A DNA stretch of 64,000 nt. Origin: a virus. Shown here in pieces: positions 1 to 64,000 of this stretch. The notes below the pieces were generated by a model. It worked only from the letters and a program-made list of their open reading frames with translations, did not search any database and was not told the origin of the DNA. A program made the position numbers and the translations under genes. The stretch's first letter is position 1. Every line of letters begins with the position of its first letter. The DNA is taken from the IMG/VR virus record IMGVR_UViG_3300023179_000046, positions 38,990 to 102,989 of that record. One strand, 5' to 3'.

Positions 1-212
1 GCGATAGGCTGATGCATTTCCCTTAGGTTGCCTCTAAAAGCACTAAAGGCTTTTTCGCTCGCCTCCGGCGAAACAATATCACCGTGGCGGTCTAGGTTGT
101 CTAGGGTTGCAAATCCAGAGACGGTTCTTTTTTCCTTATCGACTTTTGCAATTGGAAAAGCCATCTTAATCTTTTCCTTGCTATTAGTCCAATTAACCTT
201 GTTAATGTCCAT
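1..212 (-). CDS. HK97-type prohead protease, N-terminal part (runs off the left edge)
   Basis: Only the first 70 or so residues are in the window; the ATG is at 212 and the frame is open to base 1. The stretch SGFATLDNLDRHGDIVSPEA followed by LREMHQP is the characteristic start of HK97-like (S78-type) prohead proteases, which cut scaffold and capsid precursors during head maturation. It lies 38 bases downstream of the portal gene on the same strand, the usual portal-protease-capsid order. No strong Shine-Dalgarno sequence precedes the ATG. The catalytic His and Ser would lie beyond the edge, so activity cannot be judged. Confidence 0.85.
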   Translation of the reverse strand, partial: MDINKVNWTNSKEKIKMAFPIAKVDKEKRTVSGFATLDNLDRHGDIVSPEASEKAFSAFRGNLREMHQPI

Positions 213-250
213 TTGAATTAATAATAACAATATTCTTTATGAAAACAAAA

Positions 251-1831
251 TTACGGGGTTTTGCGACCTTCGCCCTGAGGATTTCTTTCACCCTCAGAGT
301 CAGAAGCATTAATGCTGCGCTGTTGATCCCGCGCCCTATTTTTAGTGCCCTGAGCCGTCTGCTCAGCAGACTGCTGTGCATTAAGAACAACAGGGCTATC
401 ACCATCGGGGCGGGGAGATAGATTCTTCCTAACACGAATCTCATTAGGAACAACAACCTGCATACGAAGCAAAGATTCATCAATCTTGCTCTGAGTTAAT
501 TCATCAGTCAAAGTCAATTCATCAAGTTGCAAAGTAAAGGCATCTGTAAACTCTCTAATAATTAAGTTTACCTTTCTCTCCAACTCGTCCTGCATCGGAC
601 GACAAACTTGTTCCTTAAACGTTTTGTCTGCTGCCATTGATGCAGCATTACCAACACCATTAGGCATTCCTATTTTAGTAATAGGTACACCATTCGCAAA
701 TAGGATACGGTCGCGGTTTTCCGTTGTATAGTTTTGGAAAGAAGAATCTTGAATTCCTGACTCTACCGGCTCCATCTTAAACTCTACCCGCGAATTTTCA
801 CCATCTGACGGAAGTGGAATGTAAAGAGTTCTATGGTTTCTGCCACGCAAACCAGTTTGAAAAAATTCAAGCAGTTTTCTTTCAGATTCAGCAGAAAGTT
901 TAGCGCCTTTGACTGTGATAATGTATCGGGGTACTGCTTTATTCTCAAAATAGTCTAGGTTGAACCGGGAGGCAAATTCATCACCGGCCACAGCGTTCTT
1001 TGCGGATAAAATATCTGGAATACCGTAATATGTATGAGTTGGACTGTATTTCTTAAAATGAATAACCTCATTCGGTTGAGGGTCAGTTCCAATCTGATCT
1101 ATAGTTTCTTTGTCGCCAAAGTTTCTAAAGAATGTGTAGCGATTATAAACAACCTGAACAAAGCCGTCGCGGTGCCGACGAATTCTCATAGTTGTTGTAG
1201 GTATGTGGCCAATGTATCCGATTCTACCAGTACTAGTCCTGCCAATTTCCATATAACCATTACCGCAAGTTTCAAGATCAACGTAGATTTTGTGCATGAT
1301 CCATAAGAAACTATCATCTGAATTTAACGACTCTAGGTATTCTCGCAGGTCGCTCTTGGCTGACGTAATTTTTCTTCTCAGTTTATCTAGTTTTTCTGGA
1401 TTATTTAATACGTCCTCAATCTTGTCTAAAACTTTTTGACTTTCCTGAAAATGATATCCAAGCCCAACAACATTAGATGCTTTAGCGTTTACCGCAGCAT
1501 GTTGAATCGGAGACACATCATATAATTGTGCAAGATACATTAAGTTATACGGCGGCTGAACAATTTGAAATAAAGAATAACCAGTTAAATCTAGAGGGTC
1601 AAGTTTCTTAGACTTTGCATCCTCTATGCCCTCATAAGCCTTAGCAATGCGATTAGTTTTTCTTTTAAAGTTAGCACTAAGGCCTTCCATTTTAGAGATT
1701 TGCTCCCAATCCTGAGAAAACAAATCTTCAAACTGAGATTCATTTATGGCAATAGAAGGTCCAGCACCGCCGACCCTAATTCTCACTAAATCAGAATCAT
1801 CGTCTAAATCTTCTATTGGCACTAGTGACAT
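251..1831 (-). CDS. Phage portal protein (HK97/SPP1 type)
   Basis: 526 residues. The portal forms the dodecameric ring at the capsid vertex through which DNA is packaged. Portal-family features are a loop with VIHFKKYSPTHTYYGIPD, then ALKAARRFN-like helices (here AGDEFASRFNLDYFENKAVP), then the late ENRDRILFANGVPITKIG segment and a polar C-terminal tail. The ATG at 1831 is preferred over an in-frame upstream start at 1912, because the extra 27 residues would overlap the neighbour and are low-complexity basic sequence. The ATG overlaps the stop of the upstream gene (TAATG), implying translational coupling. The C-terminal about 40 residues are Gln/Arg-rich and probably disordered. Confidence 0.92.
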   Translation of the reverse strand: MSLVPIEDLDDDSDLVRIRVGGAGPSIAINESQFEDLFSQDWEQISKMEGLSANFKRKTNRIAKAYEGIEDAKSKKLDPLDLTGYSLFQIVQPPYNLMYLAQLYDVSPIQHAAVNAKASNVVGLGYHFQESQKVLDKIEDVLNNPEKLDKLRRKITSAKSDLREYLESLNSDDSFLWIMHKIYVDLETCGNGYMEIGRTSTGRIGYIGHIPTTTMRIRRHRDGFVQVVYNRYTFFRNFGDKETIDQIGTDPQPNEVIHFKKYSPTHTYYGIPDILSAKNAVAGDEFASRFNLDYFENKAVPRYIITVKGAKLSAESERKLLEFFQTGLRGRNHRTLYIPLPSDGENSRVEFKMEPVESGIQDSSFQNYTTENRDRILFANGVPITKIGMPNGVGNAASMAADKTFKEQVCRPMQDELERKVNLIIREFTDAFTLQLDELTLTDELTQSKIDESLLRMQVVVPNEIRVRKNLSPRPDGDSPVVLNAQQSAEQTAQGTKNRARDQQRSINASDSEGERNPQGEGRKTP

Positions 1832-2175
1832 TAAATAAGGCCCATTTTCTTTTGATTGTCTAAATCTTCCTTGATGGCCGGGACATCTAATTCGTCTGGA
1901 ATTAGCCCCCACTCCATTCTTTGCTTTTGTTCTTCATATTCATCTTCCGTAACTTGACGGTGGGCGCTAAACCATACAGGCTGACCTTCTTCTAAATCAA
2001 ATTCTTTAGCGAATCTTTTGAGTTCATTAATTCTTTTAACGTCACCCTTTATGGCAGCAATATTCATGTAGTTGCCTTCATCGTCCATGACGAGGCTACC
2101 GTCTGGCATTTGCCAAAGATATAGGCCATAGGAAACTTCTTCTATTTGTGTAATATTAGACTTCTTCATAGACAA
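1831..2175 (-). CDS. Hypothetical protein upstream of portal
   Basis: 114 residues, acidic, with no motif I recognise. An AAGGTGG-like ribosome site lies 6 bases before a TTG at 2175 and 12 bases before an ATG at 2169, so either start is possible; the TTG has the better spacing. The gene ends in a TAATG overlap with the portal, so it is probably co-translated with it. Position alone suggests a head or connector accessory role, but nothing in the sequence proves that. Confidence 0.7.
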   Translation of the reverse strand: MSMKKSNITQIEEVSYGLYLWQMPDGSLVMDDEGNYMNIAAIKGDVKRINELKRFAKEFDLEEGQPVWFSAHRQVTEDEYEEQKQRMEWGLIPDELDVPAIKEDLDNQKKMGLI

Positions 2176-2219
2176 ATTTTACCACCTTTTAAACAAAACT
2201 GCACAATTTGTGCCGCCAA

Positions 2220-2861
2220 CTATCCAATTTTGTACGCAGTCACACCAGAAATGCTTGCAGAGTTCCAATTTGGTAACCAGTTGTATCCAACTGTACTATC
2301 TGTAACGACAGTTGGATCACTCCCTATAAAGTTTTTATATCTTGGCAAAGCCAATGATGATATATCGTTAAAGTATGTGACTAGTGTATCAACAAAATAA
2401 CTAGCATTTGTTGGTGAAACACTGGCGGGAAATGTATTACCTGCACCATATGAATATAAACCGTTAACACCCCCGCCGGGGGCAGTTAAGTCTCCCGATA
2501 CCAAATCTGAATTAAAAATTGTATTACCATAAGTATACGAACCATCAGGAGAAAAATATGAAATTACATACAGAGTATTTGCAGTAATAGGTACTGGAAC
2601 ATTAAAGTAAACATATTGCCACTTCCAACTAGCAGTAGTTATATTTGAAAAAGTTGCACTAGCAAGTAGGGTTCCGGCAGAAGTCCACAATGACGCAATA
2701 TGTGTGCTGCCTGCAAGAGTTTCTGTATAAAACTTAGCACCAATAACCTGACCGTCCCTAGAGGATTTGAACTTTACCCCTAAAGTTACTGCACTACTAG
2801 GTCGTGCAACAAAGGCAGATGCTATTGTGCTGTCATTTATTAAGGAATATACACCGCTCAT
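2220..2861 (-). CDS. DUF4082-like surface or tail-associated protein
   Basis: 213 residues. Residues 22-115 read as a DUF4082-type beta-sandwich: VKFKSSRDGQVIGAKFYTE, an SLWTSAGTLLASATF segment, then FNVPVPITANTLYVISYFSP. This domain is found in secreted and phage adhesin-like proteins, often as a carbohydrate-binding module. The C-terminal third is Ser/Gly/Asn-rich. It sits 9 bases downstream of a LamG-like giant protein and upstream of the portal, so a tail fibre or baseplate decoration role is likely. The function is inferred from domain and context only. Confidence 0.7.
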   Translation of the reverse strand: MSGVYSLINDSTIASAFVARPSSAVTLGVKFKSSRDGQVIGAKFYTETLAGSTHIASLWTSAGTLLASATFSNITTASWKWQYVYFNVPVPITANTLYVISYFSPDGSYTYGNTIFNSDLVSGDLTAPGGGVNGLYSYGAGNTFPASVSPTNASYFVDTLVTYFNDISSLALPRYKNFIGSDPTVVTDSTVGYNWLPNWNSASISGVTAYKIG

Positions 2862-2870
2862 AAAATTATC

Positions 2871-5357
2871 CTATTCATTAGAATTCCAAATATTAATAAA
2901 ACCATATGACCCATGAGAATGTCTACCTGTAGTAATTTTACTTGCATTTAAATAGATAGAGTCACCAGTGTATGCCCCGTCAAAATCAAAGAACAGGTGG
3001 TGTGGGTCGGCTGTTGTTAAAGTAACCGTTCCAGATGGAGCATATTGTCCATTAACATATACATTAACATAAGTTGTACTGCCAGAATATGAAAATCCGC
3101 TAGCAGAACCACCATCAATGAAGCGTGTGTACGTTGAGAGCGGGCTGCCGCCGTCGATGCTGCTATCAAAAATAATAGTAGAAGCAGAACCTCCGTCTAT
3201 TGATGCTGAAACAATCGCGTTTTCGTAAAATAATACACCAGACGCATTAGTATAAGCGTAAAAAGAAACACCACTTTCGACTCCCCTAGTATCAATAATA
3301 AAATTGGATGCAGATGGATAAGACTCAGGCCTAAACCAAAAATCAATAGCGATAGGATTGATTTCGGGTCGCCTCTTGTTTATCTCTATACCGCCCTCAA
3401 CCTGACCTGACGTTTTATCAAAACTTAGACCAAACTTTCTCTGCCTCTGTTGAATCGGATGAGAAAAAGATCCTATGACATAAGAATGTGACGAAGCAGT
3501 ATCAACAATACTATCTATCGCATAGTTACCATCATTACTTAAAATTGATAAATCTTTGTACAAAGAAACTTTTATGGAGTTAAATGATTGATTGTATTGC
3601 TCAATTTCATATTCATAGGGAACAAGAATTCTGAGCATCGCATCGTCAGTTAAAGTATTGTATGGAATAGGAAGTTGCTCATTATTGTTTATTGTTGTCC
3701 AAGGTAGATATCCAGATGCCGCATCAGAATACAAAGAGTATTGAACGAGGCAGTTGTCCATTCCGTCCCACGAAATTTTACTACCAACAATATCAGTGTC
3801 ATAGTCGGATAATTCTATTTGACTAATATATGTGGCAGCCTGACTAATTGAAAGGTCATCAGTAAATCTTGCCATATACATTCTATTTTCAGAAAAATTA
3901 TATGTTGAGGCAGAAGTACCTAATTCGCTGGCAATAAAAGCGTCATTGTCCATTCCAAAATTTTTAATATATAAGGAATTAGCATAGGGCAATTCAGGCA
4001 TATTGCCTATCGCTAATGATAAACTTTGAGGTATGGATAACTGTGGAATGGTGGCGCTTGCGGCTATGTTGTTTGCATATAGGTGAATATCTTCATCTTT
4101 TATGCAAAATGCTACATTGTATGTGCTTGCAGAATTTAACGTAGACGGTATATATATTATGCTTGACGAGGACGCCGAATCTGGATCATACTTCTGTATA
4201 TAAAATCCACTTGCATTAACCGTGGCGTACAAATTTGTATTAGTCTCAACAACATCATTCATAGAGAAAATTGTTGACATTGATGCTGTTACATTTGAAA
4301 TTTGAGTAGTAATGGTTTTATATTTTTCTCCGCTAAACAATAAGCCGTAGTCTACCATTTGGGCGTATGCTGAGGCTGATACTTGAAGCCCCGCCGATGA
4401 AGTACTAATTGATCCGCTAGACAGTGAACCTAAATTAATACTATTAATTCTTTTATAGGAAATACCTAACTCTGTTGAAAAGTTAGTATTGTTTTCATAG
4501 ATATAGTTATCTTTAAATGAGTCACCTATAATAAATTTTTGATAAATTGTATTGTAGTCTTTTTCGGTTAAGTCAAAAAAGGAAGTATTATATGCGGCGG
4601 TAATTTGAGAAGGCTTTTCTGCATTATAGGCATATACGGCCCTGAGCCTTTGACGATCTTTAGGTAATATATAATTATATAGACCTAAATTGCTGATTAT
4701 AAAACTTTTTGTTGAATCGTTAATTGAGTTAGAGTTAACGTTAAAGTTAATTTTTTCTACTGCACCGGTAAGTGGTTGAAACGCAAAATTATCTACAACT
4801 GCGCCTGATCCACCATCATGACCGTTGACTGATAGTGTTAAAGACCCTTTAGTGTAGGTGGCACAAATATAAAAATTAGTGTCTAGGTTTCTTACTGGAT
4901 AGATAGCATCAGTGTTACCCGTTCCATAAATTCTAAACCTAAATGTGTTTCTTTTGTAGTCGTAGAGAATGGCTCCTACATCAGTTGAGCCATTTTTTAT
5001 GCTAACAATTTTTAACTCATTATTAATGTAGTATCTTGTTGAAGAATTAAGATTATTTAAATATCCAGAGCCATCCAAAGTTCCATTGAAAGAAAACCAA
5101 AACTCAATAGTAAAATTATTATTTTCAGTGCCCTTATAAAAACACTTAGGGTCGCCATACAGTCGATAAGAAAAATTATTAGTCTTAGTAAAAAGCGGAG
5201 TGGCACTTGAACTGTTATCTACAATAATATTATTCTTTATCGAACTTCTAGTTCCAGAACTAGCACTTTGAATAAGTCCATTACTCGCGTATACGTCATT
5301 AAGGTCACCTGTATAGCCCACAGGTTGATCTGAAATGACTAAATTTTTATACGACAA
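2871..5357 (-). CDS. Large LamG/concanavalin-like tail or minor structural protein
   Basis: 828 residues rich in Ser, Asn, Tyr and Ala, typical of phage fibres. Two jelly-roll-like regions are visible: about residues 75-220 (NNFTIEFWFSFNGT ... FYICATYTKGSLTLSVNG) and about 655-820 (AIDFWFRPESYPSASNFII ... YVNVYVNGQYAPSG). These resemble LamG/laminin-G sugar-binding folds. Near residues 725-765 the motif IDGGSAS occurs three times with small changes, suggesting a short internal repeat. Together with the DUF4082 gene it probably forms host-recognition or capsid-surface structures. Confidence 0.72.
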   Translation of the reverse strand: MSYKNLVISDQPVGYTGDLNDVYASNGLIQSASSGTRSSIKNNIIVDNSSSATPLFTKTNNFSYRLYGDPKCFYKGTENNNFTIEFWFSFNGTLDGSGYLNNLNSSTRYYINNELKIVSIKNGSTDVGAILYDYKRNTFRFRIYGTGNTDAIYPVRNLDTNFYICATYTKGSLTLSVNGHDGGSGAVVDNFAFQPLTGAVEKINFNVNSNSINDSTKSFIISNLGLYNYILPKDRQRLRAVYAYNAEKPSQITAAYNTSFFDLTEKDYNTIYQKFIIGDSFKDNYIYENNTNFSTELGISYKRINSINLGSLSSGSISTSSAGLQVSASAYAQMVDYGLLFSGEKYKTITTQISNVTASMSTIFSMNDVVETNTNLYATVNASGFYIQKYDPDSASSSSIIYIPSTLNSASTYNVAFCIKDEDIHLYANNIAASATIPQLSIPQSLSLAIGNMPELPYANSLYIKNFGMDNDAFIASELGTSASTYNFSENRMYMARFTDDLSISQAATYISQIELSDYDTDIVGSKISWDGMDNCLVQYSLYSDAASGYLPWTTINNNEQLPIPYNTLTDDAMLRILVPYEYEIEQYNQSFNSIKVSLYKDLSILSNDGNYAIDSIVDTASSHSYVIGSFSHPIQQRQRKFGLSFDKTSGQVEGGIEINKRRPEINPIAIDFWFRPESYPSASNFIIDTRGVESGVSFYAYTNASGVLFYENAIVSASIDGGSASTIIFDSSIDGGSPLSTYTRFIDGGSASGFSYSGSTTYVNVYVNGQYAPSGTVTLTTADPHHLFFDFDGAYTGDSIYLNASKITTGRHSHGSYGFINIWNSNE

Positions 5358-5408
5358 AGTAATGCTCCTATTGGAATATAATAATTATACCAAAGCAGAG
5401 GCGTTTTA

Positions 5409-8210
5409 CTACTTTTTAACTTCTGCCGTGGAGCCAATGTCTACAATTTCACAAGCCCCGGCGCTACAGGCCAATTCTTGCGATCCAGTAGTTGAATCAA
5501 TAGTCTCATAGAGAGGTAGCATTTCCCACTGAATATACTCAGGGAAATTCTTTACTGCCTCTAAATATGTTGATTCGTCTATTTCCTGATAGGGAGCCTG
5601 ACGGTAGGTATGCTCAGAATAAGGTAAGAATGAGATACCTGACACTTCATCAAAGTGCTTCCAAATCCAAGCACCTACCTCCATCCATTCTTCTTCCTTG
5701 ACGGAAACGGTGATTGAAGGCTTATGTTCACACCATGCTCTTTGATATGCCAGCCAAATATCTAAATGCTGTAAAGCGTTAATGTTTTCGCGCAGTACCG
5801 CATTTTTGGGTGCTTTTATTGGAAACGAGAATACTGTAGTGTCATTAGGTTTCATAACGTCATCTTCTGCTGGAACACCGCAGTCAGTGAGGAAACGTGT
5901 TAAAGGATCTTTCTTATCGCCTCTGACAGTGCGGGTATAGTATTGTGAGTGCCACGGATGCATCCCTGAGGATACTCCTGTTAATTGTGATACTGTTCCT
6001 GATGGCTTGACACAGGTGATGGCGGCTGATGGGTTGATGCCTATTTTTTTGGCTTCTTCTACGTTTGCGGCTACTGCAATTTCTCGTAAATTGTAGAGGG
6101 TTCTTGTCAATTTTGCTATGCCTTCTTGTCCTGACATTAGAGTGTTGCCGAATTGCCCGGTCAGTGAAACACCAAGTAGTCTTTCTTCTTCTGTGTTTTG
6201 ACGCCAAATTTTTCTTAAGTATTTGAAATCTGTCAGTGTTGATTGCCATGTGCCTAGAATGGTTGCTAATTCAACCTTTCTGGATAGGGTTTCTTCATCA
6301 TCATTTTCTCGCACAATCACTTCTGACAGGTTGCAGAATTGGTATGGGCGTAGAATGATTTCGCTGCATGGGTTGGTGCCATAGTTTATTGTTTCGTCCC
6401 GGCGACCATATTTGGCTGCTTGACGTTGTGCGGCCTTAACATTATAGATGCCACGTTCACCTGATTTAGAATCATACAGGTTCTTCCACTCGTCCATAAA
6501 TTCGCTCATTGAGGGTCGGTCTGAATATGCCACGGAGTTATTTGAAAGCGCCCTGTGACCGTCTGTGTTCCACCATGAGCCAAATTTTGCCTTAGCCATA
6601 TCTCCGTCGCCTAGGTCAGATAGGCTAATCATGGCACTACGACGAACACCCCCAACTACGACCACTTCACCGATCTTGCACATAATGTCGTGGGCTTCGA
6701 TTGGGCGCAGGCGACGACCAGCCGCCTGCTTAAAGATATGCACACAGAATTCGAATAAGTTGATGAGGGGTTCTGGGCCTGATGCCATACCGCCAAAGGT
6801 CTTAAGTCGTGCGCCTGCTGGACGTACCTTAGATGTATTCCATGTGGGGATTTGACCAGCGTAAAGCATAGCAATAAGTTCTCTTAAAGATCGTGCCCAT
6901 CCCGCCTTTGAATCCTCTACAACAATAGTTGTATCGGATTTCTCAAAATGCTCATTGACTACGGGCAGTTTGTTAATGTATTTTGCTTCTACGGAGAATC
7001 CTACTCCTGTCCCACACATGAGAATATACATTGCTTCATCGAAGGAGCGAGGGGAGTCAATTGGTAGGAAAGAACAATTTCCAGTAATCAGCCCCCCAGA
7101 AAGAACAAAGTTGCTAGTTTCTGGGACCACCAGACAGTAAACGTCCTGTTCTTCTAATTCAGATATTGACTCAACAACAAATTCCTTGCTGGCTCGCAGG
7201 CTAATTCTTGCTAGCGGGTTAGACCTTTCTCCAAAATTAGTTGGCCTATTGTTGTAGTTAATTCCAGTTACAACGTATCCGGCCAATGGTGCGTTCTTAA
7301 CCAGCCACTCATAAGCGCCCGGAAATTGTGAGTCCAATTTTGGAGAGGTGGAGCGAATCTGATTGCCATCGGCCAAAAGCCAGCCATAAATAAAGCCTGC
7401 AATGTAACTTGAGTTCTTAGAAGAAGGAAATTCTTTGCAGTTATCTGGTACAGTCCAATATCCAACTGCATCACCATCGTAAGATGGTGGGAAGGAATGT
7501 GATTCAAAGTATGAAAGCATTTCATCCTTGTGCTGACCACAAAGCCTTACAAAATGTCCAATATTACCATTCGACTGGCGCTTGCTTATAGTTCCGTCGC
7601 CAAAAATAATACCATGGCGCACCCCATTTCGGTAATCTTCATCCTCAACGACATCTGCCGAGATAGCAATAACTTTATCTCCAACAGAAAGCGCAGTAGT
7701 TTTTAGACCATTGGACAAAATCCATCTATGGTCAGGAGTAACATCATAACTAAGTCTATGATTGCTTCTGTCAGAAGACGGCCTAAAGACTACCCTTTGA
7801 GTAGACTGAACCCCAAAATATTCGGCACGCGCAGACTTCCATCCAAAAGGTGTAAGCGCCGTAACGGTCTGATCATAAATGTCATCTAGTCTAACCGAGC
7901 CGTACTCTTTCGTAACAACCTCAGTACTGCCCACAAAACAGTTATATCCTGCCACATTGTCACGATCCAACGCAACACCAGCAGTCATGACTGCACGCAT
8001 GGAAGGCATAATGTCCATTTTTAATACGGCAGACTTTAACTCAGTTACAAGGGCGGGGTCAGGAGTGTAATTCTTTTCACCTAAATGGGTAACCATAAAG
8101 TTAAAGTAACGGTCTACAGTTTCATCCCACGATTCGCGTCGGTTTTCATCTTCCAACCAACGGGCATAACGACTAACAGCAATAAAATTTTGAAACGGAT
8201 TCTCAATCAC
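5409..8210 (-). CDS. nrdJ: Adenosylcobalamin-dependent (class II) ribonucleotide reductase with intein
   Basis: Reduces ribonucleotides to deoxyribonucleotides for phage DNA synthesis, using B12. I place the start at a GTG (8210) with AGGTG seven bases upstream; it gives MIENPFQNFIAVSRYARW, a natural NrdJ beginning, and removes 18 odd residues of the longer frame. Family motifs: GTGVGFSVE, the active-site segment TNPCSEIILRPYQFCNLSE, KPSGTVSQLTG, GMHPWHSQYY and a C-terminal Cys pair (ACSAGACE). An intein of 288 residues (residues 91-378) interrupts the conserved GYN/CSFLPID site. It begins Cys-Phe, has a VTPDH block B, two degenerate LAGLIDADG-type motifs (HGIIFGDGTIS and GFIYGWLLADG), and ends Gly-Asn before Cys+1. 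The usual penultimate His is Gly. Confidence 0.93.
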   Translation of the reverse strand: MIENPFQNFIAVSRYARWLEDENRRESWDETVDRYFNFMVTHLGEKNYTPDPALVTELKSAVLKMDIMPSMRAVMTAGVALDRDNVAGYNCFVGSTEVVTKEYGSVRLDDIYDQTVTALTPFGWKSARAEYFGVQSTQRVVFRPSSDRSNHRLSYDVTPDHRWILSNGLKTTALSVGDKVIAISADVVEDEDYRNGVRHGIIFGDGTISKRQSNGNIGHFVRLCGQHKDEMLSYFESHSFPPSYDGDAVGYWTVPDNCKEFPSSKNSSYIAGFIYGWLLADGNQIRSTSPKLDSQFPGAYEWLVKNAPLAGYVVTGINYNNRPTNFGERSNPLARISLRASKEFVVESISELEEQDVYCLVVPETSNFVLSGGLITGNCSFLPIDSPRSFDEAMYILMCGTGVGFSVEAKYINKLPVVNEHFEKSDTTIVVEDSKAGWARSLRELIAMLYAGQIPTWNTSKVRPAGARLKTFGGMASGPEPLINLFEFCVHIFKQAAGRRLRPIEAHDIMCKIGEVVVVGGVRRSAMISLSDLGDGDMAKAKFGSWWNTDGHRALSNNSVAYSDRPSMSEFMDEWKNLYDSKSGERGIYNVKAAQRQAAKYGRRDETINYGTNPCSEIILRPYQFCNLSEVIVRENDDEETLSRKVELATILGTWQSTLTDFKYLRKIWRQNTEEERLLGVSLTGQFGNTLMSGQEGIAKLTRTLYNLREIAVAANVEEAKKIGINPSAAITCVKPSGTVSQLTGVSSGMHPWHSQYYTRTVRGDKKDPLTRFLTDCGVPAEDDVMKPNDTTVFSFPIKAPKNAVLRENINALQHLDIWLAYQRAWCEHKPSITVSVKEEEWMEVGAWIWKHFDEVSGISFLPYSEHTYRQAPYQEIDESTYLEAVKNFPEYIQWEMLPLYETIDSTTGSQELACSAGACEIVDIGSTAEVKK

Positions 8211-8280
8211 AAAAAAGCACCTAAATTCACATAAAATATTTAACAGAGACACCAAGTGTAGCACGCCCCCTGCCTTAAAC

Positions 8281-9303
8281 TTACATATTTTTGTAAATTT
8301 TTCTCAACCGGGCGACCATAGGACGAGTGACCTTCACCCAATCATATTCTCTATGAATTTGTAAAGCATTTTTGAACGCAATCTTAGACCACTCATCATG
8401 CATGGCGGGTGCAGCGTGCATATACTCCCGTAACTGTGTGTGATCGGGGCGCAACATCAGGCCGGGATGGATAGACTGCCAAGGTGACGTAGCCCAAGTA
8501 GACCCCAACGGGGCGGTAATATAATCCCCATACTCAGCCCACCCATCAGTACAAATCGTAGGAATGCCCATAGCCATAGCCTGCAAAGGATTAAACCCGA
8601 ACCCCTCACCCCACGACGGATAAACAAAAACATCAGCCATAGCATACAAAGAAACCATCTCATACTCTGAATACATATCCGTAATGACCAAAACATTACT
8701 ATGAAACAACTCAGGACTAGCCGCGACACCATTATAGGCTTTAGTTTGAACCGTAGAAGAATTAGAACCCTTGACAATTAATCTAAACCTATCATCACCA
8801 CCATAAAGGTCAAGAAAAGTATCAACTACACGCTGACCGTCCTTGCGAACCGCAGGTTCCCCCACAAACAAAAACGTAAACGGCCTATCCTTACTAAAAC
8901 CATCAAACTTCACCCGCCTCGGACTAAAAATTTTAGAAATACCATGCGGATAAACACAAATATCCTTACCGCCAACAAACGGTTTAAAAATATCCTTATT
9001 CCACTGAGAAGGAGTCCAAATCTCATCACACACAGCAGCACCCTCAACCCAACCCGGCAACCACTGAGTAGACTCCCAAGCAGTAAACCCAATCTTAAAA
9101 CTAGACTCACAATAAAACCTATAATGACTAGGATGAGTGAACGCAATCTCAAAATCAGCCCTCACACTATCACCATCCTCAGGACGACGACACACCACAT
9201 CAACACCCAACTCCTTAAAAGCATTAAACGACTGCGCCGCAGCCGTCCCATACCCAAAAGTCGAATTACAATGCTCAAACGCGCCAGACAAATAAACTCT
9301 CAT
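8281..9303 (-). CDS. GT4-family glycosyltransferase
   Basis: 340 residues with a GT-B fold. The C-terminal half has the nucleotide-sugar binding pattern TFLFVGEPAVRKDGQRVVD, then FVYPSWGEGFGFNPLQAMAM, the E-x7-E-like motif of retaining group 1 transferases, then GIPTICTDGWAEYGD. The donor and acceptor cannot be read from the sequence. It is the first gene of the leftward unit and starts close to the divergent control region at 9.3-9.46 kb. The third codon positions are unusually G/T-rich because the top strand here is strongly A/C-rich. Confidence 0.85.
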   Translation of the reverse strand: MRVYLSGAFEHCNSTFGYGTAAAQSFNAFKELGVDVVCRRPEDGDSVRADFEIAFTHPSHYRFYCESSFKIGFTAWESTQWLPGWVEGAAVCDEIWTPSQWNKDIFKPFVGGKDICVYPHGISKIFSPRRVKFDGFSKDRPFTFLFVGEPAVRKDGQRVVDTFLDLYGGDDRFRLIVKGSNSSTVQTKAYNGVAASPELFHSNVLVITDMYSEYEMVSLYAMADVFVYPSWGEGFGFNPLQAMAMGIPTICTDGWAEYGDYITAPLGSTWATSPWQSIHPGLMLRPDHTQLREYMHAAPAMHDEWSKIAFKNALQIHREYDWVKVTRPMVARLRKIYKNM

Positions 9304-9459
9304 GCTACACTTTCTCTATAAGTACTTAATAAGAACAAAATATAATATATATAAATTATAGTATATATTACTATATAGTATAGTTAACTAAAGTTAACTA
9401 TACTATACCACCCCCACCCTGAAAAATGATACACTAGGAATCTCCTTGAAAGGAACACC
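9304..9459. promoter_or_regulatory. Divergent control region with 16-bp-arm palindrome
   Basis: Very A+T-rich gap between divergent units. A perfect inverted repeat has arms 9374-9389 and 9392-9407 (TATAGTATAGTTAACT and its complement) around AA. It may be an operator for a dimeric regulator or a cruciform. On the + strand an extended -10 (TGA then TACACT, 9430-9435) is followed by an AAAGG ribosome site before the ATG at 9460. No clear -35 is visible. Confidence 0.6.
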
Positions 9460-9684
9460 ATGTTAATCATTCCAATAAACAAACACACCCTAAGCCTCGT
9501 CACAGTACTAAACGACGACGTAGAACCACCAATACCAGTACACGAAAAATTCCCCAACCTTGACGCCACATACCTCCTATGGGACAAAAAAGGCAACAAC
9601 GTTTACACAAAAATAATCCACTGGACCGAACACGAACTCTTGAAAGAAGATGTCGGACACCCAATCTTCTTTAGAGAACAATAA
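9460..9684 (+). CDS. Hypothetical small protein, first gene of rightward unit
   Basis: 74 residues, no recognised domain. It has good spacing from GAAAGG to the ATG. It heads a four-gene chain in which every stop overlaps the next start. The coding strand is extremely poor in G and rich in A and C, unlike the other rightward genes from 10.6 kb onward. Confidence 0.75.
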   Translation: MLIIPINKHTLSLVTVLNDDVEPPIPVHEKFPNLDATYLLWDKKGNNVYTKIIHWTEHELLKEDVGHPIFFREQ

Positions 9685-9938
9685 TGCCCCAAAGCAACAC
9701 ACCAAAAAACCAAACCCTAACATACTACTTCGAATACACGCAACTAGTAGCCCAACAAAAAACAAAACCACTACTAGACTGCGCCAACAACCACCAAATG
9801 CTACACCCACACTACGACACACAAAAAAACAAACTATACTTCCAATGCCTCACCTGCGACCAAAAAGTCCACCCCGGCCAAAACATCACACAAAAAATAA
9901 AACAAATAGTAAACCAACACCAAGAAAACAACCCATGA
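9684..9938 (+). CDS. Hypothetical protein with possible zinc ribbon
   Basis: 84 residues. A Cys at about 33 (DCANNHQ) with nearby His residues, and a CLTC pair at about 60, could bind zinc. The start overlaps the previous stop by one base (TAATG) and the stop overlaps the next start (ATGA). It shares the G-poor composition. Function unknown. Confidence 0.7.
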   Translation: MPQSNTPKNQTLTYYFEYTQLVAQQKTKPLLDCANNHQMLHPHYDTQKNKLYFQCLTCDQKVHPGQNITQKIKQIVNQHQENNP

Positions 9939-10135
9939 ACCAACAACAAACAGACACCCTCCTAGAAATACTCACAGGCATCTACATACAAACACTCCGC
10001 ATATACGACCAACTCGCCATCATCGGAGACAAACTAGGAGCAGACACCACACAACTAGCCAACCTACACGAACAAGGACACACCATCGGCCCCGACCCCG
10101 CCCTCACAATAGACCAAGACCAAGGACAAACATGA
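9935..10135 (+). CDS. Hypothetical protein, translationally coupled
   Basis: 66 residues; ATG at 9935 overlaps the previous stop (ATGA) and its own stop overlaps the next start in the same way. I prefer this start to a much longer frame from 9650, which would run through two other genes. It is amphipathic (LLEILTGIYIQTLRIYDQLA), probably helical. Function unknown. Confidence 0.7.
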   Translation: MNQQQTDTLLEILTGIYIQTLRIYDQLAIIGDKLGADTTQLANLHEQGHTIGPDPALTIDQDQGQT

Positions 10136-10332
10136 CACACTGGAACCAAAAAATAACAAACCTCCTATGGAAAGCCATAGACGACAACCACGAAACAATA
10201 AACAAACTAAGAATCAAAAAAGAAGAAGCACAACAAACAATCCAAACAATAAACCAAGAAATCGAAAACCTACACAACGACAACCACGAAATACAACAAC
10301 AAATACTAAAAATAGTCTCACCAAAAAACTAA
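10132..10332 (+). CDS. Hypothetical coiled-coil protein
   Basis: 66 residues, almost entirely a charged heptad-like helix (INKLRIKKEEAQQTIQTINQ then EIENLHND). Last gene of the overlapping chain. No catalytic motif; probably an oligomerising or accessory small protein. Confidence 0.7.
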   Translation: MTHWNQKITNLLWKAIDDNHETINKLRIKKEEAQQTIQTINQEIENLHNDNHEIQQQILKIVSPKN

Positions 10333-10342
10333 ACCCAAAACG

Positions 10343-10393
10343 ACAAAATGTTAACAAAAAAATTCAAACCCAAAACCACAAAATGTTAACAAA
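10343..10393 (+). repeat. Pair of ACAAAATGTTAACAAA repeats
   Basis: A 16-base direct repeat at 10343-10358 and 10378-10393, 35 bases apart, each centred on GTTAAC. It lies just after the last gene of the A/C-rich chain, before composition changes. Could be an operator pair or transcript end; no hairpin with a T-tract is seen. Confidence 0.6.
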
Positions 10394-10480
10394 TTTTTAA
10401 AATGTATGGATACGCCTTCGGCATAGCGGCGCGCGCTAAGGTAGTGCGCCCATACGGGCGGCGTGTCAAGCCTTATGGCG

Positions 10481-10567
10481 TGTGACATACGCCACATCGT
10501 GTTTGGTTGCAGAATGGTTGCAAACGCCCGTTTCGGGTCGCTGACTGTCGGACCCCTAGTGTAGTGT
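10481..10567 (+). promoter_or_regulatory. Cassette promoter P1 (CRP-like site, GGTTGCA pair, TGTCGG-N10-TAGTGT)
   Basis: A TGTGA-N6-CCACA site at 10481-10496 is followed by GGTTGCA at 10505 and 10516 (one helical turn apart). TGTCGG at 10546-10551 sits exactly ten bases before the -10-like TAGTGT at 10562-10567. The CRP-like site ends 65 bases before the -10. Drives the gene at 10607. Confidence 0.7.
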
Positions 10568-10606
10568 TCTACTTGTCAGAGAGAAACACTAATGAAAGGT
10601 TAGACA

Positions 10607-10789
10607 ATGATCCACAAGTACCAAACTCGTCTCACGACCGCCGCTGCGTTGCGCGCCGGTCAAGTCCTTTACCACGGCGGGTCCATCTCGTCGGTGTCGT
10701 TCGATGGTCTTAGCGTCATCGTTCGCGCTTGCGGTAGGGAGTACACGTTCCAAGCGCGCGAGCGCGTTCGGATCTACCCTAACCTCTAG
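10607..10789 (+). CDS. Small YHGG-family protein, copy 1
   Basis: 60 residues. It is a paralogue of the protein at 12002: both share YQTRL near the N terminus, an L-x-x-G-x-x-x-YHGG-x-I core and end RVRIYPNL. A weaker third relative is at 18071. The likely fold is a small beta-barrel (SH3/KOW-like), inferred only from alternating hydrophobics. The ribosome site GAAAGG lies seven bases before the ATG. Function unknown. Confidence 0.8.
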   Translation: MIHKYQTRLTTAAALRAGQVLYHGGSISSVSFDGLSVIVRACGREYTFQARERVRIYPNL

Positions 10790-10793
10790 GTTG

Positions 10794-10821
10794 CAGTAGG
10801 GGTGCAACGTCACCCCTACTG
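10794..10821 (+). terminator. Perfect 11-bp hairpin overlapping promoter P2
   Basis: Arms CAGTAGGGGTG (10794-10804) and its complement (10811-10821) with loop CAACGT, immediately after the gene ending at 10789. Its 3' arm overlaps the TGTCGG element of the next promoter, so termination and initiation signals are fused. Confidence 0.65.
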
Positions 10822-10841
10822 TCGGACCCCCGTGCTAGGCT
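10820..10841 (+). promoter_or_regulatory. Cassette promoter P2 (TGTCGG-N10-TAGGCT)
   Basis: TGTCGG 10820-10825, ten-base spacer, TAGGCT 10836-10841. No CRP-like site; the promoter follows directly on the previous gene. The leader has the stereotyped ATCAACAACAACGAAAGG-type sequence before the ATG at 10872. Confidence 0.65.
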
Positions 10842-10871
10842 CTCACTATCAACAACAACGAAAGGCAAGAA

Positions 10872-11135
10872 ATGACCATCAAGGGCGAACGTCACCTTAT
10901 CAACTACCGGGGCAGCGTAATCTTCGCTGGCCGCTCGCCGTGGGATCTCAATCACCCTGAGAAGGCTCTAGTTCGGGTTCACATCAACGGCCAGTGCTAC
11001 TCGGACGGCGTATGGTCAGACACTCGCACCGATGAGGCGATGGACTACATCGACCGCATCCTAGGCACCTATGGCCCCGACCTTATGCCACAGGGCAGGC
11101 TTGCCCAGTGGATTGTCGAACGCGCCAACGTCTGA
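10872..11135 (+). CDS. Hypothetical small protein
   Basis: 87 residues with no recognised motif (INYRGSVIFAGRSPWDLN ... VHINGQCYSDGVWSD ... DYIDRILGTYGPDLM). GAAAGG lies six bases before the ATG. It sits in its own cassette after promoter P2; the next gene at 11184 has no separate promoter, so the two are probably co-transcribed. Confidence 0.75.
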   Translation: MTIKGERHLINYRGSVIFAGRSPWDLNHPEKALVRVHINGQCYSDGVWSDTRTDEAMDYIDRILGTYGPDLMPQGRLAQWIVERANV

Positions 11136-11183
11136 CCCCTGCACTACCCCTGCAATATCAAACACTAACGAAAGGTAATGCCC

Positions 11184-11417
11184 ATGTATTCATCCGGTGT
11201 CAACGCTTATGGACACGCTGTGGAGTTGGAACACTACACGCGCTTTGTCTACTCGGAGGATGGTCTAGATGAGACCGTTGTGCCGTGCGGTTTCGTTGGA
11301 ATGGTGGATGCATCATTCGATGGGTCTAACGGTATTCTTGACTGCCCCGCCTGTGGCGATGAAATCGAAATCGAAGATGGTAAAGCCCATTGGGCCGATG
11401 CTTGGATTAGTGCCTAA
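11184..11417 (+). CDS. Hypothetical zinc-knuckle protein
   Basis: 77 residues. A CPACG pair near residue 53 plus an earlier Cys suggests a zinc knuckle. I use the ATG at 11184, whose eight-base spacing from GAAAGG matches the other genes of the block; an ATG six bases earlier is too close. C-terminal half acidic. Function unknown. Confidence 0.75.
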   Translation: MYSSGVNAYGHAVELEHYTRFVYSEDGLDETVVPCGFVGMVDASFDGSNGILDCPACGDEIEIEDGKAHWADAWISA

Positions 11418-11445
11418 TCATTCTCTAGAAAGAAAGAAGAAATAA

Positions 11446-11595
11446 ATGATGATGAAATACATTGACACATTCCCGCTTTGCGAGCATTGCGATATCGAAA
11501 TGACCGAAGAATGCAACTTCGGATATCGCCACTGGCAATGCAACTGCATTGTTTGTAAAGAATGTCTATGTGCATTCATCGCCCCAATGCATTAG
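11446..11595 (+). CDS. Cys-rich micro-protein (zinc-binding)
   Basis: 49 residues with eight Cys in pairs (CEHC, CNC, CKEC, then Cys) plus His, so at least one zinc site is likely. Three consecutive ATG codons (11446, 11449, 11452) make the exact start uncertain. A purine-rich AGAAAGAAAGAAG stretch precedes it. Its stop codon is part of the following hairpin. Confidence 0.7.
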   Translation: MMMKYIDTFPLCEHCDIEMTEECNFGYRHWQCNCIVCKECLCAFIAPMH

Positions 11596-11619
11596 GGGGG
11601 ATATTCTAATATTCCCCCC
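11595..11619 (+). terminator. G6/C6 hairpin
   Basis: GGGGGGATATT pairs with AATATTCCCCCC (one bulged T) directly at the stop codon of the Cys-rich gene. There is no long T-tract; a plausible rho-independent-like terminator of actinobacterial type. Confidence 0.6.
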
Positions 11620-11884
11620 GCCATTGTTTGATAAAAGAATAGCGAATAAAAAGAATGCATAAAAGAATGCATTCTAAAATAAAAAAGAATGCGATTTGAC
11701 ATTTTTTTAGAATGCGGGCAAGTACTTTGCCCGCGAAATTAATACTTGTCAATGCTTTAAGATAACGATTATGTAACGCTTTTGTAAATGCATTTATTTA
11801 ATTCATGAATAACAATTCAATAACAATTCAATAAACATATTCATGAATAATATGCATAACCATGCATAATATACACACATGGCA
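11620..11884. other. Gene-free stretch with AT-rich repeats and a cassette palindrome
   Basis: No gene is seen. It holds repeated AAAAGAATGC words, a GCGGGCAAGTACTTTGCCCGC-type palindrome near 11716-11736, the 19-base element GATAACGATTATGTAACGC (11761-11779), two AACAATTCAATA copies, and ATTCATGAATA and ATGCATAA words. It precedes cassette promoter P4. Confidence 0.6.
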
Positions 11885-11971
11885 TGTGATGTAGGTCACA
11901 TCGGCTTAGGTTGCAGAACGGTTGCAAACAGCCCGTTTAGACAAACTACTGTCAGACCCCCATGCTAGACT
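11885..11971 (+). promoter_or_regulatory. Cassette promoter P4 (perfect CRP/GlxR-type site)
   Basis: TGTGATGTAGGTCACA at 11885-11900 fits the actinobacterial GlxR/CRP consensus TGTGANNTANNTCACA exactly. GGTTGCA follows at 11909 and 11920, TGTCAG at 11950-11955, and after ten bases TAGACT at 11966-11971. The site-to-minus-10 gap is 65 bases, identical to P1. Confidence 0.75.
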
Positions 11972-12001
11972 GATACCATCAACAACAAGAAAGGCAAGAC
12001 A

Positions 12002-12199
12002 ATGACTAAGACCAACGTTCGTTACCAGACCCGCCTAGTGGCCGCCCGCAATTTGCAGGTCGGCACCGTGTGCTACCACGGGGGCGAGATTGTCTCGCGC
12101 GTGCCCAAGAACGGCATCGGAATCGTTGTCACGTTCCGTGACGGTTCCGAGCGTTACTTTGCATACTCTGATCGGGTCAGAATCTACCCCAATCTCTGA
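12002..12199 (+). CDS. Small YHGG-family protein, copy 2
   Basis: 65 residues, paralogue of the protein at 10607 (shared YQTRL, YHGG-x-I, IVV and RVRIYPNL). GAAAGG lies seven bases before the ATG. The two copies have the same promoter type and the same promoter geometry, so gene and regulatory region were probably duplicated together. Confidence 0.8.
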   Translation: MTKTNVRYQTRLVAARNLQVGTVCYHGGEIVSRVPKNGIGIVVTFRDGSERYFAYSDRVRIYPNL

Positions 12200-12201
12200 C
12201 C

Positions 12202-12223
12202 TGTCAGCCCCCCATGCTAGGCT
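12202..12223 (+). promoter_or_regulatory. Cassette promoter P3 (TGTCAG-N10-TAGGCT)
   Basis: TGTCAG 12202-12207, ten bases, TAGGCT 12218-12223, starting three bases after the previous stop. No CRP-like site. The leader carries ATCAACAACAACGAAAGG before the ATG at 12252. Confidence 0.65.
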
Positions 12224-12251
12224 CTATCAACAACAACGAAAGGTAATCAAA

Positions 12252-12362
12252 ATGTGGGAAATCATCTGTGAATTCGGATCGTGCAAGAACGTTGCAGAGG
12301 TCACCTACCCCGATGGTCGGGGAGATCAAATCCACTATTGCGGATTCCACGAACCGAATTAG
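12252..12362 (+). CDS. Micro-protein with C-C...C-H zinc pattern
   Basis: 36 residues. Cys at 6 and 11 and CGFH near the C terminus give a treble-clef-like zinc pattern, similar in style to DUF7455-type actinobacterial proteins but much shorter. GAAAGG is eight bases upstream. Confidence 0.65.
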   Translation: MWEIICEFGSCKNVAEVTYPDGRGDQIHYCGFHEPN

Positions 12363-12391
12363 GTTCTCCCAACAACAAGAAAGGCAACACC

Positions 12392-12520
12392 ATGAATCAG
12401 GACATATGGGACCAACTCAATGACCTGCACTGGCAGGATGAGTCGCTCTGGTGCCCCCAATGCTCCGAGTGCTCTCAGCCGTGGCCCTGCCTCACCCGTC
12501 AACTCCTAGACCGTCTCTAA
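12392..12520 (+). CDS. WPC-motif micro-protein, copy 1
   Basis: 42 residues with CPQCSEC then WPCLTRQLLDRL. The C-terminal motif C-x-E-C-x3-WPC-x-TR-x-LL is shared with the protein at 14772, so these are paralogues. A zinc site is likely. GAAAGG is seven bases before the ATG. Confidence 0.7.
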   Translation: MNQDIWDQLNDLHWQDESLWCPQCSECSQPWPCLTRQLLDRL

Positions 12521-12535
12521 AGAAAAGGTAATACA

Positions 12536-12721
12536 ATGATCGTTCACAAATCAATTTCGTACAATGAGTACTTCAATTCCGTTGGCCTTGACCAATGCAT
12601 TCCCTGTAACGAAATGTACATTGTTCTGGAATGCATTGAATGCGGCGATACAATTGGCTGCTACTATTGTGAGGATGACTATTCTATTCCTCACGATTGT
12701 TTCGCATACATTTCGGAATAA
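12536..12721 (+). CDS. Cys-rich small protein
   Basis: 61 residues with CIPC, CIEC, CYYC and a final His/Cys: two potential zinc sites. AAAAGG is seven bases upstream of the ATG. Last gene of the P3 transcript; a hairpin follows. Function unknown. Confidence 0.75.
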   Translation: MIVHKSISYNEYFNSVGLDQCIPCNEMYIVLECIECGDTIGCYYCEDDYSIPHDCFAYISE

Positions 12722-12728
12722 ATAGAAT

Positions 12729-12748
12729 ACCCGCCGAAATTAGCGGGT
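12729..12748 (+). terminator. ACCCGC/GCGGGT hairpin
   Basis: Six-base-pair stem with an eight-base loop just after the stop, followed by AATTCTTTTCC. Weak terminator. Confidence 0.5.
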
Positions 12749-12792
12749 AATTCTTTTCCAAAAAAGAATGCAATTTGACTAAATTTTAAAAG

Positions 12793-12812
12793 GCGGGCAA
12801 GTTCTTGCCCGC
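12793..12812 (+). repeat. GCGGGCAAG-TT-CTTGCCCGC palindrome
   Basis: Nine-base arms around TT. This is a variant of the cassette palindrome found in most intergenic gaps of this block, and precedes cassette promoter P6. Confidence 0.7.
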
Positions 12813-12839
12813 TTGACCTATCTCTGTCAAGCCTTACGT

Positions 12840-12894
12840 TGCATACATTACATAGGCTTTTTGGCTTGCCATTGTCGGCCCCACCGTGTAGAGT
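12840..12894 (+). promoter_or_regulatory. Cassette promoter P6 (TTGCCA, TGTCGG-N10-TAGAGT)
   Basis: TGTCGG 12873-12878, ten bases, TAGAGT 12889-12894; TTGCCA 17 bases before the -10 is a near-consensus -35. A degenerate CRP-like segment lies at about 12840-12855, ending 33 bases before the -10. Confidence 0.65.
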
Positions 12895-12928
12895 TTGGCT
12901 ACCAACCCAACGAGCGAGAGGCCCGCCC

Positions 12929-13078
12929 ATGTTTGACGACCGCACCCCCGCGCTGGAAGAAATTGCCGAAATGTGGCTCTACGATTGGGCCGTCCTCTGG
13001 GCCGCGAACGAGTATTTCCCTGAGGATTGGGAGGACCGCGACCCGGCTGAATGGCTGGACGACGCGCCAGAATTCTAA
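12929..13078 (+). CDS. Acidic Trp-rich micro-protein, copy 1
   Basis: 49 residues, strongly acidic. It ends with FPEDWEDRDPAEWLDDAP, almost identical to a segment of the protein at 14189. Its leader (CCAACCCA-CGAGCGAGAGGC-CGCCC) is also nearly identical to that gene's leader, so both the 5' region and the coding core were duplicated. A DNA-mimic role would fit the charge but is speculation. Confidence 0.7.
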   Translation: MFDDRTPALEEIAEMWLYDWAVLWAANEYFPEDWEDRDPAEWLDDAPEF

Positions 13079-13082
13079 AACC

Positions 13083-13121
13083 CTTGCCCCTTCGGGGGCA
13101 AGCGGGTAAGTACTTGCCCGC
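13083..13121 (+). terminator. UUCG hairpin plus AAGTACTT palindrome
   Basis: CTTGCCCC-TTCG-GGGGCAAG (13083-13102) is a stable UUCG tetraloop hairpin. It overlaps GCGGGTAAGTACTTGCCCGC (13102-13121), the conserved cassette palindrome. It lies five bases after the previous gene. Confidence 0.75.
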
Positions 13122-13146
13122 GCAGAGCGCGCTGTCAAGTACTTAC

Positions 13147-13260
13147 GATAACGATTAAGTAACGCATTTATATTCACATTTATTGCATATTATTCATGGT
13201 TGCAGAATGGTAGCAAGATCAGTTTGGGTCTTGTGAACTGTCGGACCCCCATGCTACGCT
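13147..13260 (+). promoter_or_regulatory. Cassette promoter P7 with alternative 19-base element
   Basis: In place of the CRP-like site there is GATAACGATTAAGTAACGC (13147-13165), also found at 11761. GGTTGCA (13198) and GGTAGCA (13209) follow, then TGTCGG 13239-13244, ten bases, and TACGCT 13255-13260. Confidence 0.65.
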
Positions 13261-13291
13261 GGCTCTATCAACAACGACGAAAGGTGATCGA

Positions 13292-13516
13292 ATGATTCCC
13301 CTCCCGCCCATTCCCAACGATGCAATTAACGAGGCTACGGCAGAAGTATTCGCCATCACAAACTCGCTCACCCTAGCCGCACGGGTAGGACACGATGCAC
13401 TAAACGCTGCCCTGCCTTACATTGTTATTGCGACGCTGCGCCACTTTGCTGACTGGAACCCCGATGGTGGACTTGACTTGCTGGCCGACGAGATTGAGGG
13501 GGAACTAAACAAATGA
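13292..13516 (+). CDS. Hypothetical helical protein
   Basis: 74 residues, mostly helical and hydrophobic (EVFAITNSLTLAARVGHDAL then NAALPYIVIATLRHFADW). It resembles small phage proteins of unknown role seen near zinc-knuckle genes. ATGA overlap with the next gene; GAAAGG seven bases before the ATG. Confidence 0.75.
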   Translation: MIPLPPIPNDAINEATAEVFAITNSLTLAARVGHDALNAALPYIVIATLRHFADWNPDGGLDLLADEIEGELNK

Positions 13517-13665
13517 CCACCCTACGCTCATTCTGCGTTTGCCTTCACGAATCCTACATGCGATTCCAGTATAATGAAGAAACCGGGCTTATTCATTGCC
13601 CCAAATGCAATTACCCGTCGTGGTACAGCCTGTACCCCGAAGAACTGTCTCAATCAGAATACTAG
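13513..13665 (+). CDS. Zinc-ribbon micro-protein
   Basis: 50 residues with CVC near residue 8 and CPKC near 29, a plausible zinc ribbon (GLIHCPKCNYPSWY). It starts within the previous stop (ATGA), so it is translationally coupled. Confidence 0.7.
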   Translation: MTTLRSFCVCLHESYMRFQYNEETGLIHCPKCNYPSWYSLYPEELSQSEY

Positions 13666-13681
13666 ACAACGGAGAAATAAA

Positions 13682-13870
13682 ATGACCTACACCATCATTA
13701 GCAACAAGGCACAATGCGGAGAATGCGGATTCATTATCGAATCCCGCCACCGCCACGACTTCGCCTCCTGTAAATGTGGTAACATCTTCGTTGACGGAGG
13801 AAAAGAATACCTCCGCAGAGGATTCAAGAACGCAGACACATTCATCGAATTGTCAGAAACAGAGGGATAA
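13682..13870 (+). CDS. DUF7695-like zinc-knuckle protein
   Basis: 62 residues: CGECGFIIESRHRHDFASCK then CGNIFVDGGKEYLRRG. Such C-x2-C ... C-x-C proteins with GG-x2-YLRRG are common in tailed phages (DUF7695-type) and of unknown function. GGAG lies eight bases before the ATG. Confidence 0.8.
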   Translation: MTYTIISNKAQCGECGFIIESRHRHDFASCKCGNIFVDGGKEYLRRGFKNADTFIELSETEG

Positions 13871-13876
13871 TAACTA

Positions 13877-14014
13877 ATGATGCGCTCCCGCCGAAATAGG
13901 GCACTATTGAAAAGCGCAGCCTGCCCGTGGTATTGCTGCTGCGAATTGGAACGCAACCGAACATATCGCACCCGCGAAAAAAACAATTGGCGTAAATGGC
14001 GAAAAGAATACTAG
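13877..14014 (+). CDS. Basic Cys-containing micro-protein
   Basis: 45 residues, highly basic, with CPWYCCCELE in the middle and Arg/Lys-rich ends; probably nucleic-acid binding. Two adjacent ATG codons (13877, 13880). No clear ribosome site, so lower confidence. Confidence 0.6.
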   Translation: MMRSRRNRALLKSAACPWYCCCELERNRTYRTREKNNWRKWRKEY

Positions 14015-14020
14015 AGAGCC

Positions 14021-14042
14021 GCTTGACCCTTCGGGGTCAAGC
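14021..14042 (+). terminator. UUCG hairpin (GCTTGACCC stem)
   Basis: Nine-base-pair stem with TTCG loop, seven bases after the previous stop, followed by a degenerate copy of the AAGTACTT palindrome. Confidence 0.7.
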
Positions 14043-14087
14043 GGGCAAGTATTTCCCCGCGCGAAATACTTTGTCAACCTCTTACGA

Positions 14088-14153
14088 TGTGGCTTACGTC
14101 ACACAGAAATAACACTGTTTTGAGTTGCATCTGTCAGTCCCGCCCTGTATCGT
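14088..14153 (+). promoter_or_regulatory. Cassette promoter P8 (CRP-like, TTGCAT, TGTCAG-N10-TATCGT)
   Basis: TGTGG-CTTACG-TCACA at 14088-14103; the gap to the -10 is 44 bases. TTGCAT lies 17 bases before TATCGT (14148-14153) and TGTCAG is at 14132-14137. Confidence 0.7.
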
Positions 14154-14188
14154 TCTACCTACCAACCCACCGAGCGAGAGGCACGCCC

Positions 14189-14365
14189 ATGCTGCACCCC
14201 ACCACCGACCAGTTCCTGCCCGAAGAATGGGAGGACCGCGACCCCGCCGAGTGGCTGGACGACGCGCCCGATGACGAGCCTCCCATGCCCGAGGACGACG
14301 AGGACTGGGGGGACCATTGGGAGGACGCCGCCGCCGAATATTTCTTATTCGGAGGTGACTACTAA
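14189..14365 (+). CDS. Acidic Trp-rich micro-protein, copy 2
   Basis: 58 residues, very acidic (Asp/Glu nearly half of the C-terminal part). It shares EEWEDRDPAEWLDDAP with the protein at 12929 and then extends with a second acidic Trp stretch (EDDEDWGDHWEDAAAEY). A DNA-mimic or anti-host role is possible but unproven. Confidence 0.7.
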   Translation: MLHPTTDQFLPEEWEDRDPAEWLDDAPDDEPPMPEDDEDWGDHWEDAAAEYFLFGGDY

Positions 14366-14369
14366 AACC

Positions 14370-14408
14370 CTTGCCCCTTCGGGGGCAAGCGGGTAAGTAC
14401 TTGCCCAC
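14370..14408 (+). terminator. UUCG hairpin plus AAGTACTT palindrome
   Basis: CTTGCCCC-TTCG-GGGGCAAG (14370-14389) continues into GCGGGTAAGTACTTGCCCAC (14389-14408), one mismatch from the cassette palindrome. Confidence 0.72.
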
Positions 14409-14435
14409 GGCAAGTACTTAGTCAACACCTTACGA

Positions 14436-14501
14436 TGTGACATACGACACACTAAAATAACGCTGTTTGGGGTTCCATATGTCAGACCCATCCGGTAAAG
14501 T
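14436..14501 (+). promoter_or_regulatory. Cassette promoter P9 (CRP-like, TTCCAT, TGTCAG-N10-TAAAGT)
   Basis: TGTGA-CATACG-ACACA at 14436-14451; gap to the -10 is 44 bases, as in P8. TTCCAT is 17 bases before TAAAGT (14496-14501); TGTCAG at 14480-14485. Confidence 0.7.
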
Positions 14502-14543
14502 TCTACCTGTCAGCAAGAAACCCCAACCGAAAGGAAGTGCCCC

Positions 14544-14702
14544 GTGGGAATCTCATCCCCCACCGTCATCGTCTCCACCGAAATCTGGTCCACCAAGCAC
14601 GGCAAGGTCACCAAGGCCGTCGTTCGTACCCCCAACGGCACCTTCCTTGGAGCCACCAACCAGACCGCCGCGATTGCCCCGGTTGTAGTTGGTCGTCGGT
14701 AA
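14544..14702 (+). CDS. STKHGK-family micro-protein, copy 1
   Basis: 52 residues from a GTG start with AAAGG nine bases upstream. It is about 80 percent identical by eye to the protein at 20958: both contain WSTKHGKVTKAVVRTP, GTFLGATNQTAAIAP and end VGRR. A small basic beta-rich protein of unknown function. The longer frame crossing it (14467-14688) is a shadow. Confidence 0.75.
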   Translation: MGISSPTVIVSTEIWSTKHGKVTKAVVRTPNGTFLGATNQTAAIAPVVVGRR

Positions 14703-14710
14703 ATAGATCG

Positions 14711-14746
14711 AACAATGGCCCCCCGCATTGTTCGGGGGGCATTGTT
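14711..14746 (+). terminator. C6/G6 hairpin
   Basis: AACAATGGCCCCCC pairs with GGGGGGCATTGTT (one bulged G), nine bases after the stop. Strong terminator-like hairpin. Confidence 0.65.
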
Positions 14747-14771
14747 GTTACTAAAAGAATAGGATAAAGAA

Positions 14772-14918
14772 ATGTCATCAGTCTCCGACACGCTTGACGA
14801 ACTTTTCGAAATGCATGGCCCCGACCTTAGCAATTCGTGGATGCCCCCGTACCTCTGCAACGAGTGCGGAAAGTCATGGCCGTGCCCGACGCGCTGGCTG
14901 CTGAACCATCTAGCGTAA
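14772..14918 (+). CDS. WPC-motif micro-protein, copy 2
   Basis: 48 residues; C-terminal CNECGKSWPCPTRWLLNHLA matches the motif of the protein at 12392. The N-terminal half differs and is acidic. Zinc binding is likely. It follows a hairpin without its own promoter, so it may be read through from P9. Confidence 0.65.
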   Translation: MSSVSDTLDELFEMHGPDLSNSWMPPYLCNECGKSWPCPTRWLLNHLA

Positions 14919-14922
14919 CGAT

Positions 14923-14962
14923 GCTTGACCCTTCGGGGTCAAGCGGGCAAGTACTTGCCCGC
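14923..14962 (+). terminator. UUCG hairpin plus exact 20-base palindrome
   Basis: GCTTGACCC-TTCG-GGGTCAAGC (14923-14944) overlaps the exact palindrome GCGGGCAAGTACTTGCCCGC (14943-14962). Six bases after the previous stop. Confidence 0.75.
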
Positions 14963-14989
14963 CAAAGGCGGGCTGTCAAGTACTTACGA

Positions 14990-15043
14990 TGTGACATACG
15001 ACACACGATTATGCTTCCATTTGTCGGCCCGCTGTGGTAGATT
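14990..15043 (+). promoter_or_regulatory. Cassette promoter P10, leaderless
   Basis: TGTGA-CATACG-ACACA at 14990-15005, gap 32 bases to the -10. TGTCGG 15022-15027, ten bases, TAGATT 15038-15043. The predicted +1 is 15050, the first base of the next ATG, so the transcript should have no leader. Confidence 0.7.
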
Positions 15044-15049
15044 GCTCTC

Positions 15050-15762
15050 ATGACACAGACACTCACCCGCAGCAAAGACCGCAAGGTCGCCAACCTAGTT
15101 TCCCCTAATGGCAAGTCGGCAGTAATTGCTAATTCATTCGGTATTCCCGCCGGTAAGCAATTCTCTTGCCCCTCTGCCACCGATTTCTGTTCCACCATTT
15201 GCTACGCTGGCAAACTGGAGAAGATTTACACTAACGTCAAGTCTGCGCTAATTCGCAATTGGGAAGCGTTGCAGGATAAGTCCACCGAAGAATTGTATGA
15301 CATTCTTTCGGGAATGATCGCAGAATTCAATTCGGAATGTGACAAGCGCGGAGCCGATAAACTATTCCGTATCCATTGGGACGGTGATTTCTTCGCCCCG
15401 CATTACACCGCCGCATGGTCTAAGGTAATTGCAAACAACCCACAGATTCAATTCTGGGTCTATACTCGCGTTGCCACCGCTGCCCTATTCTTGCACGCGC
15501 GCAAGTATTCCAACCTTGGATTGTATTTCTCTGCCGACCCTGACAATATTGAGGCTGCCCGCCTATTAGAGTCTAAAGGCATCAATATTGCCTATGTCGA
15601 TAAGTCATTCGCTCAGGGTAAAGAACAATTCCCCAACGCTACCCGCTGCCCGAGAACAATAAGGCACTCCCGCTAATCACCGATAAGGGATCAGCCTGTG
15701 CCCGTTGCGGATTGTGTATCAATGGCCGCAAGTCCGTGCTATTCTCCACTAGTAAGAAGTGA
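15050..15762 (+). pseudogene. GP88-like protein, frameshifted near the 3' end
   Basis: Frame 1 runs from the ATG at 15050 to a stop at 15676 (208 residues). Its body matches the phage gene-product-88 family: SCPSATDFCSTICYAGKLEK, HWDGDFFAPHYTAAWSKVI, FWVYTRVATAALFLHARKYS and LGLYFSADPDN. The conserved Cys-rich ending (KGSACARCGLCINGRKSVLF, stop at 15762) is in the -1 frame. The two frames join naturally at RCP/ENN around 15646-15650 if one C is missing from a CCC run. This is either a real one-base deletion, a sequencing indel or programmed slippage. No ribosome site precedes the ATG (leaderless). Confidence 0.75.
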
Positions 15763-15866
15763 GCATCCTAGACGTAATTGTGTTTCTATTCGTCTATCTC
15801 CCCGCAATGATTGGCATGTTCATAGTAATACCATTTCTAATTGCATTCATCTTGCATAAAGAATAG
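15759..15866 (+). CDS. Small single-pass membrane protein
   Basis: 35 residues from a GTG that overlaps the GP88 stop (GTGA). Almost entirely a hydrophobic helix (VIVFLFVYLPAMIGMFIVIP) with HKE at the end. It is only coupled to translation if the GP88 second frame is read, which supports that frame being real. Confidence 0.55.
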   Translation: MSILDVIVFLFVYLPAMIGMFIVIPFLIAFILHKE

Positions 15867-15893
15867 CGGTCATCTTGCATAAAGAATAGCGGT
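15848..15893 (+). repeat. 23-base tandem repeat, two copies
   Basis: The unit starting CATCTTGCATAAAGAATAGC is at 15848-15870 and 15871-15893, with a third partial copy to about 15905. The first copy contains the end of the small membrane-protein gene. Confidence 0.8.
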
Positions 15894-15913
15894 CATCTTG
15901 CATAATAGTTAAC

Positions 15914-15984
15914 GGTGGGGCGGCTAATGTCGCCCCACCTAAGTACTTGACAGCCCGCCTGTCGGCGGGCAAGTACTTGCCCGC
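15914..15984 (+). terminator. Two GC-rich hairpins and exact palindrome
   Basis: GGTGGGGCG/CGCCCCACC (15914-15939), then GCCCGCC-TGTC-GGCGGGC (15953-15970), overlapping GCGGGCAAGTACTTGCCCGC (15965-15984). A dense terminator/cassette block. Confidence 0.72.
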
Positions 15985-16012
15985 AGGGCAAGCACTTGTC
16001 AATACCTTACGA

Positions 16013-16088
16013 TGTGATCTTTGACACGTTTTTTAGGTTGCAGAATGGTTGCAGGTGGTAGGGCACTGTCAGTCGGCTGTGCTAATCT
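16013..16088 (+). promoter_or_regulatory. Cassette promoter P11 (whiB)
   Basis: TGTGA-TCTTTG-ACACG at 16013-16028, gap 54 bases. GGTTGCA pair at 16036 and 16047; TGTCAG 16067-16072; TAATCT 16083-16088. Confidence 0.68.
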
Positions 16089-16131
16089 TCTCTCAGTCGA
16101 AAGGTTCGGCTACACAAGAACAGGAGTCACC

Positions 16132-16389
16132 ATGTGGCAGTTTGACGCAGCGTGCGACACGCAAGACACCGAAATCTTCTTCTCTGAACTCCGCAGCAAG
16201 GTTGTCAAGGCTAAGGCAATCTGCGCCACATGCCCCGTTCGTAGCCAATGCCTCTCATTCGCTATTGCCGAAGATATCGACACCGGAATCTTCGGAGGCC
16301 TCACCCCCGCCGAGCGTAAAGAATTGTTGCGCCCTAAGAACAACGAAGGCCCCCGCGCCCAATGGGAAATCGACCTACTTGACTCGTAA
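16132..16389 (+). CDS. whiB: WhiB-family Fe-S transcription regulator
   Basis: 85 residues. Four Cys in the WhiB pattern (C8, then C31-x2-C34-x5-C40: ICATCPVRSQC), followed by the conserved turn TGIFGGLTPAER and a basic tail. WhiB proteins bind a 4Fe-4S cluster and the host principal sigma factor and are confined to actinobacteria and their phages. CAGGAG precedes the ATG at 16132. Phage copies can repress host WhiB targets or redirect host RNA polymerase. It has its own cassette promoter. A second WhiB lies at 31169-31489. Confidence 0.93.
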   Translation: MWQFDAACDTQDTEIFFSELRSKVVKAKAICATCPVRSQCLSFAIAEDIDTGIFGGLTPAERKELLRPKNNEGPRAQWEIDLLDS

Positions 16390-16424
16390 TCCTGCAACAT
16401 CAAACAACTAATAAGGAGAAACAA

Positions 16425-16760
16425 ATGGGAATTATTCAGCACGACGCCGTTCTCGTCACATTCAGCGACTACGCAGAATCGCGGGGCACATTCGAACTTG
16501 AGAAATTGCGCGCTCTCCTGCCCGTAGAGGTCGCAAGCCTGCTCTCTGTCACCGATGCCGTATCCAACGGATACCGTACCCTATTCTTTGCCCCCGATGG
16601 GTCTAAGGAGGGATGGGAAACTTCTAACGATGGCGACGACGCCCGTGACATTATTCGCCAATACTGCGAAGAAACGTTGCCCTATTGCGAAGTTATTGTA
16701 GTTTCCTATGGAGAACTGGGAAACAGAATTTGGGATTACCCCGACGGATATGTAAACTAA
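16425..16760 (+). CDS. Hypothetical phage protein
   Basis: 111 residues, alpha/beta by appearance, Trp/Gly-containing C-terminal half ([20 protein letters not shown] ... [20 protein letters not shown]). AAGGAG is well placed before the ATG. Probably transcribed with whiB. Homologues with this look are common in tailed phages; no function known to me. Confidence 0.78.
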
Positions 16761-16774
16761 ACAATGGCACGATA

Positions 16775-17277
16775 ATGCCGAAATTGGGCGAACGCGCGCC
16801 GGTGGTTGTGTTGTATCTGCGCGGTCTGCTGGGTGTGCCGACTTTGCCGTGATGCGGCCTTTCGGACCCCCGGATCTTTGGAACGCCAATAGCCTGCAAA
16901 CCCCCTGGTCTTTGGAACGTAAGTTGGTAGAGTTCAACCACGGCGATCCTTCGCGGTCCGGCCGCGTGGTCGCCAACATGGAAGCCTCGCTCGGCGTTCC
17001 CACCGCAACGAGCGTGCGCGGCGTGCCAGCGAAGTTGCTCATTGACAACCGAATCGTCATCAACAACCACCTCGCGCGCGCACGGCCGACAGTTGAGGCC
17101 AAGGAGGCGGCGTGGGCAGCAGCAGTCGAGAGTGACGAGTTGTCCAACGCGATCCTCGGCGCCACCGTGGGGGGCTTCAACCAGCCCGATCAGCGTGACC
17201 TGCTTCGTCCGTTCGTGGACAAGTACGTCGCCGCCCTGTCACGGCGGAGGTCACGGGTTCGAATCCCGTTAGAGTCG
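16775..17277 (+). other. Chimera of actinobacterial host gene fragments
   Basis: About 500 GC-rich bases unlike their surroundings. Translating one frame (16849-17304) gives two recognisable pieces. The first, about 16964-17085, reads [37 protein letters not shown], which is the E2-domain start of 2-oxoglutarate dehydrogenase Kgd. The second, about 17080-17240, reads [20 protein letters not shown] ... [18 protein letters not shown], which is the C-terminal part of aminopeptidase N. A third piece at 17231-17277 is the 3' portion of tRNA-Asp. The first about 190 bases were not identified. There is no ribosome site, so I do not call a functional gene. Confidence 0.75.
17231..17277 (+). pseudogene. 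3' portion of a tRNA-Asp(GTC)
   Basis: Anticodon stem CCGCC/GGCGG with loop CTGTCAC (anticodon GTC at 17238-17240), variable AGGTC, and a T-arm ACGGG-TTCGAAT-CCCGT. It then runs TAGAGTC plus G. The acceptor 5' strand and D-arm are absent; upstream is the PepN fragment. It is therefore a fragment, not a working tRNA. Confidence 0.8.
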
Positions 17278-17283
17278 CTTGAC

Positions 17284-17316
17284 ACCCGCCCTTCGGGCGG
17301 GTAAGTACTTGCCCGC
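17284..17316 (+). terminator. UUCG-type hairpin plus AAGTACTT palindrome
   Basis: ACCCGCC-CTTCG-GGCGGGT (17284-17302) overlaps GCGGGTAAGTACTTGCCCGC (17297-17316). Confidence 0.72.
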
Positions 17317-17344
17317 CAACGGCGGGCTGTCAAGTACTTTACGT

Positions 17345-17408
17345 TGTGACATTCACCACACATTTTTTGCCGTTTATCCTTGACTCTAGGATAGCCGTAC
17401 TGTAAAGT
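17345..17408 (+). promoter_or_regulatory. Cassette promoter P12, canonical sigma-70, leaderless
   Basis: TGTGA-CATTCA-CCACA at 17345-17360, gap 42 bases. Here the promoter is classical: TTGACT 17380-17385, 17-base spacer, TAAAGT 17403-17408. The predicted +1 (17415) is one base before the ATG at 17416. Confidence 0.75.
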
Positions 17409-17415
17409 ACATACC

Positions 17416-17571
17416 ATGAAGAACAAGCGCAGAGAGCAGAAGCAGAAAGAATACGTCGAACACGTCCAGAATCTCCGCAGAGGTTCTACCACTGACCGTC
17501 ACAAGTCCGTCAAGGATTACCGCCGTAAGAATAAGTCAAACACTCTAGGATGGGAGAAAGAATATGCGTGA
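17416..17571 (+). CDS. Basic micro-protein, leaderless
   Basis: 51 residues, extremely basic (MKNKRREQKQKEYVEHVQNL then KSVKDYRRKNKSNTLGWEKE). Probably nucleic-acid or ribosome binding. No ribosome site; the ATG is at the predicted transcript start. Overlaps the next gene by eight bases. Confidence 0.7.
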   Translation: MKNKRREQKQKEYVEHVQNLRRGSTTDRHKSVKDYRRKNKSNTLGWEKEYA

Positions 17572-17962
17572 CATTATTGTGTTCCACCCCGGCACAGGTA
17601 CTATCCTGCCCCTGAACGATGAGGTTTACCTTATCGACTATGCCTCCCTTAGCGAAGAAGAACAGGGAATGGTTGACTACGGCAACATCGACCTTGACGA
17701 AATCGAAACCTACCGTTTGTCCAACCACCTTGTCGGCTATCAGTACTTTGGCGACGAGATTGACGACTCCGATGACTACCTTGTTGGCATCCCGACTACC
17801 TCCATCCCGCTTGACGTTGTGGTTGACCCTAACGAGGACTTTGGCGAGTTGCTTGACGACGACGAAGATGAGGACTTTGGCGATTCGGAAGCGTGGACGG
17901 AAGAAGAAATAGAAGATCTCAAGAAAGTATTAGCAGAATGGACGCCCCCGGCACCCGAATGA
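17564..17962 (+). CDS. Acidic hypothetical protein
   Basis: 132 residues, strongly acidic, especially the last 45 residues (GELLDDDEDEDFGDSEAWTE). A purine-rich GGGAGAAAGAAT precedes the ATG. ATGA overlap with the next gene. Its partner upstream is very basic, so the two could form a complex; that is inference. Confidence 0.75.
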   Translation: MRDIIVFHPGTGTILPLNDEVYLIDYASLSEEEQGMVDYGNIDLDEIETYRLSNHLVGYQYFGDEIDDSDDYLVGIPTTSIPLDVVVDPNEDFGELLDDDEDEDFGDSEAWTEEEIEDLKKVLAEWTPPAPE

Positions 17963-18078
17963 GCGCATACGCTGTACTTGCAATCATAGTTTTAACTTTC
18001 GCTCCCGCCCTCACATACTACCTAGGCTATAAGCAGGGTAGATCAGACCTAAACTATGAATGGGGTAAAGATGCCTAA
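17959..18078 (+). CDS. Small single-pass membrane protein
   Basis: 39 residues: an N-terminal membrane helix (VLAIIVLTFAPALTYYLG) then a short polar tail. ATG at 17959 overlaps the previous stop (ATGA). Holin-like in size but far from the endolysin; function unknown. Confidence 0.6.
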   Translation: MSAYAVLAIIVLTFAPALTYYLGYKQGRSDLNYEWGKDA

Positions 18079-18232
18079 TCTAGAATACATTGGCTCGCTA
18101 GCCCACTACCACGGGCCATGCGAAATCGTAGACGAAGCCTACACACGACAGGGCCGCTACTCCATTGTTCTCCCCAACGGCAAAATGCTAATCAACGTCC
18201 GCCCCCAATCCATTCTCATAATCCAAGACTAA
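18071..18232 (+). CDS. Small YHG-motif protein, possible third YHGG-family copy
   Basis: 53 residues. AHYHGPCEIVDE, GRYSIVLPNGK and INVRPQS parallel the YHGG, IVV and RVRIYP positions of the proteins at 10607 and 12002, though weakly. Overlaps the previous gene by eight bases. Confidence 0.65.
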   Translation: MPNLEYIGSLAHYHGPCEIVDEAYTRQGRYSIVLPNGKMLINVRPQSILIIQD

Positions 18233-18235
18233 ACT

Positions 18236-18275
18236 GCTTGACCCTTCGGGGTCAAGCGGGTAAGTACTTGCCCGC
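18236..18275 (+). terminator. UUCG hairpin plus AAGTACTT palindrome
   Basis: GCTTGACCC-TTCG-GGGTCAAGC (18236-18257) overlaps GCGGGTAAGTACTTGCCCGC (18256-18275). Confidence 0.73.
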
Positions 18276-18303
18276 AAGGCAAGCACTTGTCAACCCCTTA
18301 CGA

Positions 18304-18358
18304 TGTGACATTACGCACACCAAAAAAGGTTACAATTCTGGCCTCCTTGCCGTAAAGT
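18304..18358 (+). promoter_or_regulatory. Cassette promoter P13, sigma-70 type
   Basis: TGTGA-CATTAC-GCACA at 18304-18319, gap 33 bases. TTACAA 18330-18335, 17-base spacer, TAAAGT 18353-18358. A TGTCAG sits at the predicted +1 (18365), not upstream of the -10. Confidence 0.68.
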
Positions 18359-18395
18359 TTGTCCTGTCAGAAAGCCCCCCACATAAGGAGTCACA

Positions 18396-18914
18396 GTGCC
18401 CAACTGGTGCAGCAACAGTATCCGAGTCAGCCCCAAGGGCTACAACTTGGCTATCTCTTACTCATTCATGCTCGCGCTAATGTCATACTACCCATTCTTC
18501 ACACTCTCCGCTGTCAAGGGCAAGGCACCCAACGACACCGACTCCTATGACTGGAATGTCAAGAACTATGGCACCAAGTGGGACATTGACCCGGTGGCAT
18601 GGAAGATTGAGATTGACGATGTAGACTATTGGTACACCCTATGGGTTACCTTTGACACCGCATGGTCCCCGGCCACACCCGTCGTAGAACAACTGTCCAT
18701 CGAATATCCCCAATTGGTATTCACCCACGCCTACTGCGAAATGGGAATGGACTACCTAGGCGTAGACCAATGGCAAGCGGGGGAAAAGACTGTAATTGAG
18801 GACAGCGCACCATCTGAATATGATTGGGACGACGAAGATCCCTACTCTATGCCCGAAACCCCCTCAGACCTTGCTGAGTTTCTAGAGGCAAACCGCATCC
18901 ACCTAGGAGGATAA
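18396..18914 (+). CDS. DUF1281/YubB-type ferredoxin-fold protein
   Basis: 172 residues from a GTG with AAGGAG five bases upstream. The N-terminal MPNWCSNSIRV, the central WNVKNYGTKWDIDP and the C-terminal FDTAWSPATPVVEQLS ... FTHAYCEMGMDYLG are typical of plasmid and phage Api92-like/YubB (DUF1281) proteins. Their exact role is unknown to me. Acidic C-terminus. Coupled to the gene at 18918. Confidence 0.82.
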   Translation: MPNWCSNSIRVSPKGYNLAISYSFMLALMSYYPFFTLSAVKGKAPNDTDSYDWNVKNYGTKWDIDPVAWKIEIDDVDYWYTLWVTFDTAWSPATPVVEQLSIEYPQLVFTHAYCEMGMDYLGVDQWQAGEKTVIEDSAPSEYDWDDEDPYSMPETPSDLAEFLEANRIHLGG

Positions 18915-18917
18915 CCA

Positions 18918-19130
18918 ATGGTATTCCAAGAAGCCTACGGAGAACTAACTAAAGAACAATGGAGACTCTACAAGAAACACTCCATTACTCCCGCCGAACA
19001 CTACATGCTAGAATCATACGCAAACTATGACGCCCAACAAATAATTCAAATAATCAAAAACTCCATAAACAAAGCAGGCAAACTCTCCCCCTCATTCCTT
19101 ATGAGCGCAATTGCAGAAATAAACAACTAA
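18918..19130 (+). CDS. Hypothetical small helical protein
   Basis: 70 residues; AGGAGG precedes the ATG. Contains EQWRLYKKHSITPAEHYML and a hydrophilic C-terminal helix. Co-transcribed with the DUF1281-like gene. No recognised domain. Confidence 0.72.
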   Translation: MVFQEAYGELTKEQWRLYKKHSITPAEHYMLESYANYDAQQIIQIIKNSINKAGKLSPSFLMSAIAEINN

Positions 19131-19136
19131 CAAGCC

Positions 19137-19175
19137 CTTGCCCCTTCGGGGGCAAGCGGGTAAGTACTTGCCCGC
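19137..19175 (+). terminator. UUCG hairpin plus AAGTACTT palindrome
   Basis: CTTGCCCC-TTCG-GGGGCAAG (19137-19156) overlaps GCGGGTAAGTACTTGCCCGC (19156-19175). Confidence 0.74.
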
Positions 19176-19204
19176 GCGGAGCGCGGCTGTCAAGTACTTT
19201 ACGT

Positions 19205-19281
19205 TGTGACTTACGACACACTAAAATAACTACAAATATCCTAGAAAAACCCTTCCGTTTGTCAGACTGATGATGTAGTCT
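19205..19281 (+). promoter_or_regulatory. Cassette promoter P14 (DUF932 gene)
   Basis: TGTGA-CTTACG-ACACA at 19205-19220, gap 55 bases. TTCCGT lies 17 bases before TAGTCT (19276-19281); TGTCAG is at 19260-19265. Confidence 0.7.
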
Positions 19282-19320
19282 ATGACTACAAAGTTAGCCA
19301 CTACCCACTAGGAGATTCAC

Positions 19321-20331
19321 ATGCATGGTCTAGAAACCAATGGCACAGAGGTCGCTTTCGCCCTCCGTGGTGCCCCCGCGTGGCACAACCTCGCAAACAA
19401 GACTTTCGGTGCCGATGAGACGGTCACTACCTCGCAGATGCTTGACGCTGCCATGCTTTCCAACTGGAACATCCAACTGCACGCCGTTTCGGAGTACGCG
19501 CCCGAGTCATTCCGTTTCTCGTCCGACTCGTACATGGTCACCCGTACCAACCCGTTCGACGGTGGCACTGACGTTCTCGCCACCGTTGGCGAGCGTTACA
19601 CTGTCGTTCAGAACGAGAGCCTGTTTGAGTTTGCCGATCACATTCTGGACGGCGGCGCATCGTGGGAGTCGGCTGGCTCCATCAAGGGCGGTCGTCGTGT
19701 GTTCGGTTCGCTCGTCATCCCGCGCGAGATTGTTCTGGACCCCAACGGTGCCAACGACAAGACTGTCACCTACCTGCTCGTCAACACGTCGCACGACGGA
19801 TCAACCGCTGTGCAGGCTTCCATCACCCCCGTTCGCGTGGTCTGCCAGAACACGCTCAACCTTGCGCTCCACAAGGTCAAGCAGACCTACAAGATCCGTC
19901 ACACTCAGACCGTGGGCGGTAAGGTTGCTGCGGCTCAGTCTGCGCTTGGCCTGACCTACACCTACATGGACGCTTTCAGTGCAGAGGTTACTGCCCTGTT
20001 TGAGCAGTCCATCACCGATCAGACTTTCGACTCCATCGTCAAGGCTATCTACCCTCAGCCTGAGAAGGACGCTAAGGGTGCCCTGACCAAGTGGACGAAC
20101 AAGGTCGATCTCGTTCAGGACTTGTACCGTACCTCCCCCACTAACGCCAACATCAAGGGCACCGCGTGGGGCGCGCTCAACGCTCTCACTGAGCGCCTTG
20201 ACTGGTTCCGCAACGGTCGCGGCGATGACTCTAAGGAGAACGTGGCCGCTGCCGCTACTGGCTTCGACCCCGTGACCAACACGGAGAAGAACCGCATCCT
20301 GTCCGTTGTCAAGGAACTTTCTTTCGCCTAG
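19321..20331 (+). CDS. DUF932 domain protein (phage/plasmid type)
   Basis: 336 residues. APAWHNLANKTFG, ERYTVVQNESLFEFADHIL, RVFGSLVIPREI and TPVRVVCQNTLNLAL are typical of the DUF932 / phage-plasmid-like family, widespread and mostly uncharacterised. AGGAG precedes the ATG. Codon choice is visibly stricter and more GC-ending than in its neighbours, suggesting high expression. It has its own cassette promoter and a strong terminator. It is the longest protein of the rightward block. Confidence 0.88.
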   Translation: MHGLETNGTEVAFALRGAPAWHNLANKTFGADETVTTSQMLDAAMLSNWNIQLHAVSEYAPESFRFSSDSYMVTRTNPFDGGTDVLATVGERYTVVQNESLFEFADHILDGGASWESAGSIKGGRRVFGSLVIPREIVLDPNGANDKTVTYLLVNTSHDGSTAVQASITPVRVVCQNTLNLALHKVKQTYKIRHTQTVGGKVAAAQSALGLTYTYMDAFSAEVTALFEQSITDQTFDSIVKAIYPQPEKDAKGALTKWTNKVDLVQDLYRTSPTNANIKGTAWGALNALTERLDWFRNGRGDDSKENVAAAATGFDPVTNTEKNRILSVVKELSFA

Positions 20332-20349
20332 AGCGAACATGCAGCAGCA

Positions 20350-20371
20350 CCCCCCGGCTCACGCCGGGGGG
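20350..20371 (+). terminator. CCCCCCGGC hairpin
   Basis: CCCCCCGGC-TCAC-GCCGGGGGG, nine base pairs, 19 bases after the DUF932 stop, followed by AGTTGTTGT. Strong terminator. Confidence 0.8.
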
Positions 20372-20417
20372 AGTTGTTGTCAAATTGTTACCTAAAAGTA
20401 CTTGACAAAATTTTTTT

Positions 20418-20533
20418 GCGGGCAAGTACTTGACCGCGCGAAGCGCGGCTGTCAAGTACTTTACGGTGTGTATTACGACACACATTTTTTAGCACAAAAA
20501 TGTATTGACCTTGGGGTCGGGGGATGCTAAGGT
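20418..20533 (+). promoter_or_regulatory. Cassette with promoter P15, canonical sigma-70
   Basis: GCGGGCAAGTACTTGACCGC (20418-20437) is a degenerate palindrome. TGTGT-ATTACG-ACACA is at 20467-20482, gap 45 bases. TTGACC 20505-20510, 17-base spacer, TAAGGT 20528-20533. Confidence 0.72.
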
Positions 20534-20566
20534 TTACCTACAACGACAGAGAGGGAGGTACAGGAT

Positions 20567-20764
20567 ATGGTTGTTACTATTCAGGCACCGTCATCTGCCG
20601 CACAGAAGCGTGCTTTTAGTCAGTGTATGATTATGGGTTTGGAAGCGACTGTTTTGGAGGACAATTGTATTGATTTGGTTGTTCAGCAGTTGTGGAAGGC
20701 TAAGCATGTTGCTGGTATGGTTGATGGTGAGATTGTTGCGGTTCATGACCGGGTTAAGATTTAG
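20567..20764 (+). CDS. Hypothetical small protein
   Basis: 65 residues; GGGAGG is well placed before the ATG. No recognised domain (IQAPSSAAQKRAFSQCMIMG ... VHDRVKI). From here the top strand becomes G/T-rich. Confidence 0.72.
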   Translation: MVVTIQAPSSAAQKRAFSQCMIMGLEATVLEDNCIDLVVQQLWKAKHVAGMVDGEIVAVHDRVKI

Positions 20765-20772
20765 GAGTTTGT

Positions 20773-20949
20773 ATGGCTGACAGTAATGATGCGCGTGCGA
20801 TTCAGATTTTTACTCAGGCTTGGAATAGTGGTTATGATGACGCTATTGCTGAGGTTATTGATTATTTATCTTCATTGTATGATATGACTAATAGTTTTGC
20901 GGAAAAGCAGTTGATTGATTCTATTATTGCCAATTTTGAGTCTAACTAA
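20773..20949 (+). CDS. Hypothetical small acidic protein
   Basis: 58 residues, helical, acidic (DARAIQIFTQAWNSGYDDAI). AGGAG is eight bases before the ATG, within ten bases of the previous stop. Function unknown. Confidence 0.72.
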   Translation: MADSNDARAIQIFTQAWNSGYDDAIAEVIDYLSSLYDMTNSFAEKQLIDSIIANFESN

Positions 20950-20957
20950 GGAGTATT

Positions 20958-21122
20958 ATGTCTAACATTGTTTCTACCCCCGCCGTTGTTGTTTCTACTG
21001 AGGTTTGGTCTACCAAGCACGGTAAGGTGACGAAGGCTGTTGTTCGCACCCCGTCCGGTACGTTCCTTGGTGCTACTAATCAGACTGCGGCGATTGCGCC
21101 GATGATTGTAGGTCGCCGCTAG
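20958..21122 (+). CDS. STKHGK-family micro-protein, copy 2
   Basis: 54 residues, close paralogue of the protein at 14544 with a longer N-terminus. AAGGAG precedes the ATG. Codon usage differs strongly from copy 1 (T-ending here, C-ending there) while the protein is conserved, so purifying selection on the peptide is likely. Confidence 0.8.
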   Translation: MSNIVSTPAVVVSTEVWSTKHGKVTKAVVRTPSGTFLGATNQTAAIAPMIVGRR

Positions 21123-21135
21123 ATTTAAGTCATTA

Positions 21136-21160
21136 GGGGGAGGCTGAGCCTCCCCCTTTT
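21136..21160 (+). terminator. Intrinsic terminator
   Basis: GGGGGAGGC-TGA-GCCTCCCCC followed by TTTT: a textbook rho-independent terminator just upstream of the tRNA. Confidence 0.88.
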
Positions 21161-21167
21161 GGCGTGC

Positions 21168-21249
21168 GCGGGTGTGGCGGAATTGGCACACGCAGCAAAC
21201 TTAAAATTTGCCACCGAAAGGTATACGGGTTCAACTCCCGTCACCCGCA
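21168..21249 (+). tRNA. tRNA-Leu (anticodon TAA)
   Basis: Acceptor GCGGGTG/CACCCGC, D-arm with GGCGGAATTGGCACACGC, anticodon stem GCAAA/TTTGC with loop CTTAAAA (TAA at 21202-21204), long class II variable arm (CACCGAAAGGTAT) and T-arm ACGGG-TTCAACT-CCCGT. CCA is not encoded. It reads UUA, a codon rare in GC-rich actinobacterial hosts but common in this phage's AT-rich late genes. Confidence 0.93.
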
Positions 21250-21273
21250 CGCTAGTTTAGTTTAAGGAGAGAT

Positions 21274-21489
21274 ATGCCTAAATGTTTTGATTGTAATAAT
21301 GTTACAATGTTTGAATTTTCTACTACACAATGGGATACAGTTTACTTTGACCCCGAGGGATTTATCGTTGACACCAAGAGGCTCTATAAGGTAGACTCAT
21401 TCCTACCGCCCACCTGTGGGCGGTGTGAAAGTACGAATATTGATGCCACATTCCTTGATGCTGCACTATTGGAGGTAGAAGATGAATGA
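21274..21489 (+). CDS. Zinc-ribbon-like small protein
   Basis: 71 residues with CFDC at the N-terminus and CGRC in the C-terminal half, a two-knuckle pattern. AAGGAG precedes the ATG. Eight-base overlap with the next gene. Confidence 0.75.
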   Translation: MPKCFDCNNVTMFEFSTTQWDTVYFDPEGFIVDTKRLYKVDSFLPPTCGRCESTNIDATFLDAALLEVEDE

Positions 21490-21826
21490 TAGGGACTTCC
21501 TAAGGAGTTTAGGTTTTGTTGTTGGTGAGCGTGGTCGTTTCTCTAAGGAGATGGTGGCTGCCCTAGCATCTCGCAATTCTAAGACTGAGACATCTACCAA
21601 GTTTGACAAGATTGATGAGGCGGGACTTCCTGAGAAACTAAAGCGAACACCTGTCAGGGAAGCCGAACAACTATATGGCTATGACAAGTATGGTCACAAG
21701 ATTGCTTTCGTACTTTGTAATTCATGTAATCAGCATATGATTTGGTGTACCTGCAAGGCAGGTATTCTCGCCCCGTCCCATATTATTCGTAGCGAAAACC
21801 CCCTAGTCACTGTCCGTGCGGCATGA
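21482..21826 (+). CDS. Protein with Lsr2-like RGR motif and Cys cluster
   Basis: 114 residues. The N-terminal FLRSLGFVVGERGRFSKEMV resembles the DNA-binding C-terminal helix-turn of Lsr2 (x-RGR-x, an AT-hook-like minor-groove binder). A later Cys cluster (CNSCNQHMIWCTC) may bind zinc. A phage protein with this motif could compete with host Lsr2 silencing of AT-rich DNA; that is inference from one short motif. Confidence 0.62.
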   Translation: MNDRDFLRSLGFVVGERGRFSKEMVAALASRNSKTETSTKFDKIDEAGLPEKLKRTPVREAEQLYGYDKYGHKIAFVLCNSCNQHMIWCTCKAGILAPSHIIRSENPLVTVRAA

Positions 21827-21859
21827 TACTATTAGACACCATCGACACTAGGAGGCAGT

Positions 21860-22192
21860 ATGGCTAGGACCACGGAAGATAAGGTAGCCAAGTATCTGAT
21901 TGACGGATGCGCGGATTCTCGTCTCAACGAGGTTGCGTTGGCTCACACTATGGGGAGGCAGGCGTATGACGTACAGGCGCGGTTCTGGAACACTCTGGTT
22001 TCTTACATTTACTTTCATGCTCACAATTATGAGCATGGTCTATTTGACGAAGGTACATATGAGATTGCTAGATTGTCTAAGAAGATCAAGGACTTAGCGT
22101 TTGCTGATGAGCGTAAGTATTCCTCTGATCCCGTTCATGAACGGTATGGAGATTTTGAGTTGCAAGATGGTCAATTGCGTCAAGGGTTTTAA
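21860..22192 (+). CDS. Hypothetical helical protein
   Basis: 110 residues, AGGAGG before the ATG. Helical, His/Tyr-rich middle (FWNTLVSYIYFHAHNYEHGL). No recognised domain. Confidence 0.74.
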   Translation: MARTTEDKVAKYLIDGCADSRLNEVALAHTMGRQAYDVQARFWNTLVSYIYFHAHNYEHGLFDEGTYEIARLSKKIKDLAFADERKYSSDPVHERYGDFELQDGQLRQGF

Positions 22193-22193
22193 T

Positions 22194-22319
22194 ATGAGTT
22201 TAATTTTAGATTATATTTCTGTGCCTTGTGATGCTTGCGGGGCGGAAGTTGGAGAAATTTGTCGTCCCCATTGTATAGGTATAGTAAAATACTATGAGGT
22301 AGATACGCTATCAGACTAA
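22194..22319 (+). CDS. Small zinc-finger protein (CDACGA type)
   Basis: 41 residues: PCDACGAEVGEICRPHCIG matches the short C-x2-C-x6-C-x2-H/C finger seen in many actinobacterial and actinophage small proteins. Starts one base after the previous stop. Last gene of the rightward block. Confidence 0.7.
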   Translation: MSLILDYISVPCDACGAEVGEICRPHCIGIVKYYEVDTLSD

Positions 22320-22353
22320 TCAGTCAAGTGTTATAAAGAATTACATCTACCTA

Positions 22354-22382
22354 GGGCGGGAGTTTTTAACTCCCGCCCTTTT
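22354..22382 (+). terminator. Intrinsic terminator ending the rightward block
   Basis: GGGCGGGAGTT-TTT-AACTCCCGCCC followed by TTTT. Strong bidirectional-looking stem, T-tract on the + strand. Confidence 0.88.
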
Positions 22383-23303
22383 AGTTTGCCTAAGTACTTG
22401 ACACGGCCCGCTGGCGCGGGCAAGTACTTGACCTCACATATTTTTTTTGTCTAGACCTTTACGATGGGTTGTTTTTAGCACATTTTTGGCATGTTTTTAT
22501 AGTTATGCAAGTAAGCATACTCTCATGTTTTTCTATTTTTATAGACATTACGATGATTTGATTTTGGCACTGTTATGAGGGTACAAAAAAAACTCATGTT
22601 ATGGGATTCCATAGCATGAGTTTGCATGCGTTTACGTATGCAAGCACGCCAAAGGCGTGTATATACTTTGTTTTAGCAAGAGAATATAGTTTGTATTAAG
22701 GTTTAATGGTTAACTCTTAATATGGGGCGGGTATATCTAGGGTTATCCCCCTTGTATATCTATAGGGATATACATATCATGCATCCCGCCCAATATATGC
22801 ATAAACTACGGATTTCGTTGTCTACCCCTAGAGCAAAACCATAATATCCGTTGTCTAACCCCCTTAAAACTACGGATTCCGTTGTTTAGGCTGCCTAGAA
22901 CAACAATTTATACCCTAAAATGCTTACCAAAATAGGGTTAAAACGAGGCAGAATTGCTTAAAAAGCAACAAAAACCACCCAAAACCACCCAAAAATGCTC
23001 AAAAAACAACAAAAATGGCTAAACAATAAAATTTACTGTCTAAAGGGCATATCACAGGAAAATTTACGGAAAATAGGGTCAAATTCAGGAAAAAAAAGGG
23101 TTTACGGGGGATATGTAACTAAGTTAATTACATAAATTTCTCTTTAACATTCGTATGTGTGTGTTTTTTTGGTTTGATGTGGCGTTTTATGCATGTGTTT
23201 GCATATTTATGCGTTTGTTTGCATACGTTTGTAGTCATTATTCATTTGTATTCGTTTGTTTGCATTGGTTTGGCACGCCTTTGGCGTGCATTGTATTCGT
23301 TTA
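22383..23303. other. Convergent gene-free region with hairpins and short repeats
   Basis: No credible gene in 920 bases. It holds two final degenerate cassette copies (to about 22560), a minus-strand terminator (22591-22622), mirror copies of a GCACGCC hairpin (22644-22660 and 23273-23289), and three copies of a CTACGGATTYCGTTGT-type word (about 22803-22890). An A/C-rich tract with repeated CCACCCAAAA (about 22970-23010) and a T/G-rich tract with repeated GTTTGCAT (23190-23270) follow. It could be a replication origin, a genome end, or both. Confidence 0.6.
22591..22622 (-). terminator. Intrinsic terminator for leftward transcripts
   Basis: A 14-bp stem (one G-U pair) with loop GATT: AACTCATG...CATGAGTT. 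On the minus strand it is followed by eight T, so it ends transcripts arriving from 23.3 kb and beyond. Confidence 0.85.
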
Positions 23304-23924
23304 TCAGTAAATACGAAATGTTTTCTGGGTGGGGATTGGCGTTTTCTGAGTGGGGATTGGTCCAACATAGTTCTTACTTTCAATATAGTCTTTACTCTGC
23401 TTTAATAGTTTGATTTCTTGGATTAGGGTTTCTAGTTCTCTCTCAGTCTCCCGCCCGATTCGCTTACGCTCATTCAAACTTTCATTAAGACGAGCAATCT
23501 CAACAGCCAAAACCGCATTATGTTCCTTAGCAGTCTTTAATTGCAGAGCCAACACTTCCTCCTTAGTGACAGTTTTATAAGGGTCAGAGGGATCAGATGA
23601 GGATTCTAGTTCCTCCCACAAATCCCCCGCCGCGATAGAATACTGCTTATACTTCTCAGTCTTGTTAGACATAAAAATATATTCTTCATAAATCATCTTG
23701 TTAATGATTCTCAAAGCATCCTTAGTCTGATAGGTGCCACTCCAAACTCCCTCAGAGTCTAGAAAGGTTCTCGGTACATTAATTCCTAGACTGCGTGCCG
23801 CCCTGTCAATATCATCCTCCTGAAAAAACAAAGCATCTTCCACACTATAAAGAAAATCAGCAATCATAGAATCACTAATCTCCTTGTTAGCGGCAAGAGC
23901 AACTAATCTCTCCTTAAATTCCAT
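23304..23924 (-). CDS. Hypothetical coiled-coil protein
   Basis: 206 residues. Residues 125-185 form a clear coiled coil (LAVEIARLNESLNERKRIGR ...). The C-terminus repeats PIPTQKT twice, a short tandem duplication. The start overlaps the upstream stop (TAATG). Last gene of the long leftward series. Function unknown. Confidence 0.78.
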   Translation of the reverse strand: MEFKERLVALAANKEISDSMIADFLYSVEDALFFQEDDIDRAARSLGINVPRTFLDSEGVWSGTYQTKDALRIINKMIYEEYIFMSNKTEKYKQYSIAAGDLWEELESSSDPSDPYKTVTKEEVLALQLKTAKEHNAVLAVEIARLNESLNERKRIGRETERELETLIQEIKLLKQSKDYIESKNYVGPIPTQKTPIPTQKTFRIY

Positions 23925-24406
23925 TACTTCCCTCCCTGTTTAATCGCATTACGCAAACAATCCATCAAACTAACAGTCTCATATGCCTTAAGAATTGTAA
24001 TGGGTCCATGATTTCTAATCAAGTCCTCCCAATAAAGAGACTCACGAAATCCCGGCCTAGTAGATGTAAAGTATTCATTGGATCTTTTCATTGGCACGCC
24101 GCCCCTACGCCACAACGTACCATCGAATGTGACAACAGCAAGCACGTCATCGCCATAGGGAAAAACTAATTCAGGAGCGCGCTCAACTACACGAACATGA
24201 GTAAGCCAAGGAGGGGCCATTCCCTGATCGAAAAGTTGCCAACTCTGACCCATGAAGTTAAGGGTTGCCATTTTATATGGCAACTCATTTTCCACCACAT
24301 GGACATCTCCAGTAACAATAATTTTACTTTTACCGTGGGACCAATGAGCCTCAATGGTATCCCCGTCGCGCAGCGAACGAAGAACGTCTAACAAATCATC
24401 AGACAT
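23924..24406 (-). CDS. Hypothetical phage protein
   Basis: 160 residues, mixed alpha/beta, with a C-terminal stretch REDLIRNHGPITILKA-like (here YWEDLIRNHGPITILKAYET). TAATG overlap on both sides, so part of a three-gene coupled unit. No recognised domain. Confidence 0.78.
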   Translation of the reverse strand: MSDDLLDVLRSLRDGDTIEAHWSHGKSKIIVTGDVHVVENELPYKMATLNFMGQSWQLFDQGMAPPWLTHVRVVERAPELVFPYGDDVLAVVTFDGTLWRRGGVPMKRSNEYFTSTRPGFRESLYWEDLIRNHGPITILKAYETVSLMDCLRNAIKQGGK

Positions 24407-24936
24407 TACTTCTGTCCCTCCATAGTCATTTCAAACAACCTTGTCTGAGCAAGAAGTCTCACACCAAGATCCTCGTTGTTCAATTGCTCCTTAACGACCC
24501 ATAGAGGCACATTAGGGGCGTATAGAATTCCCGTAAGCATATCTGCGTTGAGGGTTTTGTAGAAGGCGTACAGAGCCTCTGCATCGGACGATACGGGGTC
24601 GGTAGTTGATGCCTGCTTCTCCGCTGCCTGCGCCTCCGCTGCCCTCTGCTTTTCAAGTACTCCTGCCATATATTCAATGTAATCCATATCATTTTCACAC
24701 TCTCGTTCAAAGGAACGAAAACAATCCTGCTTAGCCTCAATGATGTAACGGAGAATGTCGATAGATTCTTCGGGAGTAAAGCAACGCACTCCATCCCAAG
24801 CAATATCCAATTCAGAAACCCAAACCTTAAAGGCGGCGTGGCTAATGGGAAACAGGGGATCATTCACCTGTGCAATCAGTGCATCCATAGTCATAGGATA
24901 GAAAACAGGGTTTGCATCTCTCTTATTCAGTATCAT
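24406..24936 (-). CDS. Hypothetical phage protein with Ala/Gln-rich helix
   Basis: 176 residues. A helix rich in Ala, Gln and Glu (KQRAAEAQAAEKQASTTD) splits two helical halves. AAGGAG is well placed before the ATG. First gene after a sigma-70-like promoter at 24970-24999. Confidence 0.78.
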   Translation of the reverse strand: MILNKRDANPVFYPMTMDALIAQVNDPLFPISHAAFKVWVSELDIAWDGVRCFTPEESIDILRYIIEAKQDCFRSFERECENDMDYIEYMAGVLEKQRAAEAQAAEKQASTTDPVSSDAEALYAFYKTLNADMLTGILYAPNVPLWVVKEQLNNEDLGVRLLAQTRLFEMTMEGQK

Positions 24937-24969
24937 TGATATCTCCTTCTTGTTGAGGTTGTAGGTGCT

Positions 24970-24999
24970 ACTTTAGCATCCCGCCCCATATAGGGTCAA
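24970..24999 (-). promoter_or_regulatory. Sigma-70-type promoter (leftward)
   Basis: Minus strand TTGACC (24999-24994), 18-base spacer ending GGGATGC, TAAAGT (24975-24970). The spacer end and -10 resemble P15 of the rightward block. Predicted +1 is about 24963, upstream of the gene starting at 24936. Confidence 0.65.
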
Positions 25000-25015
25000 G
25001 AGTTTTTAAGAGCCA

Positions 25016-25043
25016 GCAGGGGCGGTATTTCTACCGCCCCTGC
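25016..25043 (-). terminator. Perfect 12-bp hairpin after rIIB
   Basis: GCAGGGGCGGTA-TTTC-TACCGCCCCTGC lies 22 bases past the rIIB stop and upstream of the next promoter. Strong terminator-like stem; no long T-tract. Confidence 0.75.
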
Positions 25044-25065
25044 CAACACATACTAACTATAAATA

Positions 25066-25980
25066 CTACTCCTGCTCGTCCTCGTCATGGCAGTAGCACT
25101 CATCAACGAAGTAGTGGCAGACATCGCAAGCCACGTCATCCTCAAACAAAGAGTCATAAGGATTAGCATTAGACTCAGAACCATAACCTAGATCAACAGC
25201 GACCTCCTTGACCTCAGCAGAAACTACCTTGTAACGGCAGCACCGAATCTTTTGAGAATCACAATCAGAGGGAACAGATACAACGTCCCTAGGGTTAATT
25301 TCAACCATGAGGATAGTATCGCCTGAGAACGCCTTAGCGTAATCGTAGGTGCCAGCGTGCAGGCCACGCCCACAACCGACCTCAGGGGTGCTAGAAATGT
25401 CACTACGGGGCATTGTGACAACGCTATTTACACTCTGTGGAATGTTGCCGTTGTAAACAGTACCGTCCACCACAGCATTACCCTGACTAATAGAAATGTA
25501 ATCAAAGTTTTCCAGATCAGAAGTCTGGACAGACTTATAGGCGAGGAAGTTACCCTCAGGGGTTACAACAAATTCACGATTGCGAAGCCAGTTGTAAAGT
25601 TGCTCACGGCTATGAGCGTTAGGGTTGTCATACAACTTCTCCATAAACTTGACAAGAGATTGCCAGTCATCCCGCCCAGATCGCATGTAGGCGAAAGCCT
25701 GATTAGTTAGAATGTTGTCAACAAGGTCACCATCAAAGTAGAAGTTGCCATTGGCAAACGAGACGCGCTCCGAAATGTTCTCAAATTGCTTAACAAATTC
25801 GCGGGCGTAGTCAAACAAACTAACAATGTAGGTGTCTGAGAAGTCATACAGACTGTTATTCTCTAGAGCATCAACGATCTTAAGAAAGTTGGGGTGTGAC
25901 CCTTCGGCCACATACAAATTACCGTTAAGGATAGCGGAGACGGTCGCTGTGCCGTCCTTGCCTGTGACACGAAACTTCAT
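25066..25980 (-). CDS. rIIB-like protein
   Basis: 304 residues. Resembles T4 rIIB: a central LYNWLRNREFVVTPEGNFLA-YKSV block, SVVTMPRSDISSTPEVGCG, GLHAGTYDYA and a beta-rich C-terminal part, then an acidic Cys-rich tail (CDVCHYFVDECYC) that may bind zinc. rIIB acts with rIIA at the membrane in T4 lysis control and resistance to RexAB exclusion. The start overlaps the rIIA stop (TGATG). Position next to rIIA makes the call strong. Confidence 0.88.
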   Translation of the reverse strand: MKFRVTGKDGTATVSAILNGNLYVAEGSHPNFLKIVDALENNSLYDFSDTYIVSLFDYAREFVKQFENISERVSFANGNFYFDGDLVDNILTNQAFAYMRSGRDDWQSLVKFMEKLYDNPNAHSREQLYNWLRNREFVVTPEGNFLAYKSVQTSDLENFDYISISQGNAVVDGTVYNGNIPQSVNSVVTMPRSDISSTPEVGCGRGLHAGTYDYAKAFSGDTILMVEINPRDVVSVPSDCDSQKIRCCRYKVVSAEVKEVAVDLGYGSESNANPYDSLFEDDVACDVCHYFVDECYCHDEDEQE

Positions 25981-28010
25981 CAGATAGTCCCTTCGTAGAA
26001 GAAGTTGAGGTATTGATAGATGTGGTCATGAGTAGCGGCAGGGATGGTTACCTTGACGCTGTTGTGACGCGATACTGAGTCTACAGTAATCATGGGGTAT
26101 TTCGCAAGAGTGTTTTGGACATAAGAAATGTCGTCATCGTTAGTCAAGTCAGACAAACTAGTCTGACGCACAATGGCAGCGTACTGGTTGCCATAGAATG
26201 ACTGCCACTTAGAGTCCAGAGCGGCACGACAATCAGCGATAAGGGTACGAACGTCAGGATCGTTAACCTTAGTCTCATCCCACTTAGCCATATCGCGCAT
26301 GGCAAGAGCATCTAAACGAGAATAGAGAACGTCATGCTTAGTGCGATGAGCAATAATTACAGTAGCAACTTTGCGAATCTCTGGGAGATAGTTGGGAACG
26401 TTGGGGTAGTTACGCACAAACTTGTCAATCTGATTAGCATTGACAATAACAAAGTTGTGACTAGGGAGCATGGAACGGAGACGACTCAACGAATGGTCAC
26501 GCTGCTCGTCAAGAGAGCCACGGTGATAGCCAGCCAAACTAAGGAAGTCAGCGGTAGAAATCCAAACAGTATTACCCTCGTTAGGCACATCTTGTCGCTG
26601 AATGCCACTCTTACCATTAATTACATATGCATTGTATTGGTTGGGGATAAGGTTAGGATTCTTGCGAGACGGAGACTTAGAATAGGGTGTGGCAGCCTTT
26701 AGTGCATCCCAAGACACAATCTTGCATTCGGAAAGGAACGGGTCGGTAACGTCATCCTTAGTAATAAAGATACCGTTAGGCTCAATACCCTGATTCTCAA
26801 TGTAGAGAGCAATACGGTCACGAATGGCAGCGTCAGTCTGCGAAAGGCCAGTAATGAAAAGGCCACCAACGCTGGTGTGAGTAACAGAAGTTCGCTTCTG
26901 GTGGTGACGGTTACCCCTCTTGTCTAGGAACAATTCAAGGCCATCGAAGTTTACAACCTGTGGGACAATGCTGCCTCTGTAAGTAAACTTAGAGTCAGTG
27001 ATAGACTTCTGCTTGAAGATACCCCGCCACTGGTTGAGCAAGAACCAAGCATCACCAAAAGACTCTGCGCTACTAATCAAGTTCTGAATCGCAGACAGCG
27101 ACAATGCATCAGCCTGAGCAACGACACGATCAAGAGTGCGCTTAGTCAAGTTAGTCATGTGCAAAGACTCGCGGGACGGCGTGAAGTTAACCTCACCCAT
27201 CTTAGCAAAGTAGATAACACTCCATGACGAGTAGTAACTACTAGAGTCAAGGTTGTTAAATACGTGGTCGCTGCCACGTCCACGGTCAACATGAGAATAG
27301 GCAACGTTACCCATGACAATCTTGTGAGTGTCAGAGCGGGAAAGGTAGAGGTCGTCAGACAACTTGATGACGCCCTTGCCAGACAGGAAAGACTTAGGCT
27401 GCTCGCCGTTAACTAAAACAGAATCAGCAGGCCAGTAAGAATAGAATTCAGCAGACTTGTCGGAGAACGAGGTAACGTCACGGAGGTTAACGGGAATTGT
27501 AATCTCTACACCGTTAGGCAGAGTGGTGGAGGCGGTATCAATAATCTCCATCTGTCCCGCCCCTGAATCAGAACGAGAAACCACAACAGAAACCTTGACG
27601 CCGTTCTTGACAGAAGAAACAAGGAATTGGTCAGCATAAGTCAAACCTGACTTGCATCCCAAACCAAGCATACCCGACTGAGTGTTGTCGTCACGCTTAG
27701 TTGATGCACCATACTGAGAGTAAATGTTTACAATGTCATCGACAGACAGGCCTAGCCCGTAGTCCTTGACAATAAAGTTAGCGTTAAGCGGGCTAGGCAG
27801 AGTGACCTCAATGGGGCGAGTCTGACCCGAAGCAACGTGACTGTCGTAAGCGTTGGTGCTGTACTCACGAATGACAGCCTGAATGGGGTCAGAGTAAAGG
27901 TCAGTAAGCACTGACATAATGTGTTCCATCGAAGCGGCATCGACGGACATAGCAACCTTAGAACCGCCAAGGTCACCACGGGACTGAATGTTAGACTTAG
28001 TTGGCTGCAC
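25980..28010 (-). CDS. rIIA-like GHKL ATPase
   Basis: 676 residues from a GTG with AGAGGA six bases upstream. The N-terminal 180 residues form a GHKL ATPase fold: VIREYSTNAYDSH (N-box), VKDYGLGLSVDDI (G1 box), GASTKRDD and MLGLGCKSGL (G2 box). This matches the rIIA-like architecture of an N-terminal ATPase and a long C-terminal region. In T4 rIIA/rIIB protect against host exclusion systems. Overlaps the methyltransferase stop upstream, so the three genes are one operon. Confidence 0.88.
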   Translation of the reverse strand: MQPTKSNIQSRGDLGGSKVAMSVDAASMEHIMSVLTDLYSDPIQAVIREYSTNAYDSHVASGQTRPIEVTLPSPLNANFIVKDYGLGLSVDDIVNIYSQYGASTKRDDNTQSGMLGLGCKSGLTYADQFLVSSVKNGVKVSVVVSRSDSGAGQMEIIDTASTTLPNGVEITIPVNLRDVTSFSDKSAEFYSYWPADSVLVNGEQPKSFLSGKGVIKLSDDLYLSRSDTHKIVMGNVAYSHVDRGRGSDHVFNNLDSSSYYSSWSVIYFAKMGEVNFTPSRESLHMTNLTKRTLDRVVAQADALSLSAIQNLISSAESFGDAWFLLNQWRGIFKQKSITDSKFTYRGSIVPQVVNFDGLELFLDKRGNRHHQKRTSVTHTSVGGLFITGLSQTDAAIRDRIALYIENQGIEPNGIFITKDDVTDPFLSECKIVSWDALKAATPYSKSPSRKNPNLIPNQYNAYVINGKSGIQRQDVPNEGNTVWISTADFLSLAGYHRGSLDEQRDHSLSRLRSMLPSHNFVIVNANQIDKFVRNYPNVPNYLPEIRKVATVIIAHRTKHDVLYSRLDALAMRDMAKWDETKVNDPDVRTLIADCRAALDSKWQSFYGNQYAAIVRQTSLSDLTNDDDISYVQNTLAKYPMITVDSVSRHNSVKVTIPAATHDHIYQYLNFFYEGTI

Positions 28011-28512
28011 TGGACTTCCTCTCGCTTGTGGGTTGGATGATTAGCGTAACATACCAAGGGGTAGAATGAAATACCTTTCCACCAAGTTCCTGCTGCCAAT
28101 CTGCGGCAGACTTAGTTGACTGGAAGGTGCCCTTCGACGTGACCACACCATCAAGATGCGGTACTCCGTCTACCTTATCGGTACGGAGGGTAATAAAGCA
28201 AGTGTTTCCTAGAGAAAGAATCTTCTCCAACTCAGCCGCCCGCTCAGCAGGCGGCAGGACGTTAAGAACATAGTTACTAATAACTACATCGAAGGAGTGA
28301 TCCGGCAGCACCCGACGTTCCTCAAACTTGCTATAAGGATCGTATGCGGTAACCTCTAGACAGTTTTCACGCATCAGGCTAGTGTCGGCATACGCCTTGC
28401 CCTCACCGTGATGCAGAACGTACATGCCCTGCAAGTCAATCTTGTTAAGGATACGGCGGGTAGGGGCAGAGCAAGCCTTACGACTGATCTGCGTAGCAGC
28501 ACTCTTGAACAT
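27997..28512 (-). CDS. SAM-dependent methyltransferase-like protein
   Basis: 171 residues from the ATG at 28512 with GGGAGG four bases upstream; a longer frame starts 33 bases earlier. The order VLHHGEGKAYAD, LEVTAYDPYSKFEERRVLP, FDVVISNYVLNVLPPAERAA fits the motif I to motif IV part of class I methyltransferases, though the glycine loop is unusual (HGEG). The substrate cannot be read; similar short proteins accompany rII genes in other actinophages. Confidence 0.68.
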   Translation of the reverse strand: MFKSAATQISRKACSAPTRRILNKIDLQGMYVLHHGEGKAYADTSLMRENCLEVTAYDPYSKFEERRVLPDHSFDVVISNYVLNVLPPAERAAELEKILSLGNTCFITLRTDKVDGVPHLDGVVTSKGTFQSTKSAADWQQELGGKVFHSTPWYVTLIIQPTSERKSSAAN

Positions 28513-28544
28513 CTTGCCTCCCTGTTGTCGTCGTTGTGAGAGCA

Positions 28545-28573
28545 ACTTTACCGTGTGGAGGCATAGGAGTCAA
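28545..28573 (-). promoter_or_regulatory. Canonical sigma-70 promoter of the rII operon
   Basis: Minus strand TTGACT (28573-28568), 17-base spacer, TAAAGT (28550-28545). Predicted +1 about 28538, 26 bases before the methyltransferase ATG. TTGACT-N17-TAAAGT is identical to the boxes of P12 at 17.4 kb. Confidence 0.75.
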
Positions 28574-28593
28574 TACTTTTTTGACACCATGTT

Positions 28594-28659
28594 TCAGGGG
28601 CTGAGAAAGTAAATAAACATACCCATAGTCAACGCGAGGATGAGGATGGACCCAATCAC
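28594..28659 (-). CDS. Possible membrane micropeptide
   Basis: 21 residues from a GTG (MIGSILILALTMGMFIYFLSP), a single membrane helix. Ribosome site GGGTGA is weak. Included as a low-confidence possibility because it fills the gap between the 28683 gene and the rII promoter. Confidence 0.3.
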   Translation of the reverse strand: MIGSILILALTMGMFIYFLSP

Positions 28660-28682
28660 GTCACCCAAAATAGTTACTCATC

Positions 28683-28955
28683 TTAGAGGTAGCCATGATG
28701 TTGTTCCCAATCATTAACAAATCCTTCACCAGACTGAATCTCGTCAACGTGTGTGCTTAAATCGCGGGATGGCTTATAGTTCTTCACGATGCCTAAATAG
28801 TCATCTAAAGATATGACCTCATCAGCATCAAACTTGGCAAGAATATCGTTGCCAAACTTGACAATGACTTCCTCTTTAAAAGTAGTTTTATTTTCAGACA
28901 CTTTTAAAATTACAACTTCTAGAAATGCTTTTTGACCTTTACGAAAGACGCTCAT
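28683..28955 (-). CDS. Hypothetical small protein
   Basis: 90 residues, beta-rich N-terminal half (KGQKAFLEVVILKVSENKTT), acidic C-terminus. Its start region is part of a repeat also present at about 28981-29012. No recognised domain. Confidence 0.7.
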   Translation of the reverse strand: MSVFRKGQKAFLEVVILKVSENKTTFKEEVIVKFGNDILAKFDADEVISLDDYLGIVKNYKPSRDLSTHVDEIQSGEGFVNDWEQHHGYL

Positions 28956-29040
28956 TTACACTGTTTCCAATCTCATTTTAACCTTTACGAAGGAACTCAT
29001 TAACACTGTTATAGGTAACAATAATAGCATAAGGTTAAGT

Positions 29041-29283
29041 TTAGTAGCCAAGCCCCGCCTCTTTTTCAAGGTGCGTCAATCGTTCCGCGCGCATCTCAAT
29101 AATCTCCAGACGAAGATCGTCAAGATCGGCTTGCCTCTGGATCTCGCGCTTGGTCCTCAGCAACTTTCGTCTCTCAAAGTCAAAGGATCGGCGTAACGCA
29201 GTCATAAGTCCATCACCATCTAAGGAAACCATAACCCATGAAAACAGAAGAACCGCAAACAGCAGGGTCAGCACGCCGCGCAT
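29041..29283 (-). CDS. Membrane-anchored coiled-coil protein
   Basis: 80 residues: N-terminal membrane helix (VLTLLFAVLLFSWVMVSL) then a charged helix (RKLLRTKREIQRQADLDDLR). Spanin- or anchor-like topology but no lipobox. It overlaps the small gene upstream by 16 bases. Function unknown. Confidence 0.72.
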   Translation of the reverse strand: MRGVLTLLFAVLLFSWVMVSLDGDGLMTALRRSFDFERRKLLRTKREIQRQADLDDLRLEIIEMRAERLTHLEKEAGLGY

Positions 29284-29348
29284 GGCGTCAGCCCCACTGT
29301 CTTAATTTCAACCACGGCCAAATCACCGGGCTTCCAATCGTGTGTCAT
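29268..29348 (-). CDS. Micro-protein, 26 residues
   Basis: MTHDWKPGDLAVVEIKTVGL then TPCAAC. It has a good ribosome site (GGAG, five bases before the ATG). The KPGDLAVVE phrase is like the start of a small beta-barrel. Overlaps the following gene start. Confidence 0.5.
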   Translation of the reverse strand: MTHDWKPGDLAVVEIKTVGLTPCAAC

Positions 29349-29397
29349 AGTTACTCCATACTCTAAGTGTTTGATGTTGATGCTAGTGTACTAGGGG

Positions 29398-29589
29398 TCA
29401 GATATTCTGTCTACCCGCTTTTTGCCTGTACCCTATAATTAATCTAGCAACAGCAGAGTAAGCAAGTCTTAGTTTCTTGGACGCTTCTTCATAGTCTTTG
29501 TCATTTAAAGTTACGGTTTCATCCAGCATAGACTTAATGTATTCTATTTCGCTTCCGTAAAGTATTTTGTCTAACTCATCCATTGTCAT
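29398..29589 (-). CDS. Hypothetical helical protein
   Basis: 63 residues, helical, ending in a basic stretch. Its start lies inside the previous gene's end (14-base overlap with 29576-29767). Function unknown. Confidence 0.7.
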   Translation of the reverse strand: MTMDELDKILYGSEIEYIKSMLDETVTLNDKDYEEASKKLRLAYSAVARLIIGYRQKAGRQNI

Positions 29590-29767
29590 CTAAGACTGTT
29601 GACAGGTAAGTATAGACAGCGTTAGATACTTTTTCTTGGCTTTCATCCTTGGCGCGGTAGCGCATGAGGCTCATCAAAATAGTTTCTATTTCATAGCGAG
29701 TAAGATTAAGAGTATAGTTAGGCTCTGTCTTACCAATTACATCATAAATGTTTTCTGAATCCTTCAT
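29576..29767 (-). CDS. Hypothetical helical protein
   Basis: 63 residues (YTLNLTRYEIETILMSLMRY ...). AAGGAAAACA precedes the ATG. Short helix-rich protein; such ETILMSL-type sequences recur in small phage proteins. Function unknown. Confidence 0.7.
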   Translation of the reverse strand: MKDSENIYDVIGKTEPNYTLNLTRYEIETILMSLMRYRAKDESQEKVSNAVYTYLSTVLDDNG

Positions 29768-29775
29768 TGTTTTCC

Positions 29776-30015
29776 TTAAACTAAACCGTCATATTTAGAT
29801 GAAGCGGTATCTGAACAATTATTTATATCCGGCCTTTGAATATAACCTAAATAGCCGGGATCTCTATGAGATACATAATGTATCCCACTATCAAATATAT
29901 AGCAATACTTTTTTGATTCTTCATCATAAAAGATGTGAACATGATGATCTTCTGCTATTGATAAATAAATGTTTTTATTTTGATAATCATTAATGTACTT
30001 ACTTATTAGAGACAT
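29776..30015 (-). CDS. Hypothetical small protein
   Basis: 79 residues, beta-rich with His and Tyr (EDHHVHIFYDEESKKYCYIF). AAAGG lies eight bases before the ATG. Function unknown. Confidence 0.7.
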   Translation of the reverse strand: MSLISKYINDYQNKNIYLSIAEDHHVHIFYDEESKKYCYIFDSGIHYVSHRDPGYLGYIQRPDINNCSDTASSKYDGLV

Positions 30016-30084
30016 TTCTGGCCTTTACGACGCGCTCATTTTCGCACTGTTGCATCAACACAACAACAAATAGTGCCTTGTGAA

Positions 30085-30300
30085 TCATACAATCTCTAAA
30101 CTACTCTTAGCAACAAGTTTATTCATGTTTTCCATAAACACATTGATAACAAACGAAGAAACATCAATACAAAAATTGGTAGTGTTCTCTAATTCTTCAT
30201 CAGGAACATCATTCTCAATACAAAGTTTTTCAAGAAGGGCGCTGGAAACGTTAGCAACAATTTCCTCTAAGTCCTTTAAGGACACCGGAATGTCGTTCAT
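30085..30300 (-). CDS. Hypothetical small acidic helical protein
   Basis: 71 residues, helical, acidic N-terminal half. Start at an ATG preceded by AGGAGTC. Function unknown. Confidence 0.7.
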   Translation of the reverse strand: MNDIPVSLKDLEEIVANVSSALLEKLCIENDVPDEELENTTNFCIDVSSFVINVFMENMNKLVAKSSLEIV

Positions 30301-30309
30301 GTTTGACTC

Positions 30310-30645
30310 CTATGCTTCGGGGGACGGCTTAATCTTATGCTTGGGCGGAATATTATCTTCAAGACTAGTTATTCTAATTTGAAGTTCGCCAATTAACTTT
30401 TCTAACTCTACATTCTTCTGTAACGCATCATAGTACTTTAGCGTTAAATCTTCAATCTTTTCTTTCAACTGACTGTTAATGAGTCTTAACTCTGTTAACT
30501 CTGAACGTTGTTCTGAACGGATAAGGGCTGCAAAGTCTACATTTGATTTTTTAGTGTTATAAAGATAGTCAATTATTTTTGCTCCAAGCCCGCCGCCTAG
30601 TGCGCCTAAGGCTCCGACTATTAGTGCTAGTGTTGCAGTATCCAA
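30310..30645 (-). CDS. Membrane protein with glycine-zipper helix and coiled coil
   Basis: 111 residues starting from a TTG. N-terminal LIVGALGALGGGLGAKIIDY is a glycine-zipper membrane helix; residues 45-100 form a coiled coil; the tail is Pro/Lys-rich. Holin- or membrane-remodelling-like in design, but distant from the endolysin. Confidence 0.68.
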   Translation of the reverse strand: MDTATLALIVGALGALGGGLGAKIIDYLYNTKKSNVDFAALIRSEQRSELTELRLINSQLKEKIEDLTLKYYDALQKNVELEKLIGELQIRITSLEDNIPPKHKIKPSPEA

Positions 30646-30660
30646 TTCATATTCACGCCT

Positions 30661-30894
30661 TTACGATATTAGTTCGTTAGCAGTAATTTCTGGTCCGACA
30701 TACTTGCGCTTAACAATATATTGTTTAACAGATTCAAAACCATGAGAACGACCACCCAAAACAATCGCCCACCTTGGCTCAAAATTGTTATCTAAACAAG
30801 TTTGACAAACCAGAACAGTTACTCCCTTAATGATATCAGACTTCTTTGCGAAAACCTGATTTTTTTGCTTTCTACACGAACCACACTCAGTCAT
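30661..30894 (-). CDS. Zinc-ribbon small protein
   Basis: 77 residues: CGSC at residues 4-7 and CQTC at 30-33 form a treble-clef-like pair. Then a basic region (RSHGFESVKQYIVKRKYVGP). Possibly nucleic-acid binding. Confidence 0.74.
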   Translation of the reverse strand: MTECGSCRKQKNQVFAKKSDIIKGVTVLVCQTCLDNNFEPRWAIVLGGRSHGFESVKQYIVKRKYVGPEITANELIS

Positions 30895-30897
30895 TTC

Positions 30898-31188
30898 CTA
30901 AGACCTCTTTCTCGGAATGTAAGTCTCTCCATTAAGTTCACAAGGAACATTGTATGAACGAATAACATCTCTAACCATAATTAGATAAGACATAATGGCT
31001 TCTCTCTGAGAGTCACTATACTCTAAAATGTTTTCTTCGTAAACGGTAACCGCCAAAAAGTTTGGTAGACCCTTGATGTCCATAACTAGGCCTTTAACTG
31101 GCTGCTTAATTCTTCTAACAGCCGCCGCCATATTAAGATTATAAACAATTCTACCAGTCTGTTCTGGCTTATAGTTGCCCTCGTCCAT
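30898..31188 (-). CDS. Hypothetical small protein
   Basis: 96 residues with a beta-strand core (GLVMDIKGLPNFLAVTVYEE) and helical C-terminal part. Overlaps the end of the WhiB gene by 20 bases. Function unknown. Confidence 0.72.
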   Translation of the reverse strand: MDEGNYKPEQTGRIVYNLNMAAAVRRIKQPVKGLVMDIKGLPNFLAVTVYEENILEYSDSQREAIMSYLIMVRDVIRSYNVPCELNGETYIPRKRS

Positions 31189-31489
31189 GTATCTTCCTCA
31201 ATTTCTTCCAAGTATCCTCAGTCTTATGAGAATTCTGATCCTTGTCTATTCTACCCAAGTTTAAATATACCCCGCCCCAAACACCAAACTCTTTACCTTT
31301 AATGCCTTCTTGGAGACAGAATTTAGCAACGGGGCAGGTAGAACAAATAGAATCTACCTGCTGAGCATGTACCTTATTAGATTCATAGTCATCATAAAAC
31401 CAATTGACTGACATATTCTTACAACTAGCAAGTTGATACCACGCAACGTGATCTTCTTCTAGCCCTAAGTTTTCTAATGAATCACTCAT
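31169..31489 (-). CDS. whiB: WhiB-family Fe-S regulator, second copy
   Basis: 106 residues. Cys pattern ASC, then ICSTCPVAKFC, then GKEFGVWGGVYLNLGRID, the WhiB cluster and G-x-W-G-G turn that contacts sigma-A region 4. N-terminal HVAWYQLASCKNMSVNWFYD also fits. Only distantly related to the copy at 16132, so the two likely have different targets or timing. ATGA overlap with the gene upstream. Confidence 0.9.
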   Translation of the reverse strand: MSDSLENLGLEEDHVAWYQLASCKNMSVNWFYDDYESNKVHAQQVDSICSTCPVAKFCLQEGIKGKEFGVWGGVYLNLGRIDKDQNSHKTEDTWKKLRKIHGRGQL

Positions 31490-31710
31490 ACATACTTACT
31501 CAATACTGACCAAGTGCCACTATCTTGCAGGCGAATCTTCACAGCAAATCCCCAATTATTATTGCGGAACATGCCGTTCTTTTGAGTATAACCATTGGGA
31601 CTAACAGTAAACTTTACAATGTCCCACCCGTCCCAATAAAAACCCTTGTGCTTATTGGACTGCACAAAAGCGTGGGCTTGCTCATAGTTTAACTCTGTAT
31701 AAGTAGACAC
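31486..31710 (-). CDS. Hypothetical small aromatic-rich protein
   Basis: 74 residues, Trp/Tyr/Asn-rich (NKHKGFYWDGWDIVKFTVSP ... FRNNNWGFAVKIRL). It is translated with the second whiB (ATGA overlap), so it may be its partner. Function unknown. Confidence 0.74.
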   Translation of the reverse strand: MSTYTELNYEQAHAFVQSNKHKGFYWDGWDIVKFTVSPNGYTQKNGMFRNNNWGFAVKIRLQDSGTWSVLSKYV

Positions 31711-31747
31711 AATATTTTCCTCTGTGTAGGTGATATGTTATGTATTA

Positions 31748-31776
31748 ATAGTACCATTAGAAACTTACTTCGTCAA
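31748..31776 (-). promoter_or_regulatory. Sigma-70 promoter (leftward) upstream of whiB-2 unit
   Basis: Minus strand TTGACG (31776-31771), 17-base spacer ending TGG, TACTAT (31753-31748). Extended -10 (TGG). Predicted +1 about 31741. Confidence 0.7.
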
Positions 31777-31782
31777 CAGGTT

Positions 31783-32155
31783 TTAGGTATAGATAACCTT
31801 CGAAATACCTGCCTCTAAAATTGCTAAATGACAATTGTCACAGGGACGGGAAAGCAAAGCAACCCCCTGATTATTTACCCTAGCAATATATAGGGTGGCA
31901 CCCTTGGTGTCACCCGCACGCCCAATAGCATCAACCTCAGCATGAACAGAACATTCCTGCTTAACCTTAGACTTCTCAATAATGTCAGGATGATTACGCC
32001 ACTTGTTGATACCAACAGACATAACCCTTCCAGACTTTACGACAACGCATCCATGCTTCTGTCTCATAGTGGACGCTTCGGCAACCTTAGTTGCCAAGCG
32101 TAGGAAAGAACTCTCAGTTTTGGTAAGCCTACGGCTTACCTGCTCCTTTGGGCAC
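31783..32155 (-). pseudogene. dCMP/cytidine deaminase-like, apparent frameshift at 5' end
   Basis: Converts dCMP to dUMP. Zinc motifs: HAEVDAIGRAG and PCDNC. A frame from TTG at 32097 holds the conserved body (LATKVAEASTMRQKHGCVVV). However, a better start, GTG at 32155 with AAGGAG five bases upstream, reads MPKGAGKP then hits TAG in another frame. Adding one base there joins it to VGLPKTESSFLRLATKVAEA. A perfect hairpin (32122-32140) covers the break. Either a one-base indel, or a leader peptide plus hairpin controlling a TTG start. Confidence 0.72.
32122..32140 (-). promoter_or_regulatory. 8-bp hairpin at the deaminase start
   Basis: GGTAAGCC-TAC-GGCTTACC, perfect. It covers the point where the apparent frame change in the deaminase occurs, so it could be a translational control structure. 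Confidence 0.6.
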
Positions 32156-32157
32156 GA

Positions 32158-32553
32158 CTACTCCTTAATAACAGTTGTGGGGATATCATGTGACTTCAAA
32201 ATACTAATACAGTAATTGCCACGCTTGTCAGAATCCTTTATGAACACCAACGCTGCATCAATTCCTGACGTAATCATATCGTAGTCACCAGTAATTCTGT
32301 CAACCTTTTCGCCAGAACGCCTCTTAATGAAAAGTTCTTCCTTAATTCGGATTCCCTTTTGACGAAGGTATCTCTCAACCTTGCCAATATACTCAGTAGT
32401 CATATTTTCAGCGCCAGCCTTACCAGTATGGACAAACACAACATTCTTGTTATCGTCGTCAACATACTTCAAGTCCTCAATAATGACTGTCAAATTTCTT
32501 ACAACTGAATTATAATTAGTCCAATTAGGACTACCAACTACTAGCACTCTCAT
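32158..32553 (-). CDS. SLOG-family (DUF2493/YspA-like) protein
   Basis: 131 residues: Rossmann-like MRVLVVGSPNWTNYNSVVRN, VVFVHTGKAGAENMTTEYIG, and IDAALVFIKDSDKRG fit the cpYpsA/SLOG superfamily, nucleotide-sensing or nucleotide-processing enzymes. Next to a deaminase, suggesting nucleotide metabolism or signalling. Two bases upstream of the deaminase GTG. Confidence 0.72.
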   Translation of the reverse strand: MRVLVVGSPNWTNYNSVVRNLTVIIEDLKYVDDDNKNVVFVHTGKAGAENMTTEYIGKVERYLRQKGIRIKEELFIKRRSGEKVDRITGDYDMITSGIDAALVFIKDSDKRGNYCISILKSHDIPTTVIKE

Positions 32554-32577
32554 TACGATACCCTCCTAAATAAACAA

Positions 32578-32595
32578 GCAGGTCTATTGACCTGC
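32578..32595 (-). terminator. GCAGGTC hairpin
   Basis: GCAGGTC-TATT-GACCTGC downstream of the Cys-rich gene on the minus strand. Small terminator-like stem. Confidence 0.55.
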
Positions 32596-32626
32596 CTGCC
32601 CACTAAATAAAAAATTATTTATTTAA

Positions 32627-33139
32627 TCAATCTTCAAACTTAAATACAGTTCTCAACGCATTAGTTGGAATAAGGGGTGAAAAAGCATTGCCCCAAACAG
32701 ACTTTTGCATTTCATTTTCCTCATCGTCATCAACTTGCTGATCGGTTGCCTTATTTACAACAGAGCATTTATCACAGCAGTCGCCAGTACAATCAGCATC
32801 GCACTCGCCGCAACAAGAACACGCTTCAACAGTCTCAGCCTTTTCCATATTGCACAAGGCAAGGTCGCAGCATTTCAGGTCACAATCTAAACCAGAACAA
32901 GTATCGCAACAACCCGCGCCTTTTGTCATAGCCAACTTACCGCCGGAATCAGGCTCAACTGTTGCATTATCTGGAACAGAATACGAGTCATCAGGGCTGG
33001 AAGTCACACCAATATTGTTATTGGCTTTATCCATATCATTTTCACCACCTTTGACATAATATTCTATAGACTTGTCATCCTCTTTATGTTGAGAAGAAGA
33101 TGTAGTTATTGGCGACAAAGACCCATTCCTATCAGGCAT
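32627..33139 (-). CDS. Cys-cluster protein of unknown function
   Basis: 170 residues. Between residues 75 and 130 there are about 18 Cys (GAGCCDTCSGLDCDLKCCDL, then CSCCGECDADC and CCDKCS), flanked by acidic, disordered ends. The pattern resembles metallothionein-like or multi-zinc clusters but matches no family I know. ATG overlaps the next gene's stop region. No signal peptide. Confidence 0.72.
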   Translation of the reverse strand: MPDRNGSLSPITTSSSQHKEDDKSIEYYVKGGENDMDKANNNIGVTSSPDDSYSVPDNATVEPDSGGKLAMTKGAGCCDTCSGLDCDLKCCDLALCNMEKAETVEACSCCGECDADCTGDCCDKCSVVNKATDQQVDDDEENEMQKSVWGNAFSPLIPTNALRTVFKFED

Positions 33140-33374
33140 TGGGACCAGTCTCGTTGTTTACGCTACCCTGCTCTAGAGAAACAATAGGACCACCGTAAGG
33201 GGTGTTAACTGTCATAGAAACATTAGGGCCAGTAATTGGGGAAGCAACATTAATGGTTTTAGGCTCAGCAATACCTAGATCAGTGATCTGGCGAGAAACC
33301 TCCATTGGTGCAAACACAGTGGACTCTGCGGGGTGTGAACCCTCTTGTTGAGAAATTTTACTGTTACCGTTCAT
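33132..33374 (-). CDS. Hypothetical small protein
   Basis: 80 residues from the ATG at 33374 (AGGTGAAAAA before it). Beta-rich repeats of ITGPNVSMTVNTPYGGPIVS type; could be a small structural or decoration protein. Overlaps the Cys-cluster gene by eight bases. Confidence 0.65.
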   Translation of the reverse strand: MNGNSKISQQEGSHPAESTVFAPMEVSRQITDLGIAEPKTINVASPITGPNVSMTVNTPYGGPIVSLEQGSVNNETGPNA

Positions 33375-33424
33375 TTTTTCACCTACTCTCACAGATATAT
33401 AAACTATATACTCATAACATTATA

Positions 33425-33964
33425 TCAGTTATTTTGGAATTGTCTAGAGTATTCATACATGGCAATGCCAGAAGCAGTACCAACATTCAAACTACGAACA
33501 GAACCTTGCTGCGGAATATATACTTTATTGTCACACCATTCAAGTAATTCATCAGAAATACCCCGCCCTTCCTCACCAAAACACATCACAGTATTGGCAG
33601 GGAAAACAAAATCATAAATACTTTCAGAAGACTCAACATTATCAACACCAACCCAACGATACGAACAAGCAACATCAACACTCATAGTGTCAATCAAATG
33701 ATCTATTGAATCAACATAGATAACATTCTCATAATGATGAGTGCCAACAGTGCCACGCTTGTCATACCTACGAGCGCGGGGACCAACAATATAAATATCA
33801 GACCCCAAGAAAGCATTATGATTTCTAATACCAGAAGCCTTATTGAAATCCCCATTAATGTGTTCAAAAACAGAGATAAAAGGCCTACGCTTTAACTTAA
33901 GATCATTAACAATCTTTTCATGCGGCCAATACTTATACATATCAATGACATTACGACCGTCCAT
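33425..33964 (-). CDS. SpoU/TrmH-family RNA 2'-O-methyltransferase
   Basis: 179 residues with the SPOUT knot motifs: NHNAFLGSDIYIVGP, VMCFGEEGRGISDELL and VRSLNVGTASGIAMYEYSRQ. These enzymes methylate tRNA or rRNA ribose. A phage copy may protect tRNAs or ribosomes from host anticodon nucleases, which is inference. Fourteen-base overlap with the gene upstream. Confidence 0.85.
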   Translation of the reverse strand: MDGRNVIDMYKYWPHEKIVNDLKLKRRPFISVFEHINGDFNKASGIRNHNAFLGSDIYIVGPRARRYDKRGTVGTHHYENVIYVDSIDHLIDTMSVDVACSYRWVGVDNVESSESIYDFVFPANTVMCFGEEGRGISDELLEWCDNKVYIPQQGSVRSLNVGTASGIAMYEYSRQFQNN

Positions 33965-34181
33965 ATTTACGCCAATTCAATAAGTCTGTACCCATAATAG
34001 TTTCCCCTTCAACTTTCTTCTCACAGTGCAAACACTTATACATGATGTATAATCCGTTTAAGATTTCATCGGTTTTCTGATACTCATGCTTATGATTTGC
34101 CTTCTTAGGGCGGGGCTTCCTATCAATCTTGCGAGGACGAGTGATTTCATCACGCTCGTCAGAATAATCCTTATACTTCAT
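33951..34181 (-). CDS. Basic protein with CxxC motif
   Basis: 76 residues; basic N-terminal half (RPRKIDRKPRPKKANHKHE), then MYKCLHCEKKVEGETI, a single zinc knuckle. Possibly nucleic-acid binding. Its end overlaps the methyltransferase start, so the two may act together. Confidence 0.72.
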   Translation of the reverse strand: MKYKDYSDERDEITRPRKIDRKPRPKKANHKHEYQKTDEILNGLYIMYKCLHCEKKVEGETIMGTDLLNWRKYGRS

Positions 34182-34201
34182 GATCCCAATTCTTGTAGAA
34201 G

Positions 34202-34432
34202 TTACGCACTACTATCCGGCTTTTGATTGATCTTATCACGATTATCAACGATTTGGTAAGAGTAATTTCTAATGTCCTTCTCATACTTCTCAAAATGATG
34301 CTTACAAAAGGTCAGGGGGCCGTAAGCCCCCTTCGCCAAAACATATGCCTGCGACCCGCAACGATCACACCTATCAAAACCAGTAATTTCATCGACAGGT
34401 TCTTCTACTTCTTTAACTTTTTCATCCAACAC
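34202..34432 (-). CDS. DUF7455-like zinc protein
   Basis: 76 residues: RCDRCGSQAYVLAKGAYGPL then TFCKHHFEKYEKDI. The C-x2-C ... FC-x-HH signature is that of DUF7455 proteins, a family typical of actinobacteria and their phages. Function unknown. Confidence 0.8.
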   Translation of the reverse strand: MLDEKVKEVEEPVDEITGFDRCDRCGSQAYVLAKGAYGPLTFCKHHFEKYEKDIRNYSYQIVDNRDKINQKPDSSA

Positions 34433-34485
34433 GGTTTCCTCCTAGCATATGTTTTACATTAATAGTTTATCATGGTAGCGTCCCG

Positions 34486-34561
34486 ACGACAGGGGTCGAA
34501 CCTGCATGTATCCATTAACCTTTCTAGCGGGTAGAAACCGCAGGGTATACGTCGGGCGGCA
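34486..34561 (-). ncRNA. tRNA-like element without a normal D-arm
   Basis: On the minus strand a seven-pair acceptor (CCCGACG/CGTCGGG) and a canonical T-arm (GCAGG-TTCGACC-CCTGT) enclose 76 bases, a normal tRNA length. The centre has a GCGG/CCGC stem with a seven-base loop TTTCTAC, which would give anticodon TCT. No D-arm is present and the region before the T-arm is about 20 bases. It could be a degenerate tRNA-Arg or a tRNA mimic. It lies nine bases downstream of the HNH gene. Confidence 0.5.
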
Positions 34562-34569
34562 CAACTAGC

Positions 34570-35163
34570 CTAGGTAGCAATTCTTTTATTGTTTCTTAGA
34601 TATTTATATGCCGATAAAATTATATCTGGATTATCATTCAGTAAGCCCATTCCGTTATTGCATCTATTACAGAGTAGACCCCTTATGCATTTACCGCAAG
34701 TTATTCTGTTGGATGGACAACATGAATGGTCATGGTCTACACAGAATTTATCAGATGCTTTATCACATATAGCGCATCTACCACCTTGAGACTCTAGCAG
34801 AAATTCCCATTGATCTATACTAATCTTATATTTTCTAATTAAACTAGAGTGTTTTTTCATTCTTATCTGACATTTAACGCAGCGGTTCTTATGATTGCTT
34901 TTTTTAAATTCTTCTAGCGGAAATATATTCTTGCACCGTGAACATAGTCTAACCTTATCGTTATTTACCTTGCTTCCCAAGTTGCGAGAATTGGGAGGCT
35001 TGCCGCCTCTGTTATTACAGTTTGAACATAGCCCACGGGTGTTTGCGGCTGGTAGCCCACAATTGTTTTTGCAGAGGCCATACTGTTCAAGATTCCAGTG
35101 GCTAGTGCAAAGCCCTCTGGCACGAATTTTTTCTCTATTGCAATCTTTATAAATACATATCAT
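34570..35163 (-). CDS. EndoVII-type HNH endonuclease with zinc knuckles, leaderless
   Basis: 197 residues from the ATG at 35163. N-terminal small Cys motifs (CIYKDCNREKIRARGLCTSH, CKNNC ... CSNC), then an endonuclease VII-type HNH core: GGRCAICDK, CVDHDHSCC, CGKCIRGLLCNRCNNGMGLL. Such free-standing genes are usually homing endonucleases or Holliday-junction nucleases. An extended -10 (TGG-TATAAT) puts +1 exactly on the ATG. A longer frame upstream to 35271 lacks motifs. Confidence 0.85.
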   Translation of the reverse strand: MICIYKDCNREKIRARGLCTSHWNLEQYGLCKNNCGLPAANTRGLCSNCNNRGGKPPNSRNLGSKVNNDKVRLCSRCKNIFPLEEFKKSNHKNRCVKCQIRMKKHSSLIRKYKISIDQWEFLLESQGGRCAICDKASDKFCVDHDHSCCPSNRITCGKCIRGLLCNRCNNGMGLLNDNPDIILSAYKYLRNNKRIAT

Positions 35164-35169
35164 GCATAT

Positions 35170-35175
35170 ATTATA
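35170..35175 (-). promoter_or_regulatory. Extended -10 giving a leaderless HNH transcript
   Basis: Minus strand TGG-TATAAT; +1 falls on the A of the ATG at 35163. The TAA of TATAAT is also the stop codon of the upstream gene. Confidence 0.68.
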
Positions 35176-35659
35176 CCACAAATCCGTGGGATGCGAGAGG
35201 CCAATAATAGTTACACGATGAGCAACAAACATCTGCCGCAGCCGCAACTTCATGGCTCTTGTAAAGATCATAGTGGATGGGATCTTTTAAGTAAAGGGCA
35301 CGCCTATGAGTATTTACTACACGGTCAAGAGCAGTCGAATCTGAAATCCACGCAGGCGGGGTGTGTTCATACTGAACAGACTTAAAAGCATTGTTGTAGA
35401 TATTTTGAATAGACTGCCAATTATTTTGCCACTTGAAGTTACGGATTTCCATTTCATCACGAATGGCTGAAAGGTAGTAGTAAAAGTGTCCACCATGCCC
35501 CGCCCACATTTTAACTGCTGGATGATGCCTCCAACCATTACGATTGCCTGCAATAACATCAATGATCTGGAGGCCTTCCAGAAGTTGTTTGACCAACCTT
35601 TTAGTGTCAAGAACGCTGGCAGACTCAGCAAAAGTATATTCCGAAAGAAAGGTTTGCAT
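35171..35659 (-). CDS. Pyrimidine-dimer glycosylase-like (MSMEG_6728-type) protein
   Basis: 162 residues beginning MQTFLSEYTFAESASVLDTK then RLVKQLLEGLQIIDVIAG and WRHHPAVKMWAGHGGHFYYY. This matches the actinobacterial family annotated MSMEG_6728, related to Pyr_excise (T4 DenV-like) domains. Probably DNA repair or modification-related; catalytic activity not certain. C-terminal CCSSC may bind zinc. Confidence 0.78.
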   Translation of the reverse strand: MQTFLSEYTFAESASVLDTKRLVKQLLEGLQIIDVIAGNRNGWRHHPAVKMWAGHGGHFYYYLSAIRDEMEIRNFKWQNNWQSIQNIYNNAFKSVQYEHTPPAWISDSTALDRVVNTHRRALYLKDPIHYDLYKSHEVAAAADVCCSSCNYYWPLASHGFVV

Positions 35660-35687
35660 TATACCTCAAATCTAGTAGAAGTTATAG

Positions 35688-35870
35688 TTACTTTAACCCG
35701 CCGCGATACTTCTTCTTAATGCGTGGGGCTAGGCCAGACTTTACCAGAGAAAGATAAGCCTGTCCATACTTTTTCTCAGCAGCATCCCCCGGCTTACCCC
35801 CAATACCCTTCTTCAACTCAACAGACGCCGCGTTAAACGCGCGCCACAAATCATCTGCATTATCAGACAT
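35688..35870 (-). CDS. Hypothetical basic small protein
   Basis: 60 residues, helical, ending RIKKKYRGGLK. ATG overlaps the previous stop. Function unknown. Confidence 0.72.
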   Translation of the reverse strand: MSDNADDLWRAFNAASVELKKGIGGKPGDAAEKKYGQAYLSLVKSGLAPRIKKKYRGGLK

Positions 35871-36085
35871 TACGACTCCTTATCAATAGGTGTAGGTGCT
35901 GTGGCCCGTGTGCCACAATTTACGCATTCCATATCAAGTGCATACCAAGAAATTTCATAATCTTCAAAACCAACCACAATCTTCCACATATTTGCTTTGC
36001 ATATACACTCATGGAGGATAATACCCTTCATATCATATGAACGCAAGGGTTCCTGTGGAACAAAATCTAATATATTTTTGCTCAT
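35870..36085 (-). CDS. Small phage protein with two Cys pairs
   Basis: 71 residues: ILHECICKANMWKIVVGFED then MECVNCGTRATAPTPID. The C-x-C plus C-x2-C layout with a final APTP is a familiar small phage zinc protein. It shares an ATGA overlap with the gene upstream. Confidence 0.75.
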   Translation of the reverse strand: MSKNILDFVPQEPLRSYDMKGIILHECICKANMWKIVVGFEDYEISWYALDMECVNCGTRATAPTPIDKES

Positions 36086-36633
36086 GATGACTCAAAGTGG
36101 AAGGGTGAGGATACGCTAGGGCTATGCTTTTCAGCAGCCCTCAAAGCCAAATTTAAATAATCAAGAGGGTGCATTTCTTCGTCTGTCGAAAGTGCTTCTA
36201 GGGCACCCAAAGCATAGGGGGAGCCTGAACCTATCGCATGGTAATCTCTGTCATAACTGCTTACATTAAAGTCATCTTCTATGATGAAGATGTTGCCTCT
36301 CACGCCTACAATTAAACTCCATCCATTTGCCTCATCTAACAAACTAGGGTAGCAATTTTCTGTAAGACAGGCGCGGAGCGCAGGAATAAAATGTTTAACC
36401 ATAAACTTTATAAGAAAGTCATGTTCATCAGAATCAGAAATAATTTTAGGAGGCTTGAAATGATATTCTACTATCTGCCCTAACCTAAAACTATGACAAT
36501 ATCCAATTAGAAAATCACCATTAGAAAAAACTTTAGGGCGTATCTGTGTGGATATCTCTGTGTCGCTTGCGGCAGCGGAGTCAGATGCCATATATACTTT
36601 CCCGTCCCTAATACAAGCAACTACACACGTCAT
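36082..36633 (-). CDS. HslV/proteasome-beta-like Ntn hydrolase
   Basis: 183 residues. MTCVVACIRDGKVYMASDSA puts Thr2 at the exposed N-terminus, then STQIRPKVFSNGDFLIGYCH (catalytic Lys) and YDRDYHAIGSGSPYALGALE, the GSG-x2-YA signature of HslV and proteasome beta subunits. This is a phage-encoded threonine protease-like fold, either an active peptidase or a decoy of host proteolysis. No ATPase partner gene nearby. Confidence 0.83.
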   Translation of the reverse strand: MTCVVACIRDGKVYMASDSAAASDTEISTQIRPKVFSNGDFLIGYCHSFRLGQIVEYHFKPPKIISDSDEHDFLIKFMVKHFIPALRACLTENCYPSLLDEANGWSLIVGVRGNIFIIEDDFNVSSYDRDYHAIGSGSPYALGALEALSTDEEMHPLDYLNLALRAAEKHSPSVSSPFHFESS

Positions 36634-36926
36634 TAGTTTGGTCCCAATCCAATAGAGTTTTTATAGTTAACAACATTAACTGCATGAACAATGTCCTCAG
36701 CAGTCAATTCTTTTTGCTGCCGTATAAATATTTCTTGCAAATAGGTTAGGGAAAGAGCGACCCATTTTAAAACCATGTAAGCAATAAGTAGTAGGACGGG
36801 AAGATACGGAATATTACGATTGTATACTTCCATGACAAAGCCTACGGGGACGGCAACATAAACAAAACTACGAATAAATATTTGAGTTGCATACCCAAAA
36901 TAGTAAGCAATATCACTCATCTTCAT
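36633..36926 (-). CDS. Membrane protein, two helices
   Basis: 97 residues with two hydrophobic stretches (SFVYVAVPVGFVMEVY and LPVLLLIAYMVLKWVALSLT) and a short polar tail. TAATG and ATGA overlaps on both sides couple it to the Ntn hydrolase and glycosyltransferase genes. Function unknown; a holin is one possibility. Confidence 0.7.
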   Translation of the reverse strand: MKMSDIAYYFGYATQIFIRSFVYVAVPVGFVMEVYNRNIPYLPVLLLIAYMVLKWVALSLTYLQEIFIRQQKELTAEDIVHAVNVVNYKNSIGLGPN

Positions 36927-38062
36927 TTGTTTAACCTGCTTCTCTTGTTATTCTTAACAATCTTCTCAATAGTCTCTAACCATAGCGGTGCAACGTTAAC
37001 AATATTATACTTGTCAGAAACTAATTCGTATCCACGATCCGCTTGTTCTTTACGATAGGACGGATCAATAAGTTTTTCCATATGATTAATCCAATGACGA
37101 GCCTTAGTTGCAGTATTACCCGCCCCCTCAGATTCTAACTTCTTGTACTCATAAGAACCATAGGCAACGAAGGGGATGCCAGACATAGCGTACTCTAACC
37201 CCTTTAGATTACTCTTAGCCTCATTAAATGGCAAAGAGTTAAGAGGAACAATACCAATGTCCATAGGGAGAAGCAAGTTGCCATAATATTGTGCGCTAGA
37301 GCCAGTAGTCCCCGTCAATCTTTCAGGATCAATCTTAGCAATCCTAGCAAATTCTTTAGGATCTTGTGGATTAATACCTGCATGATGAAAACGAAGGTCA
37401 TGGCGGTCCAAGAACGGCCCTAGCCAGCCCTGTAATTCCTCAATGTCACCAGAACGCCACACCATAATACCAACCCATCCCACAGTGGGCTTAACGCCAG
37501 CAGAATCCCAACGCTTAACAAAATGTTTAGGGTCAATCGAATTATAAACTTGATAGCAATTCTCATTCTTTTTAGAATAGAAATCATTAAGAAACTTAGT
37601 GCTTGTAATTAAACCATCACAATAACGATATGAGGCAAGCATATGGTTTCTATTCCATGTAGCGTCTCTATCGGGGTGGGTAGTTTGAAAAGCAATATTG
37701 GTAGTAGGAAGTCCATCAAACCAGTCATCAACATCAAAAATGATAGTTTGACCTAGTTTTTGGGCCTTCTCGAAATACTCCTTGGCCTCATGCCACATCC
37801 AAAGTTTAAAAATTACGACATCTATGCCGCCAGAGTATTCCTTAGGATTAATAATCGGTCCACGACTATTTGTTTTTAATCTTTCTACTGTTGGTACAGC
37901 AACGAATCCTTCATCGTCCCGCCAACCAACTTCACCAATAACTGTGTCTAACCCTAATTTATTTAACTGCTCGGAAGGACCAAAGCATCTGATCCAAGTA
38001 CAACCTCCCGGCTGTGATGAAACATAATCGCCCCAATCCGAACTGAGAAAGGCTACCTTCAT
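36923..38062 (-). CDS. GT-B glycosyltransferase
   Basis: 379 residues from the ATG at 38062 (a GTG lies three codons upstream). TIIFDVDDWFDGLP, LITSTKFLNDFYSKK, YNSIDPKHFVKRWDSAGVKP, VGWVGIMVWRSGDIEELQGW and a late KSNLKGLEYAMSGIPFVAYG block form a group 1-type glycosyltransferase. Substrate unknown. One of several glycosyltransferases in this window. Confidence 0.82.
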   Translation of the reverse strand: MKVAFLSSDWGDYVSSQPGGCTWIRCFGPSEQLNKLGLDTVIGEVGWRDDEGFVAVPTVERLKTNSRGPIINPKEYSGGIDVVIFKLWMWHEAKEYFEKAQKLGQTIIFDVDDWFDGLPTTNIAFQTTHPDRDATWNRNHMLASYRYCDGLITSTKFLNDFYSKKNENCYQVYNSIDPKHFVKRWDSAGVKPTVGWVGIMVWRSGDIEELQGWLGPFLDRHDLRFHHAGINPQDPKEFARIAKIDPERLTGTTGSSAQYYGNLLLPMDIGIVPLNSLPFNEAKSNLKGLEYAMSGIPFVAYGSYEYKKLESEGAGNTATKARHWINHMEKLIDPSYRKEQADRGYELVSDKYNIVNVAPLWLETIEKIVKNNKRSRLNK

Positions 38063-38097
38063 ACTACCCACCCTTAAAATAGAAAAGAACTACTTAC

Positions 38098-38634
38098 TTA
38101 GAATCCACACGACCAGCGGCCTCCACGCCACGGACTTTTGTTTCTTCCATTCTGCCATACTGCCCAAAATGCGCGGTCCTGATCTAACCTAGACCATCTA
38201 GAAATAGGCTTATAAGCCAACTTTTTCTTATTTAACATTTTGGCGAGTTTCTTAGTCCAGAAGGGCATAAACTGGTAGGCACCCTGAGCGCCACTGTGTC
38301 TATTAACAACACGGTAGTTTCCCTCTGACTCTCTCTTAACAATACATTTACGGGTCGGTTCCCATCTAACATGAAACCCCGTACCCCGCCACGCTGAGGA
38401 AGCAACACTTCCATAGGAATAAATCATTCTCTGCGGTGCGATAAAAGAAACATTACGAACGTTAGGTTCTGTAAAAGAAACATTACGAACATTAACTTTA
38501 CTTGCATTTATGTTACTTATAGTAATCATACTTTCATTATTGCTGTCACGCTCTTGGGCTGATGCTACCTGTACTCCAACTAGCGAAGTAAGAAGGACAA
38601 CAGCGGAGAGCATGACTCTCATAATTTGAGTCAT
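38098..38634 (-). CDS. Secreted Rpf/transglycosylase-like protein
   Basis: 178 residues. N-terminal signal peptide (VMLSAVVLLTSLVGVQVASA, cleavage after ASA) and a C-terminal lysozyme-like domain: CIVKRESEGNYRVVNRHSGA then QGAYQFMPFWTKKLA, with Glu as the likely catalytic residue. It resembles resuscitation-promoting factor and transglycosylase domains that cut peptidoglycan. Repeats VRNVSF twice in the linker. A phage that exports an Rpf-like enzyme could remodel host wall or wake dormant cells. Confidence 0.8.
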   Translation of the reverse strand: MTQIMRVMLSAVVLLTSLVGVQVASAQERDSNNESMITISNINASKVNVRNVSFTEPNVRNVSFIAPQRMIYSYGSVASSAWRGTGFHVRWEPTRKCIVKRESEGNYRVVNRHSGAQGAYQFMPFWTKKLAKMLNKKKLAYKPISRWSRLDQDRAFWAVWQNGRNKSPWRGGRWSCGF

Positions 38635-38679
38635 TAATACAGAATAGCACTGTAAATTCCATAAGTCAATGCAAAATGA

Positions 38680-39120
38680 CTATTGAGACACAGTACTTCG
38701 TAGTTGCCAATCCCAAAACTGATGCTTGTCAATACGTTCAGCGAGGAAATTAGCGACACCCTGCTCGTTTTCAGCGTCAGCAACAATAAAAGTTTCTTTC
38801 AACAAATCAATAATCTTTGAATTAGTTTCAATCAAAACTCTGACCATTTCCATAGCATCAAGAGTCGGGGTTTCATCAAACTTGATAGTAGAATTCATCT
38901 GCCAACTACGCAAGCCAAACGGTGCGTACACTCCAAGTTTACGCAAATTTTCAGCATAAGCATCAATAGAATCAAAAACATCTTCATAGATTTCTAAGAA
39001 AAACGCATGTAGTTCTTTAAAGAACGGCCCTCTAACATTCCAATGAAAGCCATGAGACTGTGCATACATGCCAACAGCATTGGCTTGCAGGTTTACCAAT
39101 TTTTCTACCAAGAAAGACAT
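38680..39120 (-). CDS. dps: Dps-like ferritin protein
   Basis: 146 residues. HGFHWNVRGPFFKELHAFFL then EIYEDVFDSIDAYAENLRKL is the Dps ferroxidase region (His, Asp, Glu). Dps forms a 12-mer that stores iron and protects DNA from oxidative damage; phage copies exist in actinophages. A hairpin separates it from the endolysin gene downstream. Confidence 0.9.
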   Translation of the reverse strand: MSFLVEKLVNLQANAVGMYAQSHGFHWNVRGPFFKELHAFFLEIYEDVFDSIDAYAENLRKLGVYAPFGLRSWQMNSTIKFDETPTLDAMEMVRVLIETNSKIIDLLKETFIVADAENEQGVANFLAERIDKHQFWDWQLRSTVSQ

Positions 39121-39137
39121 ATTACTCCCTATAAAGC

Positions 39138-39176
39138 ATTAGGGTAGTGGACAAATAATTCATCCACTACCCTAAT
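39138..39176 (-). terminator. 14-bp hairpin between Dps and endolysin
   Basis: ATTAGGGTAGTGGA pairs with TCCACTACCCTAAT, 11-base loop. It lies upstream of the Dps ATG on the minus strand and ends the endolysin transcript. Confidence 0.72.
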
Positions 39177-39195
39177 ATTGTATCATCAATGATGA

Positions 39196-40098
39196 TTAAT
39201 CTTCAACAGTAAACCCATAACGCTTACCAAGTTCGGTAAGAGTCTTAACACCCGGCTTACCATTTGCATCGTCACCAGAATAACCTAAAGACTTCTGCCA
39301 CTGAGAATAGGCAGCCTTAGTGCTTGCACCAAAATATCCATCAAAAGCCTTAGGATCAAATCCTGCTTCACGCAAGGCCACCTGAACGGCTGCAACCTGA
39401 CGGTTGCGAGACCCCGGCTGAACATTATTTACCCGCACCTTGCTAGCCGTAGTAATATTTTCTGGTACAGGAACAGGCTTAGGCGCAACAACAGGCTTAG
39501 GCAAAGGCTTAGGCGCGTTAACGGGGGGCTTAGGAGTTGGCTTTACAACATTAACAATTTGACCAACAATGGACACTGTACCATTGCTCTTAATCCCTAG
39601 GCGTTTCTGAACATTAAGAAAGTCATCAACGGTAGCGTTTTTACCCTGAGAACCCGGTGACCAGTTTTGAATAGCCTCAACATGCATTTCGTCTGCAAAC
39701 TTACCGGGAGTCCAGTCACCACCCCAACCAAAGACACGCTTACCGTCAGAGGTAACATACTTGTCTAGCAACTTGTGCATAGCCTTGTGTTGGGTTTCAG
39801 TCATGTGAATCTTACGGTCAGCCTTCAAAATGTCATAACGCATATCGGTAGCAACGCCGCCAGCGTGCTGACTAAATGCATCAACGGCGCGAGCCTTGCG
39901 ATAAGTCCATCCATCCAAAGGACCGTCCTTTAGAGGAATAACCTTTTTATTAACTTCTGCAAGAAATGCAAGGAATACTGGAAGTACTTCCTTACGCATT
40001 CTGATAGAAAGATTAGTACCCGGCACTTTGCCAACAGCCAATCTACTATCAAAGGGTTTTTCCACTGTAGGCCAACCGCCCACGGTGTATTCAGTCAT
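39196..40098 (-). CDS. Endolysin: M15 peptidase plus peptidoglycan-binding domain
   Basis: 300 residues from the ATG at 40098 (five bases after GGAG; another ATG lies one codon upstream). The N-terminal zinc-peptidase (VanY/CwlK-like M15) has H78 and D85 in SQHAGGVATDMRYD and H139 in DEMHVEA. A Pro/Lys-rich linker follows (PKPPVNAPKPLPKPVVAPKP), then a PG_binding_1 domain (SRNRQVAAVQVALREAGFDP ... DGYFGASTKAAYSQWQK). Cuts cross-links of host peptidoglycan at lysis. Confidence 0.9.
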   Translation of the reverse strand: MTEYTVGGWPTVEKPFDSRLAVGKVPGTNLSIRMRKEVLPVFLAFLAEVNKKVIPLKDGPLDGWTYRKARAVDAFSQHAGGVATDMRYDILKADRKIHMTETQHKAMHKLLDKYVTSDGKRVFGWGGDWTPGKFADEMHVEAIQNWSPGSQGKNATVDDFLNVQKRLGIKSNGTVSIVGQIVNVVKPTPKPPVNAPKPLPKPVVAPKPVPVPENITTASKVRVNNVQPGSRNRQVAAVQVALREAGFDPKAFDGYFGASTKAAYSQWQKSLGYSGDDANGKPGVKTLTELGKRYGFTVED

Positions 40099-40121
40099 CA
40101 TTACTCCTTAAATAATTTTTA

Positions 40122-40550
40122 TTATGTAGAACTTCTATTACCATATCCGGTACTAGGTTTGCCATCTTTTTGTGGTGGCGTATTATATGTTGAAACCCAT
40201 CCCGGTTCTTGTACCTCAGAAGAATTATCAATACCTAACGTACCCTTCTGAGCAGGGAAAAATACTCCATCCCAAATAGATAATGTTTTATTAACTGAAT
40301 TAGTTTCTGCATATTCGGAGGGAGTTTTAGTTGTTCTAACTTCCTGCCCCAATATGTCAGTCATTTCAACAATCATTAAATTGCGATGATCGTTGGCTTC
40401 CTTTTCAGTTTTATGGCATCCAACAACTTGACCTGTTCCGTCTTTTATAACGGCCCAACCACCCTGACAATCAGGAACATTGTATTCAACCTTAAACTCT
40501 TTACTGCCACCAAACATAAAGAGTTTTTTGATTTCATCATCATTTGTCAT
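40122..40550 (-). CDS. Hypothetical protein with GGWAVIK-type motif
   Basis: 142 residues. VPDCQGGWAVIKDGTGQVVG then CHKTEKEANDHRNLM is a short motif often found beside or inside phage head-maturation proteins. The rest is low complexity. An ATG at codon 12 is an alternative start. Role unknown; possibly structural. Confidence 0.65.
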   Translation of the reverse strand: MTNDDEIKKLFMFGGSKEFKVEYNVPDCQGGWAVIKDGTGQVVGCHKTEKEANDHRNLMIVEMTDILGQEVRTTKTPSEYAETNSVNKTLSIWDGVFFPAQKGTLGIDNSSEVQEPGWVSTYNTPPQKDGKPSTGYGNRSST

Positions 40551-40580
40551 ATTTTTATTATATCATCATCAAGAAAAAGA

Positions 40581-40697
40581 TTGCGAGGGGCGGAAATTCC
40601 ACAGCACAAAATAGCGCATAACTTCTGTCATATCGCTCCCGTGGATAATTTGCCGGACATTGTAACTATATCCACCCTAAGGTTTTTCCCCTCGCAA
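40581..40697 (-). ncRNA. Candidate structured RNA downstream of HNH gene
   Basis: Closing stem TTGCGAGGGG (40581-40590) with CCCCTCGCAA (40688-40697), inner stems GTGGATA/TATCCAC (40641-40647 with 40669-40675) and AGCG-ATA/TAT-CGCT (about 40612-40637). Three helices meeting in one junction in 117 bases is more structure than chance. It lies between the second HNH gene and the gene at 40550. Could be a 5' leader element or an intron remnant. Confidence 0.55.
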
Positions 40698-40706
40698 CCT
40701 CGCGCA

Positions 40707-41237
40707 TTAATGGGTTTGATCCCTCACATCTAAAATGTTTAATGCCTGTGTACTTTTTAAGTACACCGCCCCGGCTATTAATTTTTCAACCCTGTCATCA
40801 GCATGACCTAACATTCTATTGCATGGGCCACACAGCAAGCCCCTTACACATTTATCACAACCAGTCTCACCGGGACAACAAGCATGGTCGTGATCTATTT
40901 CAGCAGCGGGACCAACCTTACAAATCCAGCACTTACCATTATGCAAATTAAATAAAGCATCATACTTTTCTTGCGTCAAGCCATGCTTTCTGATTCTAAT
41001 AAGTAATCTGTTCTCTTTTTTGTAAATACTAGACTGACTTCTAACAAATTCATGATTTCTTTGGTAGTAATCTCTATATTTTTCACGACGGCACTCCCGG
41101 CATTGAGATTCAGGCTCGCCCTTTTTCTTATTGAAATCCTGATAGTATTTAATCAAGCCACAGGCTGTACATTGTGCCCGCAAACCATCATTAAATCGCT
41201 TAGTACCCTGAGTACCTATCTTTGAATCTTGTGTCAT
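40707..41237 (-). CDS. EndoVII-type HNH endonuclease, second copy
   Basis: 176 residues. Zinc knuckles (CTACGLIKYYQDFNKKKGEP ... CRECR), then GKCWICK, IDHDHACC, CDKCVRGLLCGPCNRMLGHA, an endonuclease VII HNH core. Related in layout to the protein at 34570 but clearly distinct. Flanked by GC-rich hairpin-forming sequence on both sides, as expected for a mobile gene. Confidence 0.85.
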   Translation of the reverse strand: MTQDSKIGTQGTKRFNDGLRAQCTACGLIKYYQDFNKKKGEPESQCRECRREKYRDYYQRNHEFVRSQSSIYKKENRLLIRIRKHGLTQEKYDALFNLHNGKCWICKVGPAAEIDHDHACCPGETGCDKCVRGLLCGPCNRMLGHADDRVEKLIAGAVYLKSTQALNILDVRDQTH

Positions 41238-41351
41238 GTTAACATTCTACCTTATCCATCTATGGTACGGCGTCAGGTTACTGCCACCTGCTCTAAAATA
41301 CTTATAAGATATTTTCTGACCACTAGCCAGCCACGCCGCTCAGTCATCTAA

Positions 41352-44261
41352 CTATAAAACCGTAAAATTGTCAACAAAATTCATACCATCATCTTCATAT
41401 CCAGAGTTAAAATAGTCCCTCAAAGACTCTGGCATACCCTCTGATCTATGAGGTAACTCTATCACATGAGGATTTTTAGCCGCAAACGTTTCTTCCTCAT
41501 AGTCGTCATAAGAATCATAAGTGTGAATCCTAATTTCACGATCAAGGTCGGGGGGTGTCAGACTTATAGCATTATAGATAGCCCCGCAGGTAGCGTCAGC
41601 CAAGTCCTTAGAACCCGTCCTTGGGTGGTCAACCTTATCCTTAACAATTCTGAGTTTTAGCAACTCATTAATTAGAATGTCATTGTGTGGACCGTTAACT
41701 CTTTCTTCCATGACAACAAGAGCCATATCCTCATAATGTTTCTTAGCGACAGAAAGAATTTCACAATTCATTCCATAAGCCTTTAGTTGCTGCATCATAT
41801 CGTGAGAATTCCAACGGTCAAAAGTCACCCGCCCAATATTAAAACCACGTTGCTGCAAAGAAATAATATAGTTTTTAACCTCTGTAAAGTCTACGCTCTT
41901 GTCAGACTTAGGTGTCCACCATCTGATAGCATCGACTATTACGAACGGGGCAGCCTCAGATACTTGATCGCCAACCTTAATATGCTTCCATTCCTCAACG
42001 TGAGCCATAGTCACCGCACAGCGGTCGTGCTTTTGTGCAAGGTCAACATGGACATAATAAATCTTGCCGGGTAGGGGATTAAACCATTCTTGGAATCTCC
42101 ACTGTTCATCAAGATTGGGGTTAAGGTTAGAGAAGGCCTTCTCAATCTTCTCCCGCGATTTAAAAAATGCATCTACCGAATCGGGGGGCATACACGCAAA
42201 ACGGCTTAGAGCATCCGTAGGGTCCGTAAAGAACGCTAACGTAAAGTCCTCTATCTTTCTAGTGGGATTAATTTCCCACGTTGGCCTTTTAAGAGCAAAG
42301 ACACGGGGCCGGGAGTAGGCTTGAATATGATCTTCTTCCCACTCAATAGAAAACAAATTACTCTCTATGTCATCAGGCAAGTCAGGATCAATCTTAAAGG
42401 TATGAGTCCTAACTATGACCTCTTTAGTGTCAACTACTTCCTCATACCTACGCTGAATATAGTCACCCTTGTAGCGCGGGAAAGAAAGCAAGACAACCTT
42501 ACCATAGTCAGGGAATCGTGAATCAACAGAGCCGCGATACATCTTATAGATAGCGTCTGCGGTTTTAGCGTTTTCGTTTCCAGAAGTAGTCTCTATATCG
42601 AAACCTGAAATTTCGTCAAGGATGACGAGGATGACGTTGTAGCCCTCCCATGATTCTCTCTGAGAGTGTCCTGAGTGTACGGTAATAGCCTTATCAAATT
42701 CAATAGAAGTGGCCTTTGAATCGTACCGGCCTTGGAACCAAGGGCAGCGCACAATAAGGTTTTTGAAACCTTTAAAGAACACACGGTTAGCCTGCACAGC
42801 GTTAATAGCAATATTGATAATGTCAATAGCGTCACCGGGCGGCTTGCCGTAATATTTAGCAGGATCTTTTAGACACAACAATAAATAAACTATATAGCAG
42901 CAGGCGATGGTTGATACAAAGTCCTTGCCTGAATTTGCAGAAATCATCCCATTACCAACAAAGTTACCAGTGTCGGGTACAGTTAATGTCCAATAATCAC
43001 CAACGCCTATTTTCTCAATAGACACTATTTTGTCATAATATAAATTATTTTCTATTCTTTTATATACCCTACCTTGTTTTTTATCTATAGAAACATTTTT
43101 ATGGTCTAGTAGACTAATAACATTAAAAAATTTATCTATACATTCTTGGCTAGACACAGTAACATATCCCGCCTCTGATGCATTATCAAAATTTGATTTA
43201 GGAGTTCTAAATCTTATTCCAGCAGGGACGCCTATTCTAAGCAGAGCGCGTTGCACATCAATACAAAGTTGCCTAGAAATAGACACAAATTCCGCAGTTG
43301 TACCATTCTTTTTGTATACGCAACCATCTGTTTGCCACAATTTAGATAGGGTAGCCGCGAGGACATTGTTGTCTGAGTTCCACACGGCATCCGGTATTTT
43401 TTTGTTGCCTGAACGAAAATTTATCATCCCATACTGGACTGCAAGCGCGACAGCATTTGACTTTGTTCCATGCCTAAAGAATGTAAGATTTTTTGTCTTG
43501 TGTGTGGTTTTGGTTGGCTCATCACCGATAAACTTACAAAGTTCTTCGTATCTTTTAATGCTTTCTACTTCATCCGAACAAAAATCCATATTGATAATCA
43601 TGTTATGTTCAGCAGGCAGCATCCCGTCACCAAGCCAATATCCAATAAGTTCAGCATGTTCAATGGGAATATTTTTTGGATTAACAACATCTAGGCCTAA
43701 GCCTAAGGCAATTCTATCTCCAACATTAAGTTTATTTATAGTCTCATAGGAAGGACTATATCCACGGTGTCTTTTATAAAATTTAGATTTTTTGTAAGAT
43801 AGATATTTATGTTCAACAAATACATCTTCTTCCCATCCCAAGGAAGTCTTAACCCTGACCATATCCCCCGTGCCAACCTTAAATGCTTCCGTGGCATAAT
43901 GAACAATACCATCATCTGAAATAACAGAACCATCTGCCACAACCTCATCTAGACGATTCCAATTGCCAGTAAGAGGATTATATATCGGAGTATAGGGTGC
44001 GTTACACCCTTTACCAAGTTGGAAAATAATCTCATTACGAGTCTCAGTATATTTACGAGAACCTTCTTCCTCCCCGTAAAGTTTAATTAAAGTTTCTTTC
44101 TTATAAATTTGAGACATAGCCTTAATCATCTGGAACTGATAATCAGAAAGAGGCGGGAGCGACAAGAATTCCTTAGACATTACGAATTCTTCAATTAGTA
44201 CTGGCTTTTCCTCAAACTCATCACCATCAAGAAGGCCAAGGAAGTCATCAAATTCGCTCAA
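41352..44261 (-). CDS. terL: Terminase large subunit with intein in the P-loop
   Basis: 969 residues. Motor ATPase and nuclease that packages DNA. N-extein ends QLGKG; C-extein begins SGKDF, so splicing restores the Walker A motif GKGSGKD. The Walker B region is VILVILDEISGFD. The nuclease-domain residues include YVHVDLAQKHDRCAV and the late DLADATCGAIYNA. The intein spans residues 86-443 (358 aa): it starts Cys-Asn, contains two LAGLIDADG motifs (LIGYWLGDGML and LSKLWQTDGCV) and ends Ser-Ala-Asn before Ser+1. The usual penultimate His is Ala. Confidence 0.93.
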   Translation of the reverse strand: MSEFDDFLGLLDGDEFEEKPVLIEEFVMSKEFLSLPPLSDYQFQMIKAMSQIYKKETLIKLYGEEEGSRKYTETRNEIIFQLGKGCNAPYTPIYNPLTGNWNRLDEVVADGSVISDDGIVHYATEAFKVGTGDMVRVKTSLGWEEDVFVEHKYLSYKKSKFYKRHRGYSPSYETINKLNVGDRIALGLGLDVVNPKNIPIEHAELIGYWLGDGMLPAEHNMIINMDFCSDEVESIKRYEELCKFIGDEPTKTTHKTKNLTFFRHGTKSNAVALAVQYGMINFRSGNKKIPDAVWNSDNNVLAATLSKLWQTDGCVYKKNGTTAEFVSISRQLCIDVQRALLRIGVPAGIRFRTPKSNFDNASEAGYVTVSSQECIDKFFNVISLLDHKNVSIDKKQGRVYKRIENNLYYDKIVSIEKIGVGDYWTLTVPDTGNFVGNGMISANSGKDFVSTIACCYIVYLLLCLKDPAKYYGKPPGDAIDIINIAINAVQANRVFFKGFKNLIVRCPWFQGRYDSKATSIEFDKAITVHSGHSQRESWEGYNVILVILDEISGFDIETTSGNENAKTADAIYKMYRGSVDSRFPDYGKVVLLSFPRYKGDYIQRRYEEVVDTKEVIVRTHTFKIDPDLPDDIESNLFSIEWEEDHIQAYSRPRVFALKRPTWEINPTRKIEDFTLAFFTDPTDALSRFACMPPDSVDAFFKSREKIEKAFSNLNPNLDEQWRFQEWFNPLPGKIYYVHVDLAQKHDRCAVTMAHVEEWKHIKVGDQVSEAAPFVIVDAIRWWTPKSDKSVDFTEVKNYIISLQQRGFNIGRVTFDRWNSHDMMQQLKAYGMNCEILSVAKKHYEDMALVVMEERVNGPHNDILINELLKLRIVKDKVDHPRTGSKDLADATCGAIYNAISLTPPDLDREIRIHTYDSYDDYEEETFAAKNPHVIELPHRSEGMPESLRDYFNSGYEDDGMNFVDNFTVL

Positions 44262-44782
44262 TCTATGACAATCCCTTCAACTTTATTAGAAGCAGAAGAA
44301 AGCCTCTTGGCAACCTCATACTTACAATGATCGCAGTTAGAAACAACATCTTTAAGAATGTCTGTAAGAATCTTTTGCTTACGTTCTGTTTCTACTACTT
44401 GTTGGGCTAGTTCAGAGTTTTCTAAAACCCCGGCCTTGTTGAGAGAATCAAGCCTCTTGCCCTCTATATCGGCAGCCAACTTTAAAGCCTGTACCTTTAT
44501 TCCGTACTGAGAATTGCTGTCTGCCTGCTCTGCCGTTTCCCATGCTTGCTGAATAAGCAAAGCATAGTGTTGATCGGCACCGGCAAGTGCTTCTCTTGCT
44601 CTCGTATGTATATTCTGATCGTTGTGAACAATTTCTTTCCATTCAGCAATCAACTCCATTACTAGGGCACGGGAAAATGATAATTTAGTTGCTATCTGTT
44701 TAGGATCTGAACCTTTTAATAATTCTTCAACTACCCGGTTCATATCGTCAAAGCGATCTTTTAATTCTATTTCTTTACTCAT
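44258..44782 (-). CDS. terS: Probable terminase small subunit
   Basis: 174 residues, helical. The N-terminal part has a helix-turn-helix look (GSDPKQIATKLSFSRALVME), with a long helical middle and a C-terminal CDHC. The ATGA overlap with the terminase large gene and size fit a DNA-recognition small subunit. Moderate confidence because small terminases are poorly conserved. Confidence 0.72.
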   Translation of the reverse strand: MSKEIELKDRFDDMNRVVEELLKGSDPKQIATKLSFSRALVMELIAEWKEIVHNDQNIHTRAREALAGADQHYALLIQQAWETAEQADSNSQYGIKVQALKLAADIEGKRLDSLNKAGVLENSELAQQVVETERKQKILTDILKDVVSNCDHCKYEVAKRLSSASNKVEGIVID

Positions 44783-45069
44783 TATATCTTCTTAGCAATA
44801 CTTTTCTTAGGAGTAACCACACCTTTAAGTTGATCCATATAAAATCCCCGCCAATGCCCTGTTTTCTTATCCATACAATCAATCCAAGTAACATCTAACT
44901 CTGAATTGTGAACCCACTTGTAGAATATAAAAGTGCCCCGCTGGTTTTTAATTTTAATTTCCATGCCGGGACGTATAATAATTTTTTTATAAGGAAGTTC
45001 TGTGTAAACAAAAATCTTTGGATTGTGACCGTAAGGCTTAGGTGCCTCTCCGGTCAGTTTCTTTCTCAT
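44782..45069 (-). CDS. DUF7246-like phage protein
   Basis: 95 residues, beta-rich: PGMEIKIKNQRGTFIFYKWV, ELDVTWIDC and GHWRGFYMDQLKGVV. Small SH3-like protein typically found next to terminase genes in actinophages. It joins the terS start through a shared stop/start. Confidence 0.65.
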   Translation of the reverse strand: MRKKLTGEAPKPYGHNPKIFVYTELPYKKIIIRPGMEIKIKNQRGTFIFYKWVHNSELDVTWIDCMDKKTGHWRGFYMDQLKGVVTPKKSIAKKI

Positions 45070-45233
45070 GAGTACCCACCGTTACGGGTGGGACTCCAAA
45101 CTAGGCCGGGGCGATCCAATCCTCTAACTAACTTATAACCACACTCATGACAGTAAGCATTGTCTCGCTGTTCCATTGGTTGAAGCCTTTCTATCCGTTT
45201 ATCACAAGTAACACAAGTATATGTATAGGTAGG
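45066..45233 (-). CDS. FmdB-like zinc ribbon
   Basis: 55 residues from a GTG at 45233 with GGAG five bases upstream; this gives MPTYTYTCVTC, the classic FmdB-type start. A second pair, CHEC, completes the zinc ribbon. A longer frame starts seven codons earlier. Confidence 0.8.
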   Translation of the reverse strand, partial: PTYTYTCVTCDKRIERLQPMEQRDNAYCHECGYKLVRGLDRPGLVWSPTRNGGYS

Positions 45234-45237
45234 CACT

Positions 45238-45633
45238 TTATCTCCAATTGTCACGCAATGCTATCTTATATAGTACCAGATAGCCTATCAAATCGTCAAT
45301 GGTATCCTCACCCTGATACTCATGGCCTTTCTTTATTCTGTTTAGTTTGTCATCAATGCGAGTAGAAATTTGGTCTAACGCTGATGATTTAGCAAAAACA
45401 TTAGATGGCTCTAAAGCAGAGTTGCCATAGGCGCGGTTCTTCTCAATCAATAAATTTTTAATATCATCACATACAGTAACAATTTCTCTTTCAGTATTAT
45501 TTCTGAGAGGTTCGTCATTAATATAAATATTATCTAATTTAGTTGCATCGAAATACTTTTTATTGATAGGATTAATGTTTCTAATTCTATCAGGATTAGA
45601 TACGTTAGAATCCATGAGCGGATTAGAGTCCAT
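45238..45633 (-). CDS. DUF1599/Nmad1-like protein
   Basis: 131 residues. LLIEKNRAYGNSALEPSNVF, RIDDKLNRIKKGHEYQGEDT and DDLIGYLVLYK match DUF1599 (nucleotide-modification-associated domain 1), linked by others to modified-base biology in phages. It overlaps the end of the GMP reductase-like gene. Confidence 0.8.
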   Translation of the reverse strand: MDSNPLMDSNVSNPDRIRNINPINKKYFDATKLDNIYINDEPLRNNTEREIVTVCDDIKNLLIEKNRAYGNSALEPSNVFAKSSALDQISTRIDDKLNRIKKGHEYQGEDTIDDLIGYLVLYKIALRDNWR

Positions 45634-46663
45634 GAGCGTTACTCTCCTTTACACTGTTAGTTGTTACCTTAATGAATTCTGAAAAAAGTTGCAAGTCAGA
45701 CAGAGAATAGGTTCCAGAATAGGAGCAGCCGCTTGAAATTCCGGCGCGGAATTTGTCAAGAGTATCACCAAGACTACCCCTTAACAATTTCTCAGTAGAA
45801 ACACCCTCAACATAATTAGTTTTACCATAAGCCTTCTGTACTTCCTCGCTAGCCATACCACGAACCACCTTGTACGATTTACCGTCACGCTCCACAACCT
45901 TGCCGGGAGACTCATTATGAGCAGCGAGAGCATTACCTAGCATGACCGCATCAGCACCGGCAGCAAACGCCTTTGTAGCGTCACCAGAATTTCTAATACC
46001 ACCATCAGCAATAATAGACGTGGGGAGATTTAAACGCTCCTGCATTTCGTATACCTCCATGATAGAGGACAACGTAGGCATCCCATGACCAGTAGCAATA
46101 CGAGTAGTACACATACTACCGCCGCCAATACCCACCCTAATAGAGTCTGCGCCTGCGGCAGAAAGGGCTAAAAATCCATCCCAAGTAGAAACATTACCAG
46201 ACATAATGTGAACGTCTGGAAAGGCCCGCCTAATTTCTCTCACAGTGTTAACAGTCAAAACATTATGACCATTGGCAGCATCAACAAGAATAACCCTTGC
46301 ACCAGAAATAATTAAAGACTCAACCTTAGGCAATACAGATTGTGTGTTTGAAACACCAACGGCCGCCCCAACCATAAACTTTCTAGAAGCAACCTCGTTA
46401 ACATGCCAATTCTGCTCAGCGTCCTTAGCAAAACGATGAATTATGCCAAGGCCTCCGTACTGTGCCATAACTAAAGCAGCATCACTCTCACACACAGTAT
46501 CCATCGGGGCGGCGATGATCGGTAAATATAAATCAATCTTTCTGCTATCAAACCCAATAGACATCGACAAGTCAACGTCCCTACGACTAATTACATCAGA
46601 AGCCTTCGGGACTAATAGAATATCATCAAAGCATATGTTACTTTGCGTGTTATATAATTTCAT
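45623..46663 (-). CDS. IMP dehydrogenase/GMP reductase family enzyme
   Basis: 346 residues from the ATG at 46663. The catalytic Cys loop [19 protein letters not shown] (C185) and the size without CBS domains fit GMP reductase better than IMP dehydrogenase (GMP reductase Cys is at about 186). Further motifs: [40 protein letters not shown] and YRGMASEE-like [16 protein letters not shown]. Converts GMP to IMP or the reverse branch, shifting purine pools; it may feed a modified base. Confidence 0.86.
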
Positions 46664-46665
46664 GT

Positions 46666-47343
46666 TTACCAATCCTTTAGGGTTAAGTTTGGATCATTGA
46701 AAGGGGTTGAGAATTTTTCTTCTCCCGGCATACCGCCCCATTTTTTAACATAATATAATCTATTTTCTTCAAATTTGGCTGGCTTGACTGCCCAATTATC
46801 TATAATGTTGTTTTTATTAGGATTTTGAGTTGCCGAGCCATGATGAAAAATCTTTGCATCAGTATTAATTTTAATAGTAAGGCCTGCTAACTCTATGCGA
46901 CGCCTCATATCATTGTCCTCAAAGTAGGCGGGATAAAAATTTTCATCAAAATATCCGCATTTGAGAATTAATTTATTTAAATTAACCGCAAAACACGCAA
47001 ATGGCGAGAAGTACACATCGCTATGGGTTTCATTAATCAAGCCGTTGTTTTCTCTATCTTCAATCTGATCTGCGCCTATAACAACGTGTTCATTCATAGC
47101 AATACTATCATGTAATTTTTTAATTGTGTCTTTTCTAAAAACTACATCATCGTTGGATATGATTGCATAATCAAATTTATTTTTTTTTGCTATAACCATT
47201 CCATTATTCCATGCTGATGATACTCCACGATTATCATTCCAATTGTCCATAATGATAGGATGAATCGGATAGTCTACAGAATGAATTAATTCTGTAAAAA
47301 GATCAAATCTTTTTAACACAGGAACAATTAGAGCAACAGTCAT
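46666..47343 (-). CDS. GT2-family glycosyltransferase
   Basis: 225 residues from the ATG at 47343, which overlaps the stop of the small upstream gene (ATGA). N-terminal VALIVPVLKRFDLFTELIHS, then YAIISNDDVVF (donor-metal motif), HSDVYFSPFACFAVN and FEDNDMRRRIELAGL (acceptor/catalytic motif) define a GT-A inverting transferase. Substrate unknown. Confidence 0.85.
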   Translation of the reverse strand: MTVALIVPVLKRFDLFTELIHSVDYPIHPIIMDNWNDNRGVSSAWNNGMVIAKKNKFDYAIISNDDVVFRKDTIKKLHDSIAMNEHVVIGADQIEDRENNGLINETHSDVYFSPFACFAVNLNKLILKCGYFDENFYPAYFEDNDMRRRIELAGLTIKINTDAKIFHHGSATQNPNKNNIIDNWAVKPAKFEENRLYYVKKWGGMPGEEKFSTPFNDPNLTLKDW

Positions 47344-47441
47344 TGAATATTTAACCATTCTGGACGTTTAAGAGTCCACTTGACTGTTCCTTCAAGAGAT
47401 TTCTTTAGCGGTACCGGCAGAATCCAGCCAGTTTCAGTCAT
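47340..47441 (-). CDS. Small gene between two glycosyltransferase genes
   Basis: 33 residues (MTETGWILPVPLKKSLEGTV then KWTLKRPEWLNIQ), overlapping its neighbours at both ends (eight bases with the gene upstream, ATGA with the GT2 gene). The tight coupling supports a real gene, but it has no recognisable domain. Confidence 0.5.
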   Translation of the reverse strand: MTETGWILPVPLKKSLEGTVKWTLKRPEWLNIQ

Positions 47442-48336
47442 TTGTTTTATTCATTCCTTTATTTATTATTTCTTCACGAACAATTCTACCGACTTCCCAT
47501 TCGTCATAAGTGCTAGAAAAAATAATTTTATTTCTATGGCTGACACCTGTATGTGGAGACAACTCAATATTTGCCAACAAGACAATCATAGTTTTATTTC
47601 CACAATTAAAATTGTATCTAGTCATTGCAAATGTACCGGGGCCACTACAATTAGTAACAATGATTTTGCATCCCTCAGAGATTTTAGCAACTTCTGGTAA
47701 AGGGTTATACCCGCAATTTTCAAAATTAGTCATATCGTTGGTATAAAAAATATTTTCTTTTTCTATCCCAATGCTTTGAGTACAAATAAAATTTACATTT
47801 TGAAATTCTTCTGCCAAACTTAAAATTGCACCCGGCATAGAATTTATTAAAGTCTGCCCCGACCACGGAGTACTATTGGCAAAAAATACAGAGTTGGGCG
47901 GCGCTTTATCATACTTCCCTAACATTTTACTAGTAATGTTTGGTACAGTTAACTCTGGATTGACAATACATTCTAAATGAAATCCAGTCTCTCTTTCTAT
48001 ATGATCTGCTATTGATTTCCACATGGGTATTTGATTTACAAAATTATGGTTACCACCGTCACCACCAATAAGTCTATGGTGTCCGACCCAGATATTAATG
48101 TAAAAAGTACTCTCGCCTTCATCCCAAAAAGAGGGGGGGTTTGACATAAGTCTAGGCCAATTAGTAATATGCTCAGACTTTAATCTGTCAATATTTACGA
48201 TGTGTGGGTCTCGTGAAGTAACTGCAACACACTCTATTCCAGATTTATCAAATTGTAAAAAGAAATTTTCAATAAAAGATTTGGCTAGGTGCCAATCTCC
48301 ATGATGCCATGAACAATAGAATACTACGCGCTTCAA
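47434..48336 (-). CDS. Putative glycosyltransferase-like protein
   Basis: 300 residues. The layout (LAKSFIENFFLQFDKSGIEC, FYINIWVGHHRLIGGDGGNH, ILSLAEEFQNVNFICTQSIG, GCKIIVTNCSGPGTFAMTR) resembles a GT-B fold acting in the sugar cluster, but no family signature is complete. Co-transcribed with the cupin and GT2 genes. Confidence 0.55.
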   Translation of the reverse strand: MKRVVFYCSWHHGDWHLAKSFIENFFLQFDKSGIECVAVTSRDPHIVNIDRLKSEHITNWPRLMSNPPSFWDEGESTFYINIWVGHHRLIGGDGGNHNFVNQIPMWKSIADHIERETGFHLECIVNPELTVPNITSKMLGKYDKAPPNSVFFANSTPWSGQTLINSMPGAILSLAEEFQNVNFICTQSIGIEKENIFYTNDMTNFENCGYNPLPEVAKISEGCKIIVTNCSGPGTFAMTRYNFNCGNKTMIVLLANIELSPHTGVSHRNKIIFSSTYDEWEVGRIVREEIINKGMNKTND

Positions 48337-48690
48337 CTAATCTCCCTTGATTATTCTATAACTATCATCATCAAAGTGTTGAGTAGAAAATTCAAACACT
48401 CTAGAGTTTTCTATACCAACAAGCATGTGCTTTAGGCCGGGGGGAACATTAAAAATCATACCGGGCTTTAAAACAATAGAACTAGAATTTTCTAAATAAT
48501 TGGACTCTCCATAGTACAGACAAACTTTACCAGTTTCAACATAAAAAGTTTCATCCTTTATTTTATGAAAATGCCAAGACATTTTTTTGTCCTTGTTTAT
48601 ATGAAGAATCTTTGCACAATACTTATTTGTATTTGTAAGGACTTCTTCATACCCCCATCCTTTATCAATGAAGCATTGCTCTACAATCAT
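48337..48690 (-). CDS. Cupin, sugar-phosphate isomerase type
   Basis: 117 residues: GWGYEEVLTNTNKYCAKIL, MSWHFHKIKDETFYVETGKV (His-x-His and Glu) and VPPGLKHMLVG (last His) form one cupin barrel with metal ligands. Similar to the mannose-6-phosphate-isomerase-like cupins of sugar-nucleotide clusters. Confidence 0.8.
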   Translation of the reverse strand: MIVEQCFIDKGWGYEEVLTNTNKYCAKILHINKDKKMSWHFHKIKDETFYVETGKVCLYYGESNYLENSSSIVLKPGMIFNVPPGLKHMLVGIENSRVFEFSTQHFDDDSYRIIKGD

Positions 48691-49007
48691 GACTCTCCAA
48701 AAAAATCTGTGTCTTTAATTGCCTTATCGTCCACATATACATCTGCACTAGGCTTGCCTAAAATCAATTCATGATACTTGCATCCCCACTCAAACAACTG
48801 AGATTCTGTAAGCCCTCTAAACATTATATCAGCAGCATCAGAATTATCCTTTAGCCTGCCCATGCCCCTAGCAGTATGATACACAATTACATTACCCTCA
48901 TCGTACAATTTATTTATTTGACTAATCCTGCTCATAATAGGGCTAGAGAGTTTATAATCATTAAATGAATTACATATAGTTCCATCAATGTCGAATACAT
49001 ATTTCAT
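48687..49007 (-). CDS. HAD-type phosphatase
   Basis: 106 residues: FDIDGTICNS (nucleophile Asp motif), VIVYHTARG (motif II Thr) and GKPSADVYVDDKA (Asp/Lys motifs). In the heptose pathway a HAD phosphatase (GmhB-like) removes the 7-phosphate. It overlaps the cupin gene by four bases. Confidence 0.78.
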   Translation of the reverse strand: MKYVFDIDGTICNSFNDYKLSSPIMSRISQINKLYDEGNVIVYHTARGMGRLKDNSDAADIMFRGLTESQLFEWGCKYHELILGKPSADVYVDDKAIKDTDFFGES

Positions 49008-49009
49008 TT

Positions 49010-49399
49010 TTATTCTTCTTTTAAAATTTTTGTTGTGGAGTAATCACCGATTCTATTAAAAAAAATATTTTTACAAAACGAATTAATCTCTGGGCGGGGT
49101 TTATCTTTCCAGTCCGACCCCATTAACCACCACTCAGGACGTTCAAGATTTAAAATATTTTCTAGATCCACTTCATCCTTAAACGAAACAACCTTGTCTA
49201 CATAACGAATAGAACTTAATACTTCCATTCGATCCTCTAGATTATTAAAAGGCCTAGAGTTACCTTTTTTACTTTTAATTCGATCATCTTCATCTATGGC
49301 AATGATAAAATAATCACACATAGACCTACCATATTTAATAATTTCTATATGGCCCCTATGTATAATATCAAAAGAGCCAGTCATAAAACCTTTAATCAT
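49010..49399 (-). CDS. Nucleotidyltransferase (HldE C-terminal / RfaE2-like)
   Basis: 129 residues: MTGSFDIIHRGHIEIIKYGR with the HxGH-type motif (HRGH), RPFNNLEDRMEVLSSIRYVD, and TKILKEE at the end. Cytidylyltransferase-fold enzymes that activate heptose-1-phosphate or glycerol-3-phosphate; the neighbours favour heptose. Confidence 0.82.
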   Translation of the reverse strand: MIKGFMTGSFDIIHRGHIEIIKYGRSMCDYFIIAIDEDDRIKSKKGNSRPFNNLEDRMEVLSSIRYVDKVVSFKDEVDLENILNLERPEWWLMGSDWKDKPRPEINSFCKNIFFNRIGDYSTTKILKEE

Positions 49400-50171
49400 T
49401 TATATACCCTTCTACGGTAATAAAATTTTTGTAATCAAATTCTTGCTTTGCACAAGTATATTTTTGATATTTACTTTTTAAAATTTTAGGAAAATCTATA
49501 AATTTAATGTCCGCATTATATTTATTGGCTACAGATTCCGCAACAGATTGAAAGGATACTGGCTGACCAGTCCCGAGGTCAAAAATGCCTGAATCATTCT
49601 GATTGTTTAAAACTATTTCTACAAGATCACTTACACAAATAAAATCTCTATAAAAATTTTGGGAGCCTTTAAATAATTTAATAACTCCGGTGTCCCTAGA
49701 CTGCCAGACGAATTTGCTGACCGGGCTTGCCTGCTCAGCCTTATGTTCTTCATTGTTTCCGTACACATTAAAATATCTAAACCCTTGTATTTTTGAAAAT
49801 TTATCAATATTGTCTAAAACCCAATAATCTATTTGAAGTTTAGAGATAGCATATTGATTCAACGGGTTAAAACATTTATCTTCATTGCCATATACAGATG
49901 CAGAAGATGCATATTTTACGGGAATACCAAACTCTATTGCTTTGTTGAATAACTCTAAAGTAAAATATACATTAAATTTATTTATTTTTTGTATATCGGT
50001 TTCCGTAGTAGAAGATATTGCACCCTGATGAATAATTAAATCTACTTCATCCCAATTGTTAAAATTTTTAATAAAATCTAAACAATCATCAATTTCTACT
50101 TCTAAAACATCATTTAAATATTTTTTAAAATGACTACCTATAAAGCCTTTGGACCCCGTAAGAATTATCAA
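49392..50171 (-). CDS. hldD: NAD-dependent epimerase, HldD-like
   Basis: 259 residues from a TTG at 50171 overlapping the upstream stop (TTGA); the protein then begins MIILTGSKGFIGSHF, a normal epimerase start. IIHQGAISSTTETD, Y-x3-K-like NQYAISKLQIDYWVLD and YFNVYGNNEEHKAEQASPVS are characteristic of ADP-L-glycero-D-manno-heptose-6-epimerase. A longer TTG start at 50183 exists. Confidence 0.82.
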   Translation of the reverse strand: MIILTGSKGFIGSHFKKYLNDVLEVEIDDCLDFIKNFNNWDEVDLIIHQGAISSTTETDIQKINKFNVYFTLELFNKAIEFGIPVKYASSASVYGNEDKCFNPLNQYAISKLQIDYWVLDNIDKFSKIQGFRYFNVYGNNEEHKAEQASPVSKFVWQSRDTGVIKLFKGSQNFYRDFICVSDLVEIVLNNQNDSGIFDLGTGQPVSFQSVAESVANKYNADIKFIDFPKILKSKYQKYTCAKQEFDYKNFITVEGYIND

Positions 50172-50881
50172 ACTTCTTCCCAATCATTAATATCTATTTC
50201 TGTCACAAGTCGCCCACCGCGAGTGTGGGTGTCATATAGAGACTTGTTAGAGGATGGATAGACGTATGACCATTCAGGCTTTTCATAACCAAAAAAATCT
50301 AAAACTTCATCCTTAATGGCAATCATATCATCAACATGAACCCAAACTACAGAAAATCCAAAACTTTCAAATAATTTTTTAAACGCTAGCGGGGACGCCC
50401 CGTACCATGCGCTACCGTCCCAATTCCAATTATCGTCATATTTTAAAGTATAACTTTCATCTGGTTCAAATCTGACGTTTGTTTCGACCATAACTACCCT
50501 TGGCCTATATTTTTCTAAAACTGATTTTAAAATCCAATAATCCATTCCGTCCAAATCTACACATAAAAAATCAAATTCTTCTGGAACAGAGTATTGATTG
50601 AATAGATCACAAACATTGTCCTTGCTAATTCTTTTAATGTATAAATTGATATCTTTATTCTCCAGATATTGGGTGTCCCCCTCTAGCAAGAGGCCAGTCC
50701 AACCATCTCTCTCCCGAAGAAAAGAAACATTAGAGAGATGAAACCCATCAGTTGCACCAAGATCAACGTAGTACTTATTTGTATATCCAATTTTGTCAAA
50801 GGTGGCCTGTATAAAGGCATCCTGTCCCTTTTGAGAATTCATAATAACACTTGGAACAATCTCATGGTAATTTAATTTCAT
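50168..50881 (-). CDS. FkbM-like methyltransferase
   Basis: 237 residues: YYVDLGATDGFHLSNVSFLR (SAM-binding), WTGLLLEGDTQYLE, EEFDFLCVDLDGMDYWILKS (DLDG motif) and RPRVVMVETNV fit FkbM-type sugar O-methyltransferases. Coupled to the epimerase gene, so it likely methylates the finished heptose or glycan. Confidence 0.82.
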   Translation of the reverse strand: MKLNYHEIVPSVIMNSQKGQDAFIQATFDKIGYTNKYYVDLGATDGFHLSNVSFLRERDGWTGLLLEGDTQYLENKDINLYIKRISKDNVCDLFNQYSVPEEFDFLCVDLDGMDYWILKSVLEKYRPRVVMVETNVRFEPDESYTLKYDDNWNWDGSAWYGASPLAFKKLFESFGFSVVWVHVDDMIAIKDEVLDFFGYEKPEWSYVYPSSNKSLYDTHTRGGRLVTEIDINDWEEV

Positions 50882-51603
50882 ATTGTTGTTACCCCTTTAT
50901 GCTTAACGACTTCTGTTGCACATGAATTAGCGTACATAATGCTTTTCTCTATATCTTTAGTATTTAAAAAATCAATTGCAAGAGCGGAGATGAATGTATC
51001 CCCCGCGCCGCTGGAATCTTTTACGTCTACCTTTTCCGTATAGTATTGTTTACCCTGATATATGCATCCATCAGAGCCAACCGTTCTGATGATTTTATTG
51101 ATTAATTTATCAGAGAATGGTTCTGATTTTTTGTATTCGTGATTATTTATTTTAATAAATTTTGCATCTCCTGCCCAATCTCCCAAAAATTTTTTTGTAT
51201 CTAGAAAAACTGTGGGATGCCTCTGACATATTTCTTTAATGTCAGACTCAGTTAGAAAACCTTTGTCGTAGTCTGAAATAACAATAATGTCACAATTATA
51301 ATCAATTTTTGATAGATCTATTCTATTGACAGGTTTTTCTTCATCGACCCGAAAAAACATATGATTGCTTTCCCAATGCATATAACGAATTTTTACATTT
51401 TCTTTCCAATTATCATTAGTAATAATTTTTACATCAGAAACTTTGACTGATATGTTATTAAAAACATTCATTGCCATGCCAGAGTTACTGGTATTTTTTT
51501 GAATTCTTAGAACTGGAACTGGTACATCTGGAGCCAGTCGTAGCGCATCACAATAAACAAATTTATCTACACAACTTTCTCCTATTACCGTTATCTTTGT
51601 CAT
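50878..51603 (-). CDS. hldE: PfkB-family kinase, HldE N-terminal (heptose-7-P kinase)-like
   Basis: 241 residues: GESCVDKFVYCDALRLAPDV, SNSGMAMNVFNNIS, ISDYDKGFLTESD, and DVKDSSGAGDTFISALAIDF (catalytic GAGD). In bacteria HldE joins this kinase to the nucleotidyltransferase; here they are separate genes. Ends overlap with neighbours (ATGA). Confidence 0.82.
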   Translation of the reverse strand: MTKITVIGESCVDKFVYCDALRLAPDVPVPVLRIQKNTSNSGMAMNVFNNISVKVSDVKIITNDNWKENVKIRYMHWESNHMFFRVDEEKPVNRIDLSKIDYNCDIIVISDYDKGFLTESDIKEICQRHPTVFLDTKKFLGDWAGDAKFIKINNHEYKKSEPFSDKLINKIIRTVGSDGCIYQGKQYYTEKVDVKDSSGAGDTFISALAIDFLNTKDIEKSIMYANSCATEVVKHKGVTTI

Positions 51604-52808
51604 TAGTATCTTGATTTTCTTTCTATTACAATGACTGGCCTCTCACTATTTACCGCTCCACGAAAGGCAGAAAGAATATCTTTGCCATCCACAGGGTCAA
51701 TCACCGGAAAACTTACAGCCTCACGCAACATCTTGGTAAAATCTTGAGAATGAGTAATTCCAGAATAAAATGGCCCTGCATCAGCGGTTACTGCGCGAAT
51801 AACAATAGGAACCTTATATTCTCCATGAGAAATTCTTTCAATCTTATCAATATGATTTACAATGGCATCCATAGCGACGAGGATAAAGTCGTGCCTTTCA
51901 AAATAAATGACAGGAAGGAACCCTTCAAATGACATACCAATGGCTAGGCCAGACATTAAATTTTCTGCTACGGGCGTTTCTAACTTTTGATCGCTTGAAA
52001 CATTTTTTAGTGTTCCCATCGCATCGCCGCGCGCCACATTATATCCAATAAAAATTGCACCTTGATTGCCAAGTTCTGTCATTGCAACCTCTACAGCATT
52101 TTTATAAGACAATTGACTTTCTTCATCGCTTATCTCAAAACTCCAGTCCTTATCCGTCAGGAGTGGAAAATATTCTTCGTCTGTTTTTTTAGTAGCCTTG
52201 GATAAATCAATCATACCCGGTTTCCGTGCATGAGGATAGGTAATCTCATAATGGTACTTGATAACGTGTGGAGAGTTCCATTCGTATTCAGCAGCCTTCC
52301 CCCAACGTTCTTCATTCGTAGACTCAACAGACCTATTATTGTTTTCGATAATAAATGTTACAGGTAGATCAAATCCCTCTGCATACCTGACTGCCTCATA
52401 GGTATGACCATTGTCCTCTGTGCCATCACCAATAAAACACCAAACTTTTTGCTTGGAGCCTTTTCTTTTAAGTGCCCAAGCAATGCCTGCGGCAATAGCG
52501 GGCGTACCACCAATGATTGCGGAACAGAAAAAATTTCTTTCCCTGTCATATATGAACATGCTTCTTCCATTAAGAATTCTATCCTCTACAACTTCGGGCG
52601 GAATTCCATGAAGCAATGCATGATAATGGCTTCTATGATTAGAAATAACATAGTCACCCGGCTTGATTTCCTTAAAAATATCAATTAACTCATCTTCATT
52701 ACCACAAGAAAGATGAAAAAGGAAAGGCAACTTATTATCTAAGTAAAGTTCACCAATATGGTTTTCAAATTCTATTAAATCTTCCTTTGTCCAATCGCGC
52801 TTATCCAT
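51603..52808 (-). CDS. Transketolase/dehydrogenase-E1-like TPP enzyme
   Basis: 401 residues. A thiamine-diphosphate half (FIGDGTEDNGHTYEAVRYAE ... FIIENNNRSVES, GDG-to-NN motif) is followed by a pyrimidine-binding half (LMSGLAIGMSFEGFLPVIYF, PIVIRAVTADAGPFYSG). Short and fused, compared with the usual two-chain E1 or 650-residue transketolase. Within a heptose operon it may make or transfer a two-carbon unit to form a C7 sugar; this is inference. Confidence 0.78.
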   Translation of the reverse strand: MDKRDWTKEDLIEFENHIGELYLDNKLPFLFHLSCGNEDELIDIFKEIKPGDYVISNHRSHYHALLHGIPPEVVEDRILNGRSMFIYDRERNFFCSAIIGGTPAIAAGIAWALKRKGSKQKVWCFIGDGTEDNGHTYEAVRYAEGFDLPVTFIIENNNRSVESTNEERWGKAAEYEWNSPHVIKYHYEITYPHARKPGMIDLSKATKKTDEEYFPLLTDKDWSFEISDEESQLSYKNAVEVAMTELGNQGAIFIGYNVARGDAMGTLKNVSSDQKLETPVAENLMSGLAIGMSFEGFLPVIYFERHDFILVAMDAIVNHIDKIERISHGEYKVPIVIRAVTADAGPFYSGITHSQDFTKMLREAVSFPVIDPVDGKDILSAFRGAVNSERPVIVIERKSRY

Positions 52809-53790
52809 TATGCATCCTAATCATAATCCTACCTGCTGTGCCATTTTGCAACAGATCAAATGCTTTGTTGACGTCATCTAAATTAAACCTATGAGTAACA
52901 ACATTCATGTTAAAACTACTATTTTTTTTCAAATACCTAGGAATATCCCTTTCAGGGATGAACCCGCCGCCTTGACTTGCCTTTATCATTTTACCACTAC
53001 CGTCAAAAAAACTTAAGCCATCGTCTAAATAAATTTTTTCATCTGGATCTGGCTGGCCCACTAGAATCAATCTTCCTCCACCATTAAGACTGCTAAATGC
53101 TTTATTTATTACATTGGGGCGACCAGTGGTATCAATAATCACATCCCATTTTCTATCAAACTCAGTGATAAAATTTACCCCCAAGGAGTTTACGAGACTC
53201 ATTTTATTTTTGTTTATATCTAGACCAGTGGGAATTCCCCCTGCAAATAGGACAGCCTGAATAATATTCAGCCCCACACCGCCACAACCAATGACTAAAA
53301 CTTCCTGACCAATAGACACTTGGGCTTCATTTTCTACAACACCTAGGGAAGTAGACAGCCCACACCCAAGTAATGCACCAAACTCTGGATCTGTATTTTC
53401 TGGAACCTTAGTGATTCTATTTTCTGACACAATAGAAAATTCGCTTAAAGTGGTTACTTTACCGCTGCTCATGGCCTTGCCATTATAGACGTATGAGGGA
53501 AAATCAGACTCAATTCCAAGACCGGGCCTCCAGTGCATAATTACGTTATCCCCGACCCTCACAGTTGTAACACCATCCCCAACTTCTTGAACTATTCCGT
53601 AACCTTCGTGTCCTAGCAGGTGGGGTAAGAATTTTTTGTTACCTTTGTTTCCCTTTATCTCATGAAGTTGTGACCCACAGATTCCACTAACAATATTTTT
53701 TACTAACACTTGACCATATTTTAATTCTCCAAGTTCCACATCGGCAACTTGTAACAAAGAATTTAATTCTCTTAAAACTACTGCTCTCAT
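52801..53790 (-). CDS. Zinc-type (MDR) alcohol/sorbitol dehydrogenase-like
   Basis: 329 residues: SGICGSQLHEIKG, LLGHEGYGIVQEVGDGVTTV (zinc and GHE motif), VGDNVIMHW, VLVIGCGGVGLNIIQAVLFA (NAD Rossmann) and GTAGRIMIRM. Probably acts on a sugar or polyol in the same pathway. Overlaps the TPP-enzyme gene. Confidence 0.85.
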   Translation of the reverse strand: MRAVVLRELNSLLQVADVELGELKYGQVLVKNIVSGICGSQLHEIKGNKGNKKFLPHLLGHEGYGIVQEVGDGVTTVRVGDNVIMHWRPGLGIESDFPSYVYNGKAMSSGKVTTLSEFSIVSENRITKVPENTDPEFGALLGCGLSTSLGVVENEAQVSIGQEVLVIGCGGVGLNIIQAVLFAGGIPTGLDINKNKMSLVNSLGVNFITEFDRKWDVIIDTTGRPNVINKAFSSLNGGGRLILVGQPDPDEKIYLDDGLSFFDGSGKMIKASQGGGFIPERDIPRYLKKNSSFNMNVVTHRFNLDDVNKAFDLLQNGTAGRIMIRMHNG

Positions 53791-54620
53791 ATAAAATCCT
53801 TTATGTGTTCTAGTCTAAGTTCGTATGGACTTAAATTATAAAATTTATCAAAATTAAAATTTAAATCTTGATGGCGTATGTTTATAAAAACATTACATTT
53901 TTTTAGTGCTAATTCATTTACTGAAACTAGAAATGGAGAAGTGGGTATCCCAACCACTACTTTACATTTTGTAGCCAAACGTCCGATATCTACAATATTC
54001 ATTTTTTTATCAGTGGTGCATGGAAATCCATTTATTTTATAAGTAGTAATAAATTTTATTCCATGTAACCTTAATAAATTTGCTAAATTTAAAAAATAAT
54101 TATCTTGCTCTTGCTCAGACCAATGTGTTTGACTACTCCTTGCATAACTATTAACTAGTAGCACGTCGTAGCCTAAAAAATTATTTTCAAATACGTCCCC
54201 ATCAAAAACAACATCTTCTAATGTTTTATATGGCAATTGTAGATTAAGAGTTTCTGCTACATAATTACCAGATTCAAACATCATTTCAAAAATATTTTGT
54301 TTATTGGGAAAACCATGTATTCCCCCGTGTAATTCATTTAAAGGCTTTATTCTCATAAGATGAGGTAGTATGCCGTGCATCCAAAGACCGTTTGCTTCTG
54401 GGTGTTCGTAATTACTAATTTTTATTTTTTTTTCTAATTTTATAAAATCATTTAGGGCTGCAATTGAATCACCAACATATGAAAAATCAGAAGAATATTC
54501 ACATTCAATTTCTTCGTTGGCCCTACAAAGTTTTTTTAAAAAATCTAAAGAAAAAAGGTTGTCCCCTATGTGAGTGGGCACCCCGCCGCCGGGACCAAAA
54601 TAATTAAAATAATACTTCAT
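53787..54620 (-). CDS. Putative GT-B glycosyltransferase-like protein
   Basis: 277 residues. GVPTHIGDNLFSLDFLKKLC, VLLVNSYARSSQTHWSEQ, TTYKINGFPCTTDKKMNIVD, VVVGIPTSPFLVSVNELALK resemble GT9-like heptosyltransferases in overall order, but the match is loose. Coupled to the dehydrogenase gene and to a small HTH gene (ATGA). Confidence 0.6.
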   Translation of the reverse strand: MKYYFNYFGPGGGVPTHIGDNLFSLDFLKKLCRANEEIECEYSSDFSYVGDSIAALNDFIKLEKKIKISNYEHPEANGLWMHGILPHLMRIKPLNELHGGIHGFPNKQNIFEMMFESGNYVAETLNLQLPYKTLEDVVFDGDVFENNFLGYDVLLVNSYARSSQTHWSEQEQDNYFLNLANLLRLHGIKFITTYKINGFPCTTDKKMNIVDIGRLATKCKVVVGIPTSPFLVSVNELALKKCNVFINIRHQDLNFNFDKFYNLSPYELRLEHIKDFI

Positions 54621-54763
54621 TGCCTTATAAAACCCGCCTTAGTTAAGGCTCTTTGAATAGTCATATGACTACAACCTGCCTCTTTAGCAATCTCAATTAT
54701 ATTCTTCTTCTCAACAACATATCTCTGATACAGCCAAATCCTAGACTGATAAAGTTTACTCAC
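54617..54763 (-). CDS. Small helix-turn-helix protein
   Basis: 48 residues from a GTG: VVEKKNIIEIAKEAGCSHMT then IQRALTKAGFI is a resolvase-type helix-turn-helix. It overlaps the RuvC-like gene's end (eight bases) and the next gene (ATGA). Probably a DNA-binding regulator or recombination partner. Confidence 0.68.
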   Translation of the reverse strand: MSKLYQSRIWLYQRYVVEKKNIIEIAKEAGCSHMTIQRALTKAGFIRQ

Positions 54764-55337
54764 GGATATTTTGCCTCGTTAAATTATTAACCGCATAGTA
54801 ACTTATACCAGCGGCATCTGCAACATTGTCAGACTTAGTTATTATACCTTTACCGGCCATAAAAAGTAAAGTCCGTTCCTTACGCAAAGTTCTAATCTTA
54901 TTACTATACCAAGTTTTACTTTTACCGGGATACTCCCGGTACACTTCCTCTTTCTCAGCCTTATTAAAATTCTTATTACCAATAAAACTTTGCCAAGTTA
55001 CAGGATGAACCTCAACAACCTTAATGCCGTCATCTAACACCTCACCCATAATAGCCCCAAAGATGTATGCCATTTTAATTCCCGTGGCCGCAGAGCGCAC
55101 CATGACGCCCGCCTCAATAGCCATAAAGTCAACATCGAAGAATCCTATCTTCCTCAAAGCAGACATTTTTCTTTTAGCATCTAGGATGCGCTCGTAAACG
55201 TCACCACCATCAAAAAATATTTCACCATAACTTTCAACATCATCACCGTTGAAAATGCAAAAAGCGACGCTATGCGTACTAGCGTCGATCCCTAAAACTC
55301 TTTTTGCAGGTGTCTTATTTAACTTAGCCAACGACAT
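54756..55337 (-). CDS. RuvC-like Holliday junction resolvase
   Basis: 193 residues: VLGIDASTHSVAFCIFNG (first Asp), DFMAIEAGVMVRSAATGIK (Glu), VVEVHPVTWQSFIGN, and TKSDNVADAAGISYYAVNN (last Asp) form the RNase H-fold active site. Resolves or debranches DNA for packaging. Confidence 0.85.
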   Translation of the reverse strand: MSLAKLNKTPAKRVLGIDASTHSVAFCIFNGDDVESYGEIFFDGGDVYERILDAKRKMSALRKIGFFDVDFMAIEAGVMVRSAATGIKMAYIFGAIMGEVLDDGIKVVEVHPVTWQSFIGNKNFNKAEKEEVYREYPGKSKTWYSNKIRTLRKERTLLFMAGKGIITKSDNVADAAGISYYAVNNLTRQNIRE

Positions 55338-55626
55338 TAGACATAATCTCTAACAACTCTGCCCTAGAATTGTTTTTAACCTTATTCTCACACTGTAAAC
55401 AAGTAGACTCTGTGTTGTACCGACTCAAAACATTAGAGCAACCACGATTGGCACAAATCCTTTTCTTACCGCTCAGGCGTTGCTTGTCCTCATAATACTT
55501 CTCTTTAATCTTTAAATTAGTAACAATACGACAACATACATCAGAACAATACTTTTGATTATGTGTTTGTTTAATTACAGTATTGTTACATTCGGAATTA
55601 GCACAAGCAATTTCTTCTGGCTTCAT
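55324..55626 (-). CDS. Zinc-finger protein
   Basis: 100 residues with four Cys groups (CANSEC, CSDVCC, CANRGCSN, CLQC): two zinc modules. It overlaps the RuvC gene start and the nuclease gene end; probably a DNA-binding partner. Confidence 0.76.
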   Translation of the reverse strand: MKPEEIACANSECNNTVIKQTHNQKYCSDVCCRIVTNLKIKEKYYEDKQRLSGKKRICANRGCSNVLSRYNTESTCLQCENKVKNNSRAELLEIMSNVVG

Positions 55627-56402
55627 TTCGGAGGCTCGTATGCTCTAATAATATTGTCACCATTCTCCAACTTGTTCCAACAAGTATCAAAAACGGGGCA
55701 ACCCTTACAGGCAGGCTTACTCTTAGTAAACGCCCTATTGGGCAAAGACTTCTGCTCCCAAGCAGCCCGCGTCTCCCTAAGCCAAGCAAACAACTCATCA
55801 ATTATTTCAATATATTTAGCGTTAACAGTAATAGGAATAAGACACAACTCTTGCGTATTCTTATTCTCATAAATAAAAACACCCTGACGACTCTTAGTTA
55901 ACTTCATATAAATCAGCAACTGCAAAAGATGATTACTAGAAGGTTTCATGCTGGCACGACGTTGATCGTATACTTCCTGCTTGGCGGTCTTAACCTCGCC
56001 AATAACCTTCTCCCCGTTCCAATTTAAAATAGCATCAATGTAGCCACGGATAGGAGGATCTTCACTCTTAACCTCAACCTCAGACTCAACCAACCTACCC
56101 GTACCCTCCAAGTAGCCGTCGATACGCTTATGAGCGAGAGTACCATTTTCCATATTGGCTAACCCCTGAGACGTAAAAGTATCAGTAAACTCTGCACCCT
56201 CAAAAGCAATATACCAATAACGCGCACAATTACCATGACCATAGCCAACAGTGCTTGGACTAAAAGTTTCCTTCTTCTTAAAAGCCTTATCGCTCTTATT
56301 CCTAAGAACAGACTTTTCTATTTCGTCGCCAAAAGCAACATGATCGAAACCATCAGCCTCAGGCTTTTGAAACTTTAGCGTGCCAATTATAGACTTACTC
56401 AT
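55623..56402 (-). CDS. Cas4/RecB-family PD-(D/E)XK nuclease
   Basis: 259 residues: VGYGHGNCARYWYIAFEGA (first Cys), GYIDAILNWNGEKVIGEVKT (D...E-x-K catalytic), HLLQLLIYMKL and CKGCPVFDTCW (three more Cys) match Cas4-type Fe-S nucleases. In phages these process DNA ends in recombination or replication. Confidence 0.85.
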   Translation of the reverse strand: MSKSIIGTLKFQKPEADGFDHVAFGDEIEKSVLRNKSDKAFKKKETFSPSTVGYGHGNCARYWYIAFEGAEFTDTFTSQGLANMENGTLAHKRIDGYLEGTGRLVESEVEVKSEDPPIRGYIDAILNWNGEKVIGEVKTAKQEVYDQRRASMKPSSNHLLQLLIYMKLTKSRQGVFIYENKNTQELCLIPITVNAKYIEIIDELFAWLRETRAAWEQKSLPNRAFTKSKPACKGCPVFDTCWNKLENGDNIIRAYEPPK

Positions 56403-56421
56403 TATTCTCCAATATAGAACA

Positions 56422-56748
56422 TTAATAATTACCGCGCATCGTATACTTCATAGCCGAAGTTAACTTATCAATAGCATCAGAGGCAGTATAGTAAACGTTC
56501 TTCTTCCTACCGGCCTCCACGCCCTTCTCAAAAGACGTATAGTACCTAGCGAGCATTTGAAACTTAGCACTCATAGCCTGCAACTTAACAATTAATTCAG
56601 GAGCCTTAGCAGCAGGAACATCAGATCGCACTATTAATTTTATCACAAGTGCCAAAGCCTCATCCAAATCCTTGTCATTCATGTACGCAGAAATGTCATT
56701 AAACTCAGTCAACTCGCTAATGACCTCAAATATGTTGTTGTCGCTCAT
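56422..56748 (-). CDS. Hypothetical replication-cluster protein
   Basis: 108 residues from the ATG at 56748. Helical throughout; AAKAPELIVKLQAMSAKFQM and KKNVYYTASDAIDKLTSAMK. No recognised domain; conserved small proteins of this kind sit between RecA and Cas4-type genes in phages. Confidence 0.74.
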   Translation of the reverse strand: MSDNNIFEVISELTEFNDISAYMNDKDLDEALALVIKLIVRSDVPAAKAPELIVKLQAMSAKFQMLARYYTSFEKGVEAGRKKNVYYTASDAIDKLTSAMKYTMRGNY

Positions 56749-57040
56749 TATAGACACCAATCAATTCTTCCAAGAAAGACCACTCAATAATAGCCAGTCG
56801 TACCTTGCTGTTATCCTCACCAATAATAATTTTTAGAGCAGGCTGTAATTCACTAGAAACTTTAAAAGTATCAGTACAAATCTTAGACCATACTGCCTTA
56901 TTTAATGTAAAAGATTTATTTGCTTCCTTATAGTCTACTAAGAAAGGCTTAAGAATAGCATCGCCCTTCTGAAACTTGCCCCGCCCTGAATTCTTTTGAG
57001 CATTAGCGCCGTCGCGCTTAACTTCTGCACGCTCACTCAT
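56726..57040 (-). CDS. Hypothetical replication-cluster protein
   Basis: 104 residues. Basic N-terminus (SERAEVKRDGANAQKNSGRG), then mixed alpha/beta (SELQPALKIIIGEDNSKVRL). Overlaps the next gene's start. Function unknown. Confidence 0.74.
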   Translation of the reverse strand: MSERAEVKRDGANAQKNSGRGKFQKGDAILKPFLVDYKEANKSFTLNKAVWSKICTDTFKVSSELQPALKIIIGEDNSKVRLAIIEWSFLEELIGVYNERQQHI

Positions 57041-57231
57041 TATAGATTAATTACAGATTCATGATTGTCGGGACAAGTCCAAGCAAGAACGCCGTTAACG
57101 CCGTCATAGTAGGCATACTCAGAATACTCAGGGCAACTCTTACAACCATACTTACCCACTAGTTTTTCCCATCCAGCATACTTGTCAACAGGATCTTTGC
57201 TCTTGCCAAGAAAATTCTCTAACCTACTCAC
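57040..57231 (-). CDS. Small CxxC protein downstream of RecA
   Basis: 63 residues from a GTG inside the RecA end (GGAG upstream). GKYGCKSCPEYSEYAYYDGV then WTCPDN gives a zinc-ribbon-like pair. A longer frame (to 57366) would lie in the RecA gene and is rejected. Confidence 0.74.
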   Translation of the reverse strand: MSRLENFLGKSKDPVDKYAGWEKLVGKYGCKSCPEYSEYAYYDGVNGVLAWTCPDNHESVINL

Positions 57232-58225
57232 CAAGTTTCTCCAATATCTTTTCTGCAACCTCAGGGTTATTGCGTAAATACGCTGCCGCGTTCTTCGGCC
57301 CCTGAATCTTTTCCTCACCAATAGTGTACCAAGAACCGCCCTTATGAATAAGACCACTAGCCTCACCCAAAGTTACAATCTCGCTGTATCTGTCAATGCC
57401 TAAACTATCGCCTTGATAGTAAAAATCATACTCGCCAGACAAATTTGGCGGGCCTAATTTATTGTAGTCAATAATCCAAGTCACAGGACGACCAATTTTT
57501 TGTTGCAAAATTTTATCTCCTGAGGTAACACTACCCATAATGGCATTCTTTTCAGCATCGCTAGCCCACAATTTAATGATGGTACTGGAAAAAAACTTTA
57601 CAGCCATACCACCAGTAGGAATATGGCTAGCGTGCATAGAGCCAAATTGATTACGTTGCTGAGAAATAAGGACAAGCAGGGTATTCTTGTTTGCATAGTT
57701 AAGCATTTTTACCGCATGAGTCATATCTTTGGCTTCCGCGCCGATTTGCTTAGTGTCCTGTAAGTCTTTTAACTCATGCCCGTCCTTCTCAAAATAGATA
57801 GCAGGAAGCAGAGCGGATATAGAGTCAACAACAATAATATCAACATCGGCTTCCATTAATCCAGTAGCAACATCAACCATATCGTTAATAGTTTTGGCAG
57901 GAGAATAAATCAAATTATCAGAGTCAACACCTAAGGTCTTAGCCCACTCAATGTCATATGAACTCTCAGCATCAATCCATGCACAAACTTTACCGTTCTT
58001 CTGAGCATCAGCAATCATCTGCAAGCAAAAGGACGACTTGCCTGCTGACTTTGATCCCCATATGAGAACCTGACGACCAACACCAAGCCCGCCCTTTAAT
58101 GCCCTATTAAGGCCAATACTAGGCACTGGAATTCTAACAATGTCTACCTCGTTAGCCTTAACAATTCTAGCGCGCGTCTTAGGGTCCAATTTTGCCAGAA
58201 CACTAAGCATATTTTCGTTTTCCAC
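57224..58225 (-). CDS. recA: RecA/UvsX-type recombinase
   Basis: 333 residues from a GTG at 58225 (AGGAG four bases upstream); a longer frame adds 34 low-quality residues. GSKSAGKS (57-64) is Walker A, DIIVVDSISALLP is Walker B, QIGAEAKDMTHAVKMLNYAN and LLVLISQQRNQFGSMHASHI are the RecA core. Drives strand exchange for recombination-dependent replication. Confidence 0.92.
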   Translation of the reverse strand: MENENMLSVLAKLDPKTRARIVKANEVDIVRIPVPSIGLNRALKGGLGVGRQVLIWGSKSAGKSSFCLQMIADAQKNGKVCAWIDAESSYDIEWAKTLGVDSDNLIYSPAKTINDMVDVATGLMEADVDIIVVDSISALLPAIYFEKDGHELKDLQDTKQIGAEAKDMTHAVKMLNYANKNTLLVLISQQRNQFGSMHASHIPTGGMAVKFFSSTIIKLWASDAEKNAIMGSVTSGDKILQQKIGRPVTWIIDYNKLGPPNLSGEYDFYYQGDSLGIDRYSEIVTLGEASGLIHKGGSWYTIGEEKIQGPKNAAAYLRNNPEVAEKILEKLGE

Positions 58226-58232
58226 GCTGCTC

Positions 58233-58484
58233 CTAAATATTTTTACTCTTATATTGGCGGGTCGTTCGACCACGCTCTTGACTATTCTTTTTAGGCTTAG
58301 GCTTAGAAACGCTAGAGCCTTCATCATATAAACTTTGCTCTAAACTTAAAGCCAAATCTTTGAGCCATTTAGAGCGACCTGTATTCATACGATCTATAAT
58401 CGCTAATATTTCTTTAACATCTTCTGTTTTAATAACTAAAAGGTACTCATCAAGCACACCTTTTAGAACATATGAATCTAGCAT
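58233..58484 (-). CDS. Hypothetical small protein, basic tail
   Basis: 83 residues: helical body then a Lys/Arg-rich tail (SKPKPKKNSQERGRTTRQYK). Directly upstream of recA; possibly a loader or DNA-binding factor. No recognised domain. Confidence 0.7.
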   Translation of the reverse strand: MLDSYVLKGVLDEYLLVIKTEDVKEILAIIDRMNTGRSKWLKDLALSLEQSLYDEGSSVSKPKPKKNSQERGRTTRQYKSKNI

Positions 58485-58502
58485 TTCATACTATTATATC
58501 AA

Positions 58503-58841
58503 CTAAATAAGATTGTTGTGTAGGCGTGGACGGGATGCATTCTTATCCATCTTATCTTGCACTACCTTAGTCAAAAGCAGGCGATCATCAATCCACCCGG
58601 CCTCCTGTGCCCCGGCATAGAAATCTAAAAGCCTAATCAACACATCAGCAATTTCTTCCGCGACCTCATCCGACCCCTTCCGCTTACGCAAAGCCTCCAA
58701 AGTTTCACTAACCTCTGAATGAACAAGAGCCAATTTTGCCAAAAGAAAATTAATATCAATCTCTCCATCCCAAAAACCCTTATCCTTAGCAGTTGTATGA
58801 ATAAACTTCGCCTGCCAGTCTAAATAAACGTTCTCATTCAT
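58503..58841 (-). CDS. mazG: MazG-like nucleotide pyrophosphohydrolase
   Basis: 112 residues: LALVHSEVSETLEALRK, EVAEEIADVLIRLLDF carry the ExxE...ExxD metal motif of all-alpha NTP pyrophosphatases (MazG/dUTPase-like). Cleans the nucleotide pool or lowers ppGpp-type signals. Confidence 0.85.
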   Translation of the reverse strand: MNENVYLDWQAKFIHTTAKDKGFWDGEIDINFLLAKLALVHSEVSETLEALRKRKGSDEVAEEIADVLIRLLDFYAGAQEAGWIDDRLLLTKVVQDKMDKNASRPRLHNNLI

Positions 58842-59037
58842 TACTGTCTACCTCCGGTGTTAACACTAACGAGAAGGAAATATGATCTTCCTTATCCTGA
58901 TCTATCTCTACTTGATAGTTATAGTAGTCCTTCAACAAAGTTTCCAACGGCATAGTAACCTTGCCAACATGCGCTAGAATGGCTGCCAATAAAAGTTCTG
59001 GCTGCAACATCAATACTTCTTCATCACTCTCAGTCAC
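58834..59037 (-). CDS. Hypothetical small acidic protein
   Basis: 67 residues, helical and acidic (QPELLLAAILAHVGKVTMPL ...). Overlaps mazG by eight bases. Role unknown. Confidence 0.72.
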   Translation of the reverse strand: MTESDEEVLMLQPELLLAAILAHVGKVTMPLETLLKDYYNYQVEIDQDKEDHISFSLVLTPEVDSNE

Positions 59038-62000
59038 TTTACGTCCTTAACATAAATAGTACCATCATCTAGTTTTCCTAGAATTGGCTCACAAATAGCA
59101 CCCCGGCTCATCTTGCCCAAGGCTAGCGCATAGTTTTTCGGGAAAGCAATAGCGCGAGTTAAATTCTTTTCTGAGTCAGAAAGAATAATGTGCGCCATCA
59201 TCTTATTCTGCTTAGTCTTATACGGAACAAAGTCCACTACCGCATACTTGTCATCCTCAACAGGTATACGCTCAGCCTTTAGATATTTAACAAAATAGTC
59301 ATCTTGCTTATTAAGAATATCATCAACGCTGATATACCGATGAATTCTGTTGTCTCCAACTAAGAAAACATAAACGTTGTTCTTCTCAATTTGAGAGGTT
59401 GCTGTATGGAAAATACCAACAGATTCAGTGTCATCAACAATCTCTACTCTAGACCAACCAGCCCCGCGCTTAATTGATTTAACCATAGCCATAAACACAA
59501 AGCAACCAATCTGGTCAAAGTCGGCCAGCGGAGAAAACTGTGAACGAATGTGGGCCGGAAGATCACTATTCTCAAACTTAGGAATACCTAGATACTCATA
59601 GTAGTTCTCTGACTCGTTACCGATGCGAGGATTGTCCTCGAAAGCCGCAGCCCCGATAGCGTTCATCGCTGCGATTGCCCTAGTGTTAATGCCGCTCTTT
59701 TTCTGACGACTAACCTGTAATAAATGATTGTAGTCAGTAAATGGGCGGGCATCAATAATCTTCTGACCAATGTTATTAGAAATAAACTTAATGTTAGACA
59801 GACCAAACCTAATGGCATCCCCCTGAATACTGAATTCAAGGTCCGACTCGTTAATGTGAGGCAGAAGAATCTTAATACCAAGCCGCTTAGCCTCTAGCAA
59901 ATAGTCAGTCTTAGCATCATTATCATTCTCATTCTTTAAGAGAGCGAACATGAACTCAACAGGGTAATGGTGCTTTAGCCATGCCGTCCAGTAAGAAATC
60001 ATAGAATATGCAACAGCGTGGGATCGGTTAAACGAATATCCCGCGTGAGCCTCAAAGTCATGCCACAACTGCTCCGCAACCTCTTTAGTCACATGCTCAG
60101 AGGCACCAGTAACAAACTTTTCCTTAAACACATCAAACTCATGCACATCTTTCTTCTTACCAATGATCTTACGAATCTTATCAGCATCGCCCCAAGACAT
60201 ACCTGCCAAGTGTACGCAAGTCTGCATGACCTGCTCCTGATAGATAACCACGCCATAAGTATTAGAAAGAAATGGCTGCATGATTACATGCGGATATTCT
60301 GTTACCTCATCGCCCTTCTTACGAGCAATATACTTAACGCCTACGGTATTCATCGCACCCGGCCTGACTAGAGCATTAGACGCAACCAAATCTTCAAAGT
60401 TACTAATACCCATCTTCATCATAAGATTAGTATATGGCGTAGCCTCTGCTTGGAAAATACCCTTAGTGTAACCATTTGTTAAATCTTCGTAAACCTTTGC
60501 ATCATCTAAAGGCAGCGCATTAAGATCAATCTTTCGACCCGTCCGCAACTCAATACGCTTAATCGTATCATCAATGACAGACAAAGTTTTAAGACCAAGA
60601 ACATCTAGTTTAATCAAACCAATGTCGGCGGCTTGGTCCATATCATAAGCAACAACGGGGATGCGGCCCGTAACGTCATTAGAAGAATCTGAGCGAGTCT
60701 CCATAGGGGCATAATTTCTAATAGGCTCCTTAGCCACGATAACGCCTGCGGCGTGAACACCCGTACCTCTAATGCGACCCCTCAGGTTACTAGCCAACTC
60801 TGTAACCTCAGGATACTTCATACGGAAATCCAAAGTGGCAGCATCCGACTCAAACTGCTCAAACGTCTCAACATTTTTTAGAACCTGATTAACCTCATTC
60901 AGAGGAACCATGAATACGCGGGCAGCGTCACGAACGACACCCTTGTCCTTGAAATACTGATAGGTTGAAATAGACGCTACGTTTTTAAACTTCTTGCGAA
61001 GATAATCCTTAATTTCTCCACGACGTGTATCCATACTGTCTTGGTCAATATCAGGAAAATCGTCATTTCGAGCATCACTGATGAATCTAAAGAAAAGTAA
61101 ATCGTATTTGATAGGATCAACCTGAGTAATACCAAGCGAGTAACAAATCAAAGAGCCAGCAGCGGAACCACGACCGGGACCAATAAGAATATCCTGAGAC
61201 TTAGCCCAACTAGTCATATCCTCAACAATAAGAAAATAAGCAGCAAACTTCTTCTTGCGAATAACCTCTAGTTCTTCATTAAGCCTATCAACATAAACCT
61301 GATTAGAGTCTAGACCTAAAGCCCTTAAGCCTTCCTCGCATTTCTCCCGCAACTTATCATCAGCATTACGCTTAGGAACAGGTAGAAGATTCTTGTTTTC
61401 CACAAAGTCATAATCAGAAACACTGTCAGCAACAGCAAGAGTATTCTCATAAATATCAAAACGATCAATGCCCTGTGCCTCTAACTTATCCTTAATGTTC
61501 ATTCGACTATCAATAAAAACATCAATATCAGCAAATGAGATAGGGCGGTCAGGGTATAGGTAGTTGAACCTTTCGAACAACTCCATCTTACGAGATTCGT
61601 TAAAGTCAAACTCTTTATTGTATGAAGGCTTAGTGGATAGGATAAGGAGTGCTTCTTCCGTCCCGCGCTGATTCTCTGTAGCAAAATGACAGTCAGAGGT
61701 AACAATGGGAGGCACGCCAAACTCATCGGCAAACGCTAGCAATTCATGATTCAACTTAGCAGGATTATGAGGCTGAATCTCCATAAAGAAATTCTTGTCA
61801 AACCGATCCTTGAACCATCTAATCAATTGTTCAGCACGCGGAAGGTTTTCCCTCTCAATCGCCTTAGCGATAAGACCATTCATGCATCCAGAAAGCACGG
61901 TGATTCCATCACCATATTCATGCAATACCTCTAGGTCAATGCGGGGCTTGCGATAGAATCCTTCATTCCATGCAAGTTCTGACAATGCATGGAGGTTCTT

Positions 62001-62312
62001 AAGACCGTCCTGATCCCGCGCCAACAAAATTATGTGATTAAACACCTGAGTATTGTCATCACGTTCTTTTACAGTTCGGCGGTCAAACCTATCTGTCTCA
62101 GAAATGTATGCCTCTAGGCCAATGATAGGCTTCATGCCTAATTCCTTGGCTGACTTTTGTAATTCACGCTGAGACGAAAGCGTACCATGATCGGTAATGG
62201 CTAGAGAGGTTTGCCCTAGATCCTTCGCTGCTGATAATAATTCGTGAGGGGAGCAAAGTCCATCTAGGAGCGAGTAATGTGAGTGGGCATGTAGGTGAAC
62301 AAAATCATTCAT
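59034..62312 (-). CDS. dnaE: DNA polymerase III alpha subunit (DnaE type)
   Basis: 1092 residues from the ATG at 62312 with AGGAGG seven bases upstream (another ATG lies two codons earlier). N-terminal PHP domain (VHLHAHSHYSLLDG, LAITDHGTL); palm catalytic DFPDIDQDSMDTRR near residue 420; IGPGRGSAAGSLICYSLGIT, a helix-hairpin-helix region (ATSNALVRPG-like) and a C-terminal OB fold. A phage replicating with a C-family polymerase rather than PolA or B-family. Confidence 0.94.
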   Translation of the reverse strand: MNDFVHLHAHSHYSLLDGLCSPHELLSAAKDLGQTSLAITDHGTLSSQRELQKSAKELGMKPIIGLEAYISETDRFDRRTVKERDDNTQVFNHIILLARDQDGLKNLHALSELAWNEGFYRKPRIDLEVLHEYGDGITVLSGCMNGLIAKAIERENLPRAEQLIRWFKDRFDKNFFMEIQPHNPAKLNHELLAFADEFGVPPIVTSDCHFATENQRGTEEALLILSTKPSYNKEFDFNESRKMELFERFNYLYPDRPISFADIDVFIDSRMNIKDKLEAQGIDRFDIYENTLAVADSVSDYDFVENKNLLPVPKRNADDKLREKCEEGLRALGLDSNQVYVDRLNEELEVIRKKKFAAYFLIVEDMTSWAKSQDILIGPGRGSAAGSLICYSLGITQVDPIKYDLLFFRFISDARNDDFPDIDQDSMDTRRGEIKDYLRKKFKNVASISTYQYFKDKGVVRDAARVFMVPLNEVNQVLKNVETFEQFESDAATLDFRMKYPEVTELASNLRGRIRGTGVHAAGVIVAKEPIRNYAPMETRSDSSNDVTGRIPVVAYDMDQAADIGLIKLDVLGLKTLSVIDDTIKRIELRTGRKIDLNALPLDDAKVYEDLTNGYTKGIFQAEATPYTNLMMKMGISNFEDLVASNALVRPGAMNTVGVKYIARKKGDEVTEYPHVIMQPFLSNTYGVVIYQEQVMQTCVHLAGMSWGDADKIRKIIGKKKDVHEFDVFKEKFVTGASEHVTKEVAEQLWHDFEAHAGYSFNRSHAVAYSMISYWTAWLKHHYPVEFMFALLKNENDNDAKTDYLLEAKRLGIKILLPHINESDLEFSIQGDAIRFGLSNIKFISNNIGQKIIDARPFTDYNHLLQVSRQKKSGINTRAIAAMNAIGAAAFEDNPRIGNESENYYEYLGIPKFENSDLPAHIRSQFSPLADFDQIGCFVFMAMVKSIKRGAGWSRVEIVDDTESVGIFHTATSQIEKNNVYVFLVGDNRIHRYISVDDILNKQDDYFVKYLKAERIPVEDDKYAVVDFVPYKTKQNKMMAHIILSDSEKNLTRAIAFPKNYALALGKMSRGAICEPILGKLDDGTIYVKDVK

Positions 62313-62323
62313 AGCCATGCCTC

Positions 62324-62533
62324 CTATTCGTGTTCTGGAATACCGTGTTCAGCATCCAACTCTTTGTGTAAAGTTTTCTTAAAAGAATTTAAGAACCTGC
62401 TAGCAATTGGTAGCAGAAGGGCAATAATAACCAAATCAAAAAATATTGTAAACCCAACCTCTGCGAGAAGGTGGGCGGGGTCAAACTGAATGTGAACGTA
62501 TTCTTCCCAAAATGTAGAACCGTGGCTTTCCAT
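62324..62533 (-). CDS. Single-pass membrane protein
   Basis: 69 residues: polar N-terminus (MESHGSTFWEEYVHIQFDPA), then EVGFTIFFDLVIIALLLPIA as one membrane helix and a charged tail. Seen next to dnaE in some actinophages; role unknown. Confidence 0.75.
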   Translation of the reverse strand: MESHGSTFWEEYVHIQFDPAHLLAEVGFTIFFDLVIIALLLPIASRFLNSFKKTLHKELDAEHGIPEHE

Positions 62534-62607
62534 TCGATACTCCTAAACGTCAGTGGGGAGGGAACCCGACATTCCCTCCCCACACTCTATACTAACGGGG
62601 GTATTGT

Positions 62608-63285
62608 TTACCATTCCTCGCTAGTAAATGACTTGGAATCTTGTGGTGCGCTAGATGCGCCTTGCTCTAGACCTAGATAAAATGATTCCTGCTCAGCGTA
62701 AGCAATGTCACGAACAGCAGAAGTCTCTAGATCAAACAACACCGTACCGGCAGGCGTCTCAATCTTCGCAGTAGGCAGGGGGATGATGTTGTAACTGGTG
62801 TCAGTGTTACCCGAACCTGTGCGCTTAACCTGCCAAACAACATCTGTAATGCTGCCAGTCTCATTAGCATATTCAATAATTGACGGGGTAATAGACTTAG
62901 GGCCGGTGCCCTGAGAAATTACTGCAACGAATGGGGCGTCCTTGCCATTGTCAACTAGAACATTAGCGTACAGACGTGACTTACCCTTCCACCCGGCCTT
63001 AAAGTCCTTACGGTGCTGCTCGCAGCCATAACATTGACCCTGATCGTCTGCGCTGCACAACGCCTTACGCTTAAAGTTAACAGGGTTTGAGTGCTCAATT
63101 GCAATAAATGCAACTCCTGCTTCCTTGTCATAATTAGTCGAATCGGGATCTAGTTCCTGCAAAAACTTAACCTTAACCTTTTCGCCGTCACCAATCTTAA
63201 ACCATTCAACCTTAGGACCATCACCAATACTAGAACTACTGTCTAGAGTGCGGCCCATGTTCTTCAAACCTTTAACAATTCCCAT
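62608..63285 (-). CDS. Probable ssDNA-binding protein
   Basis: 225 residues. VEWFKIGDGEKVKVKFLQEL (OB-like entry), a central zinc motif (CSADDQGQCYGCEQHRK), SRLYANVLVDNGKDAPFVAV and an acidic C-terminal tail (SKSFTSEEW) match the design of gp32-type single-strand binders: OB fold, zinc, acidic tip. Lies next to the polymerase and primase. Confidence 0.75.
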   Translation of the reverse strand: MGIVKGLKNMGRTLDSSSSIGDGPKVEWFKIGDGEKVKVKFLQELDPDSTNYDKEAGVAFIAIEHSNPVNFKRKALCSADDQGQCYGCEQHRKDFKAGWKGKSRLYANVLVDNGKDAPFVAVISQGTGPKSITPSIIEYANETGSITDVVWQVKRTGSGNTDTSYNIIPLPTAKIETPAGTVLFDLETSAVRDIAYAEQESFYLGLEQGASSAPQDSKSFTSEEW

Positions 63286-63350
63286 AATAAATATTCTCCA
63301 ATATGTTTTAGTCGGACGTTTCTTGCCTTGTCCTACGACAATTATACCAT

Positions 63351-64000
63351 TTAATACATTTCTAATGAAACATATTCAACATGACTTCTAGCATTTTTGA
63401 TACAGAACGCTATCTCTGCATCAGTCATATCCCCTGCATCCTTAGCATTATGAGGATAAACTTCCTTATTGCTATGCATTGCCCAAGTAACGTCCTTATT
63501 CTTCAAGGACTGAGCAATAATCATTCCCAAATCCCTGCCGGGATTGTGACCCTTACACTCAGAAGGATAACACTTACGACAATTATCCACAACGTGTTTT
63601 TGCTTGTCATCAAAGTCGGTCATAATAATAATCTTATTAAAGTATCTGTTTAGGTTTTCTATATTGTCCTTTGAAATATAGCCACCCAATGTGGCAACAA
63701 CATTCGGAAACCCTGCGCTGTGAATCCTGATCGCATCAAAAGAACTTTCACAGACAACTACCGTGCCGCCGTGCGTCTTTGCGCGATGCAAGTTAAACAA
63801 TGTTTTGGATCGCGGCAAATTGCGACTATTTTTGAAAGTCTTTTCTGCAATACCTCTACCTACCAATCCTACAGGTAAACCTTGGGGACTGTGAACCGGA
63901 ACAATAATCATGTTCTGCTTCGCTGAATACCCCAACCTAAATAATTGTATAGCATCCAAACCAATAAACCTTGACTGCAAATACTTTAACGCCTCTACAC
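63351..64000 (-). CDS. DnaG-type primase, TOPRIM region (5' end beyond the window)
   Basis: Frame open to base 64000, so the N-terminal zinc domain is missing. VPVHSPQGLPVGLVGRGI, GGTVVVCESSFDAIRIHSAG (TOPRIM Glu), TLGGYIS and IMTDFDDKQKH (TOPRIM Asp-x-Asp) identify the catalytic domain. Primes Okazaki fragments for the DnaE polymerase. CRKCYPSEC may bind zinc. Confidence 0.86.
   Translation of the reverse strand, partial: VEALKYLQSRFIGLDAIQLFRLGYSAKQNMIIVPVHSPQGLPVGLVGRGIAEKTFKNSRNLPRSKTLFNLHRAKTHGGTVVVCESSFDAIRIHSAGFPNVVATLGGYISKDNIENLNRYFNKIIIMTDFDDKQKHVVDNCRKCYPSECKGHNPGRDLGMIIAQSLKNKDVTWAMHSNKEVYPHNAKDAGDMTDAEIAFCIKNARSHVEYVSLEMY

Follow-up and report, generated by a model that had tools for sequence, protein, structure and literature searches.

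Which sugar does a virus of bacteria without LPS make with a set of heptose-type enzymes, and how could it do so without the isomerase GmhA? The question is raised by an operon at positions 46666-54620 of a 64,000-nucleotide stretch of viral DNA (positions 38,990 to 102,989 of IMG/VR record IMGVR_UViG_3300023179_000046), which is here called the window. We lean, with some reserve, towards reading the operon as a mobile phage cassette whose products make an activated heptose-type sugar and attach it. In this reading a cupin, and not a fused TPP enzyme, would do the job of GmhA, and an alcohol dehydrogenase (ADH) and the TPP enzyme would form a separate sub-module.

Virus, host and layout of the locus

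A WhiB-like gene lies at 31169-31489 of the window, and the terminase is about 62% identical to that of Streptomyces Stanwilliamsviridae; therefore, the virus is an actinophage, of freshwater actinobacteria. In addition, both TerL and DnaE are nearest to those of Streptomyces phages, in agreement with the actinobacterial host assumed in the original prediction. The operon sits in a cargo hotspot (45238-54755, minus strand) with the order RuvC, variable region, MazG, TerS and TerL, where RuvC is encoded at 54756-55337 and MazG at 45238-45633. Among 49 relatives having both flanks, the gap between RuvC and MazG measures 199-2868 b (median 970), versus about 9.1 kb here. Glycan genes occupy the hotspot in many relatives, and the hotspot genes inspected in them are mostly glycosyltransferase (GT), SDR, nucleotidyltransferase or methyltransferase genes.

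The 11 ORFs at 46666-54620 were confirmed, all on the minus strand and read from 54620 to 46666, with junctions that range from 16-bp overlaps to 2-bp gaps, one 75-bp gap being the exception. The GC content of the operon is 34.6%, versus 40-41% in the flanks. Together with the family searches, these ORFs uphold the earlier description of a tightly packed operon that carries nucleotide-heptose-type enzymes as separate phage genes, and the fused TPP enzyme, the dehydrogenase and the cupin were likewise recovered. An IMP dehydrogenase/GMP reductase-like (GuaB) gene on the same strand (45623-46672; phrog_9582 'dehydrogenase', 6.6e-93) overlaps the operon by 7 bp, suggesting that it is co-transcribed and is probably a continuation of the transcription unit; it occupies the same place in four relatives (L123, L125, L127 and L148).

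In the family profile searches none of the operon enzymes reached an NCBIfam equivalog cut-off, and they are therefore divergent relatives of the known families; no DNA similarity of the operon to named phages was found. The search for the operon in relatives, proposed at the outset, showed that cyanophages P-TIM68 and S-SM2 and about 15 further viral contigs have the same gene order, a recurrence far above chance.

Enzymes of the heptose-type core

Four genes on the minus strand encode relatives of the enzymes that activate heptose. The first is a short PfkB kinase (50878-51603) resembling HldA and the N-domain of HldE (TIGR02198, 3.5e-28), whose best PDB match is Burkholderia HldA (4e84) and whose GAGD motif at residues 199-202 is conserved among homologs; the curated HldE kinase model is its best match, though the score is 98.6 bits against a cut-off of 345. 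A nucleotidyltransferase similar to the HldE C-domain is encoded at 49010-49399 (PF01467, 1.6e-17; TIGR02199, 2.2e-25). It keeps the HxGH motif (H14, G16, H17) and is nearest to HldE domain II, which is its best curated match, though at 89.2 of the required 181.5 bits. The HldD-like NDP-heptose 6-epimerase (49392-50183; TIGR02197, 1.9e-61; E. coli HldD 1eq2, 4.7e-39) scores 208 bits against a curated TIGR02197 cut-off of 274.6. Its residues Y111, K115 and K148 align with Y140, K144 and K178 of E. coli HldD and are at least 93% conserved in 38 homologs, so that Y111 and K148 take the positions of the catalytic pair Tyr140/Lys178 in the alignment with 1eq2.

The fourth gene (48687-49007) encodes a HAD phosphatase of the EcbF/BcbF type (TIGR01689, 1.9e-9), which we propose to be a sugar bisphosphate phosphatase. 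Residues D6, D8, T45, K85 and D93 are conserved, the best PDB match is the capsule biosynthesis protein 9iqw (9.4e-13), and the protein has no match to GmhB. Relatives of this gene are labelled 'phosphoheptose isomerase' in PHROGs and GenBank; on account of the HAD motifs and the capsule phosphatase-like matches we rejected such a function and regard the label as a mistake.

The alcohol dehydrogenase and the TPP enzyme

The fused TPP enzyme (51603-52808, minus strand) joins an E1-alpha-like PP domain (PF00676, 8.5e-19) to an E1-beta-like PYR domain (PF02779, 4.3e-11), with G127-D128-G129, E282 and H353 invariant, and is 73% identical to its counterpart in P-TIM68 and 61% to that in S-SM2. Its best PDB matches are the beta and alpha subunits of human PDH E1, not transketolase, and it lacks the C-terminal domain of transketolases. 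The protein is not a complete pyruvate dehydrogenase E1 either: it stops after the PYR domain, and the operon holds no E2/E3 gene. An enzyme with neither the E1-beta C-terminal domain nor an E2/E3 partner suggests a carboligase rather than a component of an oxidative complex.

The neighbouring gene (52801-53790, minus strand) encodes a zinc-type medium-chain ADH (PF08240/PF00107) in which C38, H61 and E62 are conserved across 30 homologs. ADH adjoins the TPP gene in 30 loci, 29 of which also contain the kinase, and none of the 14 TPP loci without ADH has it. TPP-linked kinases form a distinct subfamily (4 label changes on the tree versus 21 in shuffles), a kind of clustering that on short-protein trees is influenced by near-copies. 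In loci L005-L007 and in Patescibacteria, ADH, TPP and kinase occur with no cupin, nucleotidyltransferase or HAD gene nearby, and the sub-module may therefore feed another pathway.

For avilamycin, paulomycin and everninomicin, E1-type TPP pairs have been proposed to put an acetyl branch on sugars before a ketoreduction step (PMC4753412, PMC10338323). By analogy, ADH and the TPP enzyme most likely form or modify a C-C bond, for instance by a two-carbon addition and a subsequent reduction, although the TPP reaction itself is a guess from precedent. The pair may make a modified or longer sugar, so that the cassette may end in a derivative of heptose or in a sugar with a longer chain. A tentative extension of this idea is that an E1-type TPP carboligase and a zinc ADH build a new higher-carbon or branched sugar, the cupin then isomerises this sugar in place of GmhA, heptose-type enzymes activate it and a WaaC-fold transferase attaches the product to the virion or cell surface, in a pathway mobilised by phages and common to actinophages, cyanophages and sporadic cellular genomes. 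It is conceivable, if doubtful, that the product is no true heptose at all and that a C8-extended or two-carbon-branched sugar, built by ADH and TPP, is the substrate of the kinase, phosphatase, nucleotidyltransferase and epimerase. ADH, TPP and kinase are the most constant trio, with a kinase subfamily specific to TPP, the domain loss described above suggests a carboligase, and besides the acetyl-branch enzymes there is a precedent in lincomycin synthesis, where a transaldolase and a nucleotidyltransferase act en route to a GDP-octose (PMC12945683). However, the epimerase and the glycosyltransferase match heptose-specific enzymes best, and many phages have the core without the TPP gene.

A cupin as the probable substitute for GmhA

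The absence of GmhA noted in the original prediction holds for the whole 103-kb record, in which SIS_2 matches number zero. No SIS_2/GmhA match above the curated cut-off was found in three sets of 24, 14 and 26 viral records, many of which are fragments, so that GmhA could lie elsewhere or be supplied by the host.

The candidate for the isomerase step is the cupin encoded at 48337-48690 (minus strand; AlphaFold pLDDT 95.9), a putative ketose/aldose phosphate isomerase. When its model was compared with 350,542 PDB chains by Foldseek, ranks 1-6 were D-lyxose isomerases (best 3.7e-10), and archaeal cupin phosphomannose isomerases also appeared within the top 21, which D-lyxose/D-mannose isomerases lead. 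The fold carries the HxH, E, H metal site of the D-lyxose/mannose-type isomerases, with H40, H42, E47 and H88 as ligands. Its score against Pfam Lyx_isomer is 19 bits, under the gathering score of 20.8, and this family is weakly matched in 15 of 22 members of the cupin family. In independent searches the cupin was present in all 31 kinase-bearing phage records (31/31). The structural matches and this co-occurrence make the cupin a better substitute for GmhA than the TPP enzyme, and sequence and model together indicate that it probably performs the isomerase step. The cupin tree mixes cassettes with and without TPP freely (10 label changes versus 11.9 in shuffles). A literature search found no paper on a cupin heptose isomerase. 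Cyanophage relatives of the cupin are misannotated as 'nucleotidyltransferase/cysteine dioxygenase'.

An unlikely alternative is that the cupin has another role, such as a later epimerisation, and that host enzymes supply heptose 7-phosphate. Phages that lack the cassette can have a member of the cupin family on its own, in some cases beside thymidylate synthase, and Prochlorococcus single-cell genomes with ADH-TPP have their own GmhA. Against this, the proteins nearest in structure isomerise sugars and sugar phosphates of the lyxo/manno type, and a freshwater actinobacterial MAG (completeness not given) that carries the whole cassette in the order nucleotidyltransferase, cupin, ADH, TPP, kinase, HldD and HAD showed no GmhA; its sole SIS_2 gene lies in a GlcNAc-type operon. 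The cassette is not a common host trait, since the TPP enzyme was matched in a single genome, the one already known, within each of three groups: the order of this MAG (251 genomes), the phylum of a Kaiserbacteria MAG (380) and the Prochlorococcus family (251).

The original prediction had suggested instead that, with GmhA missing, a transketolase-like TPP enzyme could supply the C7 sugar, and the TPP gene does stand directly before the kinase in many loci. We consider this very improbable and rejected it on chemistry and co-occurrence: transketolase yields a ketose and not an aldose, whereas the step of GmhA is an isomerisation, and the domain make-up is PDH-E1-like. In addition, 41 kinase cassettes among the fetched loci have no TPP gene, and the whole records tested among these contain no GmhA; conversely, in single-cell genomes of Prochlorococcus the TPP relatives are neighbours of complete GmhA/HldE/HldD/GmhB operons, and in a Pacearchaeota cluster they lie near GmhA.

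Glycosyltransferases and probable destination of the sugar

The 'several glycosyltransferases' predicted earlier were recovered in part; all lie on the minus strand. The first gene of the operon (53787-54620) encodes a protein with the WaaC/GT9 (heptosyltransferase-I) fold (AlphaFold pLDDT 79, pTM 0.81). The top 6 PDB matches in Foldseek are E. coli WaaC (best 2e-7, prob 1.00), and Veillonella GT9, WaaF and TibC were also matched; the profile search gave no sequence match to Pfam or PDB, solved GT9 proteins included, and the protein thus shares the fold but not the sequence family. Relatives of this gene lie upstream of TPP in loci L004, L009, L011 and L040-L042. A GT2-like glycosyltransferase (46666-47358) matches phrog_29879 galactosyl transferase (2.1e-26) and, weakly and below the cut-off, PF00535 (3.1e-4); its homologs occupy the same hotspot in related phages. 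The third candidate (47434-48336), a possible second GT9-like enzyme, matched no family in the profile searches and was linked to the WaaC-fold family by profile comparison only (hhalign 93.6%, E 2.1e-7). A scan of viral records found no relative, though a 36% identical homolog turned up by another route in the related phage contig L123. The FkbM-like methyltransferase (50168-50881) is an optional member of the module with a weak match (PF05050, 3.9e-4, below the cut-off), and homologs occur within the same module in S-SM2, L009, L016 and L026.

The company that the cassette keeps fits a host-surface or virion glycan, and the sugar is probably destined for a surface glycan, either on the virion fibres or on the actinobacterial host. 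Other phages are known to have glucosylated DNA, and the operon sits between recombination and terminase genes, but a sugar on the phage DNA is extremely improbable here: the operon has no base-modification gene, nothing specific favours DNA as the target, the cargo of relatives at the same site consists of ordinary glycan genes, and the cyanophage copies adjoin tail-fibre genes.

Proposed pathway and its implications

For the preferred reading, a heptose-type cassette with the cupin as isomerase, we infer the substrates, the nucleotide, the order of steps and the acceptor from enzyme functions assigned by sequence and structure. The cupin would convert sedoheptulose 7-phosphate of the host to D-glycero-D-manno-heptose 7-phosphate, the PfkB kinase would form the 1,7-bisphosphate, and the HAD phosphatase would release the 1-phosphate. 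The nucleotidyltransferase would then yield NDP-heptose, which the HldD-like 6-epimerase may convert to NDP-L-glycero-D-manno-heptose, before the WaaC-fold and GT2-like enzymes transfer the sugars. The ADH and TPP sub-module, tied to the special kinase subfamily, would modify or extend the sugar.

Should the cupin prove to be a sedoheptulose-7-phosphate isomerase, GmhA would have a non-homologous replacement, the heptose pathway would be complete in many phages of marine and fresh waters, and two misannotations would be corrected, namely 'phosphoheptose isomerase' for the HAD protein and 'nucleotidyltransferase/cysteine dioxygenase' for the cupin. Where the hosts of a virus lack LPS, a heptose-type cassette implies another target, be it the virion, the tail fibres or a glycan of the actinobacterial wall, and the ADH-TPP pair is a likely marker of new sugar chemistry. 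Related genes in cultured cyanophages and Streptomyces phages make these proposals testable.

Comparison with known systems

The bacterial ADP-L-glycero-D-manno-heptose pathway (GmhA, HldE, GmhB, HldD, WaaC) uses the same classes of kinase, nucleotidyltransferase, epimerase and heptosyltransferase fold as the window. However, in the window a cupin is proposed for GmhA, the phosphatase is of the EcbF type and not GmhB, kinase and nucleotidyltransferase are separate genes, and ADH and TPP are extra. Like the TPP enzyme of the window, AviB1/AviB2-type enzymes are E1-alpha/E1-beta-like TPP proteins that act together with a reductase in the making of branched sugars (PMC4753412, PMC10338323), but they are proposed to be two-subunit enzymes and belong to antibiotic clusters, whereas the window enzyme is one chain without the C-terminal domain; the likeness is one of domain type. 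In Streptomyces phage Gilson (Stanwilliamsviridae), the RuvC-TerL region holds two glycosyltransferases and an HldE-like nucleotidyltransferase at the position of the operon, but, unlike the window, no annotated kinase, TPP, cupin or HldD.

The extended cassette of P-TIM68 and S-SM2 has, like the window, ADH, TPP, kinase, epimerase, nucleotidyltransferase, HAD and cupin genes, although these phages belong to an unrelated family with an unrelated host and their gene clusters are larger. The 'LPS' cassette T4-GC 304-308 of P-SSM2, S-SSM7, S-CAM1 and S-CAM3 shares with the window the nucleotidyltransferase, PfkB kinase, HAD, cupin and HldD-like epimerase and the lack of GmhA, but its carriers are cyanobacterial myoviruses without ADH and TPP. 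All five of these genes lie in one operon in the window and are homologous to P-SSM2 genes, and the core of kinase, HAD, cupin, nucleotidyltransferase and epimerase is already known from this cyanophage, where its genes are misannotated.

Organization of the operon

The window corresponds to bases 38990-102989 of a virus record 102,989 bases long. The operon consists of eleven minus-strand genes, running from 54620 down to 46666, whose ends overlap or touch except at one 75-bp gap. In the order of transcription they encode a glycosyltransferase with a predicted WaaC-like fold, a zinc alcohol dehydrogenase (ADH), a fused thiamine (TPP) enzyme, an HldE-type kinase, an FkbM-like methyltransferase, an HldD-like epimerase, an HldE2-like nucleotidyltransferase (NT), an HAD phosphatase, a cupin, a protein without family match and a GT2-like glycosyltransferase; a GuaB-like gene on the same strand follows and overlaps the operon end by 7 bp. 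Family searches bore out the gene list of the original prediction, with the caveat that no operon gene reached an NCBIfam equivalog cut-off in the profile search. The GC content of the operon is 34.6%, versus 40-41% in the flanks, suggesting recent acquisition. Two more glycosyltransferase-like genes lie outside the operon, at 8281-9303 (phrog_2170) and 36923-38071 (phrog_7162). In addition, the region 10000-22000 has a GC content of 46-53%, versus about 40% in most of the rest, and contains short plus-strand ORFs and a tRNA-Leu; a second, weaker match that resembles a tRNA is located at 17216-17269.

Host and genomic location

The phage very probably infects an actinobacterium, as was originally predicted. 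The terminase shares about 62% identity with its counterparts in Streptomyces phages Gilson and Kenrey (Stanwilliamsviridae), DnaE has DNA-level matches in Streptomyces phages, and a WhiB-like gene, of a kind typical of actinobacteria and their phages, is present at 31169-31489 on the minus strand. The contig with the closest module copy (L004; TPP enzyme 83%, HldD 78%) also has a WhiB-like protein, read in its translation at 5367-5663. A chromosomal copy (TPP enzyme 77%) was found in L025 (CAMDBB010000002.1), from a MAG titled Bifidobacterium breve; by gene content L025 resembles a small freshwater actinobacterium, and the title is likely mislabelled. Within the TerL gene (41352-44261), about 370 residues form an intein-like insertion, and relatives match only the sequence to its two sides.

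Relatives of this phage consistently keep the gene order RuvC-[variable]-MazG-TerS-TerL. In the 49 contigs with both flanks, the RuvC-MazG gap ranges from 199 to 2868 bases (median 970), and the gap of about 9.1 kb in the window is the largest seen. The variable position, in the contigs inspected, holds glycosyltransferases, SDR epimerases, nucleotidyltransferases and methyltransferases, and in Gilson two glycosyltransferases and an HldE-like nucleotidyltransferase. The constant flanks, the variable glycan genes and the parallel in Gilson indicate that the operon is exchangeable glycan cargo.

The missing isomerase

Searching for the operon in relatives, as originally proposed, yielded module copies in L004 and L025, and the core NT-kinase-HAD-cupin-HldD in many IMG/VR contigs and in cyanophages, including P-SSM2 (T4-GC 304-308), S-SSM7, S-CAM1 and S-CAM3. 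The cupin was present in all 31 kinase-bearing phage records, kinase and cupin having been searched independently. Meanwhile, SIS_2 (GmhA-type) matches above the curated cut-off were found in 0/24, 0/14 and 0/26 records in three tests, in which many IMG/VR records were fragments and the named cyanophages complete genomes; control genomes gave a positive signal, and SynMITS9220M01 showed a weak match of 18 bits. In two phages, Bellamy and SynMITS9220M01, the partners of the cupin are instead a GHMP kinase and NTP_transferase, an arrangement reminiscent of the GDP-heptose route. The cupin is therefore found with two types of sugar activation, in neither case next to a GmhA.

The cupin structure was predicted very confidently (pLDDT 95.9). 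In a search of 350,542 PDB chains, D-lyxose isomerases took the first six places, one of them in complex with fructose and another with mannose. Cupin-type phosphomannose isomerases from archaea and the sugar isomerase Z5688 from E. coli rank within the top 21; CapF, quercetinases and KdgF score well too. Conserved metal ligands are H40, H42, E47 and H88. The reaction of D-lyxose and mannose-6-phosphate isomerases is the interconversion of ketoses and 2-epimers of manno/lyxo configuration, which is the stereochemistry of GmhA. Since every other step of the heptose route has a candidate enzyme in the operon, we infer, short of proof, that the cupin takes the one step left over, the isomerisation of GmhA. 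The same cupin family occurs alone in three other phage loci (L104, L109 and L113), adjoining thymidylate synthase in L104 and L109.

Two labels in cyanophage records look wrong. Proteins called "phosphoheptose isomerase" (phrog_1238, PSSM2_311, S-SM2 SSM2_207/210, P-TIM68 AIR93532.1) appear to be EcbF/BcbF-like HAD phosphatases under a propagated misannotation, and those annotated "cysteine dioxygenase" or "nucleotidyltransferase" (phrog_7851, PSSM2_312 and relatives) appear to be D-lyxose-isomerase-like cupins.

The original prediction had instead suggested that the TPP enzyme could supply the C7 sugar in the place of GmhA. This is unlikely: the GmhA step is a ketose-to-aldose isomerisation, of which transketolase is incapable, 41 kinase loci lack the TPP enzyme, and TPP genes occur alongside GmhA. 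In Prochlorococcus AG-402-G06 ADH-TPP adjoins a complete GmhA, HldE, HldD and GmhB set, as in two further Prochlorococcus loci, and a Pacearchaeota cluster combines a TPP pair with GmhA and an HldE-like fusion.

The ADH-TPP-kinase sub-module

The TPP enzyme joins an E1-alpha-like PP domain to an E1-beta-like PYR domain and ends before the transketolase C-terminal domain; its cofactor and catalytic residues are invariant among 14 homologs. ADH is adjacent or close in 30 of the 44 TPP loci fetched, and the kinase is present in 29 of these 30 versus 0 of the 14 without ADH. By sequence reading, several of the latter, in archaeal and bacterial genomes and two viral contigs, have radical SAM partners, beside which the TPP genes are split or fused. 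These relatives (L011 6665-11206, L023 8902-11206, L034-L043), with neither ADH nor kinase, represent a second partnership, and most of the cellular genomes in this set encode TPP as two separate genes.

TPP-linked kinases fall mostly in one subfamily, with 4 TPP label changes on the kinase tree versus 21 in shuffles. The corresponding counts are 6 versus 12.5 for HldD, 5 versus 14.8 for NT, 8 versus 11.2 for HAD and 10 versus 11.9 for the cupin. Because nearly identical sequences exaggerate clustering and resolution in the cupin tree is low, these counts are at most suggestive of a cupin that swaps between cassettes with and without TPP and a kinase that does not. An E1-like TPP pair has been proposed to add a two-carbon branch, followed by ketoreduction, in avilamycin, paulomycin and everninomicin (PMC4753412, PMC10338323), and by analogy this may be a better precedent for the phage enzyme than GmhA replacement.

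Identity and destination of the sugar

The epimerase aligned to E. coli HldD (4.7e-39), and its Tyr111 and Lys148, kept among 38 homologs, coincide with Tyr140 and Lys178, the known catalytic pair of the E. coli enzyme. The first gene had no match in sequence-family searches, and its predicted fold is like that of WaaC, which transfers L-glycero-D-manno-heptose from ADP. The top eight structural matches are all GT9, with a modest global TM-score (0.53-0.58) probably due to domain orientation. The epimerase and this putative transferase point to heptose.

As for the destination, the core adjoins tail-fibre or structural genes in P-SSM2, S-CAM1 and S-CAM3, and the fibre-like proteins of this phage (G000:C1:6030-11925, L050) contain 24-30% Ser+Thr, versus a median of 13%; such proteins are possible acceptors for O-linked sugars. 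Among actinophages, glycosylation of the capsid has been reported for Che8 (cited in PMC11256854). Cyanophage LPS genes have been proposed to change the host surface, excluding other phages (PMC2984593). DNA modification finds no specific support.

Comparison with known cassettes

The core and its ADH-TPP extension were already present in sequenced cyanophages, with no published interpretation found in the literature searched. What is new here is the cassette in an actinophage, at a conserved cargo hotspot, together with the proposal of a cupin in the place of GmhA, the predicted WaaC-fold transferase, the ADH-TPP-kinase set as a separate sub-module, and the two annotation corrections.
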